NCBI RefSeq assembly: GCF_038396675.1
Contig: NC_088933.1
Span: 13,209,501-13,273,500, forward strand
Source of the DNA: Hydra vulgaris
Lineage: Eukaryota; Cnidaria; Hydrozoa; Anthoathecata; Hydridae
DNA: 64,000 nt
Reading direction: 5' to 3'
Shown piece by piece: positions 1-64,000 of this stretch; the stretch's first letter is position 1; each line of letters begins with the position of its first letter. The translations under genes and the position numbers were made by a program. The notes beneath the pieces are model-generated. The model was not told the origin of the DNA. It did not search any database and saw nothing but the letters and a program-made list of their open reading frames with translations.

Positions 1-1173
1 TTTTTTTGTTTATAACAATAGTCCGCCATTTGTAAATAGGGCCAAAGTTAAAGTCGAATTGTGGAATAAAAGTTAAAAATGCAAGTCACAATAAATTAAA
101 GTTCACAATAAAGTTAAATAAGATAAAGATAAAGTTAACAATAAATTAAAGATAATTCAAAAACACATTTTAATAATTATAAAATACTTATAAATGTTTT
201 TTTATGAGCCTATGTTTATTAAAAAGTATTTTAATTCATAAAAATGCTTCAAAAGCGTCTGTCGTTTTACTTTTCTATTCAAAACTTTAATCCCTTTTAA
301 ATCGAAAATAAATTAAGAAACCATAAATTATTACTTTACAAGTATTATAATTTCCGCTCAACACTTTTACGTAAGTAGTATTTAAATTTAAAATATATTT
401 ATTTAAGAAAAGAAAAGTTAAAAATATTTGTTTACAAATTTAATCCGCCATTTGTAAAAAGGTCAAAAAGCGGCTATACTTTTCGGATCGAAGATAAACA
501 TCTAGTTATATAATATATCATTGACCAGACGAACAGATTAAAACTAGTAAATCAAAAAAAAATTCTTTTTTCAAATCCATGCTTTATGCAAGCAGAATTC
601 TATTGGGTCTAGAAATTCTTTTTTTGTTATCTTTTGTAGAAGGAAAAATTACTGTTACGTTTTTAAATTTTTTTTATTAATTCAGTGTTCTTATAGGGAA
701 ATACAAATTAAATTTTTGTTAACTTAATTAACTTTTTTTGGTCAAATTTTTCCATTTCCTTGTATTGTCATCGAAAATGATTAAGTGTGCAAAATTTGAG
801 CAAAATTGGTTGAGAAAAAAGCTTTCAAAAATTGATTTCAAATTTTGTGGCACACAAACATATATATATATATAGAAAGTAACCTTATATAAAGCATGGA
901 ATAAAGCATGGAAAAAACAAACGTTAACCGAGCATTTACTTTGCGATGCGAATCGTTATTATTTTACGGCATTTTTATAGTGATAATTTACTACTTTTAA
1001 TAATGTTTAACTCACGATGTATATTTTAGTCGTAATTTATATCTTTATAGAATAGTATGACAAGAAACATATTTTTAAGAAAAAGCTTTTTTTTAGGTCA
1101 TTCGCCCGTATTAATGATATCACATAAAATAGTCATCTCACAAGGAAGTTTATTGTATCCCTAAATAATTTAA
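1..1173. other. AT-rich non-coding DNA
   Basis: No ORF worth reporting on either strand. The stretch is A/T homopolymer-rich with a short (TA)n run near 860. I see no transposon ends or RNA gene in it. Confidence 0.6.
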
Positions 1174-1262
1174 CTGTGTTAAATTATTTATCTTTAACCC
1201 TTTGTGTTAAATTATTTATCTTTAACTAATAAATTTAACGTTAAATTATTTATCTTTAACCC
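1174..1262. repeat. short tandem repeat, about 22-26 bp unit, three copies
   Basis: Three near-identical copies of a unit built on gttaaattatttatctttaac occur at about 1177-1198, 1205-1226 and 1240-1260, with variable linkers. It is a small local duplication with no coding potential. Confidence 0.7.
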
Positions 1263-1313
1263 TTAAACCTAACAACTGTAAAACTTGTAATTGTTACTTG
1301 ATTCTAGCAGATA

Positions 1314-1567
1314 AATTGAGGCGTTGCGAACGAAAGGGGCACACCAACCAATTTTCGAAAATCCGTTTTCTTTAACCATTTTTTACTTTAGTCTGTCATC
1401 TACAATATAACACAAGATCAACGTGTCAGTGGGCCTCTTTCTGACTGAAAATCCTATGATTTTGGTTGGTGTGCCCCTTTGCAAATTTCAGTCTAGAAAC
1501 TTCAAACGCGATTTACTCAAAACTTAATTTTGGTTGGTGTACCCCTTTTGTTCGCAACGCCTCAATT
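1314..1567. mobile_element. short non-autonomous element (MITE) with 37-bp inverted termini
   Basis: The left end (1314-1350) and right end (1531-1567) are inverted copies of each other over 37 bp with two mismatches. Key words are gaggcgttgcgaacg and ggggcacaccaacca. A third internal copy of the ggttggtgtgcccctt half lies at about 1460-1480. There is no ORF inside. I could not fix a clean target-site duplication, so the superfamily is not assigned. Confidence 0.75.
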
Positions 1568-2277
1568 GTAAGGAAAGTATTCTAATGTTATCGCAAAAAT
1601 AAGAAAAGAAGAGAATTTATTAATTCGTGTCTAGCCTTTTTTTGTGTATTAATTTATAACAAAATAAAGAACAAGCAATAGTTGACCTAAATTAGCCAAT
1701 TGTACAACTTTAGCCATCTATAAGACGCTTACAAAAATAAAGTAAGTAATGAACTTTTTAAATATTAACTAAAACTTAAGGTACATAAACAAAGCAACAA
1801 TAAAAAAAAAAAAACGTATTTATATATATTGATTTAATTTAGATATCCAAATAAGTAATAAAACAAAAACAAAAACAGCAGAAATAATAGAATACATTTA
1901 CAACAACAATAGTACTAAAGGCACACCTTTTATGACAGTATAACACAGTAACAAAAGGGTAACAAAAGGAAACATCTCTAATTTACCATTTTCAATACAT
2001 TTCAGGTAATGTTACCTCATGTCATCTTTTTATATAATTAAACTTAGATTGATACCTTTATACAAAGCTGTTGCATTTCGTTTTAAAAAAAGATCACAAT
2101 CATTTTCATGTGCAACTCTATGCACTACTCAATGGCGCATCATCTTTACTTAAACTATTAAAGAGTGAATCATGAGACTAAACACACTTCCAGTGTGAAA
2201 CAACATCAGGAATTACTTAGAAAACAAATTACTTAGAAAATTACTTAGAAACACCCATTATGATTTTCTAACATTAT
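1568..2277. other. AT-rich non-coding DNA
   Basis: No gene, no RNA and no clear repeat boundary. A-tract near 1801-1814. Confidence 0.55.
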
Positions 2278-2466
2278 TCATTTGCATAAAACTCTAACTT
2301 TTTGAAAAACCACCTGAATTAAGACAACAAAAAATGCAAAAAACCCAGATATTTTAAAAAACTGATATAAAAAAAAACTTTGTGCTATATCAATCAATGT
2401 GTCATCAAGCCAGCCAGATGAGTCTCTCAAAATATCTAAGGCCTTGTCTTTAGACTGTTTTAACAA
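2278..2466 (-). pseudogene. possible fragment of a transposon-associated protein
   Basis: A 62-codon ORF reads SSGWLDDTLIDIAQ early on, followed by hydrophobic low-complexity sequence. The W-L-[DN]-D-x(3)-x-A-Q pattern is one I associate with transposon-linked protease-like proteins of cnidarians, but the fragment is too short and decayed to be sure. No neighbouring exon was found. It could equally be chance. Confidence 0.2.
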
Positions 2467-2784
2467 ACTTTAAAGAAAACTTTAGAAAAGTTTGAACTTC
2501 AACAGCCCCTTTTACAATGATACTATCATTAACAAATAGTTTTTTTAAAGCTTTACCATTACCAGTTTAAACTCTGAATCTTTTTCTCGTCGATTGGTTT
2601 GAGGAAAAGAAGCAGACTTTATCAAATAATCTAAAATTTTAGAGTTTTTTGAAGAGTACCAAAAATCTATTAAATAAAGTAGTTACACAAATTGTTAATT
2701 TTTCAATATATTTACTTCAATGATCAGTAATTGTAATAATATATTTTTTTCCAAGTTTTATTAAGGCAACAGGTTCAATAAGGT

Positions 2785-2862
2785 CAAGGGGAAGTTTGTA
2801 TACTTCGAGGGAAAGTTTGTGTACAAGTGGAAGTTTGTATACTAGGAGAAGTTTGTGTATTG
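2785..2862. repeat. degenerate tandem repeat, about 19-21 bp unit, four copies
   Basis: Four successive copies of a unit containing ggaagtttgtatact or ggaaagtttgtgtac. It is a local minisatellite without coding meaning. Confidence 0.65.
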
Positions 2863-3854
2863 ATTTTTTCAATCCCCAAAGTGAAGTCCGCAGACTTGTC
2901 TAAAAATGACGAACTGATAAGATTACATCTCTATACTAATTACTTTGTATATAATAAAATTCCATCAAGTAGAAGGGTTTTCAAATTTGTGGCCCAAGGA
3001 ACAATAAGCTGTTTTTAAACTGTACCTAAGGTCACATTCTGAAAATTAGGTTCAAACCCATAATAAATTTACAGTTAATTTAATCTTAGGTTGTTTTCAA
3101 TAAATATTTCAAGTGATACTTAATTAAAACACTTAAAATATAACAAAATTGACTAATAGTTTTAAGCAAAATCGACAAATAAGTCAATGTATAAAATGGA
3201 AGTCCCAAAATAACTGTGGGTTTGAGATGCTGAGACATAGTACAAAATTAACTTCAGAAACATACAGCAAACATAAAATATACAATAATAATAAACTCTT
3301 AATCATAAATTATATAAAAGTTTAACTTAATTAGTGGGTTATATTTACACATACCACAAAGTTGACAATTTTTTATTATAATAATTTATTATTCCATCAG
3401 AGACAAATTGCTAAACATCTTCAATAGTATAGTTATAAACTGGCATTTTAATTATATAATTTTAAAAAATTTAAAAATATGATTATTTTTGTTTTTTGAG
3501 TTAATATCAAACGGAAACAAGACTACTTATTTAACAATAGGTTTAAATTACCTAACAGAAGTTTTGTGCCGGTTCTGCGCATGCGTAACGCTTGCGTAGC
3601 ACTTGCGCAAAACTGACTGTCTACTCATTTAACGATCTACTTACTTAACGCGACATTGGCATTCCGTATATCAGCCCAACGTGCACTAGCCTCTGCCGGC
3701 ATTTTGTAGGAAAATCAAGCTATGGAGCACTAACAAAATAATGTAAATTGTAATTTTATCAAATTACAATTTACAATCAACAAAACCCAACACAAAAGTT
3801 GCTAAGCAACTCTTTGACAAACAACCTTTGATAATAAAGATATTTATTAGCACG
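2863..3854. other. non-coding DNA with a small GC-richer patch
   Basis: Mostly AT-rich and featureless. About 3565-3720 is unusually GC-rich for this window and holds words such as tgcgcatgcgt and gcttgcgtagcacttgcgc. It may be the end of an unrecognised element. No ORF spans it. Confidence 0.5.
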
Positions 3855-4003
3855 TACCCGGTGGGGAAAAGATAGCCAAATGACACAAGATGTGTTTAAA
3901 ACGTCTAAAACACGTAGTACTACGTATTTTATACGTTTTAAACGCGTCTTATACCCAAATAAAGCGACTAGCTAGCTAGTCGCGAGTTCATTCCCACCGG
4001 GTA
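3855..4003. mobile_element. 149-bp MITE with tacccggtggg termini
   Basis: The ends are inverted: tacccggtgggg at 3855-3866 and tcccaccgggta at 3992-4003. The interior is itself partly palindromic around acacgtagtactacgta and contains ctagctagctag. There is no ORF. It lies just downstream of the 3' end of the first alarmone-synthetase-like gene. Confidence 0.7.
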
Positions 4004-4191
4004 ACATATTATTATGTAATGTCAAATTTTAAACTTTTTTTTTTTTTGTTGTCATCGATCTTTTTATTATTACTATTGTTTTAAAAATATCTTACTTTAA
4101 TTACAGAAAAAACAAAATTTTGATTAAAGAAAAAGTATTTAAATCATTTGATAAATTAACTTCTAATTTACAATAAAATGTTTCGGGATTT

Positions 4192-6075
4192 TCATTGTCC
4201 AAGTTTCATATCGTACCACCAAAAACAACCATTCGGTGGTTCACCTATCTTTTTGAACATTTTTTCAGCATCAGCTGATGGCAAACTTGAATTTAGAATC
4301 TTCATTGCATTTGCATTTTTTAAAAAAGTTGGGCACAATGGTAAGTTTGATCTGCTGGTGTCTGATATCAAAAAATAATCAGCTAACGCCAGTGAATAAC
4401 TATTTACTTCTGTACTTTTACTAATTTCTGTTGGACCTTTATAAATGAAGTCATGACTCCAGTCTGACCAATAGTTTGTATACGGCGTTCCGATTTGTAG
4501 TTCAGCTGTTTTATTGCCTTGTATTAAACGAAGAATGAGATGGATTCTTCGATACCCACCTTCTTTGTATTTTCCTGCATTGGGACACATTCCATAACAT
4601 TTCTCATTCAATATTTCAAAGTTTTTTTTATCTTTTTTAATAGCATCAGTGATTCGAAGAGCTTCGTTTACTGTTTGACATGTTAGTCTAAGGCCAATGA
4701 TATCGTTTAACTCCTGTAGAGTAGTTTTATCTTTTTCCAATTTTCCTTGAACGCTGTATGCTGCCTTTAAACGACCAGTTAAAACAGCACTGCTGTTCAC
4801 AATACTTTTAATGTTTTTTTGTGCTGAGTCAAAAGCTTGTTTGTGTGTCTTGATGAATTTTTCAATCTCAGGAAGTGTCGGTATCTGGGATACACCCGAG
4901 CTACTTCTTCTTACCCAGAGATTGTTTTTCGCTTCTCTTTGCCAGTTACTGAGAAGTTTATCCCAGGAGTTCAACTTGTCATCTAATAAAATATAGTCTC
5001 GTGTATGGCCTCCGATAAAATCCAAATTTTGATTGACTTGATTCTTTTTTGTTTTTTTTCTGTGTTCATGGAAACCTTGGATTTTCTGTGAACTTCTGCG
5101 TTCATGAAGGTGGTTTTGTTTTTTGTGGGATGAATCTTGTTTACAGCAAGTTTTTTCTGGAAGAGCTAGAAGCATATCGTACCACCAAAAACATGCATTA
5201 GGAGGGTGATTAACTTTATTAAACATTTTTACTGCATCTTTTTCATTTGGTATAGCTTTTTTTAAAATATCAAGAGCGTTTGATTTATTTAAAATAGCTG
5301 GACAAATTGGCATTTTGTCACGCTCATTGTCTAGTTTTAAAAAATAATCAGCTAATAAAATAGAATAATTCTGAACCGTTGATTGGTTTGTTATTTCTGC
5401 TGGTCCCTTATAGATAAAGTCATGACTCCAATCTGCCCAATAGTTTGTAAATGGTGTACCAATTTGTAACTCTGCTGGTTTATTTTCTGGTTTCAAGCGA
5501 AGAATGAGATGAATTCTCCTGTACCCGCCCTTTTTGTATTTTTCAGCGCCAGGACACATTCCATAACACTTCTCTTCTAAAATTTCAAAATTTGTTTTAT
5601 CTTCCTTAATAGCTTTGGTTATTTGGAGAGAATCTTTCACTGTTTGACACGTTAGTCTTAGTCCAATGATATCTTTTAAATCTTCAAGACCATTTCCATC
5701 ATTTTTTAGTTTCCCTTGAACGCTGTAAGCAGCTTTTAAACGACCAGTTAAAACAGCACTGCTTTTCACAATGTTTTGTATATTTTTTTGAGCTTTTTTA
5801 AATGCAGGTTCAAATGTTTGAATAAACTCTTTTATTTTTTCTATACTTGGTGTTACTGTTGCAGCTAAACTGCTTCTTTTTATCTCATGTAAACCACTTA
5901 AATCTTTTTCTGCTTCACTTGTCCAGTCATTAATAAGGTTTTCCCAAGCAGTATCATCTTCTATAAGACGATAATTTCGACTGTGTTCATATGGGATATC
6001 CTCAGTGTTAATGGTACAAACGCATATAATAAATATAATTAAGAAAAACTGAATAGGTATTAGAAATGTTTTCAT
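4192..6075 (-). CDS. secreted protein with two RelA/SpoT-like (alarmone) synthetase domains
   Basis: A 627-codon intronless gene. Residues 1-24 form a strong signal peptide (basic start, long hydrophobic core, then TINTED). Two homologous halves follow (about 30-305 and 355-627). Each starts H-[ST]-R-[ND]-Y with a W...L...W...EA segment, has a dibasic site before SS (IKRSS near 68, VRRSS near 381), then a synthetase fold. The first copy shows GRLKAAYSVQGKL (111-123), DIIGLR (135-140), GGYRRIH (183-189), AELQIGT (201-207) and WSHDFIYK (216-223). These match the R-x-K-x3-S-x3-K, D-x-x-G-x-R, GYRS-x-H, E-x-Q-I-R-T and H-x3-YK signatures of small alarmone synthetases, with Gly in place of the Arg of IRT. 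Each half ends in a Cys-containing FWWYDM block. Extra Cys (CYGMC) suggest disulfides and secretion. A candidate AATAAA lies about 124 nt past the stop. Known family reaction: pyrophosphate transfer from ATP to a guanine or adenine nucleotide. Secretion is inferred; substrate and activity are unknown. Confidence 0.9.
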   Translation of the reverse strand: MKTFLIPIQFFLIIFIICVCTINTEDIPYEHSRNYRLIEDDTAWENLINDWTSEAEKDLSGLHEIKRSSLAATVTPSIEKIKEFIQTFEPAFKKAQKNIQNIVKSSAVLTGRLKAAYSVQGKLKNDGNGLEDLKDIIGLRLTCQTVKDSLQITKAIKEDKTNFEILEEKCYGMCPGAEKYKKGGYRRIHLILRLKPENKPAELQIGTPFTNYWADWSHDFIYKGPAEITNQSTVQNYSILLADYFLKLDNERDKMPICPAILNKSNALDILKKAIPNEKDAVKMFNKVNHPPNACFWWYDMLLALPEKTCCKQDSSHKKQNHLHERRSSQKIQGFHEHRKKTKKNQVNQNLDFIGGHTRDYILLDDKLNSWDKLLSNWQREAKNNLWVRRSSSGVSQIPTLPEIEKFIKTHKQAFDSAQKNIKSIVNSSAVLTGRLKAAYSVQGKLEKDKTTLQELNDIIGLRLTCQTVNEALRITDAIKKDKKNFEILNEKCYGMCPNAGKYKEGGYRRIHLILRLIQGNKTAELQIGTPYTNYWSDWSHDFIYKGPTEISKSTEVNSYSLALADYFLISDTSRSNLPLCPTFLKNANAMKILNSSLPSADAEKMFKKIGEPPNGCFWWYDMKLGQ

Positions 6076-6507
6076 GTTTTTATTATCCAGAGCACTGACA
6101 CTAAATCTATTTTTTACATCAATGCATTTAATAGTTATTGATGCGTTTAATGATTAGCGATGCATTCATAAATTATGTTTTTTGGTTAAAACTTGCTTGT
6201 TTTTTGGTAAACACAGAAGACGTTAAATTGCTTTCAGCTTTATCCTTTTTAGGTGGAACACTACTCAAAATCACTTCTTAGACAGTTTTGCCAAGGAAAC
6301 ACCTCTTCTTTCAACGTTTTGATTTATTTTAAAAAATACGCAATGAGAAAAATGAAAACAAAAATTATTTAATCTTTATAAAAGATTTAAAAACTTGATA
6401 TTATTCCACGCCGATCTCTCGTATTTTCCTTAAATAAAAAATAAAATATAAAAATAATAAAGCATCCCATAGATCTGCAAATTATCAAATAGTAAAATAA
6501 TTTCGTG
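6076..6507. other. upstream flank of the first synthetase-like gene
   Basis: AT-rich. No convincing TATA box at a sensible distance and no second exon visible. The promoter must lie here, but I cannot point to it. Confidence 0.5.
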
Positions 6508-6984
6508 TAGGGGAGATCGGGCTTGCTGCAACAGGGGTAGACGCAACAATACGGTTTAAAAGATGATTTTTACATATTTTTCCAAAATTTTTCTTGAATA
6601 ATACAACTATAATTTTAGCACGTCAACTGCAAAAAACTTACAGTTATTAAATAAAAATTTTAAAAGTTATTGATATATATTTTTTTTTCTATATTAAATT
6701 CTAAATTTCGTTTATCAAGTTTTTTTGGGTTTTACTTAAAAACTTTGAGGTATATGACCATAATATAGTAATGGTAGGTTAAAAAAATCTTTTTCAAACA
6801 CAATAAGCTACAAAAAACTTTTTTCAATAAAAATAATTATATACAATGATTAGAGTGATTATGATGCCTATGGGTAAGTTGCAACAAATTGCTCGGGGTT
6901 GAATCACAAATTAGCTTAACTTGTTTTTTCTAGAATAATGGACGCATATTTTATACAACAGCGTAACAATAAACGAAAGCAAAA

Positions 6985-7475
<491 letters not shown>

Positions 7476-7479
7476 AATT

Positions 7480-7912
<433 letters not shown>

Positions 7913-8051
7913 ACATATATGCATAGATACATTATCATTCATATATAAATAAATAATGATGTAGGTTAAGTTGTATAAAATGACTTAAATGTTTTTTTAT
8001 TTTGCTGTTATTTGATTAAACTGTTATTTTGTGCTTAAGTAAAAATTGTAA

Positions 8052-9557
8052 ATGAGAACTTACAAGAAAAAAATTGAAAATGGACTTTATCGAACAGCAG
8101 TGGTAATAGAGGCAGCAAACCATGTTATTGATGGAAAAGAAATATCGATTAGAGCATCACCAAAAAAGTATGGAATCCGCTACTCAACTCTTTTTTGTTA
8201 CATAAATAAAGTAAAAAAAGTTAATATTGGAATGCTGCTACCTATTCCTGGTTATAAAAAGTCATGCCATGTTTTCAATTTAGAACAAGAAAAAGCTATT
8301 GCTTTATATATATGTCAACAGCTTCTGATATTTATTTTGGACTATCACCTTAAGAAGCATGAAAACTTGCATTTGAATGTGCTATAAAGTATAACATTGA
8401 TTTTCCAAAATCTTGGTTAAAACTTTCGATGGCTGGTCCTGACTGGATGAGAGGGTTTTTAAATCGACTTTCAGGATTGTCTATCAGAACTCCAGAAGCA
8501 ACTTGCACGAGCTACTAGTTTAATTGTGCTAATGTAGGTGTCTTTTTTCAAAAATTATCAGATATTTTAGATAGAAATCATTTTTCTGCATCTAATATTT
8601 ACAATGTTGATGAGACTGGTATAACCACTTTGCAAAAACCAAACAAGATAATTGCTCGTAAAAGTATTGAGCAAGTATTGGGGCATTAACATCTAAAGAA
8701 TGGGGAACACTAGTGACAATGGTGTTAGCTGTAAATGTATGTGGCAATAGTGTGCCTCCAATGTTTCTATTTCCGAGAAAGAACTTTTTTGATCACTTTA
8801 TTCGTGATGGACCAAATGAATACATTGGTGCTTCGAATAGGTCAGGCTGGATGAATGAGGAGTGCTTTGTTACTTAATTAAACCACTTTATTCGGCATGT
8901 CAAGCCCACAAAAGAAAGCCCTGTGCTATTACTTTTAGACAACCATCAGTCTCATTTATCTGTTCAATTAATAATATTGTGTAAAGATAATGGTATAGTT
9001 TTGCTTTCCTTTCCTCCTCATTGCTTGCATAAGTTGCAACCTCTAGATAGATCTGTATTCGGACCATTCAAAAAATGCCTAGCTAATGCACAAGACTCAT
9101 GGATGAAACAATGGCCAGGAAAAACATTGAGTTTATATGATTTGCCAGGAATTGCAAAAATAACCTTACAGCATTCTCTTACAAAACAAAACATAACATC
9201 TGGTTTTAGAGTGGCAGAAATATTCCCATATGATAAAGATATATTTTCAGATGCAGATTTTGCTCCATCATTTGTTACTGATCGTCCAACATCTCAATCT
9301 AAAACAGGTATTGATATTAGTATATCAACTTCAATCTCAGATGCAATTTTATCTCCGGCATCATTAGAATTTTCCCCAGAGACTGTAAGACCTCTACCAA
9401 GAGCACAACCTAGGAAAGAAATACTAGATCAAAGAGAAAGTATGCAGAAATCTTTACAGATACTCCAGTAAAACAGCGACTTATGGCTGAAAAAAAAGTT
9501 AGTTATAGAAAGAGAAAGTCTAATACTTCTACATCAACAAACAAAAAAAAACATTAA
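8052..9557 (+). pseudogene. pogo/Tigger-type (CENP-B/jerky-like) transposase, broken
   Basis: Begins MRTYKKKIENGLYRTAVV with a Psq/CENP-B-like helix-turn-helix (about 8052-8220). After a frameshift near 8330 the reading resumes with WLKLSMAGPDWMRGFLNR, then NVDETGIT (first catalytic Asp, near 8605). Stops or frameshifts occur near 8518, 8688 and 8877. The core LLLLDNHQSH (second Asp, about 8925-8955) and PPHCLHKLQPLDRSVF follow in frame, with a Lys/Arg-rich tail recovered after another frameshift near 9470. The order HTH, DDE_1-type catalytic core and basic tail is that of pogo transposases. Several independent lesions make it inactive. It lies centrally between the termini described for this element. 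Confidence 0.85.
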
Positions 9558-10359
9558 AGTTAAATTAAAATGGAGTTAATGTAATTTTTTGCATAAAGAA
9601 AATTGTTTTTTAAACAAAATGTTATTGTGTTTTTATATCGTAAAAACAGAACTTAAATATCCTAAATACTTCTTTTGCCTTTTTTTAAACTTAGTTGTTT
9701 TTTAACTTAGTTATTATTTGACTAAGAATTTTTTTTTCAAAAATAGTTTTTAGTTTACTAAACAAGTCAGGTATATGTGAAGTCTAGCATAATAAATGCA
9801 TTGCAACTCAAGGAAAATACTACTTTCTAATTGTAATTATAAAATTTTTGTTGCCAAATAGAAATTACAGATTAACTAGTAATTTTTCTGTGAACTCTAA
9901 AAGGCTTATACTTTTAAAGTATTGTGTTGCAACTTGCCCCGATGCGGGTGAAGTTGCAACTTTTTTTTTTCATTTTTGTTTCACTATTGCGGAATAACTA
10001 AGTTTTATATTATATTTATCAATGTTGGATTAATATGCCACTAAGATCTATTTTATAACTTTGAAAAAAAAATTTCAAAAATTTTAAAGTTTAAGGAGGT
10101 AAATGCAGTTTTTTTAATTTTGTTGCAACTAGCCCCGATCTACCCTACGTAATTATTTTTCCACAAGAAAAAATCAGATTTCTTACCTGATGATTGCATT
10201 TAGCATGAAATTATTAGTGGTAAAAAATACATTGTTTCATTTTTAATATATATATACACTGGCGAGCAAAAAAAAGTGAACAGTACAATTTTTCAGTAAA
10301 TTATGTATTATTAATCAATTAAAAATATAATACATAAAATAACACATCGCTTATGTTAA

Positions 10360-11175
10360 GAGCCATTATCTGAGAAATCTAGGCAAAGTCTGGAAGTGAT
10401 GTCTTCAAATTGTACTCATTTTTAGATATTTTGTAAAATACAATGAAAATGGGCCACTGGTAATTTTTTTTTCAAAAATTTTTATTAATTACGGAGACAT
10501 TGGGTCCCAAAATTTGGCCCGTTTGAGAAAATTTTGCGCATGGAGTGCAATTGCTACTTTGAGGAGTAGTTTTAGCAACATGAATATGGCAAAAACATTT
10601 CTTTTTAATTTTTTTACTAATCTGGGTAGGTTTCTACAGTAAAAGTAAAAATTCAACATGATTACATTTTCAGTTGTCTACAAATCGTGGTCCGAAACCA
10701 CAACATTTGAAATTTTACCTTAACTTTGAGCTCTAATATCTCTTAAGGCCAATACTTGCACGTAGTTTTTTTTAGGTGTTTTTGAAAGACACTAAGACAT
10801 ACATTGATTTTTTGAAACCAAAACTATGTGCATGCAATCCAAAAATCACTTTTTGCGTTCAACGCGCTTTGATAGATTACCCATAACAACTGTGGCCTTA
10901 GGTCCACCATAAACAGTATAAGTTATTTATTTTCCTTAAATATGCATCTTCCAATATATGAAAAAAAATCCATGTGCTCTGGTGATAAAAAGCCTACAGA
11001 AGTCCTAGAAGTAGCCTTATTTTGCCAATTTTTTAACTAAAAAAATACCCTAGCAACGGTATAGATATACTTAGCAACGGCTACTTTAAAGCCTTATTAA
11101 TTAGTACTGCTATTAAAAATTTTAATATAATACTTTTTTATAAAGGAACTGTACAAGAGAACTTGAAAAAAAAAA
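10360..11175. repeat. left long terminal inverted repeat of the TTAA element
   Basis: Pairs with 15517-16338. Short indels separate the arms, for example near 10390 where the other arm has extra bases. The arm is non-coding. Confidence 0.85.
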
Positions 11176-11289
11176 TTTTTTTAACTTTATCAATCAAAGA
11201 AAGAACCATTAAACTTCAAGATCGTTTTTTCCGTTTAAAACTGATGGGAAATACAGTTTTCTAAGAATTAAGAAAAATATATAACAAAT

Positions 11290-14200
11290 TTATTAATGGC
11301 CGATCCGAATCTCCACGTTGTCAATATCGTCTTTTGAGAGTGAATAATCACCTTTTTCATTAGTTGGTGTTGGTGCATCAATCTTACAAACAATGTCAAG
11401 AGACGAACATTGGAGAATATTTTCTTTGGTTGGCCACTTAAAGCAGTTCTTTCCAGGTGTAACAGAATATTCCATTCAAGAAACATATATATCATCGTCA
11501 TTGACCTAACGGTTGAGGTAAAGTAACGTCTAATCATTGCTGCTTCCTAAATATTCCTTGAAATTAGTTATTATGGTTAATAAACCAATAATTTTGTAAT
11601 AGATCTCAATACACAAAAATACAATATTATAGTGTTAAAACTTCTTACATTTTTAATTATTGCAGGATACCATTGCATAAAGTATGGAACAACAATCCAA
11701 TCACCAATTTGAAAATCAGCTGCTAACTCCTTTGCAATCAACTGAATATCATTGTTTAAATCATCTTCTTCGTTTTCAAGTGCGTCTTTCATATCAACAG
11801 TTTCATCAATCACATCATCAGTTAAGTTAACCTCTTCACAAAAAGTGGTTGCCAACCTTCCTGTTCTTTTTTGCTTACTCCATCTAAAAATTTATACTTG
11901 AAGGATAAAGGAAATTGCTAAATATTTATCTCAAGTCCCAAGAAAAGAAAAAAGTCACATTTTTTAGCATACATACTTTGGGTATTTGTAACACATACAA
12001 GTTAATTTACTTGCCTACGGAATAATGATCGAATTTGTTGAGTTGTCACATATTCACATGGCTTTAACATTGTCCTCAGCTGTTGGTGAACTTGCTCTGG
12101 ATTCATTTTCTTCCCACATTCTTCTCCAGCCATAAACATCTGCATTAGCAATGTTTTTTGCTTTAAAGAATATCAAAATACTTTTCTTTTTGGTAATGCC
12201 CATCCAGTGATGCTTGTGAAATTTTCAACCCCTTGTTTAATGATAGAATGGGATAATAGCAGGTGATCAGAAGAATTAAGGTTCGAATTTAGGTTCATTT
12301 TGTTGACATAGGAAAGTCTTGCTCTGTCTACCATAGATTTTGCCACAGATTGAGAAGTGTGGTTTTCTGAAAGTATATGCTCTGCTAATAACTCAGTATC
12401 ATAATTTTGTACACAAATTGGTTGTGCTGAATCAAAATGATTCAGCACAACCAATTTGTGTACAAAACTTAAGAGTATTAACACTTCTATCAACACGTTT
12501 TTTTTTGGAAACTGATGGCGCAGTATGACTTTTGCAAGTTGAACTATGGGGCTTAACAATTTGAACTGAAGAATGGAATGTCACATTAGTATAGTTCCAT
12601 TTTTTACCTTTTCCAGTTCGGAAGTATCTCCACATTATCATGTGATCAGAGGAAAACTGAAAAGAATGATAGCTATTAATGCTGGGAATCAGATTTGTTC
12701 CTGATAAAGTAGAAGCTTTGGAGTCTATTGTAATTACAGCGACATCAGCATTTTGAATTCCATTGCCATAATGAAGAGCCTCATAAATATCTTCTGCAGT
12801 CAACATATTGTTTCCAGCATCAATAAAACTCCTTATGACACATTTCGCTCCTGCTGACTCTTTGTCACATTGATCTTTTCCACGTGACGGCTCATTGTAA
12901 TCATACCTTTTAAGAAAGAATTGTTTTGCTTTGCAAACTTTGTAAAGAGCTTCTAAGTAGAAGTTGCCATGATAAGTTGATGCATTATCTGACTTAGCAT
13001 AAAGGTTTTTTATACAAGGAAAATCATTTCGAACTTTGGTTAAAACAACATCAGCTAAACAGAGTACATCAACAAGGCTTTGCTGACATCTATAGACAGC
13101 AGTGAAATAGACTTTTTTTTTCATTTAACCATTTTCATGGAAGAAGAAGACATCAACATGTAGAGTCATTCCTTTTATTCCGAAATAATCCTTTTGGCTT
13201 TCACGGAATTTAGCTGGCAAAATTTTCTGACAAAAATCTTTCAGCCAAAAACCAGTTTCCTCATCAAGTTGCTCAAAAGCCATTATTTTGGCTATTTTTT
13301 GTTGTGCATCACGTATTTCATGCTTCATATAGGCTTCAACATCTTCAGTAGCCACATTTAAATCATATAGAAGATCTTCATCTTTACTTTCTATAACTAA
13401 CTCACGAACCTGGTTGATTGCTGAAATGAGGTTTGCACAGTCAAAACATTGTTCATTTTCAGCAGCTATAAAGGGTTGATTCAAGTCTGGATCTATATCT
13501 GAAAGAGCAAAAGAAGTAGAGTGACTATGCAAAGTGGAACTTTCACTACACTTGAAAGGATAATTACTCTTCAAATACCTTTTACCCTTTTCAAGGAACT
13601 TAGTAATATTTTTATACCTCCACTTTTTAGAAATAGCAATCAAAGTTTGAAACCCATCCATGCCAGCTGCCGTGACATCATCAAGACAAGCCAAAGCTTT
13701 CCTTTGAGAAGGTTTTATTCCACGAAGAATTCTCCATAAAGAAGTATCTGACATAGGGAGATAATTAGTTTCTTGGCAAACTTCTTTATAAAATGTGATT
13801 GTATGGCTAAACTTCATCATTAAAATGGCATTAGCCACTTTTTTTTCCTCTCCATTGTCAAACTTTATTTTATTTACACCATAAACTACATCTTGCAGCA
13901 AACCTCGACAAAACATAAATTCTGAAAAATGTTCTATTTTTTCCTGTGGCATTTGGCATATGTTTACCTTTTCCTTTTTTGGTATGGAAAGTTCTCTGTT
14001 TTGTTTTTGAAACTTGCGTGCTTTTTTAATTTGATGTTTTTTGCAATTAAAGATTTTCATTAATGCTTCTTTAGTGTACTTTTTATGGTTAATAACTGAA
14101 AGCAAAAAAATTTGTCCTACAGAATCGCTTTCTTGAAACATCTTAACTGGTACAACAAGGTCTTCTGGAACCAATTGTGTTGAACCATCTTCATCCTCAT

Positions 14201-15063
14201 TGTGTAACACTTGAGAAATTAGTACCTCTGATTGACCTGGTGCAATTGCTTTAGCAAATATCTTCTCAAGCTGCATTTTAAATTTTTCAAATTTCTTTTT
14301 ACCTTTCTGTTTGGTTCCTGGGGTTAAGTCTTCTATTCGCTTTTGCTTTATCTGAAAGGACAGTGGACTTGCTCTAAATGCTTCACACAAAGAGCTAGCT
14401 GCTTTTTTTGATTCTTCGATAATTTCATCTGAAATGATTGTTATATCTGGAACATATATGTCATCAGCAGGAAAGCAAGACTTTATTGGCGTTGGAGCTG
14501 GTTCTAACATGTCAATATTGTTACCTGTAGAAATACTTTTTAGGTGGCTGAAGCAAAATACGGCTCCAACAGGAAGTGATAAATTCTTTTCATTATAAGC
14601 AGCAAGGGTGTTCAAAGGGATGGATTTAATTTTTGGTGCTTTTTTACCGATTTGAAATTCATGTCTTGGGTGTTGACAACTGTTTGGCTGCTTCCAGCCA
14701 ATACCAAAAGAAAAACGATGGTACGCACATAATGAGTCATAGCGTGAAAGATAAGCTTGTAGTCGGTTTTCAATCAAGGTTTTTTCATTCCACTGGTTTG
14801 TCGGTAGAAGCTATAAAACAGTAACGTTAGATTTTCCACCTATGGAAAAAGAAATCCTGTTTCTTTTAATAAAAAAGCAAATAATACTCTAATATTATTC
14901 ATACCTTTAAAGCATGTAAATAATTAGTTATGTCAGCAGTTAATTCATTAACTTGAAAGATTCCATCTTTGTTCCAACGCTTAAAGGGACCACAAGAAGT
15001 CTTCTCTTTATAAAAATATATGTATTTCTCATAAGGACTGACTTTATTCTTGCTCTCTGACAT
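11290..15063 (-). pseudogene. DDE-like transposase of the TTAA element, spliced gene with an in-frame stop
   Basis: Exon 1 (14905-15063) starts MSESKNKVSPYEKYIYF and ends at a GTATGA donor. A 94-bp intron (14811-14904) ends in TTTTATAG, and exon 2 continues in phase from 14810 with LLPTNQWNEK. Exon 2 runs 560 codons to a TAA at 13125-13127 and stays open in the same frame for 230 more (KKKVYFTAVYRCQQS onward), so a single nonsense codon splits the core. Core signals: GMTLHVDVF (about 13150), KSDNASTYHGNFYLEAL (about 12970) and KDQCDKESAGAKC (about 12850), which look like Asp/Asp/Glu catalytic positions. Further segments downstream: FMAGEECGKKMNPEQV near 12100, QIGDWIVVPYFMQWYP near 11690 (Tudor/SH3-like), and a terminal exon ending IRIGH near 11293. 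I recognise the type from uncharacterised invertebrate transposon proteins but cannot name the family. A 30-bp palindrome has disrupted it at 12405-12467. Confidence 0.65.
12405..12467. repeat. perfect 30-bp-arm palindrome inside transposase
   Basis: Left arm 12405-12434 and right arm 12438-12467 are exact reverse complements around a 3-bp spacer (word gtacacaaattggttgtgct). It duplicates transposase coding sequence in inverted orientation, creating false ends for the ORFs on both strands. Confidence 0.9.
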
Positions 15064-15301
15064 ATTTTGTTTATTGACTAATATTAAAAAAATGCAGTTT
15101 TTACTAACAAATTTTAATTCTTCTTCTGAAAACTGCTGAAAAAAAATTATGTTATGTAATTCAAGTAAACTATGGTATGTACCAAGTAGTCATTAACAAA
15201 AATGTCATACTAAGTCGGCAGTCATTTCGTCCCCGCAGTATTATCTCGTTCTATCTACAAATGAAATAAATAAAATGTTCTGTTTAATATATAAAATAAA
15301 C

Positions 15302-15421
<120 letters not shown>

Positions 15422-15516
15422 ACAATATTCCACCTGATATAATATATTATATTAGATAGAACATTGTATTTATTTATATATAGTTTTTATTTGTTTTTAT
15501 TTTAAGTGCTATATGT

Positions 15517-16338
15517 ATTTTTTTCAAGTTCTCTTGTACAGTTTCTTTATAAAAAAGTATTATATTAAAATTTTTAATAGCAGCACTAATTGATATGGCT
15601 GTAAAGTAGCCGTTGCTAAGTATATCTATACCGTTGCTAGGGTATTTTTTTAGTTAAAAAATTGGCAAAATAAGGCTACTTCAAGGACTTCTGTAGGCTT
15701 TTTATCACCAGAGCACATGGATTTTTTTTCATATATTGGAAGATGCATATTTAAGGAAAATAAATAACTTATACTGTTTATGGTGGACCTAAGGCCACAG
15801 TTGTTATGGGTAATCTATCAAAGCGCGTTGAACGCAAAAAGTGATTTTTGGATTGCATGCACATAGTTTTGATTTCAAAAAATCAATGTATGTCTTAGTG
15901 TCTTTCAAAAACACCTAAAAAAAACTACGTGCAAGTATTGGCCTTAAGAGATATTAGAGCTCAAAGTTAAGGTAAAATTTCAAATGTTGTGGTTTCGGAC
16001 CACGATTTGTAGACAACTGAAAATGTAATCATGTTGAATTTTTACTTTTACTGTAGAAACCTACCCAGATTAGTAAAAAAATTAAAAAGAAATGTTTTTG
16101 CCATATTCATGTTGCTAAAACTACTCCTCAAAGTAGCAATTGCACTCCATGCGCAAAATTTTCTCAAACGGGCCAAATTTTGGGACCCAATGTCTCCGTA
16201 ATTAATAAAAATTTTTGAAAAAAAAATACCAGTGGCCCATTTTCATTGTATTTTACAAAATATCTAAAAATGAGTACAATTTGAAGACATCACTTCCAAA
16301 ATTTGCTTATTTTGCCTAGATTTCTCAGACAATGGCTC
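15517..16338. repeat. right long terminal inverted repeat of the TTAA element
   Basis: Reverse complement of 10360-11175. Outer end ctcagacaatggctc followed by TTAA. Confidence 0.85.
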
Positions 16339-16439
16339 TTAAATACATATACATACACATATATACGACTCATTTTGAAAAAAAAAATAATATTCTGTGT
16401 GGCCACCACCATTTTTTATCACTTCATTTAATTGACGCG

Positions 16440-17340
16440 GCATCGACTCAATTAAATTTGCTATCAAACGGTCAGGTATCGTAACTCAAACTTGTTTTAT
16501 GGCTGCCCAAAGATCATCCGAAGATGAATTATTATTTTTATGGACCGCTTTATCCATATAGTCCCACAAATTTTTAATGAGTTTAAGGTCTGGACTTTGG
16601 GCAGGTCAATTTTCAAAAAGGAAGATATTGTTATCCTTGAGCCATTTTTTAACTTGTTTAGACGTATGGCAAGAAGCATTGTCATGTTGAAATTTAATTT
16701 CATCCTCTTCTAATTCTTCCAGTGTGGGCAGCAAAGATTTTTGTAGAATACTAATGTATTCTTTGGAATTTATTCGTAATCCATCTTCGACTCTATGCAA
16801 TCTGCCCACACCTTTGGCAGAAAAACAACCCCAAACCATAATTCCAAGATTACCCTTTACCGTTTGGTGAATACAATCTGGATTTAATTATTCGTTCTTA
16901 AGTCTAATGCACATCTGTGGACGATCTGAATGCAAACAAAATCGTGATTCATCTGACCATAATACTTTTGTCCAGTCTGTGTTTTTATTATATTTTACCC
17001 AAGCTAACCTTGCCTTTTTATGGCGTGCTGTAAGAAGAGGTACTTTTTTACATGAATGTATTTTGAACCCCTGATCTTTAAGACGCCTCGAAATTGTCCA
17101 TCGGCTAACCTTTTTATCATCAGAACATGTAAAAGTTTCTGCAATATGCGTCATAATGGTTTTTCGATTTTTTAAAACATTCAATTTTAACTTGTGGCAA
17201 TCTCTTTCCGTCATTTTTCTTGGTCTGCCAGAACCTTTTTTTCTAGCTGTTGTTTTATTGTTTTTCTGACGTGAAAGTATCTTGTGAACTCCACCAACAC
17301 TAATGTTTACATAATAATAACCAACTAAAAAAAAAAAAAT
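16440..17340 (-). pseudogene. Tc1/mariner transposase, decayed
   Basis: Read from 17340 downward: a short N-terminal helix-turn-helix region with KKKGSGRPRKMTERD (GRPR motif, about 17205-17245), then WTISRRLKDQGF, the first catalytic Asp in VLWSDESRF (about 16950), MVWGCFSAKGVGRLH (about 16830) and the second Asp in FQHDNASCHTS (about 16680). The third position lies in PAQSPDLKLIKNLWD (about 16585), where the usual catalytic Glu of IENLW is Lys. A stop codon replaces the Trp just before PAQSPD, and other stops follow. It is therefore a dead copy of the element's own transposase. Confidence 0.85.
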
Positions 17341-17622
17341 TGCCTTTTATTTGGAGACATTTTTTTCCTTTTATTTTTTATAATAATAATATAGCGATAA
17401 TACGTCCTATTTCACCCACGCTCTAATATCAACTACAGATTTTGCTGACAACGTTCACTGTATTCATATCTAATGTTTAGAAGTTTATTCATGTTTTTTT
17501 TGAAAGATAAACGTAAATTATTTGATATTACGATCAAAAATAAACTCAGTTGTATGAGTTTCTGTACTTTGCTCTTTCATCATCTGCGTAAGCAGTCGCT
17601 GTTCACTTTTTTTTGCTCGCCA

Positions 17623-18191
<569 letters not shown>

Positions 18192-18211
18192 GTACAGTCT
18201 TCTCCGTTTAA

Positions 18212-19600
18212 AATTTAATGCCCGCGCACATGAAAGCGCTGGCAGAATGATCATTTTTAAGTTAGCCGGCGCGATTTAAAAAATCTTTTTTTTGATGCTA
18301 TTCAAAGTAAAATAAAAATAGCAAAAAGATTCCTTTGAATAAATACTTGATAAAATAATTAAAAAAAAAACGATAAAAAAGTCATTTTTCATAAAAGTTG
18401 AACAAATAAAAAAAAAGTTATGTTGCGATTTAAAACAAAACTTACAATATGTATGTAATGAAGACTGTTTGAAGTTCGCACCATATCGATTGGATAGTGA
18501 AAAACGTGCATCAAATCAAAATGAGAGTCTGATAAAGACGATAAAGAATTTGATATTGATGATGAAGATACCGATGACGCGATTTTACCAAGACCGTTTT
18601 ATGTATGATTTTAATTTTGTATAATTTTTTGTTTTAAAAATGTTTAAATTATTTTTTTGTTTTTATTTGTTTCAATTATAATTTAGTTACCTGCGTTAAA
18701 AAAATGGTAAAGGAGCAGATTAATTGCAAAACTATAATAACAGTTAACAATTTAATATAAAATTAACTATCAATAATAATACTAATAATAATAAGTGAAA
18801 ACTGTAACAATTAAGATTAAGATGTCTAAAACATATTGTACTACGACAGCTATTATAAGTTTACAAACAGTTATTGTTTCTTTTCTTACTCACAACAACA
18901 CAATATTGATAAAATATAAGCAAGATAAAAATCAACAAAAAATAAATGTTTTGTGGATTTAAAGAGTCACGGCGCAAAAAGCAGCTCTAATCTCGTATAT
19001 AAGTTCGTTGAAACAATGCTAAATCAACGTTAATCTAACGTTGATTTTTGGTTTGTTATTTAACGTTGATCTAACGTTTGATTTCAACGTTGAGTTATGA
19101 GATGGTTAAAGATAAAAATAAGGAATATTTACGTATATATTCAAAAAATAACAAAGGTAGTTAGGGTCAACCGAAAAATATTTTTATTCTAAAGTTTATT
19201 GTATCCAGTGTTATTTTGTTATATAGAATTTATTTAAATGTAATGGAATTTTTAAAAACTATTGTGCTTTAGCTTACTCTAATGTATATGATACTTTTTT
19301 AAAAACAAATGGTTTGCAAACCATTAATTTGGGAAAAGTAACATACATTAGATCTGAAATACAATAGTTTTGAACATTTTATGCAAGCATAAAATGTGAT
19401 TTATCAAACACTCCATTCTTATACAATTACGTACATTTTCATGATATGAAAAAGTTTAAATAATTTAAAAACTATACGTGCTAAAAAAAAATGTTACCAG
19501 ATTTGGATTCAGCATCAACTATACATATAGAAAAGTTTGTTTTTGTTTGCAATAAGAAAAAAAAATCAACTTTGTTTACCTGTGTAATTTAATATGGTAT
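18212..19600. other. AT-rich non-coding DNA
   Basis: No supported gene. Near 18515-18600 a short acidic reading frame (DKDDKEFDIDDEDTDDAILP) looks compositionally like coding sequence but has a stop immediately upstream and no partner exon. Around 19010-19095 there are four copies of the word aacgttgat or its complement. Confidence 0.5.
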
Positions 19601-19606
19601 TGAGTA

Positions 19607-21444
19607 AACTGGGGTAAGAGTAAACGAAAAAAAAGTGAGCTTTTTCCCAATTTTGTTTCTTTTGCATTTGTTGAAAGATTAAACAAAAAATCTATAAAAA
19701 TGCGAGGCACCGTTTTGTAGAGAATTTTGTGCTCTATCTAAAGGTGTAAAAATTATATTGAAAAAATTTAATTTTGTCTTAGCAAACCTCAAAGTTCTCA
19801 CCCTCGTAAAAAAAAAGTTGTTTTTCCAAAAAATTAACTTCAAAACTCCCGAAACTAAAATTAAATTTTACTAAAATAAAAAATAGGCTGTTTTGTAGAA
19901 AATTTTATGAAAATCAAGGTTTTCTTTTCAAAATTGAATTTGCTAGTTCCGGAAAAAAGTTATGAGCAAAAAACCAATATAAATGTTTTTGGGGAGAAAG
20001 GTAAATATGCTAATTGCTCACACTTATGCATTAAGATAAGCGCGGTTAAACTAATTAATAGTTATTAATTATTTAAAACTTAAATAAATATGACAGCATT
20101 TTCTAATTAATTAAAAAAATTTTAAAACAAAATGACTCGTACTTACATTCGTAAAACGCAAACAACTTACAATGAAGAGCAATTGCAACTTCCAGTAGAA
20201 CAAACCAAAAAAGACAAAATATCCCTCAGTAAAGCTTCAGAGGCATACAATATACCGAAGGCAACTCTTCACAAGCGTGTGAACAACAAAGTCCAATCAC
20301 ATGGTAGAGGTACAACTACCGTGCTAAGTACAGCATTTGAATTTGTTCTTGTTTCAGTTTCGGCAGAACCCTCGCAGATGTCATCACATTAATTGGCGGA
20401 TTTTTAGTATCTACAAATCAAAGTCATCTGTTTCCTCCAAATGGTATACCAAGACGAGAATGGTATCAAAGTTTCACAAAACGATGAAGTCATAAATTAA
20501 GCGTCAGATTAGTAGGCAATATTTCGTCTCTCAGAGCTTCCTATTGTACCGAACACAAAATAACAAGTTATTTCAATACACTTCAAAAACAATTTCTTGA
20601 AGCAAATATCAACAATAACACTGCGTGCAATTTATGGAATTTTGACGAAATTGAATTTTCAGGCAATCTAGGTAAATAGCATATAATTTGCAGGATCGGG
20701 GCTAAACGCCCTTTAAAATTGGTTGGTAACAACAAAAAGATTAATTACACAGTCGGTAATTGTGTCAACGCTACCGGTACCATTCTGCCACCTTTCGTAG
20801 TTTGCAAATCAATATCACGTCTGTACAAAGACTTATGCCTAGGAGGACCACCAAACACCGTATTTACAACATCTGTCGCAAGGTTTGGGAAGAAGCATTG
20901 CCTCAAACTCAAAACAAAATGTGGTACCAATGTGAAGCTTTTAGTTGCAAGTCTTGGGTTTGCCGATCGTGTTTACCCAAAAAATACAAAATGGGTGAAG
21001 AGTTTTTTTGCATGAAAAAATGCCACGAACCTGCTTCTGCCAATGAAACAACTCTTTTTTTTAATTTATAAATAGTTTTTTTCGTATATTTGATTAAAAA
21101 GCTTTTTGCAAACTTAACTTTTAATAAGATTAGTTTTCATTTTATTTTAATTAATTTTGATTGTTTTTCTTAATATCCTTATTCAGTTTTGATTTTCTGA
21201 ATATCTTAAAAATTATTATTAAAAATTAACTAGTTTACTTTTCTCCAATTATGTGGGGAAAAGTAAATTTTTTTTCTTCATAAAAATCGATTTTTTAAAA
21301 GATTTTCAAAAGATTTTTTCTTAATTTTTATATATTTATATAATGTAAAAAATTCTCTTTAAAAAAAAGAAAATAAACATAAAATATTTTTTCTTTAAAA
21401 AAATATTTGAATTTGAGGCTAAACCGTTTACTCTTACCCCAGTT
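19607..21444. mobile_element. pogo/Tigger-type element, internally deleted
   Basis: Inverted ends aactggggtaagagtaaacg start at 19607 and end at 21444. Each is bordered by TA (19605-19606 and 21445-21446) and, further out, by related GAG/AGAG bases. A truncated transposase lies inside, lacking most of the catalytic core. The element is non-autonomous. Confidence 0.85.
20132..21015 (+). pseudogene. truncated pogo/Tigger transposase
   Basis: Starts MTRTYIRKTQTTYNEEQL, the usual opening of Tigger/jerky-like proteins, with a Psq-type HTH (LSKASEAYNIPKATLHKRV). After a frameshift near 20360 the frame reads IGGFLVSTNQSHLFPPNG and WYQSFTKR. The first catalytic region is degenerate (NFDEIEFS where NMDET-F is expected, about 20640). 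GNNKKINYTVGNCVNATG and LPPFVVCKS follow at 20719-20810. The segment with the second Asp (LDGH type) is absent, so a deletion has removed the catalytic centre. Confidence 0.8.
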
Positions 21445-22374
21445 TACTCTATTGATAAACTCCAAAATACCATATTTTGGAGTTATTAAAATTGACCCAC
21501 ATTTTGAAACGATTTTCGCAGCTCAATCGACGGGGCTTTTTTTACACTCATCTGATGACTAATTTCTACATTCTGTGTGCCAAATTTTAGCTTTATACTG
21601 TTTTACTGTTACCAGGTTTACTCGTAATTCCTTCCGACTACTATTTACTTTAGTAACGTTTCATGAGGTATTTTTAGTTCAGTAACAAAACGTATAAATG
21701 GGAGTGGGGTACCATGATACATGAAGCACCATGAAGCATTGTAATTGTGGAGGTATTTCAAGATTTGTGACAGTCACTTTCATAAGGTGAAACATTACTA
21801 CTAAAGCTATGTGTTAAAAAAAATTGTATAGGCCTGCAAAGAGTCAAAATTTGTGTTTTTTTGATGGCAAAATAATTTATTAGTTTTTAGTAGATCCAAT
21901 TTTGATACAAAGCCATTATTTATTGAAGCATTGACATTAAGAATGACATTTAAAACGATATATTATCTGGACTTCTAAAATGTAATTTAGACTATTGGAT
22001 GCATTATTTGGGTTATAGTTATTAATTTGTTTGTCTTTTGAGTAAAAATCTGCCTTCCCTCTACGTTTTATACTTTTTTATTTACTTTTTAATGATGCGA
22101 GTGTGTCAAGGTACCCCAATGGGAGGAGTACCTCAACAAATTTTTTTTACTTAAAATAGTCTCATTATATTTAAAAAATATACACGACATTTTATTTATC
22201 TACCATTTTTAATTGCTGGAAAAATTGCTTGTTTAGTTACGATAAAGTCTATGCTTATGGTATTTATTTATTCTTAGCTGCTCCAAGAAATCCTAACGGT
22301 CTCATCACAGAGCACCGTGGAATTAAATTTTTATAGGAATTTCACTCCTCTTTCCTTACCAATAATGCATATAT

Positions 22375-22432
22375 AGACACAAACCTCCAGTTCTAAAGCC
22401 AGAACTCTAACCAGTACACCACAGCTATTTAC
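22375..22432 (-). repeat. tRNA-derived (SINE-like) fragment
   Basis: On the minus strand a tRNA-like 5' half is visible: gctgtggtgtactggttaga, a Pol III A-box-like stretch, followed by an anticodon-arm-like segment. No B box or acceptor partner follows. It is too decayed to be a working tRNA. Confidence 0.35.
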
Positions 22433-22505
22433 TTTTACAATACTGGTTTACTGGTATTATTATAATACTGGTATTAGTTATTATAGTACTGGTATTAGTT
22501 TTTAT
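22431..22505. repeat. tactggtatta tandem repeat
   Basis: Four to five imperfect copies of an 11-22 bp unit (tactggtattagtta...). Confidence 0.6.
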
Positions 22506-22899
22506 TGTCCTTCGGCATCTTGCATTGCGGGCTTAATATATATACCAAGCCTGGAGACGCACATCTCACTCATTTTGAAAAGAGAATGGAATAAACTGTG
22601 TGCTTACAGGCTTTGAACATGTTTTTTTATTTTATTATATTTACATTTAACGTAATATATGAAAATTACATATTTTTCAAATACAAACAAGGCTTTTAAA
22701 AGACGATCGCGATGATCTTATCTTCAGAAGCCTTTTACAAAAGAGATTACGTAAAATATTATAAAAACGCCTTTTTACAATAAGAGTACGTAAAAATAAC
22801 ATAAAAACATTAAGTCGTACTTAGATAAATGAAAATAAACTGTAAGCAAGTATAAAACAAAACCTGAACATACATGACAGTAAAAATTATTTTTATCAC

Positions 22900-25689
22900 A
22901 AGATAAATTAAAGATATTTTTAATAGAGAGAATTAGATCTTTTAATTTATTTTTAAAAACAGGATAAGTTAGGGGTAAGCCGAGGTTAGGCAAAATAATT
23001 TTGTTCCAGAGATGAGCTGCACAATAAGTGATACAGAATTGGTTAAACTTTGTTTGACAGAGTGGTTCATTAAATAATTGTTATTCCTCATGTTAAACTT
23101 GCTTAATGGTTTCAAAATAAAAAGGTCTTTTAAAAATAAAGGAGATAAATCATACTTCTACATATAAACAAAAGATAAATTTTTATATACGTTTAGTTTA
23201 TATATATCAAGGATTTTCATTTGATTAGAAAATATTCAGGAATGTGCGAACCGATCCGCAGAATTAATCAAACGGATTGCATGTTTCTGACGGCGTTAGC
23301 GACATTGTAACTTGCTTTGATCAGTGCTACCCCAGGCAATAACTCCATAACTTATATAACTATGAATAAAAGAATGATGAAGTTTAGTTAAATTATTTTT
23401 ATCTAAATGAGTACGCGCCTTATATAAAATTCCGATACTTTTTGAAACATTCGAGCAGACATAGTTAGTATGATGTTTCCATGAGATGTTCTCGTCAATG
23501 AAAAACCCCCAGGTATTTAGTTACAGAATCTCTTTTTATTTCAATATGATCAATAAGAACTTTTGGTAGATTTGGGAGTAGAGAACGTTTTTGGAGAGCG
23601 GGTGGAAAAAAATCCATTTTGTTTTGCTTACATTTAATGTTAATTTGATACTTTTAAACCATTTAGATATGTTTTGAAGTTCTTTGTTCATCATGGAGAA
23701 TAGTAGATATATGTCACTGTTAGAGAGAAATAAGTTTATGTCATCAGCAAAAATAATACTTAGAAGATTTGATGCTTTATGAAAGTCGTTAATATATATT
23801 AAAAACAAAAGAGTTGGCCTAAGATGGAACCTTGCGGAACACCACAGGAAACATTTAAAAACTGTTTATGATTAAGTTCATTACCAGGAACAAATTGTTT
23901 TCTATTAGATAAATAACTTTGAAACCATTTAATTACTCTTTCATTTATTCCGTAATAATTAAGTTTATAAAGCAAAATATCATGATCGACAGCATCAAAT
24001 GCTTTTGAAAGATCGATAAAAATTCCTAATGTGTATTGAGATTTTTCAAAAGAATTGGAAATTTCACGTACTAACTAAATAATTGCAGGTTCAGTTGAGT
24101 TATTCTTTTTAAAGCCAAACTGATTGTTGTATAATAAATTATTTAAACTAAAATAATTAAATACTCTATTGAACATGATTCTTTCTAGTATTTTTGAAAA
24201 TATAGATAAGATAGAGATAGGCCGGTAATTACTAATGTCAGATTTGTCACCACCTTTGAATAGTGGAAGAACTTTAGCAAATTTCAATTGATCAGGAAAG
24301 ACTACTTATTCGATTGAATATTTATTTCATCCGGCCATTGATTTCATCCGGCCATTGATTTCATCCGGCCATTGATTTCATCCGGCCATTGATTTCATCC
24401 GGTCCAACTGCTTTATATATTTTTTTTGCTTTATTGAGAATTTTAGAATAGTAATGTTTTTTAAGTTATTTCGAACTTTTTCAAAAAGATTTTTGTAATC
24501 TTTGTATATTTTCTCATTGGTGAATGATTTGTTTTTAGATATTTTATGTATAATTTCTGCTTAACTTTTGATGATTTTTAAACCTTTGGTAACCCAGGGA
24601 GAATTAATGTTTTTTGATTTATTCTTTTTTCATATAAAGGAATATTGACACCATAAACAGAGCAAAATGTATTAAAAAAATTATCGTAAATGTTGTTTGC
24701 GTTTATCACTAAAGTCGATGTTCTTCCAATGAAGCAATGATAATTGTGTTTTAAATTGCTCAACATTTTTTTGGTTATAGTTGCGTAACTAACTTTTATG
24801 TTAGTTTTAGTCATAATCTTAGAGTTGAAGTTAAAGGTAAAAAAGATAGAGAAATGGTCAGATATGTCTGTTTTTAAGATACCTTTATTAAAGTCATTGG
24901 TCAAAATATCAGTTGTTAGAATGTTATCAATTAGAGTAGCTGATTTTGGATTTACTCTGGTAGGGTGATTTATCAAAGAAATGGCTCCCATATTGAAAAC
25001 AGAATCATAAAAATTTTTAACTCTACTGTCCGTAGTGTAATTGAAGCATTCATATTGAAATCCCCTACAACAAAATTCTTTTTTTTTTCAAGGATGCCTT
25101 TTTTGAAAAGGTTTTCTTCAAAATACATGCTCATGTTCTCGGCCACAACGTTCGGAGGCTTATAGCAACTCAGTAAAATGTTTTTGATTAATTGTTTAGA
25201 ATTTCAATAGTTAAAATTTCTTTGTCGCCGTCGGAAACACTTAAATCATTCCTAATATAATGTGTAATATTTTTCTTTACATAAATAAGAATTCCTCCAC
25301 CGCGTTTATTGTTAAGTCTCTCTTGAGAAATTAACTCAAAGTAAGGAAGGTTAAAATTTGAAGTAGTATTTAAGTCTTTTTTAGTTATCCAGCTTTCAGT
25401 TAAACAAATTATATTTTAAAAATTTTTGGTTTCTCGTAAAAAATTGAGAAGATTTTTAAAATTGCGGTTTAAGCTTCTGAAATTTATATGAAGAATTCTT
25501 AGTTGATCAAACATTGTTTTTTGTATTTTTATAAAAAAATTCTTCTAATTTGTTTTGATAGTAATATGAACAATCCGTAATAATGTCATTAAAATAATTA
25601 ATATCTGGATCAAAGTTTTCATCAGATGAGAAATGTCTCATTTCTGAAAAATTACAACTAAACGATTTAAAATCATTTGTTTCAGACAT
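22900..25689 (-). pseudogene. LINE ORF2 (endonuclease and reverse transcriptase), broken
   Basis: Starts around MSETNDFKSFSCNFSEMRH (25689). Fragments in several frames read LRILHINFRSLNRNF, then ICLTESWITKKD (about 25385, endonuclease Glu), NNKRGGGILIYVKKN (about 25290), a damaged GDFN region near 25070, and ISDHFSIFFTF (about 24860, endonuclease Asp-His). The RT part shows VLPLFKGGDKSDISNYRPIS (about 24250), LIYINDFHKA and FADDINLF (about 23745, catalytic Asp-Asp). A C-terminal region with a GVIAWGSTDQ-like block lies near 23330, and the frame fades out by 22900. Stops and frameshifts occur throughout; the copy is inactive. Confidence 0.8.
24328..24404. repeat. tandem repeat inside LINE, five copies
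   Basis: The word ttgatttcatccggcca is repeated head to tail about five times. It is a local expansion within the RT part of the LINE. Confidence 0.9.
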
Positions 25690-25738
25690 TTTGATTGTGT
25701 TACAAATTGGAAGAACTTTCTTAACACTGTATGATAAA

Positions 25739-25770
<32 letters not shown>

Positions 25771-26061
25771 TTTTTTGTTATCTTTTGTTTTTGTCTTCCT
25801 TGATCAAGCTCATCAGCTTAAAAACATTAGGCAAGAAAATGTGTATGGAAAAATGTAAATAGAATGGTATCAAGGACTTCGTCATCGGAACATAGTTATT
25901 GATAAAAACATGAAAAGTGTCAAAAAATATTTTGTAAATATAATTTTTGTAGTCATTTAAATGTTTATAAATGACGAATTGTAAATAAATAATAATGTGT
26001 GTACTTAAGTCCCTGCTAAATCTGTTATACGTTGTCAATAAAGTTTTGTTTTATTTACTCT

Positions 26062-26350
26062 TTTTTTTATTTTTCTTCCATTGTAACCATATTTCTGTAT
26101 ATTTTTTTTCTTCCATTGTAACCATATTTCTGTATATTTTTTTTCTTCCATTGTAACCATATTTCTGTATATTTTTTTTCTTCCATTGTAACCATATTTC
26201 TGTATATTTTTTTTCTTCCATTGTAACCATATTTCTGTATATTTTTTTTCTTCCATTGTAACCATATTTCTGTATATTTTTTTTCTTTCATTGTAACCAT
26301 ATTTCTGTATATATTTTTTTTCCATTGTAACCATATTTCTGTATATTTTT
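26062..26350. repeat. 35-bp minisatellite, about eight copies
   Basis: Head-to-tail copies of a 35-bp unit containing ttgtaaccatatttctgta followed by T-rich sequence. Because 35 is not a multiple of three, the three minus-strand frames cycle through KYTEIWLQWK, IQKYGYNGRK and YRNMVTMEEK. These ORFs are artefacts. There are no spacers, so it is not a CRISPR. Confidence 0.95.
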
Positions 26351-26741
26351 TGTTGCACTTTACTCTTTAAAAATGTCACAACTTCCAAATTCCACACTTT
26401 CTAGATTTCGTCTTTTTCGCGCAAAGTTTGGGAAGTATGACAAGAATACCAATTTTTAAAGACAAAGGTATTAAAGTGATTTTCTTTAAAAAAAAAAAAA
26501 AAATTAAAAAAATAAGTTAAAAACATACGCCAAAATAATTATTTTTAATAGCAATTTGTGGCGTTAAAATAATAGAGTATCTCCCTCTTTTAATGTTGAA
26601 AGAATTTAACGTAATTTTTTCTCTCAAACTTTTAAAACTAAAAATTTGTTAAATTCGTTAAATTAGAAGATCAAAATATCAAATTTGTTAAACTGAATGC
26701 TTGTATATTTTATCTTATATCTGGTATAAGATAAAGTAGCA
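26351..26741. other. AT-rich non-coding DNA
   Basis: No gene or repeat boundary seen before the Tigger terminus at 26744. Confidence 0.55.
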
Positions 26742-27182
26742 TAGGGTAGGGTGGAGCAAGATGCCTCCCTTAACAAACTTTAGCGTAAATAACAAATACT
26801 TTTACATTTTCTTGTAATTTTTCTTTTTAATATCAAAGTCTACTTTTAAGAGAAGACATTGGGTAAGATAAAATAACTACTTTATTACTGATGATAAACT
26901 TTAAAATTAAAAAAACTAATAACTGTGCAAGGAGACATCTTGCCCCAGCCGTGGGGCAAGATGCTCCAAAGAGTGCATCTTGCCCCAAACCTTTTAAACA
27001 GTTGTTAAAAATAACTATCAGTTAAAATAAAAGCTATTAATAGTTCTTTATTAAAACTCTTAACATTTTATTAAAATAACTGAAATATAAACACTGCAAT
27101 TATTCTATGCAATTGTCTTGAAGATAAATAACTTTTTTTAATTTATATCACTAACATGAATGTTCAAATAACATATAAATGA

Positions 27183-29044
27183 TTATGATTCACAGTAGTA
27201 GCATAAGTCTGAATCATCTGGACCACATGAAAAGTGGTACCAAGATGTACATTTACTACATTGTGTCCAATCATCAAATGGTGACACATTGTATGGAAAA
27301 GAGCATATGGTGCATAGAGTTGTATCAGTGATAAAAATTTCAGAGGCAGAAACCATATCTTTTTTCTTTTCATTTGTTTCTTTATGCCATTAGGTCTTTC
27401 TGCTTTCTGCTTTTCATGCTTTTTCACCTTTTTTGTCTTCAAATTTATTGATTTCATTTTTTGCTTGATCACCTTATTAAGTGCAGCTTTTTCTTTACGC
27501 AATATGACTGCTTGTTGCTTTTTTTTTACATTGTTTTCATGCTCTTCTAGTCGCTTCTTGAAAGGTAAAGAAGTAAGGTTTTCAGCTGACTCTGTCTTTC
27601 TCTCTCGTTGTCTTAAAACAGGAATTTTGGGACGTGGAGAAATTTTTTCCAAAATATTTAAGGGAGAATTAAGGCCAAGATACTCATCAACAATTGGCAA
27701 AACTGCATCATTAACAGCCTTCAATTTTGCAGCAGTAGTTGTTGTGCTCATGACATTTGCCAACTGTATAGGTGCAACAAGAGGCAAATTAGGCAATTCA
27801 CTAGATTACTGACAGATTTTCAATGGCTCAGCTTCATTAGTGAGCAAAGCTGCTTCAAAGGCTTCATCATTAAAAATAAGGTCATTTAAAGGGTACAAAC
27901 AAGAGCATCTAAAACCATTGATTGCTTTGTCAACGTTTGCAGTAAAGTTGTAGGCCGTTGAAAAAATACCTGCCATGTCAAAAAATGAAATTCTACGACC
28001 CTGATGTGATAACATCCAGTTGCTTGCTGCTGTATTGTAGCCAACTTTCAATGGTTTAAAAAATGTACGATCTAAAGGTTGCATCTTGTGTGTACAATGA
28101 GGTGGAAGAGTTATGAGATGGATCCCATTGTCACAACAAAAGTTAATGGCCTCAAGTGTTTTGTGACTGTGATGACCATCAAGTACAATTAATAGCTCAT
28201 TAGTTTTAGATGCATGAGTCACAGCAACAAAATGTGTTAACCATTCAATGAATAAAGATGAATCAGTCCATCCCCTGGAGCTAACTCTAATAATTGAGCC
28301 TGAAGGTGCACCAACAGCCAGCCTATCAGTCATTCGCTTACGGGGAAATATAAATAAGGGTGGGACATAAGTGCCACTTGCACTCATTGCACACACAACT
28401 GTCACAGTAGCACCTCTTTCTCCACTAGTTATTTTCGAAACTTGTCGTTTGCCTTTCGTTGCAATTATTTTTCCTGGCTTATGGAAATTTGTGATTCCAG
28501 TTTCATCCATATTCCAGAGCTGTTTGGCTGAAAACTTATGTTCCTCAAATAATGACTTGTATACTGAAAAAAACTGATTTACTTTTGATTTATTGAAGCC
28601 AATGGCTCTGCTTATACTGGTGGCTTGTGGAGTTCGAATAGAAAGTTGTGGATTGCGAGACATGAATCCTCGCAGCCAATCCACTCCTGCCATTTTTGAC
28701 TCTTTATTAAAAGGATTATCGATTCCCATTTGCTTAGCAAAATCATATGCTAGGCGACGCACATCTATTGTTGTCAAGCCAAATAATGCTGTTTCCATAA
28801 TCTGAACTTGTGTAACAATCTTTAATTCAAATTCTTTACTAAAAACAGAAAATTTTCCACCCAGAGACAAACCATCAGCTACTTTTACTTTTCCATCTCG
28901 ATGACGTTGTAATGTTTTTTTATTAATACTAAATTCTGATGCAACATTCTTTAGACTGCAGCCCATCTTTATTACATCTAATGCTGACTTTATTCTATCA
29001 TTTGTTGCACCTCTCTGTGTTTTTCGCACATAATTTCTCACCAT
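27183..29044 (-). pseudogene. pogo/Tigger transposase with C-terminal PHD-like finger; one stop, one frameshift
   Basis: Starts MVRNYVRKTQRGATNDRIKS with an HTH (CSLKNVASEFSINKKTLQRH), then a CENP-B-type DNA-binding region (WLRGFMSRNPQLSIRTPQ). The catalytic core has NMDETGI, LLIVLDGHHSH (second Asp) and LPPHCTHKMQPLDR. After 412 codons a single TAA (27806-27808) interrupts an otherwise open frame that continues for about 145 residues of Lys/Glu-rich, coiled-coil-like sequence. A frameshift near 27355-27370, in a T-rich run, is needed to enter the last exon-like segment. That segment carries the order Cys-x2-Cys, Trp-x2-Cys-x2-Cys, Trp-x-His-x3-Cys and Cys-x2-Cys of a PHD-like zinc finger and ends at 27183. 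Few lesions, all late in the gene. Confidence 0.85.
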
Positions 29045-30004
29045 TATTTGTTATATTTAAATATGTATCTAAAGAAATATTAAAACCTTAAAATTTTAAT
29101 TATATAAACATACCAACATATACACAGTATTATATAATTATTCAATACATTATTATTTTATACATTACATAACATCTATAAATTAACTCTCTTTGAGTTA
29201 AATAAGAACTTACTAAAGTTACATGTACATACAAAATTACTCAAGATTATTAACAATAACACGATGTTACAATTATTAATATGATGTTGCATGCTAAACA
29301 CAGCTCTTTTTAGTAGAAATTGTATTATGCGCATGTAATAATATATGAAGTTGTATTAATACAACTTCATTCAGCTGAATGCAATGCATATTCGTAAAAG
29401 TTTTACAAATATGTATTGAATTGCAGCAATAGCATGTGATACAGCTTCATTTTACTTAGCATACACATTATAACATTTACTTAATATATAAAATTATTTT
29501 AAAAAGCTATTTATAAATATGTATAATAGTTATCAACATATAAACCAACATAAAAGCATTGTCAATAACTAAATTAGTAAACGTTTTTATGTTCTAAACC
29601 CACTTTAAAAATGGTAGAAATTCCGTAAAACCACGACGCAAGAAGCCCTTTGAGGGCATCTTACCCACGTACCCGAGGACATCTTGCCTCATCTGTAGTG
29701 AGTGCAAGTTTAATACAAATAAAATTAATTTTATTGCTAAGTTATAAAATTTCTTGACTATATATTATTGTGGGATAAATCCTCTATAAAACAACACATT
29801 TCTTACCTTAATCGCATAAGTATTGCCAATCCAATAAACATTCAAAATTAGAAGCAATTTACTAACAAAATACTCCAAAAAGTAATAAACCGATTTAAAC
29901 CTCACCTACCAGCAATATTAAAAGCATTTTTTATTCCACAATTTTGTTTTAACTTTATGAATAGTATTATAGAGGGATAAAACATTACCGTCCTATGATA
30001 CTCT
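29045..30004. other. 5' non-coding part of the Tigger element
   Basis: AT-rich leader between the transposase start and the hAT insertion point. It contains a short hairpin (ttgtattaatacaacttc near 29353). No ORF. Confidence 0.6.
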
Positions 30005-30143
30005 CACATAAGCAGGGCCGGATTAGGACATTTTTAGGCCTGGGGCTGTAAGTATAGGAGGGCCTAATGTGGCGGTAAGGTAAAAATGCCGAGCGTTAGC
30101 GAGGCTAAACCCGGGGGTCTGTGGGCCGGAGGCCCCCAGCCGG

Positions 30144-30243
30144 GGGGGTTTGGGGGACCCTAGACCCCCTAAGTAGGAGGGTCAGGGGGGCAGCTGCCCC
30201 CCAGACCCTCCTACTTAGGGGGTCTAGGGTCCCCCAAACCCCC
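30144..30243. repeat. GC-rich hairpin, about 50-bp arms
   Basis: Near-perfect palindrome centred on cagctg at 30191-30196, with arms built from gggtttgggggaccctagac, cccctaagtaggaggg and ggggggcag. In a genome this AT-rich it stands out and should form a very stable stem. It lies just inside the left end of the hAT element, so a role as a sub-terminal transposase-binding or fold-back region is possible but unproven. Confidence 0.9.
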
Positions 30244-30553
30244 AACCCCAAAAAGCAACTGCTGAGCTGTAGGTATATTTACTATTGAGACAGTGGAGTA
30301 CGTGTATTAAATTGATAATGTGTTCACCTCCAATAAAGGAAGAAAATACCAATAGTATTGGTATTTAAATGAAAAAATTAAAAAAATAAAAATAAACAAT
30401 GCTTCAAATACACAAAAATTCATTCATAAACTCAATGTTTATTACTGTGCACTGACAAATTCTTAAGGTATTGTATTGTTGTTTTATCATGTAAATATTT
30501 TTTCATATGTTTTCCAGGATATAGATCATTGGGTGGTAACAATTTGGCAAAGG

Positions 30554-31419
30554 TCAAACAGAGAAGTGAAGTACATGTATGCCCTTAGTACAGTCATCAT
30601 GCTCTATATCATGCTCTGTGAGCCTCTTACTAATGTGCTCTCCAGCTTTCCTACGTGTTAAAAGGGTTTCAATTGATTGAATGTGGGTTTCACTTGTTTC
30701 ATGGCGAGCTAAGTCTCTTGCAGCGTGTTTCCAATCATCATATCCTGATGACATCAAAGCAGATGCTCCGATTCCACATTTTGAATTAAATAATTTACAA
30801 TGGGCGCAGAAAACCTTACTAGTTGATGGGGAATAGCAAATCCAGTCTCTCTTAATTTTCTCACCATTCACTTTTTCCCGGAAAAAAAGGGACTTTGTAC
30901 ACGGTCCTTTAAACTTAAAAGTGTCACCAGGCAGTACTTTAGTAGATAATTTAAAATCGCTATCCATATGTTGGCATGATAAAAACCCATCTGCACTTTT
31001 GCTGAAATACTCACGCAGGTCGTCGGTTATAATCCACTCAGCCACATCGGTGTTAACTGTGTGGGTCGTCAGAGCCAGGGGTAACACTGCTGAGATAGTT
31101 GAGACGCTTGAACTTGCTGTAGCTGAGTCTGCTGAGACACTATTAGAATTACCTGGAACTGGTGCTGACATAGTGAGTTTGAACTCGCTGTTGCTGAGTC
31201 TGCAGGGACACTATTAGCACTACCTGGAACTGGTGCTGACATTATTGACATAGTTAGTGAATTTGAACTCGCTCTCGCTGTAACTGATACCGAGACACTA
31301 CTTGCAGTATTACAAAACTCAGTCATTTTTTTATTTTTGTTCAATAATTCATTTAATTGAATCTCATTCTTCTTCTTTTTTTGCATTTTGTCCCAACCGC
31401 TCAGGCCGCTCCTTTTCAT
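30554..31419 (-). pseudogene. N-terminal fragment of hAT transposase (TTF-type zinc finger)
   Basis: Begins MKRSGLSGWDKMQKKKKNEI near 31419, typical of hAT proteins of the ZMYM/TTF group. A Ser/Ala/Val-rich linker follows that contains a local duplication (MSAPVPG...SNSV twice), with a frame change between copies. The frame 31171-30554 then reads LREYFSKSADGF, CTKSLFFREKVNGEKIKRDW and the TTF zinc-finger signature CYSPSTSKVFCAHCKLF, then DWKHAARDLARHETSETHI. It stops before any DDE core. The element therefore needs a transposase from elsewhere. Confidence 0.85.
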
Positions 31420-31516
31420 TTTTTATTTTAATTTTGTAAACGAATGAGCAATGCTGTAATTTTCTGCGGTAACGGAAGTGATCATAAAATAAAATAATTT
31501 TTTTTTTGATGTTTTA

Positions 31517-31848
31517 ATGTTTGAGAACATTCAAGTTTATTTATGTTTCCATCTATGTCCGCACAACTATCAGTTTTTTAAATACACGCTAAAAAATTAA
31601 CTTCGTGACATATAAATTTTCTAATCAAATAGGTTTTATAAGAGAGTGCTTTAAAATCATTCACTAATATAATTGTTTTTCCTTTAAAAGGTTTTTACAT
31701 CAACGAATGTTTTAAAAGCATTCTCTTATAAAACCTATTTAATTAAAAAATTTATGTCACGTAGTTAATTTTTTTAGCGTGTTTTTTAAAAACTGATAGT
31801 TGTGCGGACATGGATGGAAACATAAATAACTTGAATGTTCTCAAACAT
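31517..31848. repeat. fold-back repeat, about 150-bp arms, inside hAT
   Basis: Left arm from 31517 (atgtttgagaacattcaagt) and right arm ending 31848 are inverted copies with scattered differences, meeting around 31665-31698. Possibly a MITE nested in the hAT element. Confidence 0.85.
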
Positions 31849-32174
31849 CTTTATGCGGAAAGATAATTTAAAAAATATTTGCGAGTACCAAAATTCCGCC
31901 AAATATATGAAGATAGAGATATAGTATATCTCTATTCATTTATTTATTCACAACGCCTCCGCAGCTCCCAATAAATTGATTTAAAAAAACTGAGAAACAT
32001 AGGAATATTTATCTGGTTCCCTAAAAAAAAAAAAAAAAAAAGTCACGGGCCTTAGGGCCTATTTTTTTAATAAGGGCCTGGGGCTGCGGCCCGTCCGCCC
32101 CCACCTTAATACGGCCATGCACATAAGCAAAAAGACTTCTTGCCCCACGGGTCATCTTGCCCCACCCTACCCTA

Positions 32175-33163
32175 TCGGTAGACGATTTAGATTAAAAGGT
32201 TAAATCTCCCAATTTTTATGGTAAAAAAATATAATTTTTCTGTTTATTTATAACATTATTTTTGTGTTCAAAATGTTATGATTTTAGTATATTAATCTTT
32301 TTATCATTATTTATACAATATTTAAAAACGTATGTTTTTGTTTTTCCATTCTTAATTTCAACTTATTTAATAAAGTTGGAATTAAAAATTAATTTGTATA
32401 CAAGCAATTTAAAAAAATTATAAAATTAATAATATAAGATTAGTTATAAAACGTAAATAACATAAAAATATATATTTTATATATACAACAACAATATAAA
32501 CAACAGCAGCTGTAAATTAAGTGAAAATCTCTCAACGTTAAAAAATATAGATATAACTCTATTATTCTACGTCACGATTTGTAAACACGAATCCTGGATT
32601 AAACAGTGTTTAGTATATTTCTAAGAAGTAAGTAATAAATAAAAACACCCAACATAAATAAAAAAAATTTAACTCTGATATCAGAAAAGCCGCAGGAAAT
32701 TATTTGTTCCGGAATATAGTAAAGTATATGAGCAAGTAAATACAAAATATTCTCGTCTGAATTCCCAAACGTTGCGCAAAAAACATTATTTTCTTAATTA
32801 TTTCTTTCATTCAATTTCATGTTCAACATTCTTAAAAAAAAGTTTTTTTTTTGCATTTTTTTTGATCATTCATTTTTTTTTTACCAAACTATAATGACTG
32901 TAATAGAGCTACAATAAATAAAGCGCTAGTAATACTTTTGCAAAGTGTGTTTACTATTATTTTTTTACTACAATTAAATATTTAGATTTGATATAAATTT
33001 ATCGTGATTACAGTAATGTTATCACAATTATATTTTTTATTACAGTAAAATATATCGTTTGCAAAATTTATCTTTTAATGTATTCATTGTAATCATTATA
33101 ATCTTTCAATACAATCACGCAATGAGATTATTAAACCACGCTCATAGTTCTGTTAAAATAGTT
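32175..33163. other. AT-rich non-coding DNA and 3' flank of the second synthetase-like gene
   Basis: No gene. A candidate minus-strand polyadenylation signal AATAAA lies at 33036-33041, 123 nt past the stop of the gene at 33164, nearly the same distance as in the paralogue. Confidence 0.5.
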
Positions 33164-35098
33164 CTAAAACATTGTGAATAATATCTCAATGCAAAGAATT
33201 ATCGTAAATAAATTAAAACGCAACGAACTTGCACTGGATCCACTTGGTGATGTCGGTTTAGTATCTGGTTCAGTTTGCCCAAGTTTCATGTCGTACCACC
33301 AAAAACAACCATTTGGTGGTTCACCTATTTTTTTAAACATTTTTTCAGCATCAGGTAATGGTAAACTCGATTTTAAAATATCTAATGCATTTGCATTTTG
33401 TAAAAACGTTGGGCACAATGGTAAAATTGATCTGCTCGAATCTGATGTCAGAAAATAATCGGCTAACGCCAACGAATAACGGTTGACATCACTACTATTA
33501 TTGATCTCTGGCGGGCCTTTATAAATGAAATCATGATTCCAATCTGACCAATAATTTGTATAAGGTGTACCAACTTGCAATTCAGCCATTTTACTTTCTG
33601 GTATTAGGCGAAGAATGAGATGGATTCTTCGATACCCACCTTCTTTGTATTTTCCTGCATTGGGACACATTCCATAACATTTCTCATTCAAAATTTCAAA
33701 ATTTTTTTTGTTTTTTTTAATTTTATCCACAATTCGAAGAGATTCATCCACTGTTTGACATGTTAGTCTTAGACCAATGGTATCATTTAAATCCTGAAGT
33801 CTAGTATTGTCTTTTTCTAGTTTTCCCAGAATACTGTTTGCTTCCTTTAAACGACCCGTTAAAATTGCATTGTTTTTTACTATATCTTTAATACTTTTTT
33901 GTAATGATTCAAACGCAGGTTTGAAAGTTTGAATAAATTTTTCAATTTCATCCAATGTTGGTAACTTAGTTATAGTAAAGCTACTTCTTTTAAACCTGAT
34001 GCTTTGTGTTTTTTTATGCCAATCACTCATAAGGTTATCCCAAAGGTTAGGGCTGTCATCAATTAAAATATAGTCTCTTGTATGGCCGCAATTAGTTTCC
34101 AAATCGTGCTGCAACCGATTTAGGTCTAAGCTTCTGCGATTTTTGAAAGATGTTTCTGATTTACCGGAAGCTTTTTCAGGCAAAGCTAGACGCATATCGT
34201 ACCACCAATAGCAAGCGTTAGAGGGTTCATTAACTTTATTGAACATTTTCAATGCGTCTTTTTCTGGTAAAGTCTTTTTTAAAATATCAAGAGCATTTGA
34301 TTTTTCTAATATTTCTGGACATTTTGGCATATGATTCCGATCTTCATCTAATTTTAAAAAATAATCTGCTAGGAATAAAGAGTAATTCTTCACTGTTGTT
34401 TGGTTTGTAATTACTTCGGGTCCTTTATAAATAAAGTCATGGCTCCAATCCGCCCAATAGTTGGTAAATGGTGTACCAATTTGTAACTCAGCTGTTTTGT
34501 TATCCGGTTTTAAACGAAGAATGAGATGAATTCTCCTATACCCGCCTTCCCTGTATTTTTTAGCACCAGGGCACATTCCGCTACATTTTTTCTCTATAAC
34601 TTCAAAATTTGTTGTATCTTTTTCAATAACGTTGGTTATTTGATTAGAATCGCTAACTGTTTGACAAGTTAACCTTAGTCCAATAATATCATATAAACTC
34701 TCGAGAGTAGTTCCACTTTTTTCGAGTTTTCCTTGAATGCTGTAAGCAGTTTTCAAACGACCAGTTAAAACAGCACTGCTTTTCACAATATCTTTGATGG
34801 TTTTTTGTGCAAATTTAAAGGCAGGTTCAAATGTTTTGATAAATTTTTCAATTTCTTCTAATTTCGGTACTTTATTTTTTGTATAGGCATTCCTCTTTAT
34901 TCTATATCCATTTTTAAAATCATTTACTGCGCGTGTTTTCCATGTTTGAATAAGTTTTTCCCAATCACCTTCGTCTTCAATGAAGATATAATCTCGACTA
35001 TGATCGAATCCTATGTCCTCAGCTAAAACTTTAGACTTGTATATATTTATAAAACTTGCTATAAAAAAAAATCGGATTGTCAGCAAAGTCTTCTTCAT
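33164..35098 (-). CDS. GPI-anchored (predicted) protein with two RelA/SpoT-like synthetase domains
   Basis: 644 codons, no introns, paralogue of 4192-6075. Residues 1-26 form a signal peptide. Domain 1 (about 70-300): RIKRNA dibasic site, GRLKTAYSIQGKL (113-125), DIIGLR, GGYRRIH, AELQIGT, WSHDFIYK and CYWWYDM. Domain 2 (about 338-608): FKRSS site, GRLKEANSILGKL (415-427), DTIGLR, GGYRRIH, AELQVGT, WNHDFIYK and CFWWYDM. All four domains of the window keep the R-x-K-x3-S-x3-K, D-x-x-G-x-R, GYRR-x-H and Glu-x-Gln signatures and all have Gly where bacterial enzymes have Arg in IRT. After the second domain, where the paralogue stops, a Ser/Gly/Pro-rich spacer and a 17-residue hydrophobic tail (FNLFTIILCIEILFTMF) follow, a typical GPI-attachment signal. 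Predicted location: cell surface. Function and nucleotide product are unknown. Confidence 0.9.
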   Translation of the reverse strand: MKKTLLTIRFFFIASFINIYKSKVLAEDIGFDHSRDYIFIEDEGDWEKLIQTWKTRAVNDFKNGYRIKRNAYTKNKVPKLEEIEKFIKTFEPAFKFAQKTIKDIVKSSAVLTGRLKTAYSIQGKLEKSGTTLESLYDIIGLRLTCQTVSDSNQITNVIEKDTTNFEVIEKKCSGMCPGAKKYREGGYRRIHLILRLKPDNKTAELQIGTPFTNYWADWSHDFIYKGPEVITNQTTVKNYSLFLADYFLKLDEDRNHMPKCPEILEKSNALDILKKTLPEKDALKMFNKVNEPSNACYWWYDMRLALPEKASGKSETSFKNRRSLDLNRLQHDLETNCGHTRDYILIDDSPNLWDNLMSDWHKKTQSIRFKRSSFTITKLPTLDEIEKFIQTFKPAFESLQKSIKDIVKNNAILTGRLKEANSILGKLEKDNTRLQDLNDTIGLRLTCQTVDESLRIVDKIKKNKKNFEILNEKCYGMCPNAGKYKEGGYRRIHLILRLIPESKMAELQVGTPYTNYWSDWNHDFIYKGPPEINNSSDVNRYSLALADYFLTSDSSRSILPLCPTFLQNANALDILKSSLPLPDAEKMFKKIGEPPNGCFWWYDMKLGQTEPDTKPTSPSGSSASSLRFNLFTIILCIEILFTMF

Positions 35099-36117
35099 GT
35101 TCTTGTTATAGCGATTAAAAAGTTACTTTATAAAACCATCAGTTTTGCGATATCAAGTTTGTTTTATTAAATATATTGTTTAAATAATAATTCAAACAAT
35201 ATTTGTATCGGATTGACGTCATGGTTGGCACCTCAATCCAAAGATGTACTCAGTCAATCGCTGTTCTTATTTTTTATTTTTTATTTCATTTATAAATTCC
35301 AACTTTAAAAAAAAGAAAAGAATCTATATAGATATTTTATTTACTTTAACATTTTATTTAGAAACATGGATATACAGAAACATACATATAGAAAAAGATA
35401 AATCTTTTTTTTTAAAGGACGAAGAAGGGAGGTTTCAAGGCTATTATGTGCTCTAAGAAAACTTAATAGTATTTTCACAAAGCACGATGAAGATCATTTC
35501 AGTAGAAAGTTAACGCCTCTATTTTTATTTTATTTTACTAAGAGCAGACCTCAAACTTCGGAACTTTTGATTCTGAAGGAAGGGCTCTTACCACTGTGTC
35601 ACGGCTTATTTTAAGTCTAAATGAATTTGTGCAAAACCTCTAAAATAAAATATAGAAATGATAAATATTTATAAAGTCAGTATTTACCAACAGCTTTTAT
35701 GTGTATATACAACAATAATATTAGTTTAAAAACCTTCTAGTTGAACAAAAAGTAAAAAAAGAATGAAGTTAAAAAAAAGTATTTTCTAAAAATAAAGAGT
35801 AATTGTAAGTTTTGAGAATATAGCATATATTGAAATTTTAGATTTCAATGTTTATTGTCTTACTTTAATATTGTTATTAATTTATTGGTTTTTCGTAATG
35901 AGGCTGAATCTGACAAAGTATTTGAATCACGAATTTTAACGTTAATTATTTTTAACTGAAAACTTAAAAAATCTGTTACTAAGTTAATCCGTTTACGGTC
36001 ACTCATAAATATAAAAATATATAAAAAATACGGTCACTCACTATATAAAACAACAAAATTAAAAAAATTAAAAAACAAACGATAAATGTTTATGTAGATT
36101 TTACTTATTTTACATAC
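35099..36117. other. upstream flank of the second synthetase-like gene; no gene seen
   Basis: AT-rich. A ttttataaagt word on the minus strand sits about 25-35 nt before the ATG and could be a TATA box, but this is weak. The ORF on the plus strand near 35244-35456 looks like chance. A tRNA-like remnant is at 35545-35612. Confidence 0.45.
35545..35612 (-). repeat. tRNA-like remnant (SINE-type)
   Basis: The minus strand reads aagccgtgacacagtggtaa and continues with an anticodon-arm-like and a degenerate T-arm-like segment (aagtttgaggtctg in place of a B box). The overall length of about 70 nt fits a tRNA shape, but the acceptor stem does not pair. Most likely a tRNA-derived repeat. Confidence 0.35.
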
Positions 36118-36133
36118 ATACATGCATACATAC

Positions 36134-36164
<31 letters not shown>

Positions 36165-36395
36165 CATACATACATACATACATACATACATACATACATA
36201 CATACATACATACATACATACATACATACATACATACATACATAAATAAATACATAAATACATTCATACATACATACATACATACATACATACATACATA
36301 CATACATACATACATACATACATACATACATACATACATACATACATACATACATACATACATACATACATACATACATACATACATACATACAG

Positions 36396-36445
<50 letters not shown>

Positions 36446-36730
36446 GTATACATGTATGTATGTATGTATGTATGTATGTATGTATGTATGTATGTATGTA
36501 TGTATGTATGTATGTATGTATGTATGTATGTATGTATGTATGTATGTATGTATGTATGTATGTATGTATGTATGTATGTATGTATGTATGTATGTATGTA
36601 TGTATGTATGTATGTATGTATGTATGTATGTATGTATGTATGTATGTATGTATGTATGTATGTATGTATGTATGTATGTATGTATGTATGTATGTATGTA
36701 TGTATGTATGTATGTATGTATGTATGTATG

Positions 36731-36762
<32 letters not shown>
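36118..36762. repeat. giant (CATA)n-(TA)n-(TATG)n palindrome
   Basis: (CATA)n occupies about 36118-36405 with one interruption at 36240-36268, a (TA)n core follows to about 36440, then (TATG)n to about 36762. The two flanking arrays are reverse complements of each other, so about 640 bp form one cruciform-capable palindrome. The Cys-Met-Tyr-Val and His-Thr-Tyr-Ile ORFs on both strands are artefacts. Confidence 0.95.
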
Positions 36763-36763
<1 letters not shown>

Positions 36764-36949
36764 GCATCAAATTTGGAATAAATTCTACTGCACTGAGCGC
36801 ATCAATTGTTAACCAAGACTTCTGAAAAATTTAATTCTCCTTAATTATAACGAACGAAAAAAGTTTTATAACATTGTCTATGGTTTAAGTCTTATCGTGT
36901 ACTTTGACTCTTTAATAAAATCTGAAAGAGTAGATTCATCTATGGGTTG

Positions 36950-37036
36950 ACTGATGTCCGGCTTTTACGAAAGAGGGCACAGTACGAATCCTAATCTTTA
37001 TAGATTCGGCACTGTATTAAAAAGCCGGATATCAAA
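36950..37036. repeat. imperfect hairpin with ccggctttt/aaaaagccgg ends
   Basis: Ends gtccggctttt and aaaaagccggat are inverted. Inside, cacagtacgaat and attcggcactgt pair again. Possibly a very short MITE whose right end was then tandemly amplified (next entry). Confidence 0.6.
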
Positions 37037-37127
37037 CAACATTAGATTTCTCCTAATTAAAAGCCGGATATCAAACAACATTAGATTTCTCCTAATTAAA
37101 AGCCGGATATCAAACAACATTAGATTC
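37019..37127. repeat. 39-bp tandem repeat, about 2.7 copies
   Basis: Head-to-tail copies of a unit starting aaaagccggatatcaaacaa and ending ttagatttctcctaatt. Confidence 0.9.
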
Positions 37128-37639
37128 AGTTGATCTTTTTAAAGAGTTTGCTTGATCTTTTTGAATCTCAGATTTGTGAAATATAATTGTAGGGATACTT
37201 GTCACAACTATCACTGCTAAGTCTCTGTGGCAAAGTAATCAAAGAAACTATACAAGTTTGGGAATTTTTAATTCTTCACGATTGTCTCACTTTTGAGAAG
37301 AATTACAAACCATGGTTAAATAAAAGTGGTGAAAACCCTAATTTTTCAGATTAGCCTAAAAAGGTAGTAATTATTATATTTATAAACTATATATAGATGT
37401 ATTAATTGTAAAATTATTAATCTTACTACCAAGTGTACCGGTTTGAAGTGAGCATTATGATACAAATATGTCAATAGGAAACATTTGTTGTGAGCAAGCC
37501 GTAATTTTTTTTGTTTGATTAGAATAACATCTGTCAAATATATTTTATATACATCAAGTCATTGAACAAACAAACTAAATTTTTTTCGTGTTACAAATGT
37601 TTAACTTTTTTTACCAGGAGGTAATGATTTGCGGAAAGC

Positions 37640-38370
37640 ATTATTTTTTTATTTTCATTTAAAGAAATGAGTTTATTGCTTGTTGAGGCATATGGTGTTC
37701 ATGCTTTATCAGAAAAAACATGTAAAAGATGGTTTAAATGGTATCAAAAAATGATTTTGATGTGAGAATTGAAAAACGTGGAAGACACCAAAAATGTTTG
37801 AAGACGTCGAACTGCATGCAATAATGGATGAAAATAATATTTTGAGTCAAAATCAAATGGGAACAAAGTTAAATGTTGCACAACAAACAATATCTGATCT
37901 TTTAAAAGCTATGAGAGAGATCAATTAGTGTAAGAATGGGTACCACATAAATTGAATGAAAGACGGATGGAAAACTGAAAAAAAGCTTGTAAAGTTTTTC
38001 TTCAAAAACACGAAAGATAATCAGTTTTCCATCGAATTGCTACTGGTGATGAAAAATTGAATATTTTGAAGAACTCTAAAAGGAAAAAATTATGGATCAT
38101 TCAGGACAACCACCAACATTGACTGCAAAACCAGATAGATTCGGCAAGAAAGCAACGCTCTGTGTGATGGGATTGCATATTTTTTAATCAATGGCACACC
38201 CATTGGCGGAGCAGTAATTTGATTCTTACGTAGAAGACGAAAATTGGATGTCTGATTGATTTGCTTCAAAAGACAAGCACTTCTATTGGCGTGGTATCCA
38301 AAAATTACCAGAAAGGTGGCCAAAATGTATAAAATGCAATGGTCAATACTTTGATTAAATTTTTTTAACT
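37640..38370 (+). pseudogene. mariner transposase, internally deleted and frameshifted
   Basis: Fragments on the plus strand, in several frames, match the mariner order. An HTH part reads EAYGVHALSEKTCKRWFKWY (37686 onward) with EKRGRHQK. The first catalytic part, HRIATGDEK (about 38030), is followed by KRKK-W and GQPPTLTAKP with FGKKATLCVMG. The C-terminal block reads HFYWRGIQKLPERW near 38280-38330. The region with the second and third Asp is missing. Numerous stops. No clear inverted termini were found. Confidence 0.8.
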
Positions 38371-39194
38371 TTCCCTTCAAAAGCAGTGTTTCATTTTCAC
38401 AAAATATTTTTCATTTTTATTTAAAATATGAAAAGTACGCATTTTTACAAGATATAAATATTTTTCTGAAATTTCCCAAAAACAAAGTTTTATCAAATAC
38501 AATGTCCTAGCCTATGGCTGATTTTTACATTGCAATTGATGAAATATAAAAGGTACCTAAAAAAAATCTGCATTGTTTAGTTCAAATCCAAAAGTCCCTC
38601 AAGAGTTGATTGCTTTAACATAATTGTTTCTTTTCTGCTGAAGACAGAAATTGGAACGTTTTTGCACTATTCTTCCGAACTATTTATAAATGTTAGCCAC
38701 TCTGAAGCCACTGAAAAAAAAAAAAAAATTGATAGGTGATATGCATTAAATCGCAGTGACGGAAACACATTTACTGCTATAGTATTATATTGTTTAGAAG
38801 AGAAATAAATTTATATCAAATCTAAAGTCATTTAGTAAGTGAGGGGCCTGGCCCAAGCTTCCATTAAAATGGGGCTTTTTACAAACTCGGCCCCGGCAAA
38901 AGTATAAGTCTTTGCAGAGGTTGATAGCAGGGGCTAAACAAAAAAATTAAAATACTTTCTACATTATAAATTTATGCATACATTCACTCTCAACAAGCAA
39001 AAAAATATCTGATATGCATCGACATTATACGATCTCTAATATACGTCTAAAATATACGTATCTACAATAGATATAAATTAACACAAAATTAAATAAAAAT
39101 TAACTACAAAATATACGTATCTACAATAGATATAAATTAGACAAATTTTAGATGGTAATTGCTGGGTAATGTATCAGCAAAATTAAATTAGATT
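38371..39194. other. non-coding DNA
   Basis: No gene. About 38842-38905 contains GC-rich words (gaggggcctggcccaagc) that may be a solo hAT-type end, and a direct duplication of about 30 bp (atatacgtatctacaataga) occurs near 39050-39140. Confidence 0.45.
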
Positions 39195-39376
39195 ATGTAT
39201 GCTGATGATACAAATTTGTTTATGTTCAATAATGATATTATGGAGATATGAGTATTAAATTGATGAAAGTAAACAAATGGTTCCTTTATAATAATAAACA
39301 AATTAAAAAAGAGGAATTTTTAAAATACCTTGGAGTTTTTATAGATAAAATCTCCAAGGTATTTTAAAAATTCCTC
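39195..39376 (+). pseudogene. LINE reverse-transcriptase fragment ending in a hairpin
   Basis: Reads MYADDTNLFMFNNDI (catalytic Asp-Asp), then KVNKWFLYNNKQIKKEEF and LKYLGVFIDKI, the usual RT-to-thumb order, with a stop in between. The last 25 bp of coding sequence (39311-39335) are repeated exactly inverted at 39352-39376, so an inverted duplication truncates the fragment. Confidence 0.75.
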
Positions 39377-40227
39377 TCGGCTATCATACATAAAATACAT
39401 TGGGTTTTCTACTAATCGACTAAAAGTCAATTTAGTCAAACAATAATCTTTAAATCTTTATATCATTTTAATTCAGTTTAACTTTTTCAATCTTTAATTT
39501 TTGTTTATTTATTTGACAACAATAGCATGTGTTCTGATAACTTTTACATACTACCTAGCTCATAATATGTTTACATTATTTATACCTAATTAAATTTTTG
39601 GTTATGTATACCATTAATTTTTATAGACTTTTTGATATTTAGAATATTTGCTAAATATAAAACGGTAAAAAATTGTTAGGTTTTAGGAATAAAATCATCG
39701 GATTGACCCTGCTCTCATATTATTTTGTTCTATTAATGATTTAAATGATGACGTCAATGCAAACAACAAGATTATGTTTTTCTCATAAAAAGGAAAGCAT
39801 ATTCTCTTGCCGTTTTCTGTAATGTGAAGCTGTTTGTAATGTGAAGTTTTCTGTAATATGAAGTACATTAAACTGGAGATTAACATCGAGATTTGAATTT
39901 TTTGTAATGTACTTTGACATCAAGTTGACATTTCTTATGAAAAGTCTCAGATCTCAAATAAGATTAGTCAATTCTGCTTGACTCAATCTGAGTGGTGCTT
40001 CATCTGCTAACAAAAACTCAGGATCATTTGATGTTAATGGCTTGTTTTCTTCATTTTCTTTTATTTCTTCTTCATTTCTGCCTTCATTTTCTGTTTTTAA
40101 CTCATAACTTTGTGAAACAAGGAACTGTTAATCTATCCAAATGTCGAATAGATCAAATAGCTGATGGAAGATTTTGATATCGAACTGTTTTTACTTTTTT
40201 CTTTGACAAACCTGTCTTAATGATTCC
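39377..40227. other. AT-rich non-coding DNA
   Basis: No gene. A small direct duplication of tgtaatgtgaag-type words occurs near 39820-39860. Confidence 0.45.
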
Positions 40228-40416
40228 CCAGTGAAAAATAAAACCGCGTCCCACATGCGTTCCGCGTGGGTTCCGTGTGGGATTGATGGGATTTATGTGG
40301 GACGGATTTTCCCATGTAGTATCCGTATGGAAATTTGTCACCTTAAACCCATGTGGGTAATTTTGTGGATTGTGGATTAAGATTTGCGCATGTGGATTAA
40401 GACATGTGGATTAAGA

Positions 40417-40802
40417 TTTGTGCAAATAGACGTATTATTAGGATAATATAATAGTTATTTGAATATAGATCTTGAGTAAATTATTACATGTGGGAACCAT
40501 ATGGTATTTACACACATGGGAAATCCCACGTGGGTTTCCTGTGGGATTTGCATGGGAATTAATTTAAAAGCTGGAAACTAAAAAAAAAACTAAAAAAAAT
40601 TTTTTAAATCAACATTGCATTGCGTTACGTTTATATTGTGTGAAAATATTTTATATTAATAAAGAGAATGGCAAGCAAGTATGTAAGTACCACGAATAAT
40701 TTTTATCTTTCCTTATAGAAATAAGATTAAGATTTGTGCAAATAGACGTATTATTAGGATAATATAATAGTTATTTGAATATAGATCTTGAGTAAATTAT
40801 TT
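40417..40802. repeat. direct repeat, about 70 bp
   Basis: A segment containing gtgcaaatagacgtattatt and gaatatagatcttgagtaaa occurs at about 40417-40486 and again at about 40731-40800. Confidence 0.85.
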
Positions 40803-41561
40803 GCAAACAATTTACTGATGCAAGTTGAAATGTTGTCAAAAACCAATCTTGCATGCATAGCACACTGCAGTGTCCCACAAAGAAATGCAGGTTTGAAAGT
40901 CAAAGAATTCCCAATTTTCTTTATTAAAAAAAGAAAAAAATAGGATGGGTTTCTGTAACTTTTTTTATGCTCCAAAACTTTTAACTTTAGATATAATAAA
41001 GTCCTTAAGACTTAAGGGACTTACGAACTACATTGAGGAACAAAAACAGGATATTTACAGAAACTTTTCAATTTTTAATCTGGAGTACCACAGTTTTATT
41101 GATAATAAAGCCTCTGGGTCCAGTTTTCAAAGTAATATGATCTAAGTAATGTTTAAATAAAATAATATGCTTTAAAATGCATATAGTTATACATATAACT
41201 CCTGATAGTTAACTATATGTATAACTAGTTATACATATAATTTGTTATAAAAACTTATTTTTTAAGGTTATGCTTGAATAAATTAGTACCAATTAATTCA
41301 AATTCAAGATTTAGTTAAAGCTCAAGTTAATGTTCTTATTTATTCATTGTTTTTGTAAATACTATATTTATTTGTTCAAATTTATCAGTTAGTACTATAT
41401 TTTACTACAGTAAGAATGTTTATCATTGTTGAACGTGATTTTATGTTGTTATTGATGTTAAATTTATTACGTTTCAATAACTCAGATTGAATCTTAACTG
41501 AATTATTGTAAGCTTTGTAGGGGTTTGTTGTATATCAAATGGTGTTGTAAATAAAGTAAAG

Positions 41562-42948
<1,387 letters not shown>

Positions 42949-43195
42949 TTTACTTTATTTACAACACCATTTGAGATACAACAAACCCTTACAAAGCTTA
43001 CAATAATTCAGTTAAAATTCAATCTGAGTTATTGAAACGTAATAAATTTAACATCAATAGAAAAGTAAAGCTGTCATCATTTAAAATGTAAAGGGTGTTG
43101 TCAAAATATATTGATAGTAAAATTAAGGGTTTTTTTTTTTTTAAACATCTTCGCTTCCAACAAGGCTGCAAGCAGCCACTGATTAAAGTTGGAAG

Positions 43196-46183
43196 TTACT
43201 GTAAGAGAAAAGATGAAGATTGTAGAGCAAGATAACGATTGACGGATGATTTAAAAGATTGCAAATTATACGAATCAGGAAAGCAAGATGAAGGAAGCGA
43301 ATTCCAAAGAACTGATGTTCGAGGAAAAAAACTAGAAGAATAAGCGTTTTTGGAGCACTTAGGAACAGTCACAGAAAAAGGATGACACTTAATTGAATAA
43401 CGAGTAACACGAGAATGAATTTTAGTAGATGGCACAAGAGCCGCTAGCTCTTTAGAGCAGTGCCCATTATAGTATTTGTAAAAAAGAGAAAGAGAAGCAA
43501 CATTACGACAATGTGATAATGGTTGAAGGTTGGCTGCAAGAGCAGGTCCAACTATGTTTACAATGCGTTTTTGCACCTTGTCTAAAAGAGAAAGGGCATC
43601 ATTAGAAGATCCGCCCCAGATATGGCAACAGTATTCCATACAAGGTCGGATTTGAGATTTATAGACATAGAGAATAGAATCCAGAGTAAGAAAGTGGCGA
43701 GCTTGATAAAGAGATGCAACCTTAGCAGATGCTAATTTTGCAACTGATTTGATATATGGTTTCCAAGAAAGATTGGAAGTAAGAGTTAATCCTAGAAGAT
43801 GAAGAGTAGGTGACGCATCGAGTACATCACCGTTCATAAATATAGGAAGATCTAAATTATTGCGATAACGATTGGCTGAAAAAAATTGAGTTTTATCTGA
43901 ATTAAAGTTCACCAGCCACTGTGAGCCCCATGCTGTAGCAGAAGTGAGATCCTTTTCAAGCTCAAATGCCCCCTCCAAGCAATCAGAGGGTGTTGGTTTC
44001 TTATCACGACAAGAATAAATGGTAGTATCATCAGCAAACAATGCCACCTTAGATGTGAGAATATCTGGAAGATCGTTGATGTAAATTAAAAAGAGTATAG
44101 GGCCAAGGATAGAACCTTGAGGAACCCCTGAAGTTACAGAATAAGAAGAAGAGTGTTGTCCATCAAGGACAACTTTTATGCTACGGTTGAAAAGGAAGGA
44201 TTCAATGATCTTAAAGATGTTGCCGGATACACCATAAGAAGAAAGCTTATGGAGAAGACCAGCATGCCAAACTTTATCAAACGCTTTTGAAATGTCAAGA
44301 GCGATGGCCTTAACCTCTCCACCTTCATCTAATGCACGATAAAACCTGTCAGTTATTACTGTTAGCAAATCAGCTGTAGAACGAGAAGATCGAAACCAAT
44401 ATTGATGGTCAGAAAGTAAGTTATTAGATTCAAGATAAGAAATTAAGTGTTTGTTAATTAAAGATTCAAAAACCTTGCTTATGATAGGAAGAAGACTTAT
44501 GGGACGGTAGTTAGACGAATCAGATCGCTCTCCAGAATTTTTGAAGATAGGGATAACAGATGCGGCTTTCCAGCAGACTGGAAAACAAGACTCTGATAAG
44601 CACTTGTTGAATAGTTTTGAGAGTATAGACGACAGCTCCGGAGAACACTTCTGCAAGACAATAACAGGTATGTTGTCTGGGCCACAAGCTGTAGAAGAGT
44701 CTAGGCAGGAAATCACTTTAGATACAGATGCTGGAGTGATATGAATGTCAAGCAATGGATCAACCTGTTTGTTGGCAATATCAGGTAGAACGCAATTAGT
44801 GGAATCAAGAGATGATATTGATGAAAAGTTTTTAGCAAACAGTTCGGCTTTGTCTTTAGGTGAGGTGACAAAGTCTGAACCATACATGAGAGGTGGAATT
44901 ATAGATTTGCCCTTATTATTGATATTATTAAAGATTCTCCAGAAGTCACGAGAGCCTAATTTTTGAGATGAGATACGAGATTTCATGACCTGAGAATAGC
45001 GGGTTTTGGCGTTAGACAAAACCTTTTTACAGTTGTTTCTAGCAGTAATAAACAGACGTCTGTTTTCTGGAGAATTGTTTTGCTGATAAATATGAAAGTA
45101 ACGGTTTCGATTGGCAATCGCAGCAGCACAGTGTGAGGAAAACCATGGAGGAGAGTGAGGCTTGACCTGGAATCGTCGAGAGGGAATAAAAGATTCCATG
45201 CCAGCCTGAATCCACGAAGTTATGTAAGAAGCACATTTGTCGACAGGAAGTTGAAAGATTTCTACCCAAGGGCCATCACGAAGAAAGTCACGGAAAGAAT
45301 CCCAGTCAGCTTTACTGTAGTTGAAACAGGTTCGGTAATAGGGGGATTCAGGTGATGAAGAAGAATGAGATATTAGTTTTAGAGAGATCAAACTGTGATC
45401 AGAAGAACCTAAGGGTGAATGCGGAGAAACTGAGCACTGACTAGGATCAGAAACAAGACATAAGTCGAGTAGAGAAGGTAAATGATTAGGGTTGTCAGGA
45501 AAGCGAGTTGGAAAGTTGACTATTTGAGTTAGGGATTGAGAAAGGCAAAAGTTGTGGGCTTTAATGCCTGCAGAGTCACTGGCACTAGAGCCAAGCCATT
45601 CAGAGTGGTGAGCATTAAAGTCACCGACAACAACTATATTAGCTGATGGATAAAGAGAGAGGGCTTGGTCAATATGATCAGAAATAACATCAAAAAGAGT
45701 GCAGTCTTGAGATGAAGGAGAGCGATATAGAACAAAGAGAAAGGCAATAGAGTGAAGTGGTGCTAAACGAAAGCACATGAAAGAATAGTCTGTGGATTCA
45801 AACCTAGTTTCACGACAAACAGGTGAATTCTTACAAATGTAAATGCCCAGGCCAAGCATGTGACTATTGGAGTCTTTACGAATCAGAGGAAGATAACCAT
45901 CAACACTAAGATCACAAGATGAGACAGCCGAACTTAAATTAGTCTCACAAAGAGCAAGCAGGTCTGGTGAACTTTGCAAGAGATAAGACTCAACAGAAGA
46001 AAAGTTACTTCGAAGACCACAAATATTAGTGAATGATATGTTTAGAGAACTTGGTGATGATGATAGTTTTTTGTGTTTTATAGTTTTTGGTACTTTATTC
46101 ATTTTTAAATTAGATTGAAGAACTTGACTCAAAGCATAGATAGTACTCAGAACACCGTTTAATAGCCCAAGCAATTGCCTCAT
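43196..46183 (-). CDS. LINE ORF2 protein: endonuclease and reverse transcriptase
   Basis: 995 codons without interruption. The APE-type endonuclease spans about 45-270: NICGLRSN, LCETNL (Glu), VLYRSPSSQ, GDFNAHHSEW (187-196) and GSSDHSLI (259-266, Asp-His). The reverse transcriptase spans about 535-800: SNYRPISLLPIISKVFE (557 onward), LDISKAFDKVWH (629-640, first Asp), SGVPQGSILGPILFLIYIND (685-704) and LFADDTTIY (715-723, catalytic Asp pair). A thumb/C-terminal region with Cys/His-containing CMEYCCHIWGG follows. The normally conserved QFGFR block reads QYWFRSSRST, otherwise all key residues are present. The true start may be internal, at Met28 (MNKVPKTIKH). The copy-and-paste enzyme would nick the target and prime cDNA synthesis there. 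Clade is jockey/RTE-X/CR1-like by overall shape; not resolved. Confidence 0.92.
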   Translation of the reverse strand: MRQLLGLLNGVLSTIYALSQVLQSNLKMNKVPKTIKHKKLSSSPSSLNISFTNICGLRSNFSSVESYLLQSSPDLLALCETNLSSAVSSCDLSVDGYLPLIRKDSNSHMLGLGIYICKNSPVCRETRFESTDYSFMCFRLAPLHSIAFLFVLYRSPSSQDCTLFDVISDHIDQALSLYPSANIVVVGDFNAHHSEWLGSSASDSAGIKAHNFCLSQSLTQIVNFPTRFPDNPNHLPSLLDLCLVSDPSQCSVSPHSPLGSSDHSLISLKLISHSSSSPESPYYRTCFNYSKADWDSFRDFLRDGPWVEIFQLPVDKCASYITSWIQAGMESFIPSRRFQVKPHSPPWFSSHCAAAIANRNRYFHIYQQNNSPENRRLFITARNNCKKVLSNAKTRYSQVMKSRISSQKLGSRDFWRIFNNINNKGKSIIPPLMYGSDFVTSPKDKAELFAKNFSSISSLDSTNCVLPDIANKQVDPLLDIHITPASVSKVISCLDSSTACGPDNIPVIVLQKCSPELSSILSKLFNKCLSESCFPVCWKAASVIPIFKNSGERSDSSNYRPISLLPIISKVFESLINKHLISYLESNNLLSDHQYWFRSSRSTADLLTVITDRFYRALDEGGEVKAIALDISKAFDKVWHAGLLHKLSSYGVSGNIFKIIESFLFNRSIKVVLDGQHSSSYSVTSGVPQGSILGPILFLIYINDLPDILTSKVALFADDTTIYSCRDKKPTPSDCLEGAFELEKDLTSATAWGSQWLVNFNSDKTQFFSANRYRNNLDLPIFMNGDVLDASPTLHLLGLTLTSNLSWKPYIKSVAKLASAKVASLYQARHFLTLDSILYVYKSQIRPCMEYCCHIWGGSSNDALSLLDKVQKRIVNIVGPALAANLQPLSHCRNVASLSLFYKYYNGHCSKELAALVPSTKIHSRVTRYSIKCHPFSVTVPKCSKNAYSSSFFPRTSVLWNSLPSSCFPDSYNLQSFKSSVNRYLALQSSSFLLQ

Positions 46184-46857
46184 TACTACTAATAAACCCT
46201 AAGCCGTAACAAAGGGCTCCAAATGTGGCCTCCGCAATGCACACCAAAAGTACAAACAGGGACACCATCCATGCGCAACATGGCACTGTTAGTACTTTGA
46301 TATTTTTCAGCTGTTGATGGGAATCAGCCTCTCTGAGAGCTACCACAGAGTTCGGGAAACCTGACTACCAGCCGGCCTCAGAACCATAAAACTGAGTTTT
46401 AGAGCTGTACCCTCATAAGGAGATAATAGAATGAGTTGCTTAGTCATAAAAACAGTGACACAAGCAAACCCATGCATTGAGTCAAGAAGATCCAGCATTC
46501 AACATCCTAAACTGGAAACAATGTATTAAAAATACATCTGCGCCAGCCTAATAGATGAAGGAGGGGTGCGAGGCTGGTCAACAGATAGAATCTGTTTACC
46601 CCTCAAGTCTTTGCCTAGGAGGCCTTCTACAAGACAGTAGCTGGGTGCATTTAACATCTGCCCAAGATGAGTATTTTTATCGAGACACCATCTCTAGCCT
46701 TTACTCAACCAAGAGCCCCAAGGCAGGGGGTGTTTTAAATCGGAGTTGGCATCTCCTAGCCTTTGCCTAAAAAGGCGTATCCTACAAGGCAGCAGGACAT
46801 GAAGCAGATTGTACTGGGTTACATGTTACCAGTAGCAGGATAACCTGATCTGACAAA
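46184..46857 (-). other. LINE 5' leader
   Basis: Less AT-rich than the surroundings and without a convincing ORF1. The short ORFs on either strand (46110-46346, 46555-46770) show no recognisable features. It probably serves as promoter and 5' UTR of the element. Confidence 0.5.
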
Positions 46858-46975
46858 GGAAGCAAAAAAAAATAGCAAAAAAAAAAAGCAAAAAAAAATA
46901 GCAAAAAAAATAGCAAAAAAAAAATAGCAAAAAAAAATAGAAGCAAAAAAAAATAGAAGCAAAAAAAAAATTCTT
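46858..46975. repeat. A-rich tandem repeat (agcaaaaaaaa-type)
   Basis: About ten variable copies of (at)agcaaaaaaaa. It reads as Phe-rich hydrophobic sequence on the minus strand, which is an artefact. Confidence 0.9.
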
Positions 46976-48052
46976 TCCTTTAGTGCAGTTAATGATAAAA
47001 AGAGCAGTAAAACTTATTAAAGATTTTGTAATAATATCAATAAAATCACGTTCAACAATGATTTTCAACTAATAATTCAACTAATAAAATCAAAACTATA
47101 TAATTCAACTATTCAATCAAAATATAATTCAATCAAAAATATATTCAATCAAAAATATAATTCAACTAATAAAATAAAAACAATTCAACTAATAAAATCA
47201 CGTTCAACAATGATAAATATTCTTACTGTAGTAAGAGTTAGTACTAGTTAACAAATTTGAACAAATAAATATAAAATAGTGAAAAAACAATGAACAAATA
47301 ACTTGAACTAAATCTTGAATTTGAATTAATTGGTTCTAATTTGTTCAAGCATAACCTTAAAAAATAAGTTTATATAATAAATTTTATGTATAACTAGTTA
47401 TACATATAGTTAACTATCAGGAGTTATATGTATAACTGCATGCATTTTAAAGCATTTTATTTAATTTATATATTAGTTTAGATCATATTACTTTGAATAC
47501 TGGACCCAGAGACTTTATTCCCAATTACACTGTGGTACTCCAGATTAAAAATTTAAAAGTTTCTGTAAATATCCTGTTTTTGTTCCTCAATGTACTTGTT
47601 AGTCCCTTAAGTTTTATGAACCTTATTATATATTTTTTTTTTTTTTTTTTTTTTTGTTATTTCACCTCCCCAAGGCCCAGAAGGCCACTACAAATGAGGA
47701 GGCTACTTAATTGTGGTCATAACCTTCTCTCAACTCTATAACTTCGAAACACGAACCTTGACGAACAAGGCCGCTGCGCGGAGAAACAAGTTGATATATA
47801 AAGTTGATATATAAAGAAACAAGTTGATATATAAAGTTAAAAGTTTTGGAGCCTAAAAAAAGTTACAGAAACCTCCCTATCTTCCCCCTATTTTATTTTA
47901 TTTTTTTAATAAAGAAAATTTGACTTTCAAACCTGCATTTCTTTGTGGGACACTGCAGTGTCCCATGCATGCATGCTTGGTTTTTGACAACATTAGAACT
48001 TGCATCAGTCAATTGTTTGCAGATAATATACTCAAGAACTATATTCAATGTT

Positions 48053-48110
48053 CGATGTTCAAATATCATATGAACATTCTCTAACATGTTCATATGATAT
48101 TTGAACATCA
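48053..48110. repeat. perfect 23-bp-arm palindrome
   Basis: gatgttcaaatatcatatga at 48053 onward is exactly inverted at 48088-48110, with a 12-bp spacer. Confidence 0.9.
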
Positions 48111-48570
48111 CAAATTTAATAATATTGTTGTGATATGTTATATAAATAATTCCATAATAGATTATGATATGAAAATAAGATAGGATATGAAGGCAATGAT
48201 CAAAGAATAAATTTACTTATAGAAATTTAGATGTTTGTTTATTAGTTTCAGAATATTATATTATGTGTGACCGCAGCCTTCTATAATAACAGGCCTTGAC
48301 ATCGCGCAACAAAGTTGTTTAACGGAAGGCCAATTCCTAATACTGTGTTTACATTTTCATCTTTTAACATTAGACGAAAGTTTGTGTTCGCGCTTTTTTA
48401 ATAAATCTTTAAAATGTGATTGGTTTATAAATTAGATAGCCCAACATCAAGACGATAACGTTGTAAGGTTCAAGGCGTTAACTTTGTAAGGTAATAATAT
48501 TGTCAAACTATAATAAATAATAAACTTATAATAAACGATAAGTTTTTTTAATAATTAAAATGCCTTAAAA

Positions 48571-49542
48571 ATGCCTTTAAAATGCTGTGTATCTCTTTGC
48601 AAGTCGAACTATCTCAACTACAACAAAAATATCAATTTATACAACTACAATATCAATTACAACTACAACAAAAATATCAATACTCAACTACGACAAAAAT
48701 ATTAATTTATAAATTCCCGAAGAATCTTTTAGATTCTTCGGGATTTAGAATCTTTTAGATTCTTTTTAGAATTTAAAAGATTCTAAAAAGATGTAGTGAA
48801 GCTATCCCAAGAACTGGTTTTATTGTTACAGACTATACAGCATTATGTCAACTGCATTGGCCAAATGAAGCACCTTTTGAAAGCAAATATGGGAAGCAAC
48901 GACCTTTAAACTCACCATCTGTTTTTAAAATATTCCGCCTAGTTGTTTAGCCACACCAGCAAGTAATGTTAGAAAAAATATAACTTACCAGATGAGTTAA
49001 ATGATTTTCTAAAAGAGGATGAAATTATATTTGACGATATTCAATCTTTGTTAAGTGATAATAACGATGTTATTGTTTTCCAGCTTAATAAAAAAAGTTT
49101 ACACATACAATCAAAAATGTACAAACTTGGTGTTTCATTATTTATTTTAGTAATTTTCAATGATTATTCATTTGCAGCTAACCATAATGGCACAATTTGT
49201 AATATTTCATATTTAGCTGTAAACAAATTAAAGTTAATAAAAACAAAATCAGCTTTATTTGAAGCAGTTAGATTTTTAAAAAATAAAGAAAGTTTGCTTC
49301 AATCAAATATTCTATTCGAACACCTTAATGCTATGAGAAAAGTTAATGTTGGTGAAGTTTTATATACTTCAGATATTATATGTAGAGCATATGAGTATTT
49401 TGCTATGCGACGAAGTTTATATGATTGTATGTGTATTGACTACAAGTTGCCAAGTATAAGGACTTTAACCCTGTTGAGATATATTGATAAAACTTTTTTT
49501 TTGCTTGAATCAACTTTTGTTGGTGTTTTTTATTGTTGGTGA
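48571..49542 (+). pseudogene. THAP-domain transposase-like protein, broken (P-element/Kolobok type)
   Basis: Starts MPLKCCVSLCKSNY, the classic THAP opening with its first zinc cysteines. About 150 bp of short repeats and hairpins then interrupt the domain (48640-48790). The THAP half resumes in frame with AIPRTGFIVTDYTALCQLHW (Cys-x2-His zinc pair) and GKQRPLNSPSVF, followed by stops near 48950. The frame from 49048 reads an acidic linker, then YEYFAMRRSLYDCM, LPSIRTLTLL and DKTFFLLES, resembling the conserved block that follows THAP in P-element-like transposases. No catalytic core follows. Its place inside the large inverted-repeat region suggests it belonged to that element. Confidence 0.65.
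48716..48795. repeat. short hairpins inserted in the THAP frame
   Basis: tcccgaagaatc/gattcttcggga and ttagaatctttt/aaaagattctaa pair locally. They lie exactly where the THAP domain is interrupted. Confidence 0.8.
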
Positions 49543-50132
49543 TTTTTATTGTTACCATTTTTAGCAAAAAAAATTAAAAATACAGTTATCTTTCTAATAT
49601 ATAGATATATACTTTGTTATGGTTCTGCTTGTTATTGATACTATTTAATATTACATAAATATTCTTAATGAAATTTGAAATACGAAAAGCATGATTATCT
49701 TTTAACAATTTTTTGGTTTTCTTTTTATATTTCCGTTTTTACTAGAGATTATTATTAGAAAACATAGACTGCCATTACACCCTACCTAATATAAAAATAT
49801 ATCAATATAAGTAAAAGTGAAAGTTTAATCGGCCTTCAGTTTTTACGGCATTTTAGAAGTTATTATAGAAGTCTACATCATTGAAAAAGTAGGTTTTTAC
49901 ATTTTTGTTTTTGTTTTTTTGTTTAACTACTTATCCTTATTGATTACTTTTTTTCAGGATTCTCCTCATGGGTTCAAGCTCATTACGCATAATATGTGTT
50001 CAATTACGCATAAACGTTAGTCATTGTAAGTAATAAATTAGGAAATAATTATTTGTGAAATATTGTAGTCATTAATGACTTCAAACTGGCTAATAATTAA
50101 AATTGCTCGACTAATAAGGTTCCTTATTAAAA
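49543..50132. other. AT-rich non-coding DNA
   Basis: No gene or repeat end recognised. Confidence 0.5.
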
Positions 50133-50321
<189 letters not shown>

Positions 50322-50569
50322 ATTTGTATTTATTTTTTTTTTTTTTAGAAAATGTTTGAAGAAAGTTAGAAGATACTAAAAACCTTGGTATTATACAAGC
50401 CGAAGCGATTTAATTAATTCAATTGACAAAAAACGGCGTGAAAATCGCAAAAAAAAAAATAATATTTTTAATATTCGTTTTGGATGTATTGATTAATAGC
50501 ATTTATTTTTAAATAAATTCATTTTGCAACACTTTTTTTAATTTTATAAAATTTCGTCATAATAGTTTA

Positions 50570-51001
50570 AGGTAAATCCCACCTAGGTTATAGGTGGAAA
50601 ACATCACATGTAAAAGATCAAAAATGCTACACGTTTTGAATACCAAATGGGATAAAGTAGCAAATACCAGATTAAGTTAAGCCTCTCTGAAAGCTTCGAT
50701 GATTAATTTTAAATTACTATTTAAGTAATTTTTAAATTAAAAGAATTTTAAAAATTATCATAGAAGCATTCGGACTTTCATTTGTCTAGTATTGACTACT
50801 TTTATACCATTTGGATTAAAATATGTGGCATTTAAGATCTATAACATGTCGTATTTTCCACCTATGTCCCATGTAGGATTTACCAGATAAAACCCATGTG
50901 GGATTTACCATATGAAACCCACATGGGACAAAGTAATAATCCCCACATGGGTTACATGTGGAAAAAATCCACGCGTATCCCATGTGCGCTTTTTCACTGG
51001 G
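50570..51001. repeat. cluster of cccacatggg-type palindromes
   Basis: At least five copies of cccac(a/c)tggg-like palindromes alternate with ggtaaatccca words and end in tttttcactggg. The arrangement mirrors 40228-40560. Confidence 0.75.
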
Positions 51002-51180
51002 TTGGGCTACAGTAAGTAAAATCCGAGCCAACTAGCCCCGGCCTCCCCTAAAGCATTTTAAAAGGCCTATAGATATTAAATGCATAACATATGTAAAAGT
51101 TTTTTAACTTTCTAAAAATATTAAAAAGCTTTAAAAATTTCTCGAAACATGATTGCACTGTTAAAAATTTGTTGAGAATG

Positions 51181-51326
51181 TCATGATTGAGATACTCAAG
51201 TCATGATTGAGATACTCAAGTCATGATTGAGATACTTAAGTCATGATTGAGATACTCAAGTCATGATTGAGATACTCAAGTTATTAATGCGCTAGTAGTT
51301 AGTTAAGTTAGCGCATTAATAACTTG
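51181..51326. repeat. 20-bp tandem repeat (five copies) running into a hairpin
   Basis: tcatgattgagatactcaag is repeated five times (51181-51280, one substitution). The end of the last copy forms the left arm of a 17-bp-arm hairpin (51277-51293 with 51310-51326). There are no spacers, so it is not a CRISPR. Confidence 0.93.
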
Positions 51327-51468
51327 AAAACAAACATTGCAACTTTCTTTCTTATAAAAAATGATTTTTACATGCAAACCTGGTTTTTCTTTATAATTAA
51401 CGGGTTAAGAGTCCTAATAAGCGGCAGATCTAAATAAAAAAATTGGTCGGTGTGGAATAGACTTACCA

Positions 51469-51574
51469 TGACCAGTATTATATGGGTCATGGTAAATCCG
51501 TTGTTCCTCAAATTTAAGTCATGACTTAAATTTGAGGAACAACGGATTTACCATGACCCGTATAATACTGATCA
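51469..51574. repeat. near-perfect 53-bp-arm palindrome
   Basis: Centred on gtcatgac at 51518-51525. Arms contain gtcatggtaaatccgttgtt and its complement with two or three mismatches near the ends. A second hairpin, acatgagatgcatctcatgt, follows at about 51588-51612. Confidence 0.92.
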
Positions 51575-51614
51575 TGATAAGATAAAAAACATGAGATGCA
51601 TCTCATGTTTTTTG

Positions 51615-52499
51615 AAACTTTTTATACCGATGGTAGTTAATTAACTCATTTTAAGCAGGTGTTCTAAATACTACTTAAATTAATACTAATATTCAATCCT
51701 TTGATATACCGAACGTATACCGAAACGCTAAAAGTTTTATTTAAATTATTTTTAATATAAATTTTTTTTTATAGCTTTAAAATGAAAAAAATAAGTAAAG
51801 TTTTTATTTTTTTTTTAAAGTTATTTTTTTACATCTTACTGAAAATAATTGAAGTAAGGATTAAGTATAGAAAAGGAATGTGGAAAGGAAAAAATGTGGA
51901 ATAGATTCCCATGACAATAGATTTCCATGATCCGTATTTTACGGTTCAGGACAGCTAGTATATAATTAATGTCATCACTCAAAATCTCATATTTTATTTA
52001 CAAAATGTCCCTACAGACAAAAACAATCTTGGTAAAATCATTTTTTGAAAAAAAAAACTTATTTTTATTTTTGGCTATGCATCAAGTTTTATTCGTGTTT
52101 AAAACTTGTATAATGATCTGTGCGTGTTTGCTTAAGTTTCGAGCCTATTCAATATTAAATATAGTATATATTTTTTCATTTACTATTATAAACTATGATA
52201 AATCAACATGTTAAAAAAGTGTGTAAATTTTATGAAAATTTTTTGCTACATTTGTGGTGAAATGAAATTTTCATCAAAGAAAAGAACCACCTTTTGCGAA
52301 GGCTTTTTACCAGTATAACTTTGCTATAAAGGTTTGGGGACTAGGATAGGTTATGAACTCCATATATATGCTAACACTCATTTTCAGTTACGAGAACGAT
52401 TGAAAAAAAAAAGATCTTTAAAGCAAAACCTTGATCTTAAATGATATGGAGAAAACATAAAAACCATGCAGATGACATTTATGCTTGACCTGATCAGGT
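51615..52499. other. AT-rich non-coding DNA
   Basis: No gene. The 81-codon plus-strand ORF near 51969 has no recognisable features and starts in low-complexity sequence. Confidence 0.5.
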
Positions 52500-52559
52500 C
52501 TTTAATATTTTCAAAAAAATGTGCTGTTTAAACAGCACATTTTTTTGAAAATATTAAAG
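52500..52559. repeat. perfect 60-bp palindrome without spacer
   Basis: Both 30-bp arms are exact, centred between 52529 and 52530 on tgtttaaaca. Confidence 0.95.
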
Positions 52560-52659
52560 TGTAGTCTCACGGAATATGAATTTGGGTAACTAATAAAAGT
52601 TGCATTCATTTACAAAAAAAAAATTCTTAAGGCCTTCCCGGGCCCTTAAAAAAAAAAAA

Positions 52660-53400
52660 AATTGCGCCAACTTACCCCACCACGGGTAAGTTGGCGCAAT
52701 TTTATAAAAATGATTATTAATGTACTATTAAGTGCATAATTAATATAAATTATTTTACTATTAACTTTGGCAACAAATTTAAGCCAAAAATTTAATATTA
52801 CATTTAGTTGGTACCAAATTTTAGTACGTATAACAGCCAAAACAGTAGCAAACTTTTTATCTGTGAAAAAAAAACCTAAAAAAATTATTTTTTAATTTTT
52901 TTGGTAAGAATAAATTTTTTCAACATTGTTAAAGATTAAAAAAATAATAATAGTAATTTTATAAAAATACATGTTTTTTTCCATAGTAAATGCTATAAGC
53001 CAACTTACCCCGTGAAAATTTTGCCAACATAAACCGAAAGCCTTTTTTTTCAATAAACAGTCTTTAGATCCTGAAAAACGGCAACTTTAAAAAAAGTCGG
53101 ACTGAATATAGTAAACCAATTGTGACTGGAACTTTTACAATAGTTTTTTTTTCATTCGATTATCTATTTTCTTTGTAAAGTAAAAAGGAAGAGATGTTCC
53201 AAAAACTACGTTTTTGTCCAAAAAACACACAAATCTTAATATCTCCTATGCGCATGCGCGAATCCTGTCAATACTATAGTTAATGATTAAATGGTCAATT
53301 AAAAAGATTCTGTGTAATTTTTGTCGATTTCTGATTAAAGGCTCTAAAGATAAACGCAGTTCGTCATCTTACCCCTGCGCCCAACTAGCCACAGTTTCCC
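52660..53400. mobile_element. possible MITE with gccaacttacccc termini
   Basis: A hairpin ttgcgccaacttacccc/gggtaagttggcgcaa at about 52661-52700, a further copy gccaacttaccccgtg near 53000 and related words (cgtcatcttacccctgcgcc) near 53365 suggest decayed Tigger-derived short elements. No ORF. Boundaries uncertain. Confidence 0.4.
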
Positions 53401-53444
53401 CAACTTTGAATTCAAGAATATTGAAAAAGATTAAAAAAAAAATA

Positions 53445-53510
53445 GGTATAAACAAAAGGATTTGAACCCACGCTAAGCACTTTAACCACTTTGGCATGCT
53501 ATAATATCAT
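53445..53510 (-). repeat. tRNA-derived (SINE-like) remnant with good B box
   Basis: The minus strand reads atgccaaagtggttaaagtg (A-box-like) followed by gggttcaaatcc, which fits the Pol III B-box consensus. A and B elements are only about 20 nt apart, too close for an intact tRNA, so the middle has been lost. Confidence 0.45.
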
Positions 53511-53511
53511 C

Positions 53512-55595
53512 TTTTAACACTATTTAATAAACATAAGACTCATTATTTATTAAACTTTATAAAACGCCATATAAATGCTATATATAAAATTTAAGGAGAA
53601 ACTGCCGCAATAAAATTTTCAAGTAAAAGTAAATCTGTAAAATTTGATATAATTTTTAATAATTTACATAACTTTACTTAAATTAAGTTTATTGCATGAC
53701 GATCAACTCTTGCAACTTTGTTTATGGGGTAGAGTAATTGTAGTCTGATCTTTAAAAATAGTCGTTACAGATACAAGTATGTTTGGATGAAAAGAAATTT
53801 TTACGCTTCAAAGCAAAAATCCATCTTTTAAACAATTTAGAATTTTTAAGAGGAAATTTATGGAAAGATATTGCGCTGTCTTTTAAAACATCCATATGCA
53901 CAAGACTAAACAATTTTATGGTAGAGTTTTCAAACAAAATAGCTAATTTAAATAAAAGCTTAGGCAAAAGCAATGATGTCGGTATTTATATGAACTAACT
54001 TAATTAGACTTAAAATTACCAACTTAATAAGAGCAGCCCACTTTATTAAGTTGGTAAAAAACGATTTTTAATTCTTACTCGAAACCTGTATTATTAAATA
54101 CCATACCCTAACCTTGAACATAACTAATAAGATTATTTTATTGAAAACATTGCCCTAACTATGACCAAAGAGTCAGTAATGATCAGAATTAGGGTTTGGT
54201 TATGGCATCGTATTCAATAATATTTATTTTGCATAAGACTCGTTTTTTATACACATCCGCTAATAATCTAATATTGCCTTTTCTTGACAAAAACATGAGG
54301 AAATTGCGGTTAGTTCTTAAGTCTGATGTTCCTTTCAAATTCGGCTTAGCCGTTAACTTGTTAATGTGACTCTATCTTACTGATAAATGAATATATTTAA
54401 ATATAAAAAAATATTCTTTTTGAATTTTCAACTGAGTAAAAGCCTCACATATATTACATTAACATAGCCTAAAATCAGCTAATGTGAAAACATTTAAGAA
54501 AGAAGCTGAAAATATGGTAATCATCAAACGGAAGAAAATCTAAAAATTCCTTTGCATTATTTTGTTGCATAAGTTCAATATGCTCCCCCCTATTATTGCT
54601 CCAGTCAAATAATGAAGTACGGTGAATAGTTATTGAAGATTATTAATGTGATTTTTGCTAAAAATGTTTTGTAGTAATAATAAAATCTGCTGGCATAGTT
54701 ATCTCAAGACTTCAAAAATGTTCAACCTTTTAGTTGTAAGAACAGTTCATTCCCCATCCTTACCTTCAATCAATTCAAATATCCTTATCCCAGAGGAATC
54801 AAAATTTGTTTTGACATTTTAACCAAATTAAAAAAAATTTTAACCAGAAAAACCAGAGATATAGTAAAGGTAAAAAAGTTGTTTTTTAAAGGGGTCATGG
54901 GGAAAAGGTTGGTTTTCAAAAATGAATTTGATAAAATTTCTTATGATTTTGAATAAATTAAATTTTTTATTAAGAACCTCTTTATATTTCATCATTATGC
55001 TATAAGTATTATAATTACTATCAAGGCTCGAAACTTTCTGTGTTATAATAAATTAAGGGAAAGAGACATATCTCTTATCAAGAGATAGTCAGTTCAAGGT
55101 GGCTACCCACTATTAAAAGTCTAAAAAAATAAAAGAATAAAATGTACCGCCTATTTTCTCAAAAAAAAAAAATTAAAAATCACCCGATTTCAATATACCG
55201 ATTGCCCAACTAACCGACTATATTCTTTATAAAACCGACTATAACTTGAAAATCGCCTTCTTTGGGGAGGGGTATGATACCTCATACATACCCGTAGTAT
55301 TGTCTTTGATTACAGTTAAATTAAAATTTGGGTAACTGTTATGTCAATAATTTTAGGCGTTATTCTAAATTGTAAATTTTAGAGCATTAAAATTAAAAAT
55401 CTTTATTTTAGACTCAGCAAACAATTCCTATAATAAGCAATACTTTTGTTAAGTTTGAGCTAACTTGAAAAGTTCATTAATTTGTTATCTATGTTGAAAT
55501 AACGCTGTTTTTAGTTAACTATATGGGTATTAAATGGCATAATGTTAGAGATTTGTATCTTTTATTAGTTTTGATTCCAATGCTATTAAAATGTT
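53512..55595. other. AT-rich non-coding DNA
   Basis: No supported gene. Two ORFs of about 70 codons overlap on opposite strands near 53752-53998; neither shows a motif. A hairpin ttaccaacttaataa/ttattaagttggtaa lies at about 54015-54058, and imperfect inverted sequence around 54080-54240 (taccctaacc... and ...agggtttgg) may be a decayed short element. Confidence 0.5.
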
Positions 55596-55832
55596 TAAAT
55601 AAGGGAAGGAAAATCCTTACGGAAAATTTCCATGGAAAATCTATAAAAAAAGACCCATAGAATTTCCATGGGCATTTGGAACGAATTTTCATGAAAAATT
55701 CATGGGTTTTCCATAAGAAACCCATGAGTTTCTATGGGAAACTTAAAAGTTTTCCATGGAAAAGTGCTCCAAATACCCATGGAAATTCCATGGTTTTTCC
55801 ATCGATGGAAAAACCATAGAATTTCCATGTTT
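55596..55832. repeat. cluster of ccatgg-centred palindromes
   Basis: Many inverted words of the form ttccatggaaa and cccatg(a)gaatttccatgg in about 240 bp, with overall mirror symmetry. It resembles the end clusters at 40.3 and 50.9 kb in style but not in sequence. Possibly a fold-back MITE. Confidence 0.7.
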
Positions 55833-55986
55833 AAAGTAGCATGTTTTGTTTTCAAGTTTTTTGATCTAATGTTATTTGAATTGTCATATTAAACCATAAA
55901 AACCAAATTTTATCACGCAAAGTTGCTGACATTATTGAGTTCTTTTAATCTATGGGATTGCTTTCGCCGAATAAAATCAATAAATA

Positions 55987-56164
55987 AATTCAAATCTTGT
56001 TGAATCCTAAAAACAAATTCAAATCTTGTTGAATCCTAAAAACAAATTCAAATCTTGTTGAATCCTAAAAACAAATTCAAATCTTGTTCAATCCTAAAAA
56101 CAAATTCAAATCTTGTTGAATCCTAAAAACAAATTCAAATCTTGTTGAATCCTAAAAATCTTTG
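55987..56164. repeat. 29-bp minisatellite, six copies
   Basis: Copies start at 55991, 56020, 56049, 56078, 56107 and 56136. The unit is caaatcttgttgaatcctaa plus aaacaaatt. Only one base differs between copies (ttcaatcc in the fourth). Confidence 0.95.
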
Positions 56165-56455
56165 AAAAATAATAGCTATAAAACATTAAAACTTGACTTC
56201 ACCACAATATTCAACGCATGCATAAATATACTGAAAATAAATAAAACAAATAATTACAAGTAATATCATACAATAAGGGATATACATAGAATAATAAACA
56301 ATTGAAATAGATTAAAAAAACAATTTTTACGGAAGATATAACAATTTACCTGTTTATTATTTTATATTAACTATTTGATAAAAATAAATTAATATAATTA
56401 TAAATTTAATAATTAATAACTACAAGTTTTAACAAATTAAAAAGAAAATTAAAAT

Positions 56456-56598
56456 TAAAAAGATCTGTACAACATATTCAATCCAAAAAAAACATCAAGT
56501 CAATTTATAAGTGCCATTGCACCGCCAACTGTATCTGAAGAACCAGGTAGACGTCAAATAAATTCTCCATTTCACCAATCTAGACAATTGATGATAAC
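56456..56598 (+). other. candidate coding exon ending at a GTAAGT donor
   Basis: An open frame without ATG reads through SAIAPPTVSEEPGRRQINSP to an excellent 5' splice donor, gtaagt, at 56599-56604. Composition (Pro, Glu, Arg, Ser) is coding-like. No acceptor with a clear pyrimidine tract precedes it, so it may be chance or a remnant of a gene broken by the virus-like insertion. Confidence 0.2.
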
Positions 56599-56804
56599 GT
56601 AAGTTACAATTCTTGTAAGAGTTCAGTGTCAACGTCATCAAACCGTGAAAACCCGAGTTCCGTGTAAAAAAAGTTGAAATAAAATGTTAAAACCGAGTGT
56701 CGAATGAAAGTGATGAAAATTTCCCGGTCTCAAAAAAAAAAGGCGCATGCGCGCAAAAAAAAAGATCAGGTGACAAAAAAAATTTAATGAAGCGTGACCA
56801 AATG

Positions 56805-56813
56805 TATATAAAG
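56805..56813 (+). promoter_or_regulatory. TATA box of the plus-strand unit of the virus-like island
   Basis: TATATAAAG lies 33 nt upstream of the first plus-strand ATG (56846) in otherwise more GC-rich sequence than is usual here. The spacing fits a Pol II core promoter with a very short leader. Confidence 0.45.
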
Positions 56814-56845
56814 CGTGAAAAAAAAATGAAATGGGTTCATAACGA

Positions 56846-56992
56846 ATGGAATCAAAAAACAAACCGTTACAACAATTTCAAACTCCAACGACCGTAGCAG
56901 TAGTTCGACCTTATAAACAAGATCCTCCGATAGATAATGGTGGTACACACGACTCGCATGGGAATCATATTCGAAATTTTGAAGTGTATTAA
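56846..56992 (+). CDS. 48-aa protein of unknown function, virus-like island
   Basis: Starts MESKNKPLQQFQTPTTVAVV and is polar and Pro/Gln-rich, with no hydrophobic segment. It is the first ATG ORF after the TATA box and overlaps the start of the next ORF by 35 nt in another frame, a compactness typical of viral genomes. It is too short for family assignment, and may instead be an upstream ORF of the membrane-protein mRNA. Confidence 0.35.
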   Translation: MESKNKPLQQFQTPTTVAVVRPYKQDPPIDNGGTHDSHGNHIRNFEVY

Positions 56993-57149
56993 TGGATGGA
57001 AAGTAGCGTCGATAATAACACTTTCGAGTTTATTTATTGTTATTGTAGCAGGAGGATATTTATTTGGAGCGTTACTAGGAGTTTTTATATTACTTGGAAC
57101 ATTGTTGGGATTTTATATTTGTACTAAAATAATAAAAAACAAAGTGTAA
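56958..57149 (+). CDS. 63-aa two-pass membrane protein, virus-like island
   Basis: I chose the ATG at 56958 (MGIIFEILKCINGWK). An in-frame upstream ATG at 56937 would add seven residues. Two hydrophobic helices, about residues 16-38 (ASIITLSSLFIVIVAGG) and 40-57 (FGALLGVFILLGTLLGFYI), are joined by a tight turn and followed by a Lys-rich end (KIIKNKV). Transcribed toward the minus-strand block, with only 28 bp between their stops. Small membrane proteins are common in DNA viruses and Polinton-like elements, but no homology can be claimed. Confidence 0.55.
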   Translation: MGIIFEILKCINGWKVASIITLSSLFIVIVAGGYLFGALLGVFILLGTLLGFYICTKIIKNKV

Positions 57150-57177
57150 AAATATATATATATATATTATAAAAATA

Positions 57178-57399
57178 TTATTTTCCAATTCTATTAATTC
57201 CGTAAGAAATTCCACCAGAGATAGCTCCACCCAAAACAGCTTTACCAATGGTAGGTAGAAGAGCGCTAGTAAAGGAAGGTAAAACGACTTTAGATACCAT
57301 TCCTAAAAGAGGTCCTATAAACTTTCCACGCATTCGTCTTGTTCTATGTCTTTTATTATGTCTTTTATTATGTCTTTTTTTATGTCTTTTTTTATACAT
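57178..57399 (-). CDS. 73-aa Arg/Lys/His-rich protein with hydrophobic tail
   Basis: The first 25 residues are almost only Lys, Arg and His in a KKRHNKRHNKRH-type repeat ending RRMRGKF. The rest is an amphipathic to hydrophobic stretch (GPLLGMVSKVVLPSFTSALL, then a Gly/Ala-rich segment). A basic DNA-binding head, an RMRG hinge and a hydrophobic tail recall the layout of small adenoviral core proteins of the pX type; that is a resemblance in architecture, not a demonstrated homology. It is the last gene of the minus-strand block, six bases after a second protein of the same design. Confidence 0.7.
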   Translation of the reverse strand: MYKKRHKKRHNKRHNKRHRTRRMRGKFIGPLLGMVSKVVLPSFTSALLPTIGKAVLGGAISGGISYGINRIGK

Positions 57400-57405
57400 T
57401 TTTTT

Positions 57406-57570
57406 CTATCGCGGTATCAGTGATGATAATAAAGTAGGTGCTAAAAATGCACCTAACAATGGAAGAAATCGACCACGCATGCGTTTTCTTAAATGTCTTC
57501 TTAATCGTTTTCTACCTGCGCCTTTTAACGGAGGTAAATAAACTCTTCCTCTTCCTCTTTTTCTATGCAT
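57406..57570 (-). CDS. 54-aa basic protein with hydrophobic tail
   Basis: Starts MHRKRGRGRVYLPPLKGAGR, continues with a dense Arg/Lys stretch to KRMRGRF, and ends in a hydrophobic segment (LPLLGAFLAPTLLSSLIP). It shares the RMRG hinge and tail design with the next gene (57178-57399) and an 18-residue motif with the 47-aa ORF at 57698-57841. The start codon is the only ATG upstream of the motif. Confidence 0.6.
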   Translation of the reverse strand: MHRKRGRGRVYLPPLKGAGRKRLRRHLRKRMRGRFLPLLGAFLAPTLLSSLIPR

Positions 57571-57697
57571 TACGACATGTTTGAGGACGGTTAAAGTAAA
57601 TATATATTGTAAAGTCGTGTTTTTTTAACATGATCAAATTTAGTTTTTTGCATTTGTTTTTTTAAGCCTCATACCAAGGGTAAATTTTTAATTTTTC
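57571..57697. other. short intergenic gap in the virus-like block
   Basis: 127 bp without an ORF. It contains tatatattg and T-runs. It could hold a promoter or polyadenylation site, but none is clear. Confidence 0.4.
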
Positions 57698-57841
57698 TTA
57701 AAGTGTCTTGTATTTTCTTTGTCTTTTAAATCGCTTTCTACCAGCGCCTTTTAAAGGAGGTAAATAAACTCTCCCTCTTCCTCTTTTTTTATATGATTTT
57801 TTTTTTATTTTACAAGCGGTGCAACACCCTATTTTACGCAT
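57698..57841 (-). CDS. 47-aa basic protein with CC-x2-C cluster
   Basis: Starts MRKIGCCTACKIKKK and contains RGRGRVYLPPLKGAGRKR, the same 18 residues as in the 54-aa protein. Its ATG overlaps the stop of the preceding gene (ATGCGTAA), an arrangement expected for coupled or polycistronic viral ORFs. It has no hydrophobic tail. The cysteines might bind a metal or form a disulfide. Possibly a nucleoprotein-like packaging factor (inference). Confidence 0.55.
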   Translation of the reverse strand: MRKIGCCTACKIKKKSYKKRGRGRVYLPPLKGAGRKRFKRQRKYKTL

Positions 57842-57995
57842 TGCGTTGCTTTTGAAGATAATCCAAAGCGTAACCTCCTACGCTTGATTTCAAAAGACGA
57901 TTAGCAAAGTTTTTCACTTTGGTAAGAAATTTTCCTTTCCCTCTACGAGTTTTATAATGTCGACGACGGTGACCTCTTGTACGTCTGCGAGCCAT
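57834..57995 (-). CDS. 53-aa Arg-rich core-like protein
   Basis: I take Met at 57995 (MARRRTRGHRRRHYKTRRGK) rather than an ORF-extending Met eight codons upstream that would add a hydrophobic FFLFVAF stretch. The N-terminal 25 residues are nearly half Arg; the rest forms an amphipathic helix (FLTKVKNFANRLLKSSVGG) and a short C-terminus, YALDYLQKQRNA. It follows the 571-aa capsid-like gene. The composition suits a genome-condensing core protein. Confidence 0.65.
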   Translation of the reverse strand: MARRRTRGHRRRHYKTRRGKGKFLTKVKNFANRLLKSSVGGYALDYLQKQRNA

Positions 57996-58124
57996 GAACG
58001 CGACAAATAAAAAAAACAACTAGATTTAAGAAAAATTTTTTAGAAATAAATAGCCGTTTACTTATAAAATAATAAATACAAATAGGGTTTGTTTAATAAA
58101 ATGACAAATGTTTTTTATGACAAA

Positions 58125-59840
58125 TTAAGACGATTTAAATTTGGTAGGAATATAGGTGACTTGAGTGTCGTTTCCTGAACCTTGTTCTATAACTTGAGCT
58201 TGATATTGCATAAATATAACAAGTACACCTTTAAATTGTTCTGTAAATTGCACATTGATTTGAAACGAATTATTTCCAGCAATAGTAGCAGGAGGTTTAT
58301 CGTTGATAAAATTAAAATCGCTAGTGCTATCGATGACTAAAGGTTCTGTAGTGTTAGTAGTACTAAAATAGAGTTTAGGAGTTCTTAAAAAGCTATCATC
58401 GTCTGCAGTATAAAAATCTGCAATATTGTTAATATTATAAGTAGAGGGTGTATTTCCTTTAAACAAGGAAACATAACTTTTCCAAAGGAACAATTGATCG
58501 TCTTGCTTTGTCAAATCGTATTCAGTAGTATCACCTGCTGAATTAACATATGTTCTTCTGTAATTATAAAGGGTGATTTTTTTAATCATGTTGCAAGCCA
58601 TTTCAACGGGTGTAAAACAACTTTTGCTTAAATGATCGCTTTCTTTTTTTGAAGTAACAGAAAATATAATGCTGTGAGGTACAAGATCTGCTGTCTTTAT
58701 ACTTCCCAAATTAACAGTGACTTCCGCCACATTTTCTACATTGGTGACAACTTGTTCGTAGTGAGCGATACGTAGTAAAGTATACATTTCGTCTTTTTTA
58801 CTGTTGAGATATAAAGATTTTTCCAAGGGTAAACTAGGTTTGAGTCTATACGTATTGCAATAAATCATTGGGTTTTTTATAGCTACTCCTACATTAGCGA
58901 GAGCTGTTACTTGTGCGTCTGTAATAGGTCTTACCCATTCTAATAGTTGATTCATATCGTTTTCAATATAAAACTCAAATCTTACTTGTTTATTTTTTCC
59001 AAAATATTCTTTCATTTGAAAAATTTCACATATTAAACTCAAAGGTACTCTAAATTTACAACCTTTTTCTGCAGTCATAAAAGCATTATATCTATCTCTT
59101 AGCGCTGTTTGATAACCAGGAGCTACTGGAGCAGGTGTTCCAGTAAGAGGTCTAATGAGACCATTAGGGTCTGCAGCTTGTATAAGCGTTTTGGTTTCAG
59201 TAAAAGTAATAGGGGTTGTATTTTCAGTTTCTTCTGTTAAACCTAAACTAGGATTAATCCACGACTCTCTAAACGCTTTTGTATAACTTTTTTTAACTAG
59301 CATTGTTTTAAATCGATCATAAGAACGATTAATGATAGCGTTGTTCGAACAAGTAGTATTATTTATTTGATAGTTGGGATAAAATTTAAAACATTTAAAT
59401 AAGGCTTGAATAAAGTTGTAGCAAAGACAGACTTTGTTGACTAATTCATCGTCTGTTGTAGGTGTAAATCTTGTTTGCGTGTTGACATTTTTATAAAGAA
59501 ATAAATCAAAATCTATATAATAATCGGGTAGATATGTCCATTCGTTGAGTATAGTGGTAAAAGAAATTAAATTAGCCATGTCAGAAGTAAGATCGTAAGA
59601 AAATTTTTGATTGTTAACAGCAATGACTTCATCTTGAGCTTGAGCTGTTTGAAATCCAGGATATTTTTCATTTAATATCGCTTTATATTCAGCACTAATA
59701 TTACCACTTGTTGCTTCTTGCAATAAACGATTTTCGTGATCTGCTTGTGCCAAAACATCTTCAATAGTAATATGACCGTTTGTATTGGGTGTATAACGAT
59801 TGCCGTCACCGTCTCTCACATATTTAGCTAACGAACCCAT
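58125..59840 (-). CDS. 571-aa capsid-like protein (putative double-jelly-roll major capsid protein)
   Basis: 571 codons, start MGSLAKYVRDGDGNRYTPNT. A short helical N-terminal arm (10-60) is followed by beta-rich sequence. A central block with KFRVPLSLICEIFQMKEYFG followed by KQVRFEFYIENDMNQLL resembles the strand pattern of Polinton/PLV-type major capsid proteins. A later segment, VPHSIIFSVTSKK, with the C-terminal SFQINVQFTEQFKGVLVIFM, fits alternating strands of a second jelly roll. Length also fits (about 550-650 residues is usual). It lacks signal peptide and membrane helices. Neighbours are the coiled-coil/zinc protein upstream and Arg-rich core-like proteins downstream. An alternative is a penton-base-like protein, given its size and place next to basic proteins. 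The gene itself is certain; the role is inferred. Confidence 0.8.
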   Translation of the reverse strand: MGSLAKYVRDGDGNRYTPNTNGHITIEDVLAQADHENRLLQEATSGNISAEYKAILNEKYPGFQTAQAQDEVIAVNNQKFSYDLTSDMANLISFTTILNEWTYLPDYYIDFDLFLYKNVNTQTRFTPTTDDELVNKVCLCYNFIQALFKCFKFYPNYQINNTTCSNNAIINRSYDRFKTMLVKKSYTKAFRESWINPSLGLTEETENTTPITFTETKTLIQAADPNGLIRPLTGTPAPVAPGYQTALRDRYNAFMTAEKGCKFRVPLSLICEIFQMKEYFGKNKQVRFEFYIENDMNQLLEWVRPITDAQVTALANVGVAIKNPMIYCNTYRLKPSLPLEKSLYLNSKKDEMYTLLRIAHYEQVVTNVENVAEVTVNLGSIKTADLVPHSIIFSVTSKKESDHLSKSCFTPVEMACNMIKKITLYNYRRTYVNSAGDTTEYDLTKQDDQLFLWKSYVSLFKGNTPSTYNINNIADFYTADDDSFLRTPKLYFSTTNTTEPLVIDSTSDFNFINDKPPATIAGNNSFQINVQFTEQFKGVLVIFMQYQAQVIEQGSGNDTQVTYIPTKFKSS

Positions 59841-59880
59841 TTTTTTTTGAAAAAAAAGAAATAAAACATTTTTTTCCTAT

Positions 59881-59989
59881 TTATTCATCTTCTGATTCTG
59901 AAGTAGTTTTTTTAAATGGTATTTTTTTATTTTTAACGTCTTTTAAAGCACGAGTGTAACCAAGTTCAATTAGACTTTTTTTATTCAAT
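59881..59989 (-). other. ATG-less ORF directly after the 172-aa gene
   Basis: About 35 codons reading KKSLIELGYTRALKDVKNKK and ending in an acidic KTTSESEDE tail before TAA. It has no start codon and begins in the frame reached by a shift within the A-run (A5-G-A8) that ends the 172-aa gene. It may be a C-terminal extension reached by frameshifting, or the original end of that protein separated by an indel. Confidence 0.45.
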
Positions 59990-60503
59990 TTTTTTTCTTT
60001 TTGTCGTTGTTATTCTGCATGAGTGGACTTGATAATATGGCTCTTTGTTGAATAATACAGTTTCTACATAAACCGTTTATCTTGTCAACAGCATTGACTT
60101 CTTGAAAACATTGCGAACAAATGTGTAAAGGACTAGATTTGCTTTTAGGTTTTTTTTCTACAAGTTCTTCTTCTTCTTCTGAACTTTCGGTTTCAGATTC
60201 TGAATATTTTCGTTTTTTAGGTTTGGATTTGATTTGTTCCTTTTTTTTCCTATTCTTGGGAGGTTTTTCTTCTGGTATTTCTTCTTTTTTATTTTTGATT
60301 TTTTTAATTTCATCCAATTCAGATTTCATGTTTTGCAATTCGGATTTGGTGGAATATTGAGTCAGTTGATTTTGTAATTGTTGCATGTGATTTTTAATTT
60401 GAGTGAATTGTTCTTTAGGATTAACTTTTGATTCTTGCATCATTTTTTCTTCTAAATTGACTAAATTTTTATGATATCTTCCTTTGGCACATAAGAGACT
60501 CAT
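59985..60503 (-). CDS. 172-aa coiled-coil and zinc-ribbon protein, virus-like island
   Basis: Starts MSLLCAKGRYHKNLVNLEEK. Residues about 12-70 form a coiled coil (EQFTQIKNHMQQLQNQLTQY). A Lys-rich nuclear-localisation-like segment follows (KPKKRKYSESET), then an acidic Ser/Glu run, then a zinc ribbon with Cys129-x2-Cys132 and Cys146-x2-Cys149. The C-terminus is Asn/Lys-rich and falls in an A-run. The overall design suits a scaffold, transcription-modulating or minor virion protein. No family recognised. It lies between the two large structural-type genes, all on one strand. Confidence 0.75.
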   Translation of the reverse strand: MSLLCAKGRYHKNLVNLEEKMMQESKVNPKEQFTQIKNHMQQLQNQLTQYSTKSELQNMKSELDEIKKIKNKKEEIPEEKPPKNRKKKEQIKSKPKKRKYSESETESSEEEEELVEKKPKSKSSPLHICSQCFQEVNAVDKINGLCRNCIIQQRAILSSPLMQNNNDKKKKN

Positions 60504-60613
60504 TTTTTATGTAAATAGGTAAGAGAAAAATAAATAACAACTTTTTTTTTCTTTTTATATTTTCTTAATCATAATAAAAAATAAAAGACATTATTTTATA
60601 CTAATCAAACTAG

Positions 60614-63600
60614 TTAATTGTAAAACGGAACCATTTGAATCTTTAACGTAGGATTAAAAAAAACGGTAGAACTAAGATTATTAAAGGTAAGCGGTTCAGA
60701 TTTTGAATTAAGAAACGACCATCTTGATTGTTTCCAGTCGTCTACATCGTTAATATCAAAGGTGGATAATTGTCCTTGAATAGAAGGATTACGATTTTTT
60801 GTAAAATCAATATTGGTGGTCACTTGAGTCGAATTGGTGTAGTCTGATAAATTGAAAAAAGCAACAATACCGGGAACATAAATTTTGTTCATATACATTC
60901 CACAATTTATAGCTTGATCGCATTTGATAAAAATATAAGTGTCCGTAGTCGAAGGAAAGTTGGAAACAGTGTTATTAAAATTACTAATTTGAACTAGAGC
61001 ACATCTTAAGAAAGCGAGTCTTTTTTTTTGAATTTTAAAATCTAGCGACATGGCGTTGGTCATATTTTGATCGACTTGCATAACAAAGGGATTGATTTGT
61101 TGAGTTAAACTGTATTGATCTCTTTGTAAAAGTAAAGTATAAGGTACAGGATTGTTTCCAACAGGTTGATACATTTTTAAAATGATATTTTTTAAAGGCA
61201 AACTGTCTGTCCAAGTTTGTATAATCGTACCGTCGCTCTTTTTTTGATAAATAAATTGACCGGTGAGCGAAGTGCAATAAAATACCAATTCTGTTAAATT
61301 ATTTCCTTGTAATATAGCTTTGACACTATTTAACCATGTTTTATGAGTCGGTGTTGTCGCTCTTTCAAAACTAGTTGTAGTGACAAGAGGTACTTTGATG
61401 CTATTTGAAAATAGAGGTTTGCTTTGCTCGCAATAGATTAAAACTTCAATAAAAGTTTCTGCGTTATATTTAGCAATTAAAGCGTTATCGCCTGTCCATA
61501 TTTTGACAATGTCATCAGGTAAGTTGGAAGGTAACACTTGAAAGGGAGCGCCTTTTATTTCGGGTTCGCCAATAATTCCGGTTGAGGAAACATAACTTGT
61601 ATCATAATCTGAATAGGAGTTATGACTCATTTTAACATCCAACATACCTCTCATAAGGTAAGTGCTCAATTTAATGGGTGACAATAATTTTCTTTGGAAG
61701 GAGGGTAAAGAAAAAAAAGTATAATAATTTGAAGTTCCATCATTGGGAATACAGGAAGGTATACCTTTGGGTATATTGGTAAGATATTTACTAAACATGT
61801 TAAAATCGGGTCCTGCATAAGTATGATCGGCAAAGGTCAAGTTGTTTAAATTGAGATTGAGTAAATTGTTTGTTACGTTTAAACTTTCGGTAAAAACATC
61901 CATCATTTTTAATTCTCTTTCAGGCCATATGACTTGATGTGAGTTAAAAAAAGGTAAAGGTAAAGAAGCTAAAGGTATATTTTTCAAAGTATAACGAAAA
62001 TATTTTCTAGATGATCTAGATGAAAGAGGAAACCATATTTGATAAAAACTAGTTAATAATTCTACAGGTTCTGTTCCCAACTCGGATGATGTGACATAGA
62101 GTATTCTGCTTGCCGTTACTCCGCGAATACTTGCAAAAGCAGCTTTAATAATATCTGCAAATTGTGGTAGTACCATTTTTTCACTAGTATAAGTTCCGGG
62201 CATAGCGGGGTTTGTAGTATCAACGTAATCATTCCAAATTTTCCATAAGGCGTTGATATGAATATTGACATTATAAGGTATGTTGAAATCGTTTAGATTA
62301 GTTTCTACGTTATATAGGTTACCTTTAAAAGGTATTGTATTGGTGTTGGTTAATATTTTTAATAAAAAAAAAGCAATTTGCCACGGTACAATGTGTTTTG
62401 TTTTTGATTTTTGACTTTCTGCAATAGGTAATATGTTATGAATATAAACATCTAAATCAACACTAAGAATATTATCATCAGCAGTTAACGGTCTGGTATC
62501 CGAAAGTAAGCTTCCCGAAGATAAGGAGGGGTTTTTATAATTGGGTGTCAGCATGATGTGAATAAACGGACGAACAAAAGTATCTTCTACACCGTTTAGA
62601 ATAATCTGTCTTTCGGGTGAAATAGCTGCTATTTCTGTTGCGGTTAAAAGCGGATGTTTTGCATATATTACAAAATTTTTACTAGTGTGAGTGTTTAAGG
62701 ATAAATTGTATATGTTGTCGTATAGAGATCTAGTACTAATATAATTATATTGTAGTAATTTGGTAAAATCTTCTACAACGTAGGCAGTTGCAGATGTTCT
62801 GTTTGAAAAAAAACCAAAATAAGACAAACCTATTTCTTGTACGGTTGAAGTCGAACTAGATCGAATAGGCTGTAAGAAAGAAGGGTTGCTTGCATATTCG
62901 TTACTTTTTTTATAATACCACAATAAGTTATAGTTGGTTCTATTAGCAAATGGGGCGGTATTGACGTTGAATAAATTTTGTTGTACATTGTTGTTTGCAT
63001 CTAAACTAAACTTGATCATGGGCATATTGACTACAGCTGTTTTGTATCTAAGTTCAGTGTCAGGATCAAATAATAATTTTGGATTAAAATATTTTGTTGA
63101 TGAAATTTTATCATCTTTATTATAATAAGTTGAAAAAAAGTCTGAAAAATAGAGCACTCTATTTAATTTAGAATTATATAGTTCCAAGTTTCTAATAAAA
63201 AAATCATCTTGTCCGCCATGGGGTGTCATAGCACCAAAGAGTTTACTTCCACCTGTTGCATAAAAGGACCACATAAAACTCAAATGATCGCTACTCATGT
63301 TTTCCATATCTAATATGTCATAGCAAGGAAACGTGTCACCTGGTAAAGGGATATGATTGACGTACAAGACAACACTTTTTGTAACAAGATAAAAATATTT
63401 TATGGGTCTTGTAGGATTAGCAATCATGTCGTTTTGAATATCGGACAACATTTTTTTTATAGCTGGTTTGGATTCCATTCTTAAACCGTAAGCGTTTTCA
63501 GAAAAAGATAGACTTTCGTCTACTCGAGTTAAATTTGTAGGCACGTCCATACTGGCTAAATGTAAAATAGTATTATTTTTAAATGTGGGTTTGTCAATAT

Positions 63601-63745
63601 CGTTAGGTGTCAAGGGCAAACTAAAATCGTTCAAAACATTATAATGCGAGCTTGCTTGATTTTTATTTTTAATTTCGCTAAAATAATACGTGCTACAATC
63701 ATATTTATTTACATCTAAAACATCGTCAAACGTTAAATTGTTCAT
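60614..63745 (-). CDS. 1043-aa large protein, probable virion structural protein
   Basis: 1043 codons, start MNNLTFDDVLDVNKYDCSTY. No signal peptide, membrane helix, or nucleotide-binding motif seen. The sequence is rich in Asn, Thr, Ser, Tyr and Phe with alternating beta-type patterns throughout, as in viral capsid or fibre proteins. Conspicuous local stretches are MTPHGGQDDFFIRNLELY (near 180), HIVPWQIAFFLLKILTN (near 450) and QFADIIKAAFASIRGV (near 525). Its start codon overlaps the stop of the upstream ORF (ATGA). The size is close to that of adenoviral hexons, but I see no convincing motif and do not claim homology. It may be a major or minor capsid, vertex or fibre protein. Real gene: certain by length. 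Function: unknown. Confidence 0.8.
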   Translation of the reverse strand: MNNLTFDDVLDVNKYDCSTYYFSEIKNKNQASSHYNVLNDFSLPLTPNDIDKPTFKNNTILHLASMDVPTNLTRVDESLSFSENAYGLRMESKPAIKKMLSDIQNDMIANPTRPIKYFYLVTKSVVLYVNHIPLPGDTFPCYDILDMENMSSDHLSFMWSFYATGGSKLFGAMTPHGGQDDFFIRNLELYNSKLNRVLYFSDFFSTYYNKDDKISSTKYFNPKLLFDPDTELRYKTAVVNMPMIKFSLDANNNVQQNLFNVNTAPFANRTNYNLLWYYKKSNEYASNPSFLQPIRSSSTSTVQEIGLSYFGFFSNRTSATAYVVEDFTKLLQYNYISTRSLYDNIYNLSLNTHTSKNFVIYAKHPLLTATEIAAISPERQIILNGVEDTFVRPFIHIMLTPNYKNPSLSSGSLLSDTRPLTADDNILSVDLDVYIHNILPIAESQKSKTKHIVPWQIAFFLLKILTNTNTIPFKGNLYNVETNLNDFNIPYNVNIHINALWKIWNDYVDTTNPAMPGTYTSEKMVLPQFADIIKAAFASIRGVTASRILYVTSSELGTEPVELLTSFYQIWFPLSSRSSRKYFRYTLKNIPLASLPLPFFNSHQVIWPERELKMMDVFTESLNVTNNLLNLNLNNLTFADHTYAGPDFNMFSKYLTNIPKGIPSCIPNDGTSNYYTFFSLPSFQRKLLSPIKLSTYLMRGMLDVKMSHNSYSDYDTSYVSSTGIIGEPEIKGAPFQVLPSNLPDDIVKIWTGDNALIAKYNAETFIEVLIYCEQSKPLFSNSIKVPLVTTTSFERATTPTHKTWLNSVKAILQGNNLTELVFYCTSLTGQFIYQKKSDGTIIQTWTDSLPLKNIILKMYQPVGNNPVPYTLLLQRDQYSLTQQINPFVMQVDQNMTNAMSLDFKIQKKRLAFLRCALVQISNFNNTVSNFPSTTDTYIFIKCDQAINCGMYMNKIYVPGIVAFFNLSDYTNSTQVTTNIDFTKNRNPSIQGQLSTFDINDVDDWKQSRWSFLNSKSEPLTFNNLSSTVFFNPTLKIQMVPFYN

Positions 63746-63999
63746 TTTTTCTTTTTTTCTTGCAGTTTTTTCTTTAAAGGTTTTAAAAATGTATTAACAT
63801 ATTCGTTAAAGTTTTTATAATAAATGTCTTTGTCTTCTTCGTTAACAGGTAACAAATCTTCTCGTTTTACTTTAAATGTCTTATTTAAATTGCCTACTAT
63901 TCCCACTTTATAAATATAAACCGGTAAATAACCTTCGACTGAAGGGTTAGTGCGCTGAGAGACTTTGATAATAATTACTTTTTTGCTCGTGTCCCAATA
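63742..63999 (-). CDS. C-terminal part of an ORF running off the right edge
   Basis: At least 85 codons before TGA, open to the window edge. It begins YWDTSKKVIIIKVSQRTNPS, continues with beta-rich sequence (GYLPVYIYKVGIVG, KTFKVKREDLLPV) that resembles a small SH3/KOW-like barrel, and ends in a Lys-rich coil. The TGA overlaps the ATG of the 1043-aa gene by three bases, implying co-transcription. Polinton-type integrases carry barrel domains, but with so little sequence this is only a possibility. Confidence 0.6.
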   Translation of the reverse strand, partial: YWDTSKKVIIIKVSQRTNPSVEGYLPVYIYKVGIVGNLNKTFKVKREDLLPVNEEDKDIYYKNFNEYVNTFLKPLKKKLQEKKKK

Positions 64000-64000
64000 C

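Follow-up and report, generated by a model that had tools for sequence, protein, structure and literature searches.

Two genes for putatively exported, tandem-domain RelA/SpoT-type synthetases in the nuclear genome of Hydra vulgaris

The stretch of Hydra vulgaris DNA analysed here (64,000 nucleotides, hereafter the window; 29.4% GC) carries two genes whose products are each built from two RelA/SpoT-type synthetase units. Gene 1 is one uninterrupted reading frame of 627 amino acids, for which the coordinates 4192..6075 given in the initial annotation proved to be exact; its strand is the minus strand. Over the same interval, plus-strand frame 1 is dense with stops, and for 627 codons to stay open by chance the probability is about 1e-23, given the base composition of the window. 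Gene 2 is a full-length paralogue. Both are laid out as follows.

4192..6075, minus strand: gene 1, 627 amino acids, with a start resembling a signal peptide, followed by two RelA/SpoT synthetase domains and the stop codon (4192-4194)
6004..6075, minus strand: putative signal peptide of gene 1, residues 1-24 (Kyte-Doolittle hydropathy; cleavage point guessed)
5152..5985, minus strand: first synthetase domain unit of gene 1, residues 31-308 (best Pfam RelA_SpoT stretch, residues 111-224)
5026..5148, minus strand: inter-domain linker of gene 1, about residues 310-350, Lys/His-rich (alignment)
4195..5007, minus strand: second synthetase domain unit of gene 1, residues 357-627 (RelQ-like stretch, residues 431-552)
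33164..35098, minus strand: gene 2, full-length paralogue, 644 amino acids
35021..35098, minus strand: putative signal peptide of gene 2, residues 1-26, ending V-L-A (sequence and Kyte-Doolittle value of 1.94; cleavage point guessed)
34169..35002, minus strand: first synthetase domain unit of gene 2 (alignment)
33275..34084, minus strand: second synthetase domain unit of gene 2 (alignment)
33167..33274, minus strand: C-terminal tail of gene 2, residues 609-644, a Ser/Gly-rich stretch followed by a hydrophobic end (Kyte-Doolittle 2.49)

The two units of gene 1, each of about 275 amino acids, share 59% identity, and alignment showed the linker between the domains to be longer in gene 1 than in gene 2. 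Upstream of gene 1, at a distance of about 0.9 kb, there is a long imperfect TA repeat (7017-7920).

The surrounding DNA contains eukaryotic transposons, namely a LINE with an uninterrupted endonuclease-reverse transcriptase ORF of 995 amino acids (43196-46183, minus strand) and, between genes 1 and 2, an uninterrupted DDE_1 transposase ORF of 412 amino acids (27806-29044, minus strand), which bears out the eukaryotic setting proposed initially; the window is eukaryotic nuclear genome. A Psq-type HTH element is present as well, and both synthetase genes have a GC3 near 25%. The low GC content, the LINE, the DDE_1 transposases and the Psq element are in keeping with a cnidarian genome such as that of Hydra. 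Several other features were observed in the window. A second, shorter DDE_1 match was found at 8923-9468 (plus strand), and the segment 44001-46000, inside the LINE region, has a GC content of about 40% as against 29% for the window. Three adjoining ORFs of 571, 172 and 1043 amino acids occupy 58125-63745 (minus strand) and gave no PHROG match; the 571- and 1043-residue ORFs also gave no Pfam match, and the former no convincing PDB match. In size and order we take this trio to resemble a Polinton/Maverick-like element. Two neighbouring ORFs of 230 and 550 amino acids at 12432-14777 (minus strand), both without a Pfam match, are perhaps a single gene or element.

Pfam analysis confirmed the two RelA/SpoT-type synthetase domains claimed for gene 1, as RelA_SpoT was matched in two stretches (E 1.4e-37), and gene 2 was likewise matched in two stretches (E 2.1e-37), the scores for this family (PF04607) being 128.9 and 128.3 bits for the two genes against a cut-off of 27. 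All five motifs read from gene 1 in the initial annotation (R-x-K-x3-S-x3-K, D-x-x-G-x-R, G-Y-R-R-x-H, E-x-Q and H-x3-Y-K) were recovered in both halves of the protein, and the same five occur in both halves of gene 2. The NCBIfam model GTPPhKinYjbM, the RelQ equivalog, was matched at E 2.4e-30, but its 105.8 bits lie below the curated cut-off of 320, and the NCBIfam model for long RSH proteins, spoT_relA, reached 49.2 bits against a cut-off of 499.2. The long RSH architecture (HD hydrolase, TGS and ACT) was not found, RelA_SpoT alone being above the Pfam cut-off in both genes, and Pfam revealed no MESH1-type HD domain in gene 1 (E up to 10) or gene 2 (E up to 0.01). Gene 1 also matched the PADLOC candidate defence model PDC-S33 (E 5.3e-31). 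These profile and motif matches argue strongly for membership of both genes in the small alarmone synthetase family.

Relatives were sought by pattern scans and by protein search. Two scans of prokaryote genomes yielded 65 and 117 pattern matches and no relative, although exact short family-specific peptide patterns of the kind used give weak evidence of absence. Among the matches in viral contigs, relatives made up 3 of 17 (scan A2), 0 of 2 (P0001), 0 of 81 (A3) and 14 of 39 (A4); two further scans gave 2 of 36 and 4 of 8, every one on contigs found earlier. Protein search gave 111 records from phages with a limit of E 10, and with a limit of E 1 it gave 45 from plasmids; none reached 60% identity and, among the matches listed, many were weak; the bacterial exported synthetases discussed below were not among the sequence matches listed at E up to 1. 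Eight of the 10 distinct proteins from the A4 loci were aligned with the four window domains (alignment A6), the near-duplicates L014 and L016 being excluded. As L015, L017 and L019 are mutually close, these eight rows represent fewer than eight independent sequences. The window domains share 20-26% identity with them, and with relatives this distant the horizontal acquisition suggested initially is a conjecture.

Active-site residues were located in alignments with RelQ-type enzymes from the spacing of the motifs, using the contacts described for SaRelP: Arg78, Lys80, Ser84, Lys88, Arg91, Asp107, Arg112, Tyr151, Glu174 and His190, of which Asp107 and Glu174 contact Mg and Tyr151 contacts the guanosine nucleotide (PMC5794853). 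Nine of these ten are identical in all 12 rows, that is, in the four window domains and the eight bacterial or viral rows from viral contigs. Invariant columns number 18 of 271 overall, and the enrichment of contacts among them has a hypergeometric P of 2e-11, a rough value since the alignment is itself anchored on the motif columns and its sequences are related to one another. Thus the ATP- and Mg-binding residues, whose loss would have spoken against a synthetase, are retained when checked against known enzymes, with nine of ten contacts in each of the four domains. The tenth position, Arg91 of SaRelP, is occupied by Lys in three window domains and by Asn in one. Furthermore, the E-x-Q-x-R motif is incomplete, its Arg being replaced by Gly in all four window domains and present in all eight bacterial or viral rows. 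Together with the Arg91 change, this substitution makes an altered activity possible. We consider synthetase activity of the domains probable, with a chemistry that the Gly and Arg91 changes may have modified.

The paired cysteines noted initially stand as positions, each of the four domains carrying four in two positional pairs; as disulphides they are putative. All four are missing from the eight bacterial or viral rows compared. Two of them lie in K-C-x-G-M-C-P just before the guanosine loop and two in an extra C-terminal segment.

Genes 1 and 2 are 66% identical across 629 aligned columns. Identity is highest between the two second domains (74%), lower between the two first domains (70%) and lowest between first and second domains (60%), an order which indicates that domain doubling most likely preceded gene doubling. 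Nei-Gojobori counts gave a dS of 0.78 and a dN/dS of 0.26 between the two genes, and a dN/dS of 0.16-0.21 between first and second domains. When positions 1-8000 of the window were compared with 31000-40000, similarity was confined to the coding parts (E up to 1e-3). Both genes look old and constrained, under purifying selection. A possible third copy at 37364-37537 (minus strand) was found by tblastn (E 0.004); its profile E was only 0.3 and it was taken as chance or a relic.

Near its N-terminus, from about residue 4 to residue 22, the protein of gene 1 is hydrophobic, with a mean Kyte-Doolittle value over 15 residues of up to 2.97, compared with 0.97 for the best internal window of the same protein; the corresponding N-terminal value in gene 2 is 1.94. 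Judging from this hydrophobicity, export of both proteins is putative. Each protein also contains six glycosylation sequons, which, like the four cysteines per domain, are consistent with life in the secretory pathway. Gene 1 ends where the C-terminal tail of gene 2 starts, and this tail resembles a putative GPI-anchor signal. As gene 1 has no such tail, the two genes need not share a site of action.

Structure prediction was applied to the second domain of gene 1, one of the four domains, and the nucleotidyltransferase fold on which the initial assignment depended was present in the model. Prediction from the four window domains only failed (pLDDT 40), and the good model drew on the eight added bacterial or viral rows, which bias it toward a synthetase fold. 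In fold alignments, which cover little of model residues 1-38 and 227-271, the modelled domain shares 23% identity with RelQ, 18% with RelP and 12% with the bacterial exported synthetases; it also matches Tas1 and CapRel, and a Fadolivirus (giant virus) protein named RelA/SpoT-like (E 3.8e-7). The model thus predicts a synthetase fold for the second domain of gene 1.

RelP has a single domain and is not known to carry an export signal. Its Arg91 (Staphylococcus aureus RelP, SAS2; PDB 6EWZ, 6FGJ) is lost in the window domains. RelQ of Bacillus subtilis (SAS1, YjbM; PDB 5DEC, 5DED, 5F2V) is a single-domain homotetramer, whereas the window proteins are tandem; it is without signal peptide and Cys pairs, and it keeps the Arg in E-x-Q-x-R. 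RelQ Phe42 is replaced by Val or Ile in the window domains. The toxic synthetases Tas1/Apk1 (6OX6), FaRel2 (8PU4) and CapRel (7ZTB) are cytosolic or injected and are paired with an immunity protein or contain an antitoxin portion; no immunity or antitoxin gene was recognised in the 20 ORFs of the window scanned with Pfam, which were unspliced and included few short ones. MESH1 also occurs in animals and, like the window proteins, belongs to the RelA/SpoT superfamily in the wider sense, but it has the hydrolase domain only and removes alarmones rather than making them (PMC7666150, PMC3153485).

Exported synthetases have been described in Streptomyces and Vibrio (SaEAS, VpEAS/RelV); they inhibit growth of Escherichia coli if retained inside the cell and not if exported, the Streptomyces enzyme having low Km values suited to scarce nucleotides (mBio 2025; PMC12691689). 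These are bacterial and have one synthetase domain, whereas the window proteins have two. Two RelA/SpoT domains are typical of the XopAD-type effectors of plant pathogens, which act outside the producer cell, as is proposed for the window proteins, but these are bacterial proteins injected into plants, and the likeness is one of published description only (PMC3482391). Fungal NLR proteins also carry RelA_SpoT domains in a eukaryote, proposed to act on bacterial signalling; theirs are fused to NACHT, whereas the window proteins are putative exported tandems, again likened by description (PMC4986451).

For animals, the passages cited of three sources agree with the premise of the initial annotation that no alarmone synthetase is known. 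The 2011 survey by Atkinson identified no small synthetase in animals, while listing divergent ones in Dictyostelium, Aspergillus, Gibberella and two heterokont algae (PMC3153485); Ito in 2020 found ppGpp in fly and human cells and noted that no synthase had yet been identified in animals (PMC7666150); and a 2023 review describes the synthetase class as missing from metazoa (PMC9965611). No account of this protein in an animal was found in the literature searched, whose coverage was partial and in which the slash spelling 'RelA/SpoT' may escape a search. The main text of a compendium of gene transfer into animals (PMC13342648) contains none of alarmone, ppGpp, Hydra, Cnidaria or pyrophosphokinase.

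The reading that we favour, with reasonable though incomplete confidence, is that both genes encode exported small alarmone synthetases with two tandem domains, the product of gene 1 being soluble and that of gene 2 bound to the surface. The former would be secreted, and a GPI anchor would tether the latter to the outside of the cell. With Mg-ATP bound, each domain would transfer the beta,gamma-pyrophosphate of the ATP to an acceptor nucleotide at its 3' hydroxyl; this acceptor may be GDP or GTP or, as in some toxic relatives, ADP or ATP (the choice of acceptor is a guess), yielding AMP and (p)ppGpp or (p)ppApp. Extracellular substrates might be nucleotides spilled from damaged cells or microbes; outside cells such substrates are presumably scarce, which is a point against an extracellular synthetase. 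Either the product or the depletion of ATP could then affect microbes in the vicinity or serve as a sign of damage, the target being guessed, and export would keep a dangerous activity away from the cytosol.

Another reading retains the location and gives up the enzyme: an extracellular protein of RelA/SpoT fold whose catalysis has been lost or changed, and which now binds nucleotides or has a structural role at the surface. The Gly in place of Arg in E-x-Q-x-R in all four domains, the replacement of Arg91, the new cysteines and the new C-terminal segment would all suit it. We nevertheless hold it to be unlikely, as nine of the ten nucleotide and Mg contacts are invariant in all domains despite an identity of about 60% between first and second ones. 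In a decayed active site, drift would be expected in at least one copy.

The proteins might instead be venom, gland or digestive toxins that are delivered into the cells of prey or rivals and kill by alarmone synthesis or pyrophosphate transfer. The putative exported form and the fold match to Tas1 and CapRel agree with such a role, as do the two domains typical of injected XopAD-type effectors (PMC3482391) and the lethality of YjbM expressed in the fly under an actin driver (PMC7666150). The Pfam matches, however, include no delivery domain, and gene 2 appears to be membrane-anchored, so that we regard a toxin as improbable. Bacterial contamination of the assembly, which a mainly bacterial domain family might suggest, is very improbable given two copies 27 kb apart on one sequence, separated by a DDE_1 transposase ORF and followed by a LINE, a GC3 near 25% in AT-rich DNA and only 20-26% identity to the eight bacterial or viral rows.

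If the two genes do encode exported alarmone synthetases, they would be the first of an animal and would provide a concrete candidate enzyme for a kingdom in which ppGpp has been detected and the synthase is unknown (PMC7666150), even if an exported tandem synthetase would by itself offer no explanation for ppGpp in flies or humans. We tentatively propose, as a possibility short of an expectation, that a cnidarian makes alarmones extracellularly, with secreted and surface-anchored double-domain synthetases whose (p)ppGpp- or (p)ppApp-type products, made from nucleotides that damage or microbes set free, control resident bacteria or signal damage. An exported tandem enzyme with a seemingly surface-anchored sister would be a possible route by which a host signals to microbes, or suppresses them, via a bacterial second messenger, and it could reveal a form of nucleotide signalling, or of control over microbes, that is new for animals.
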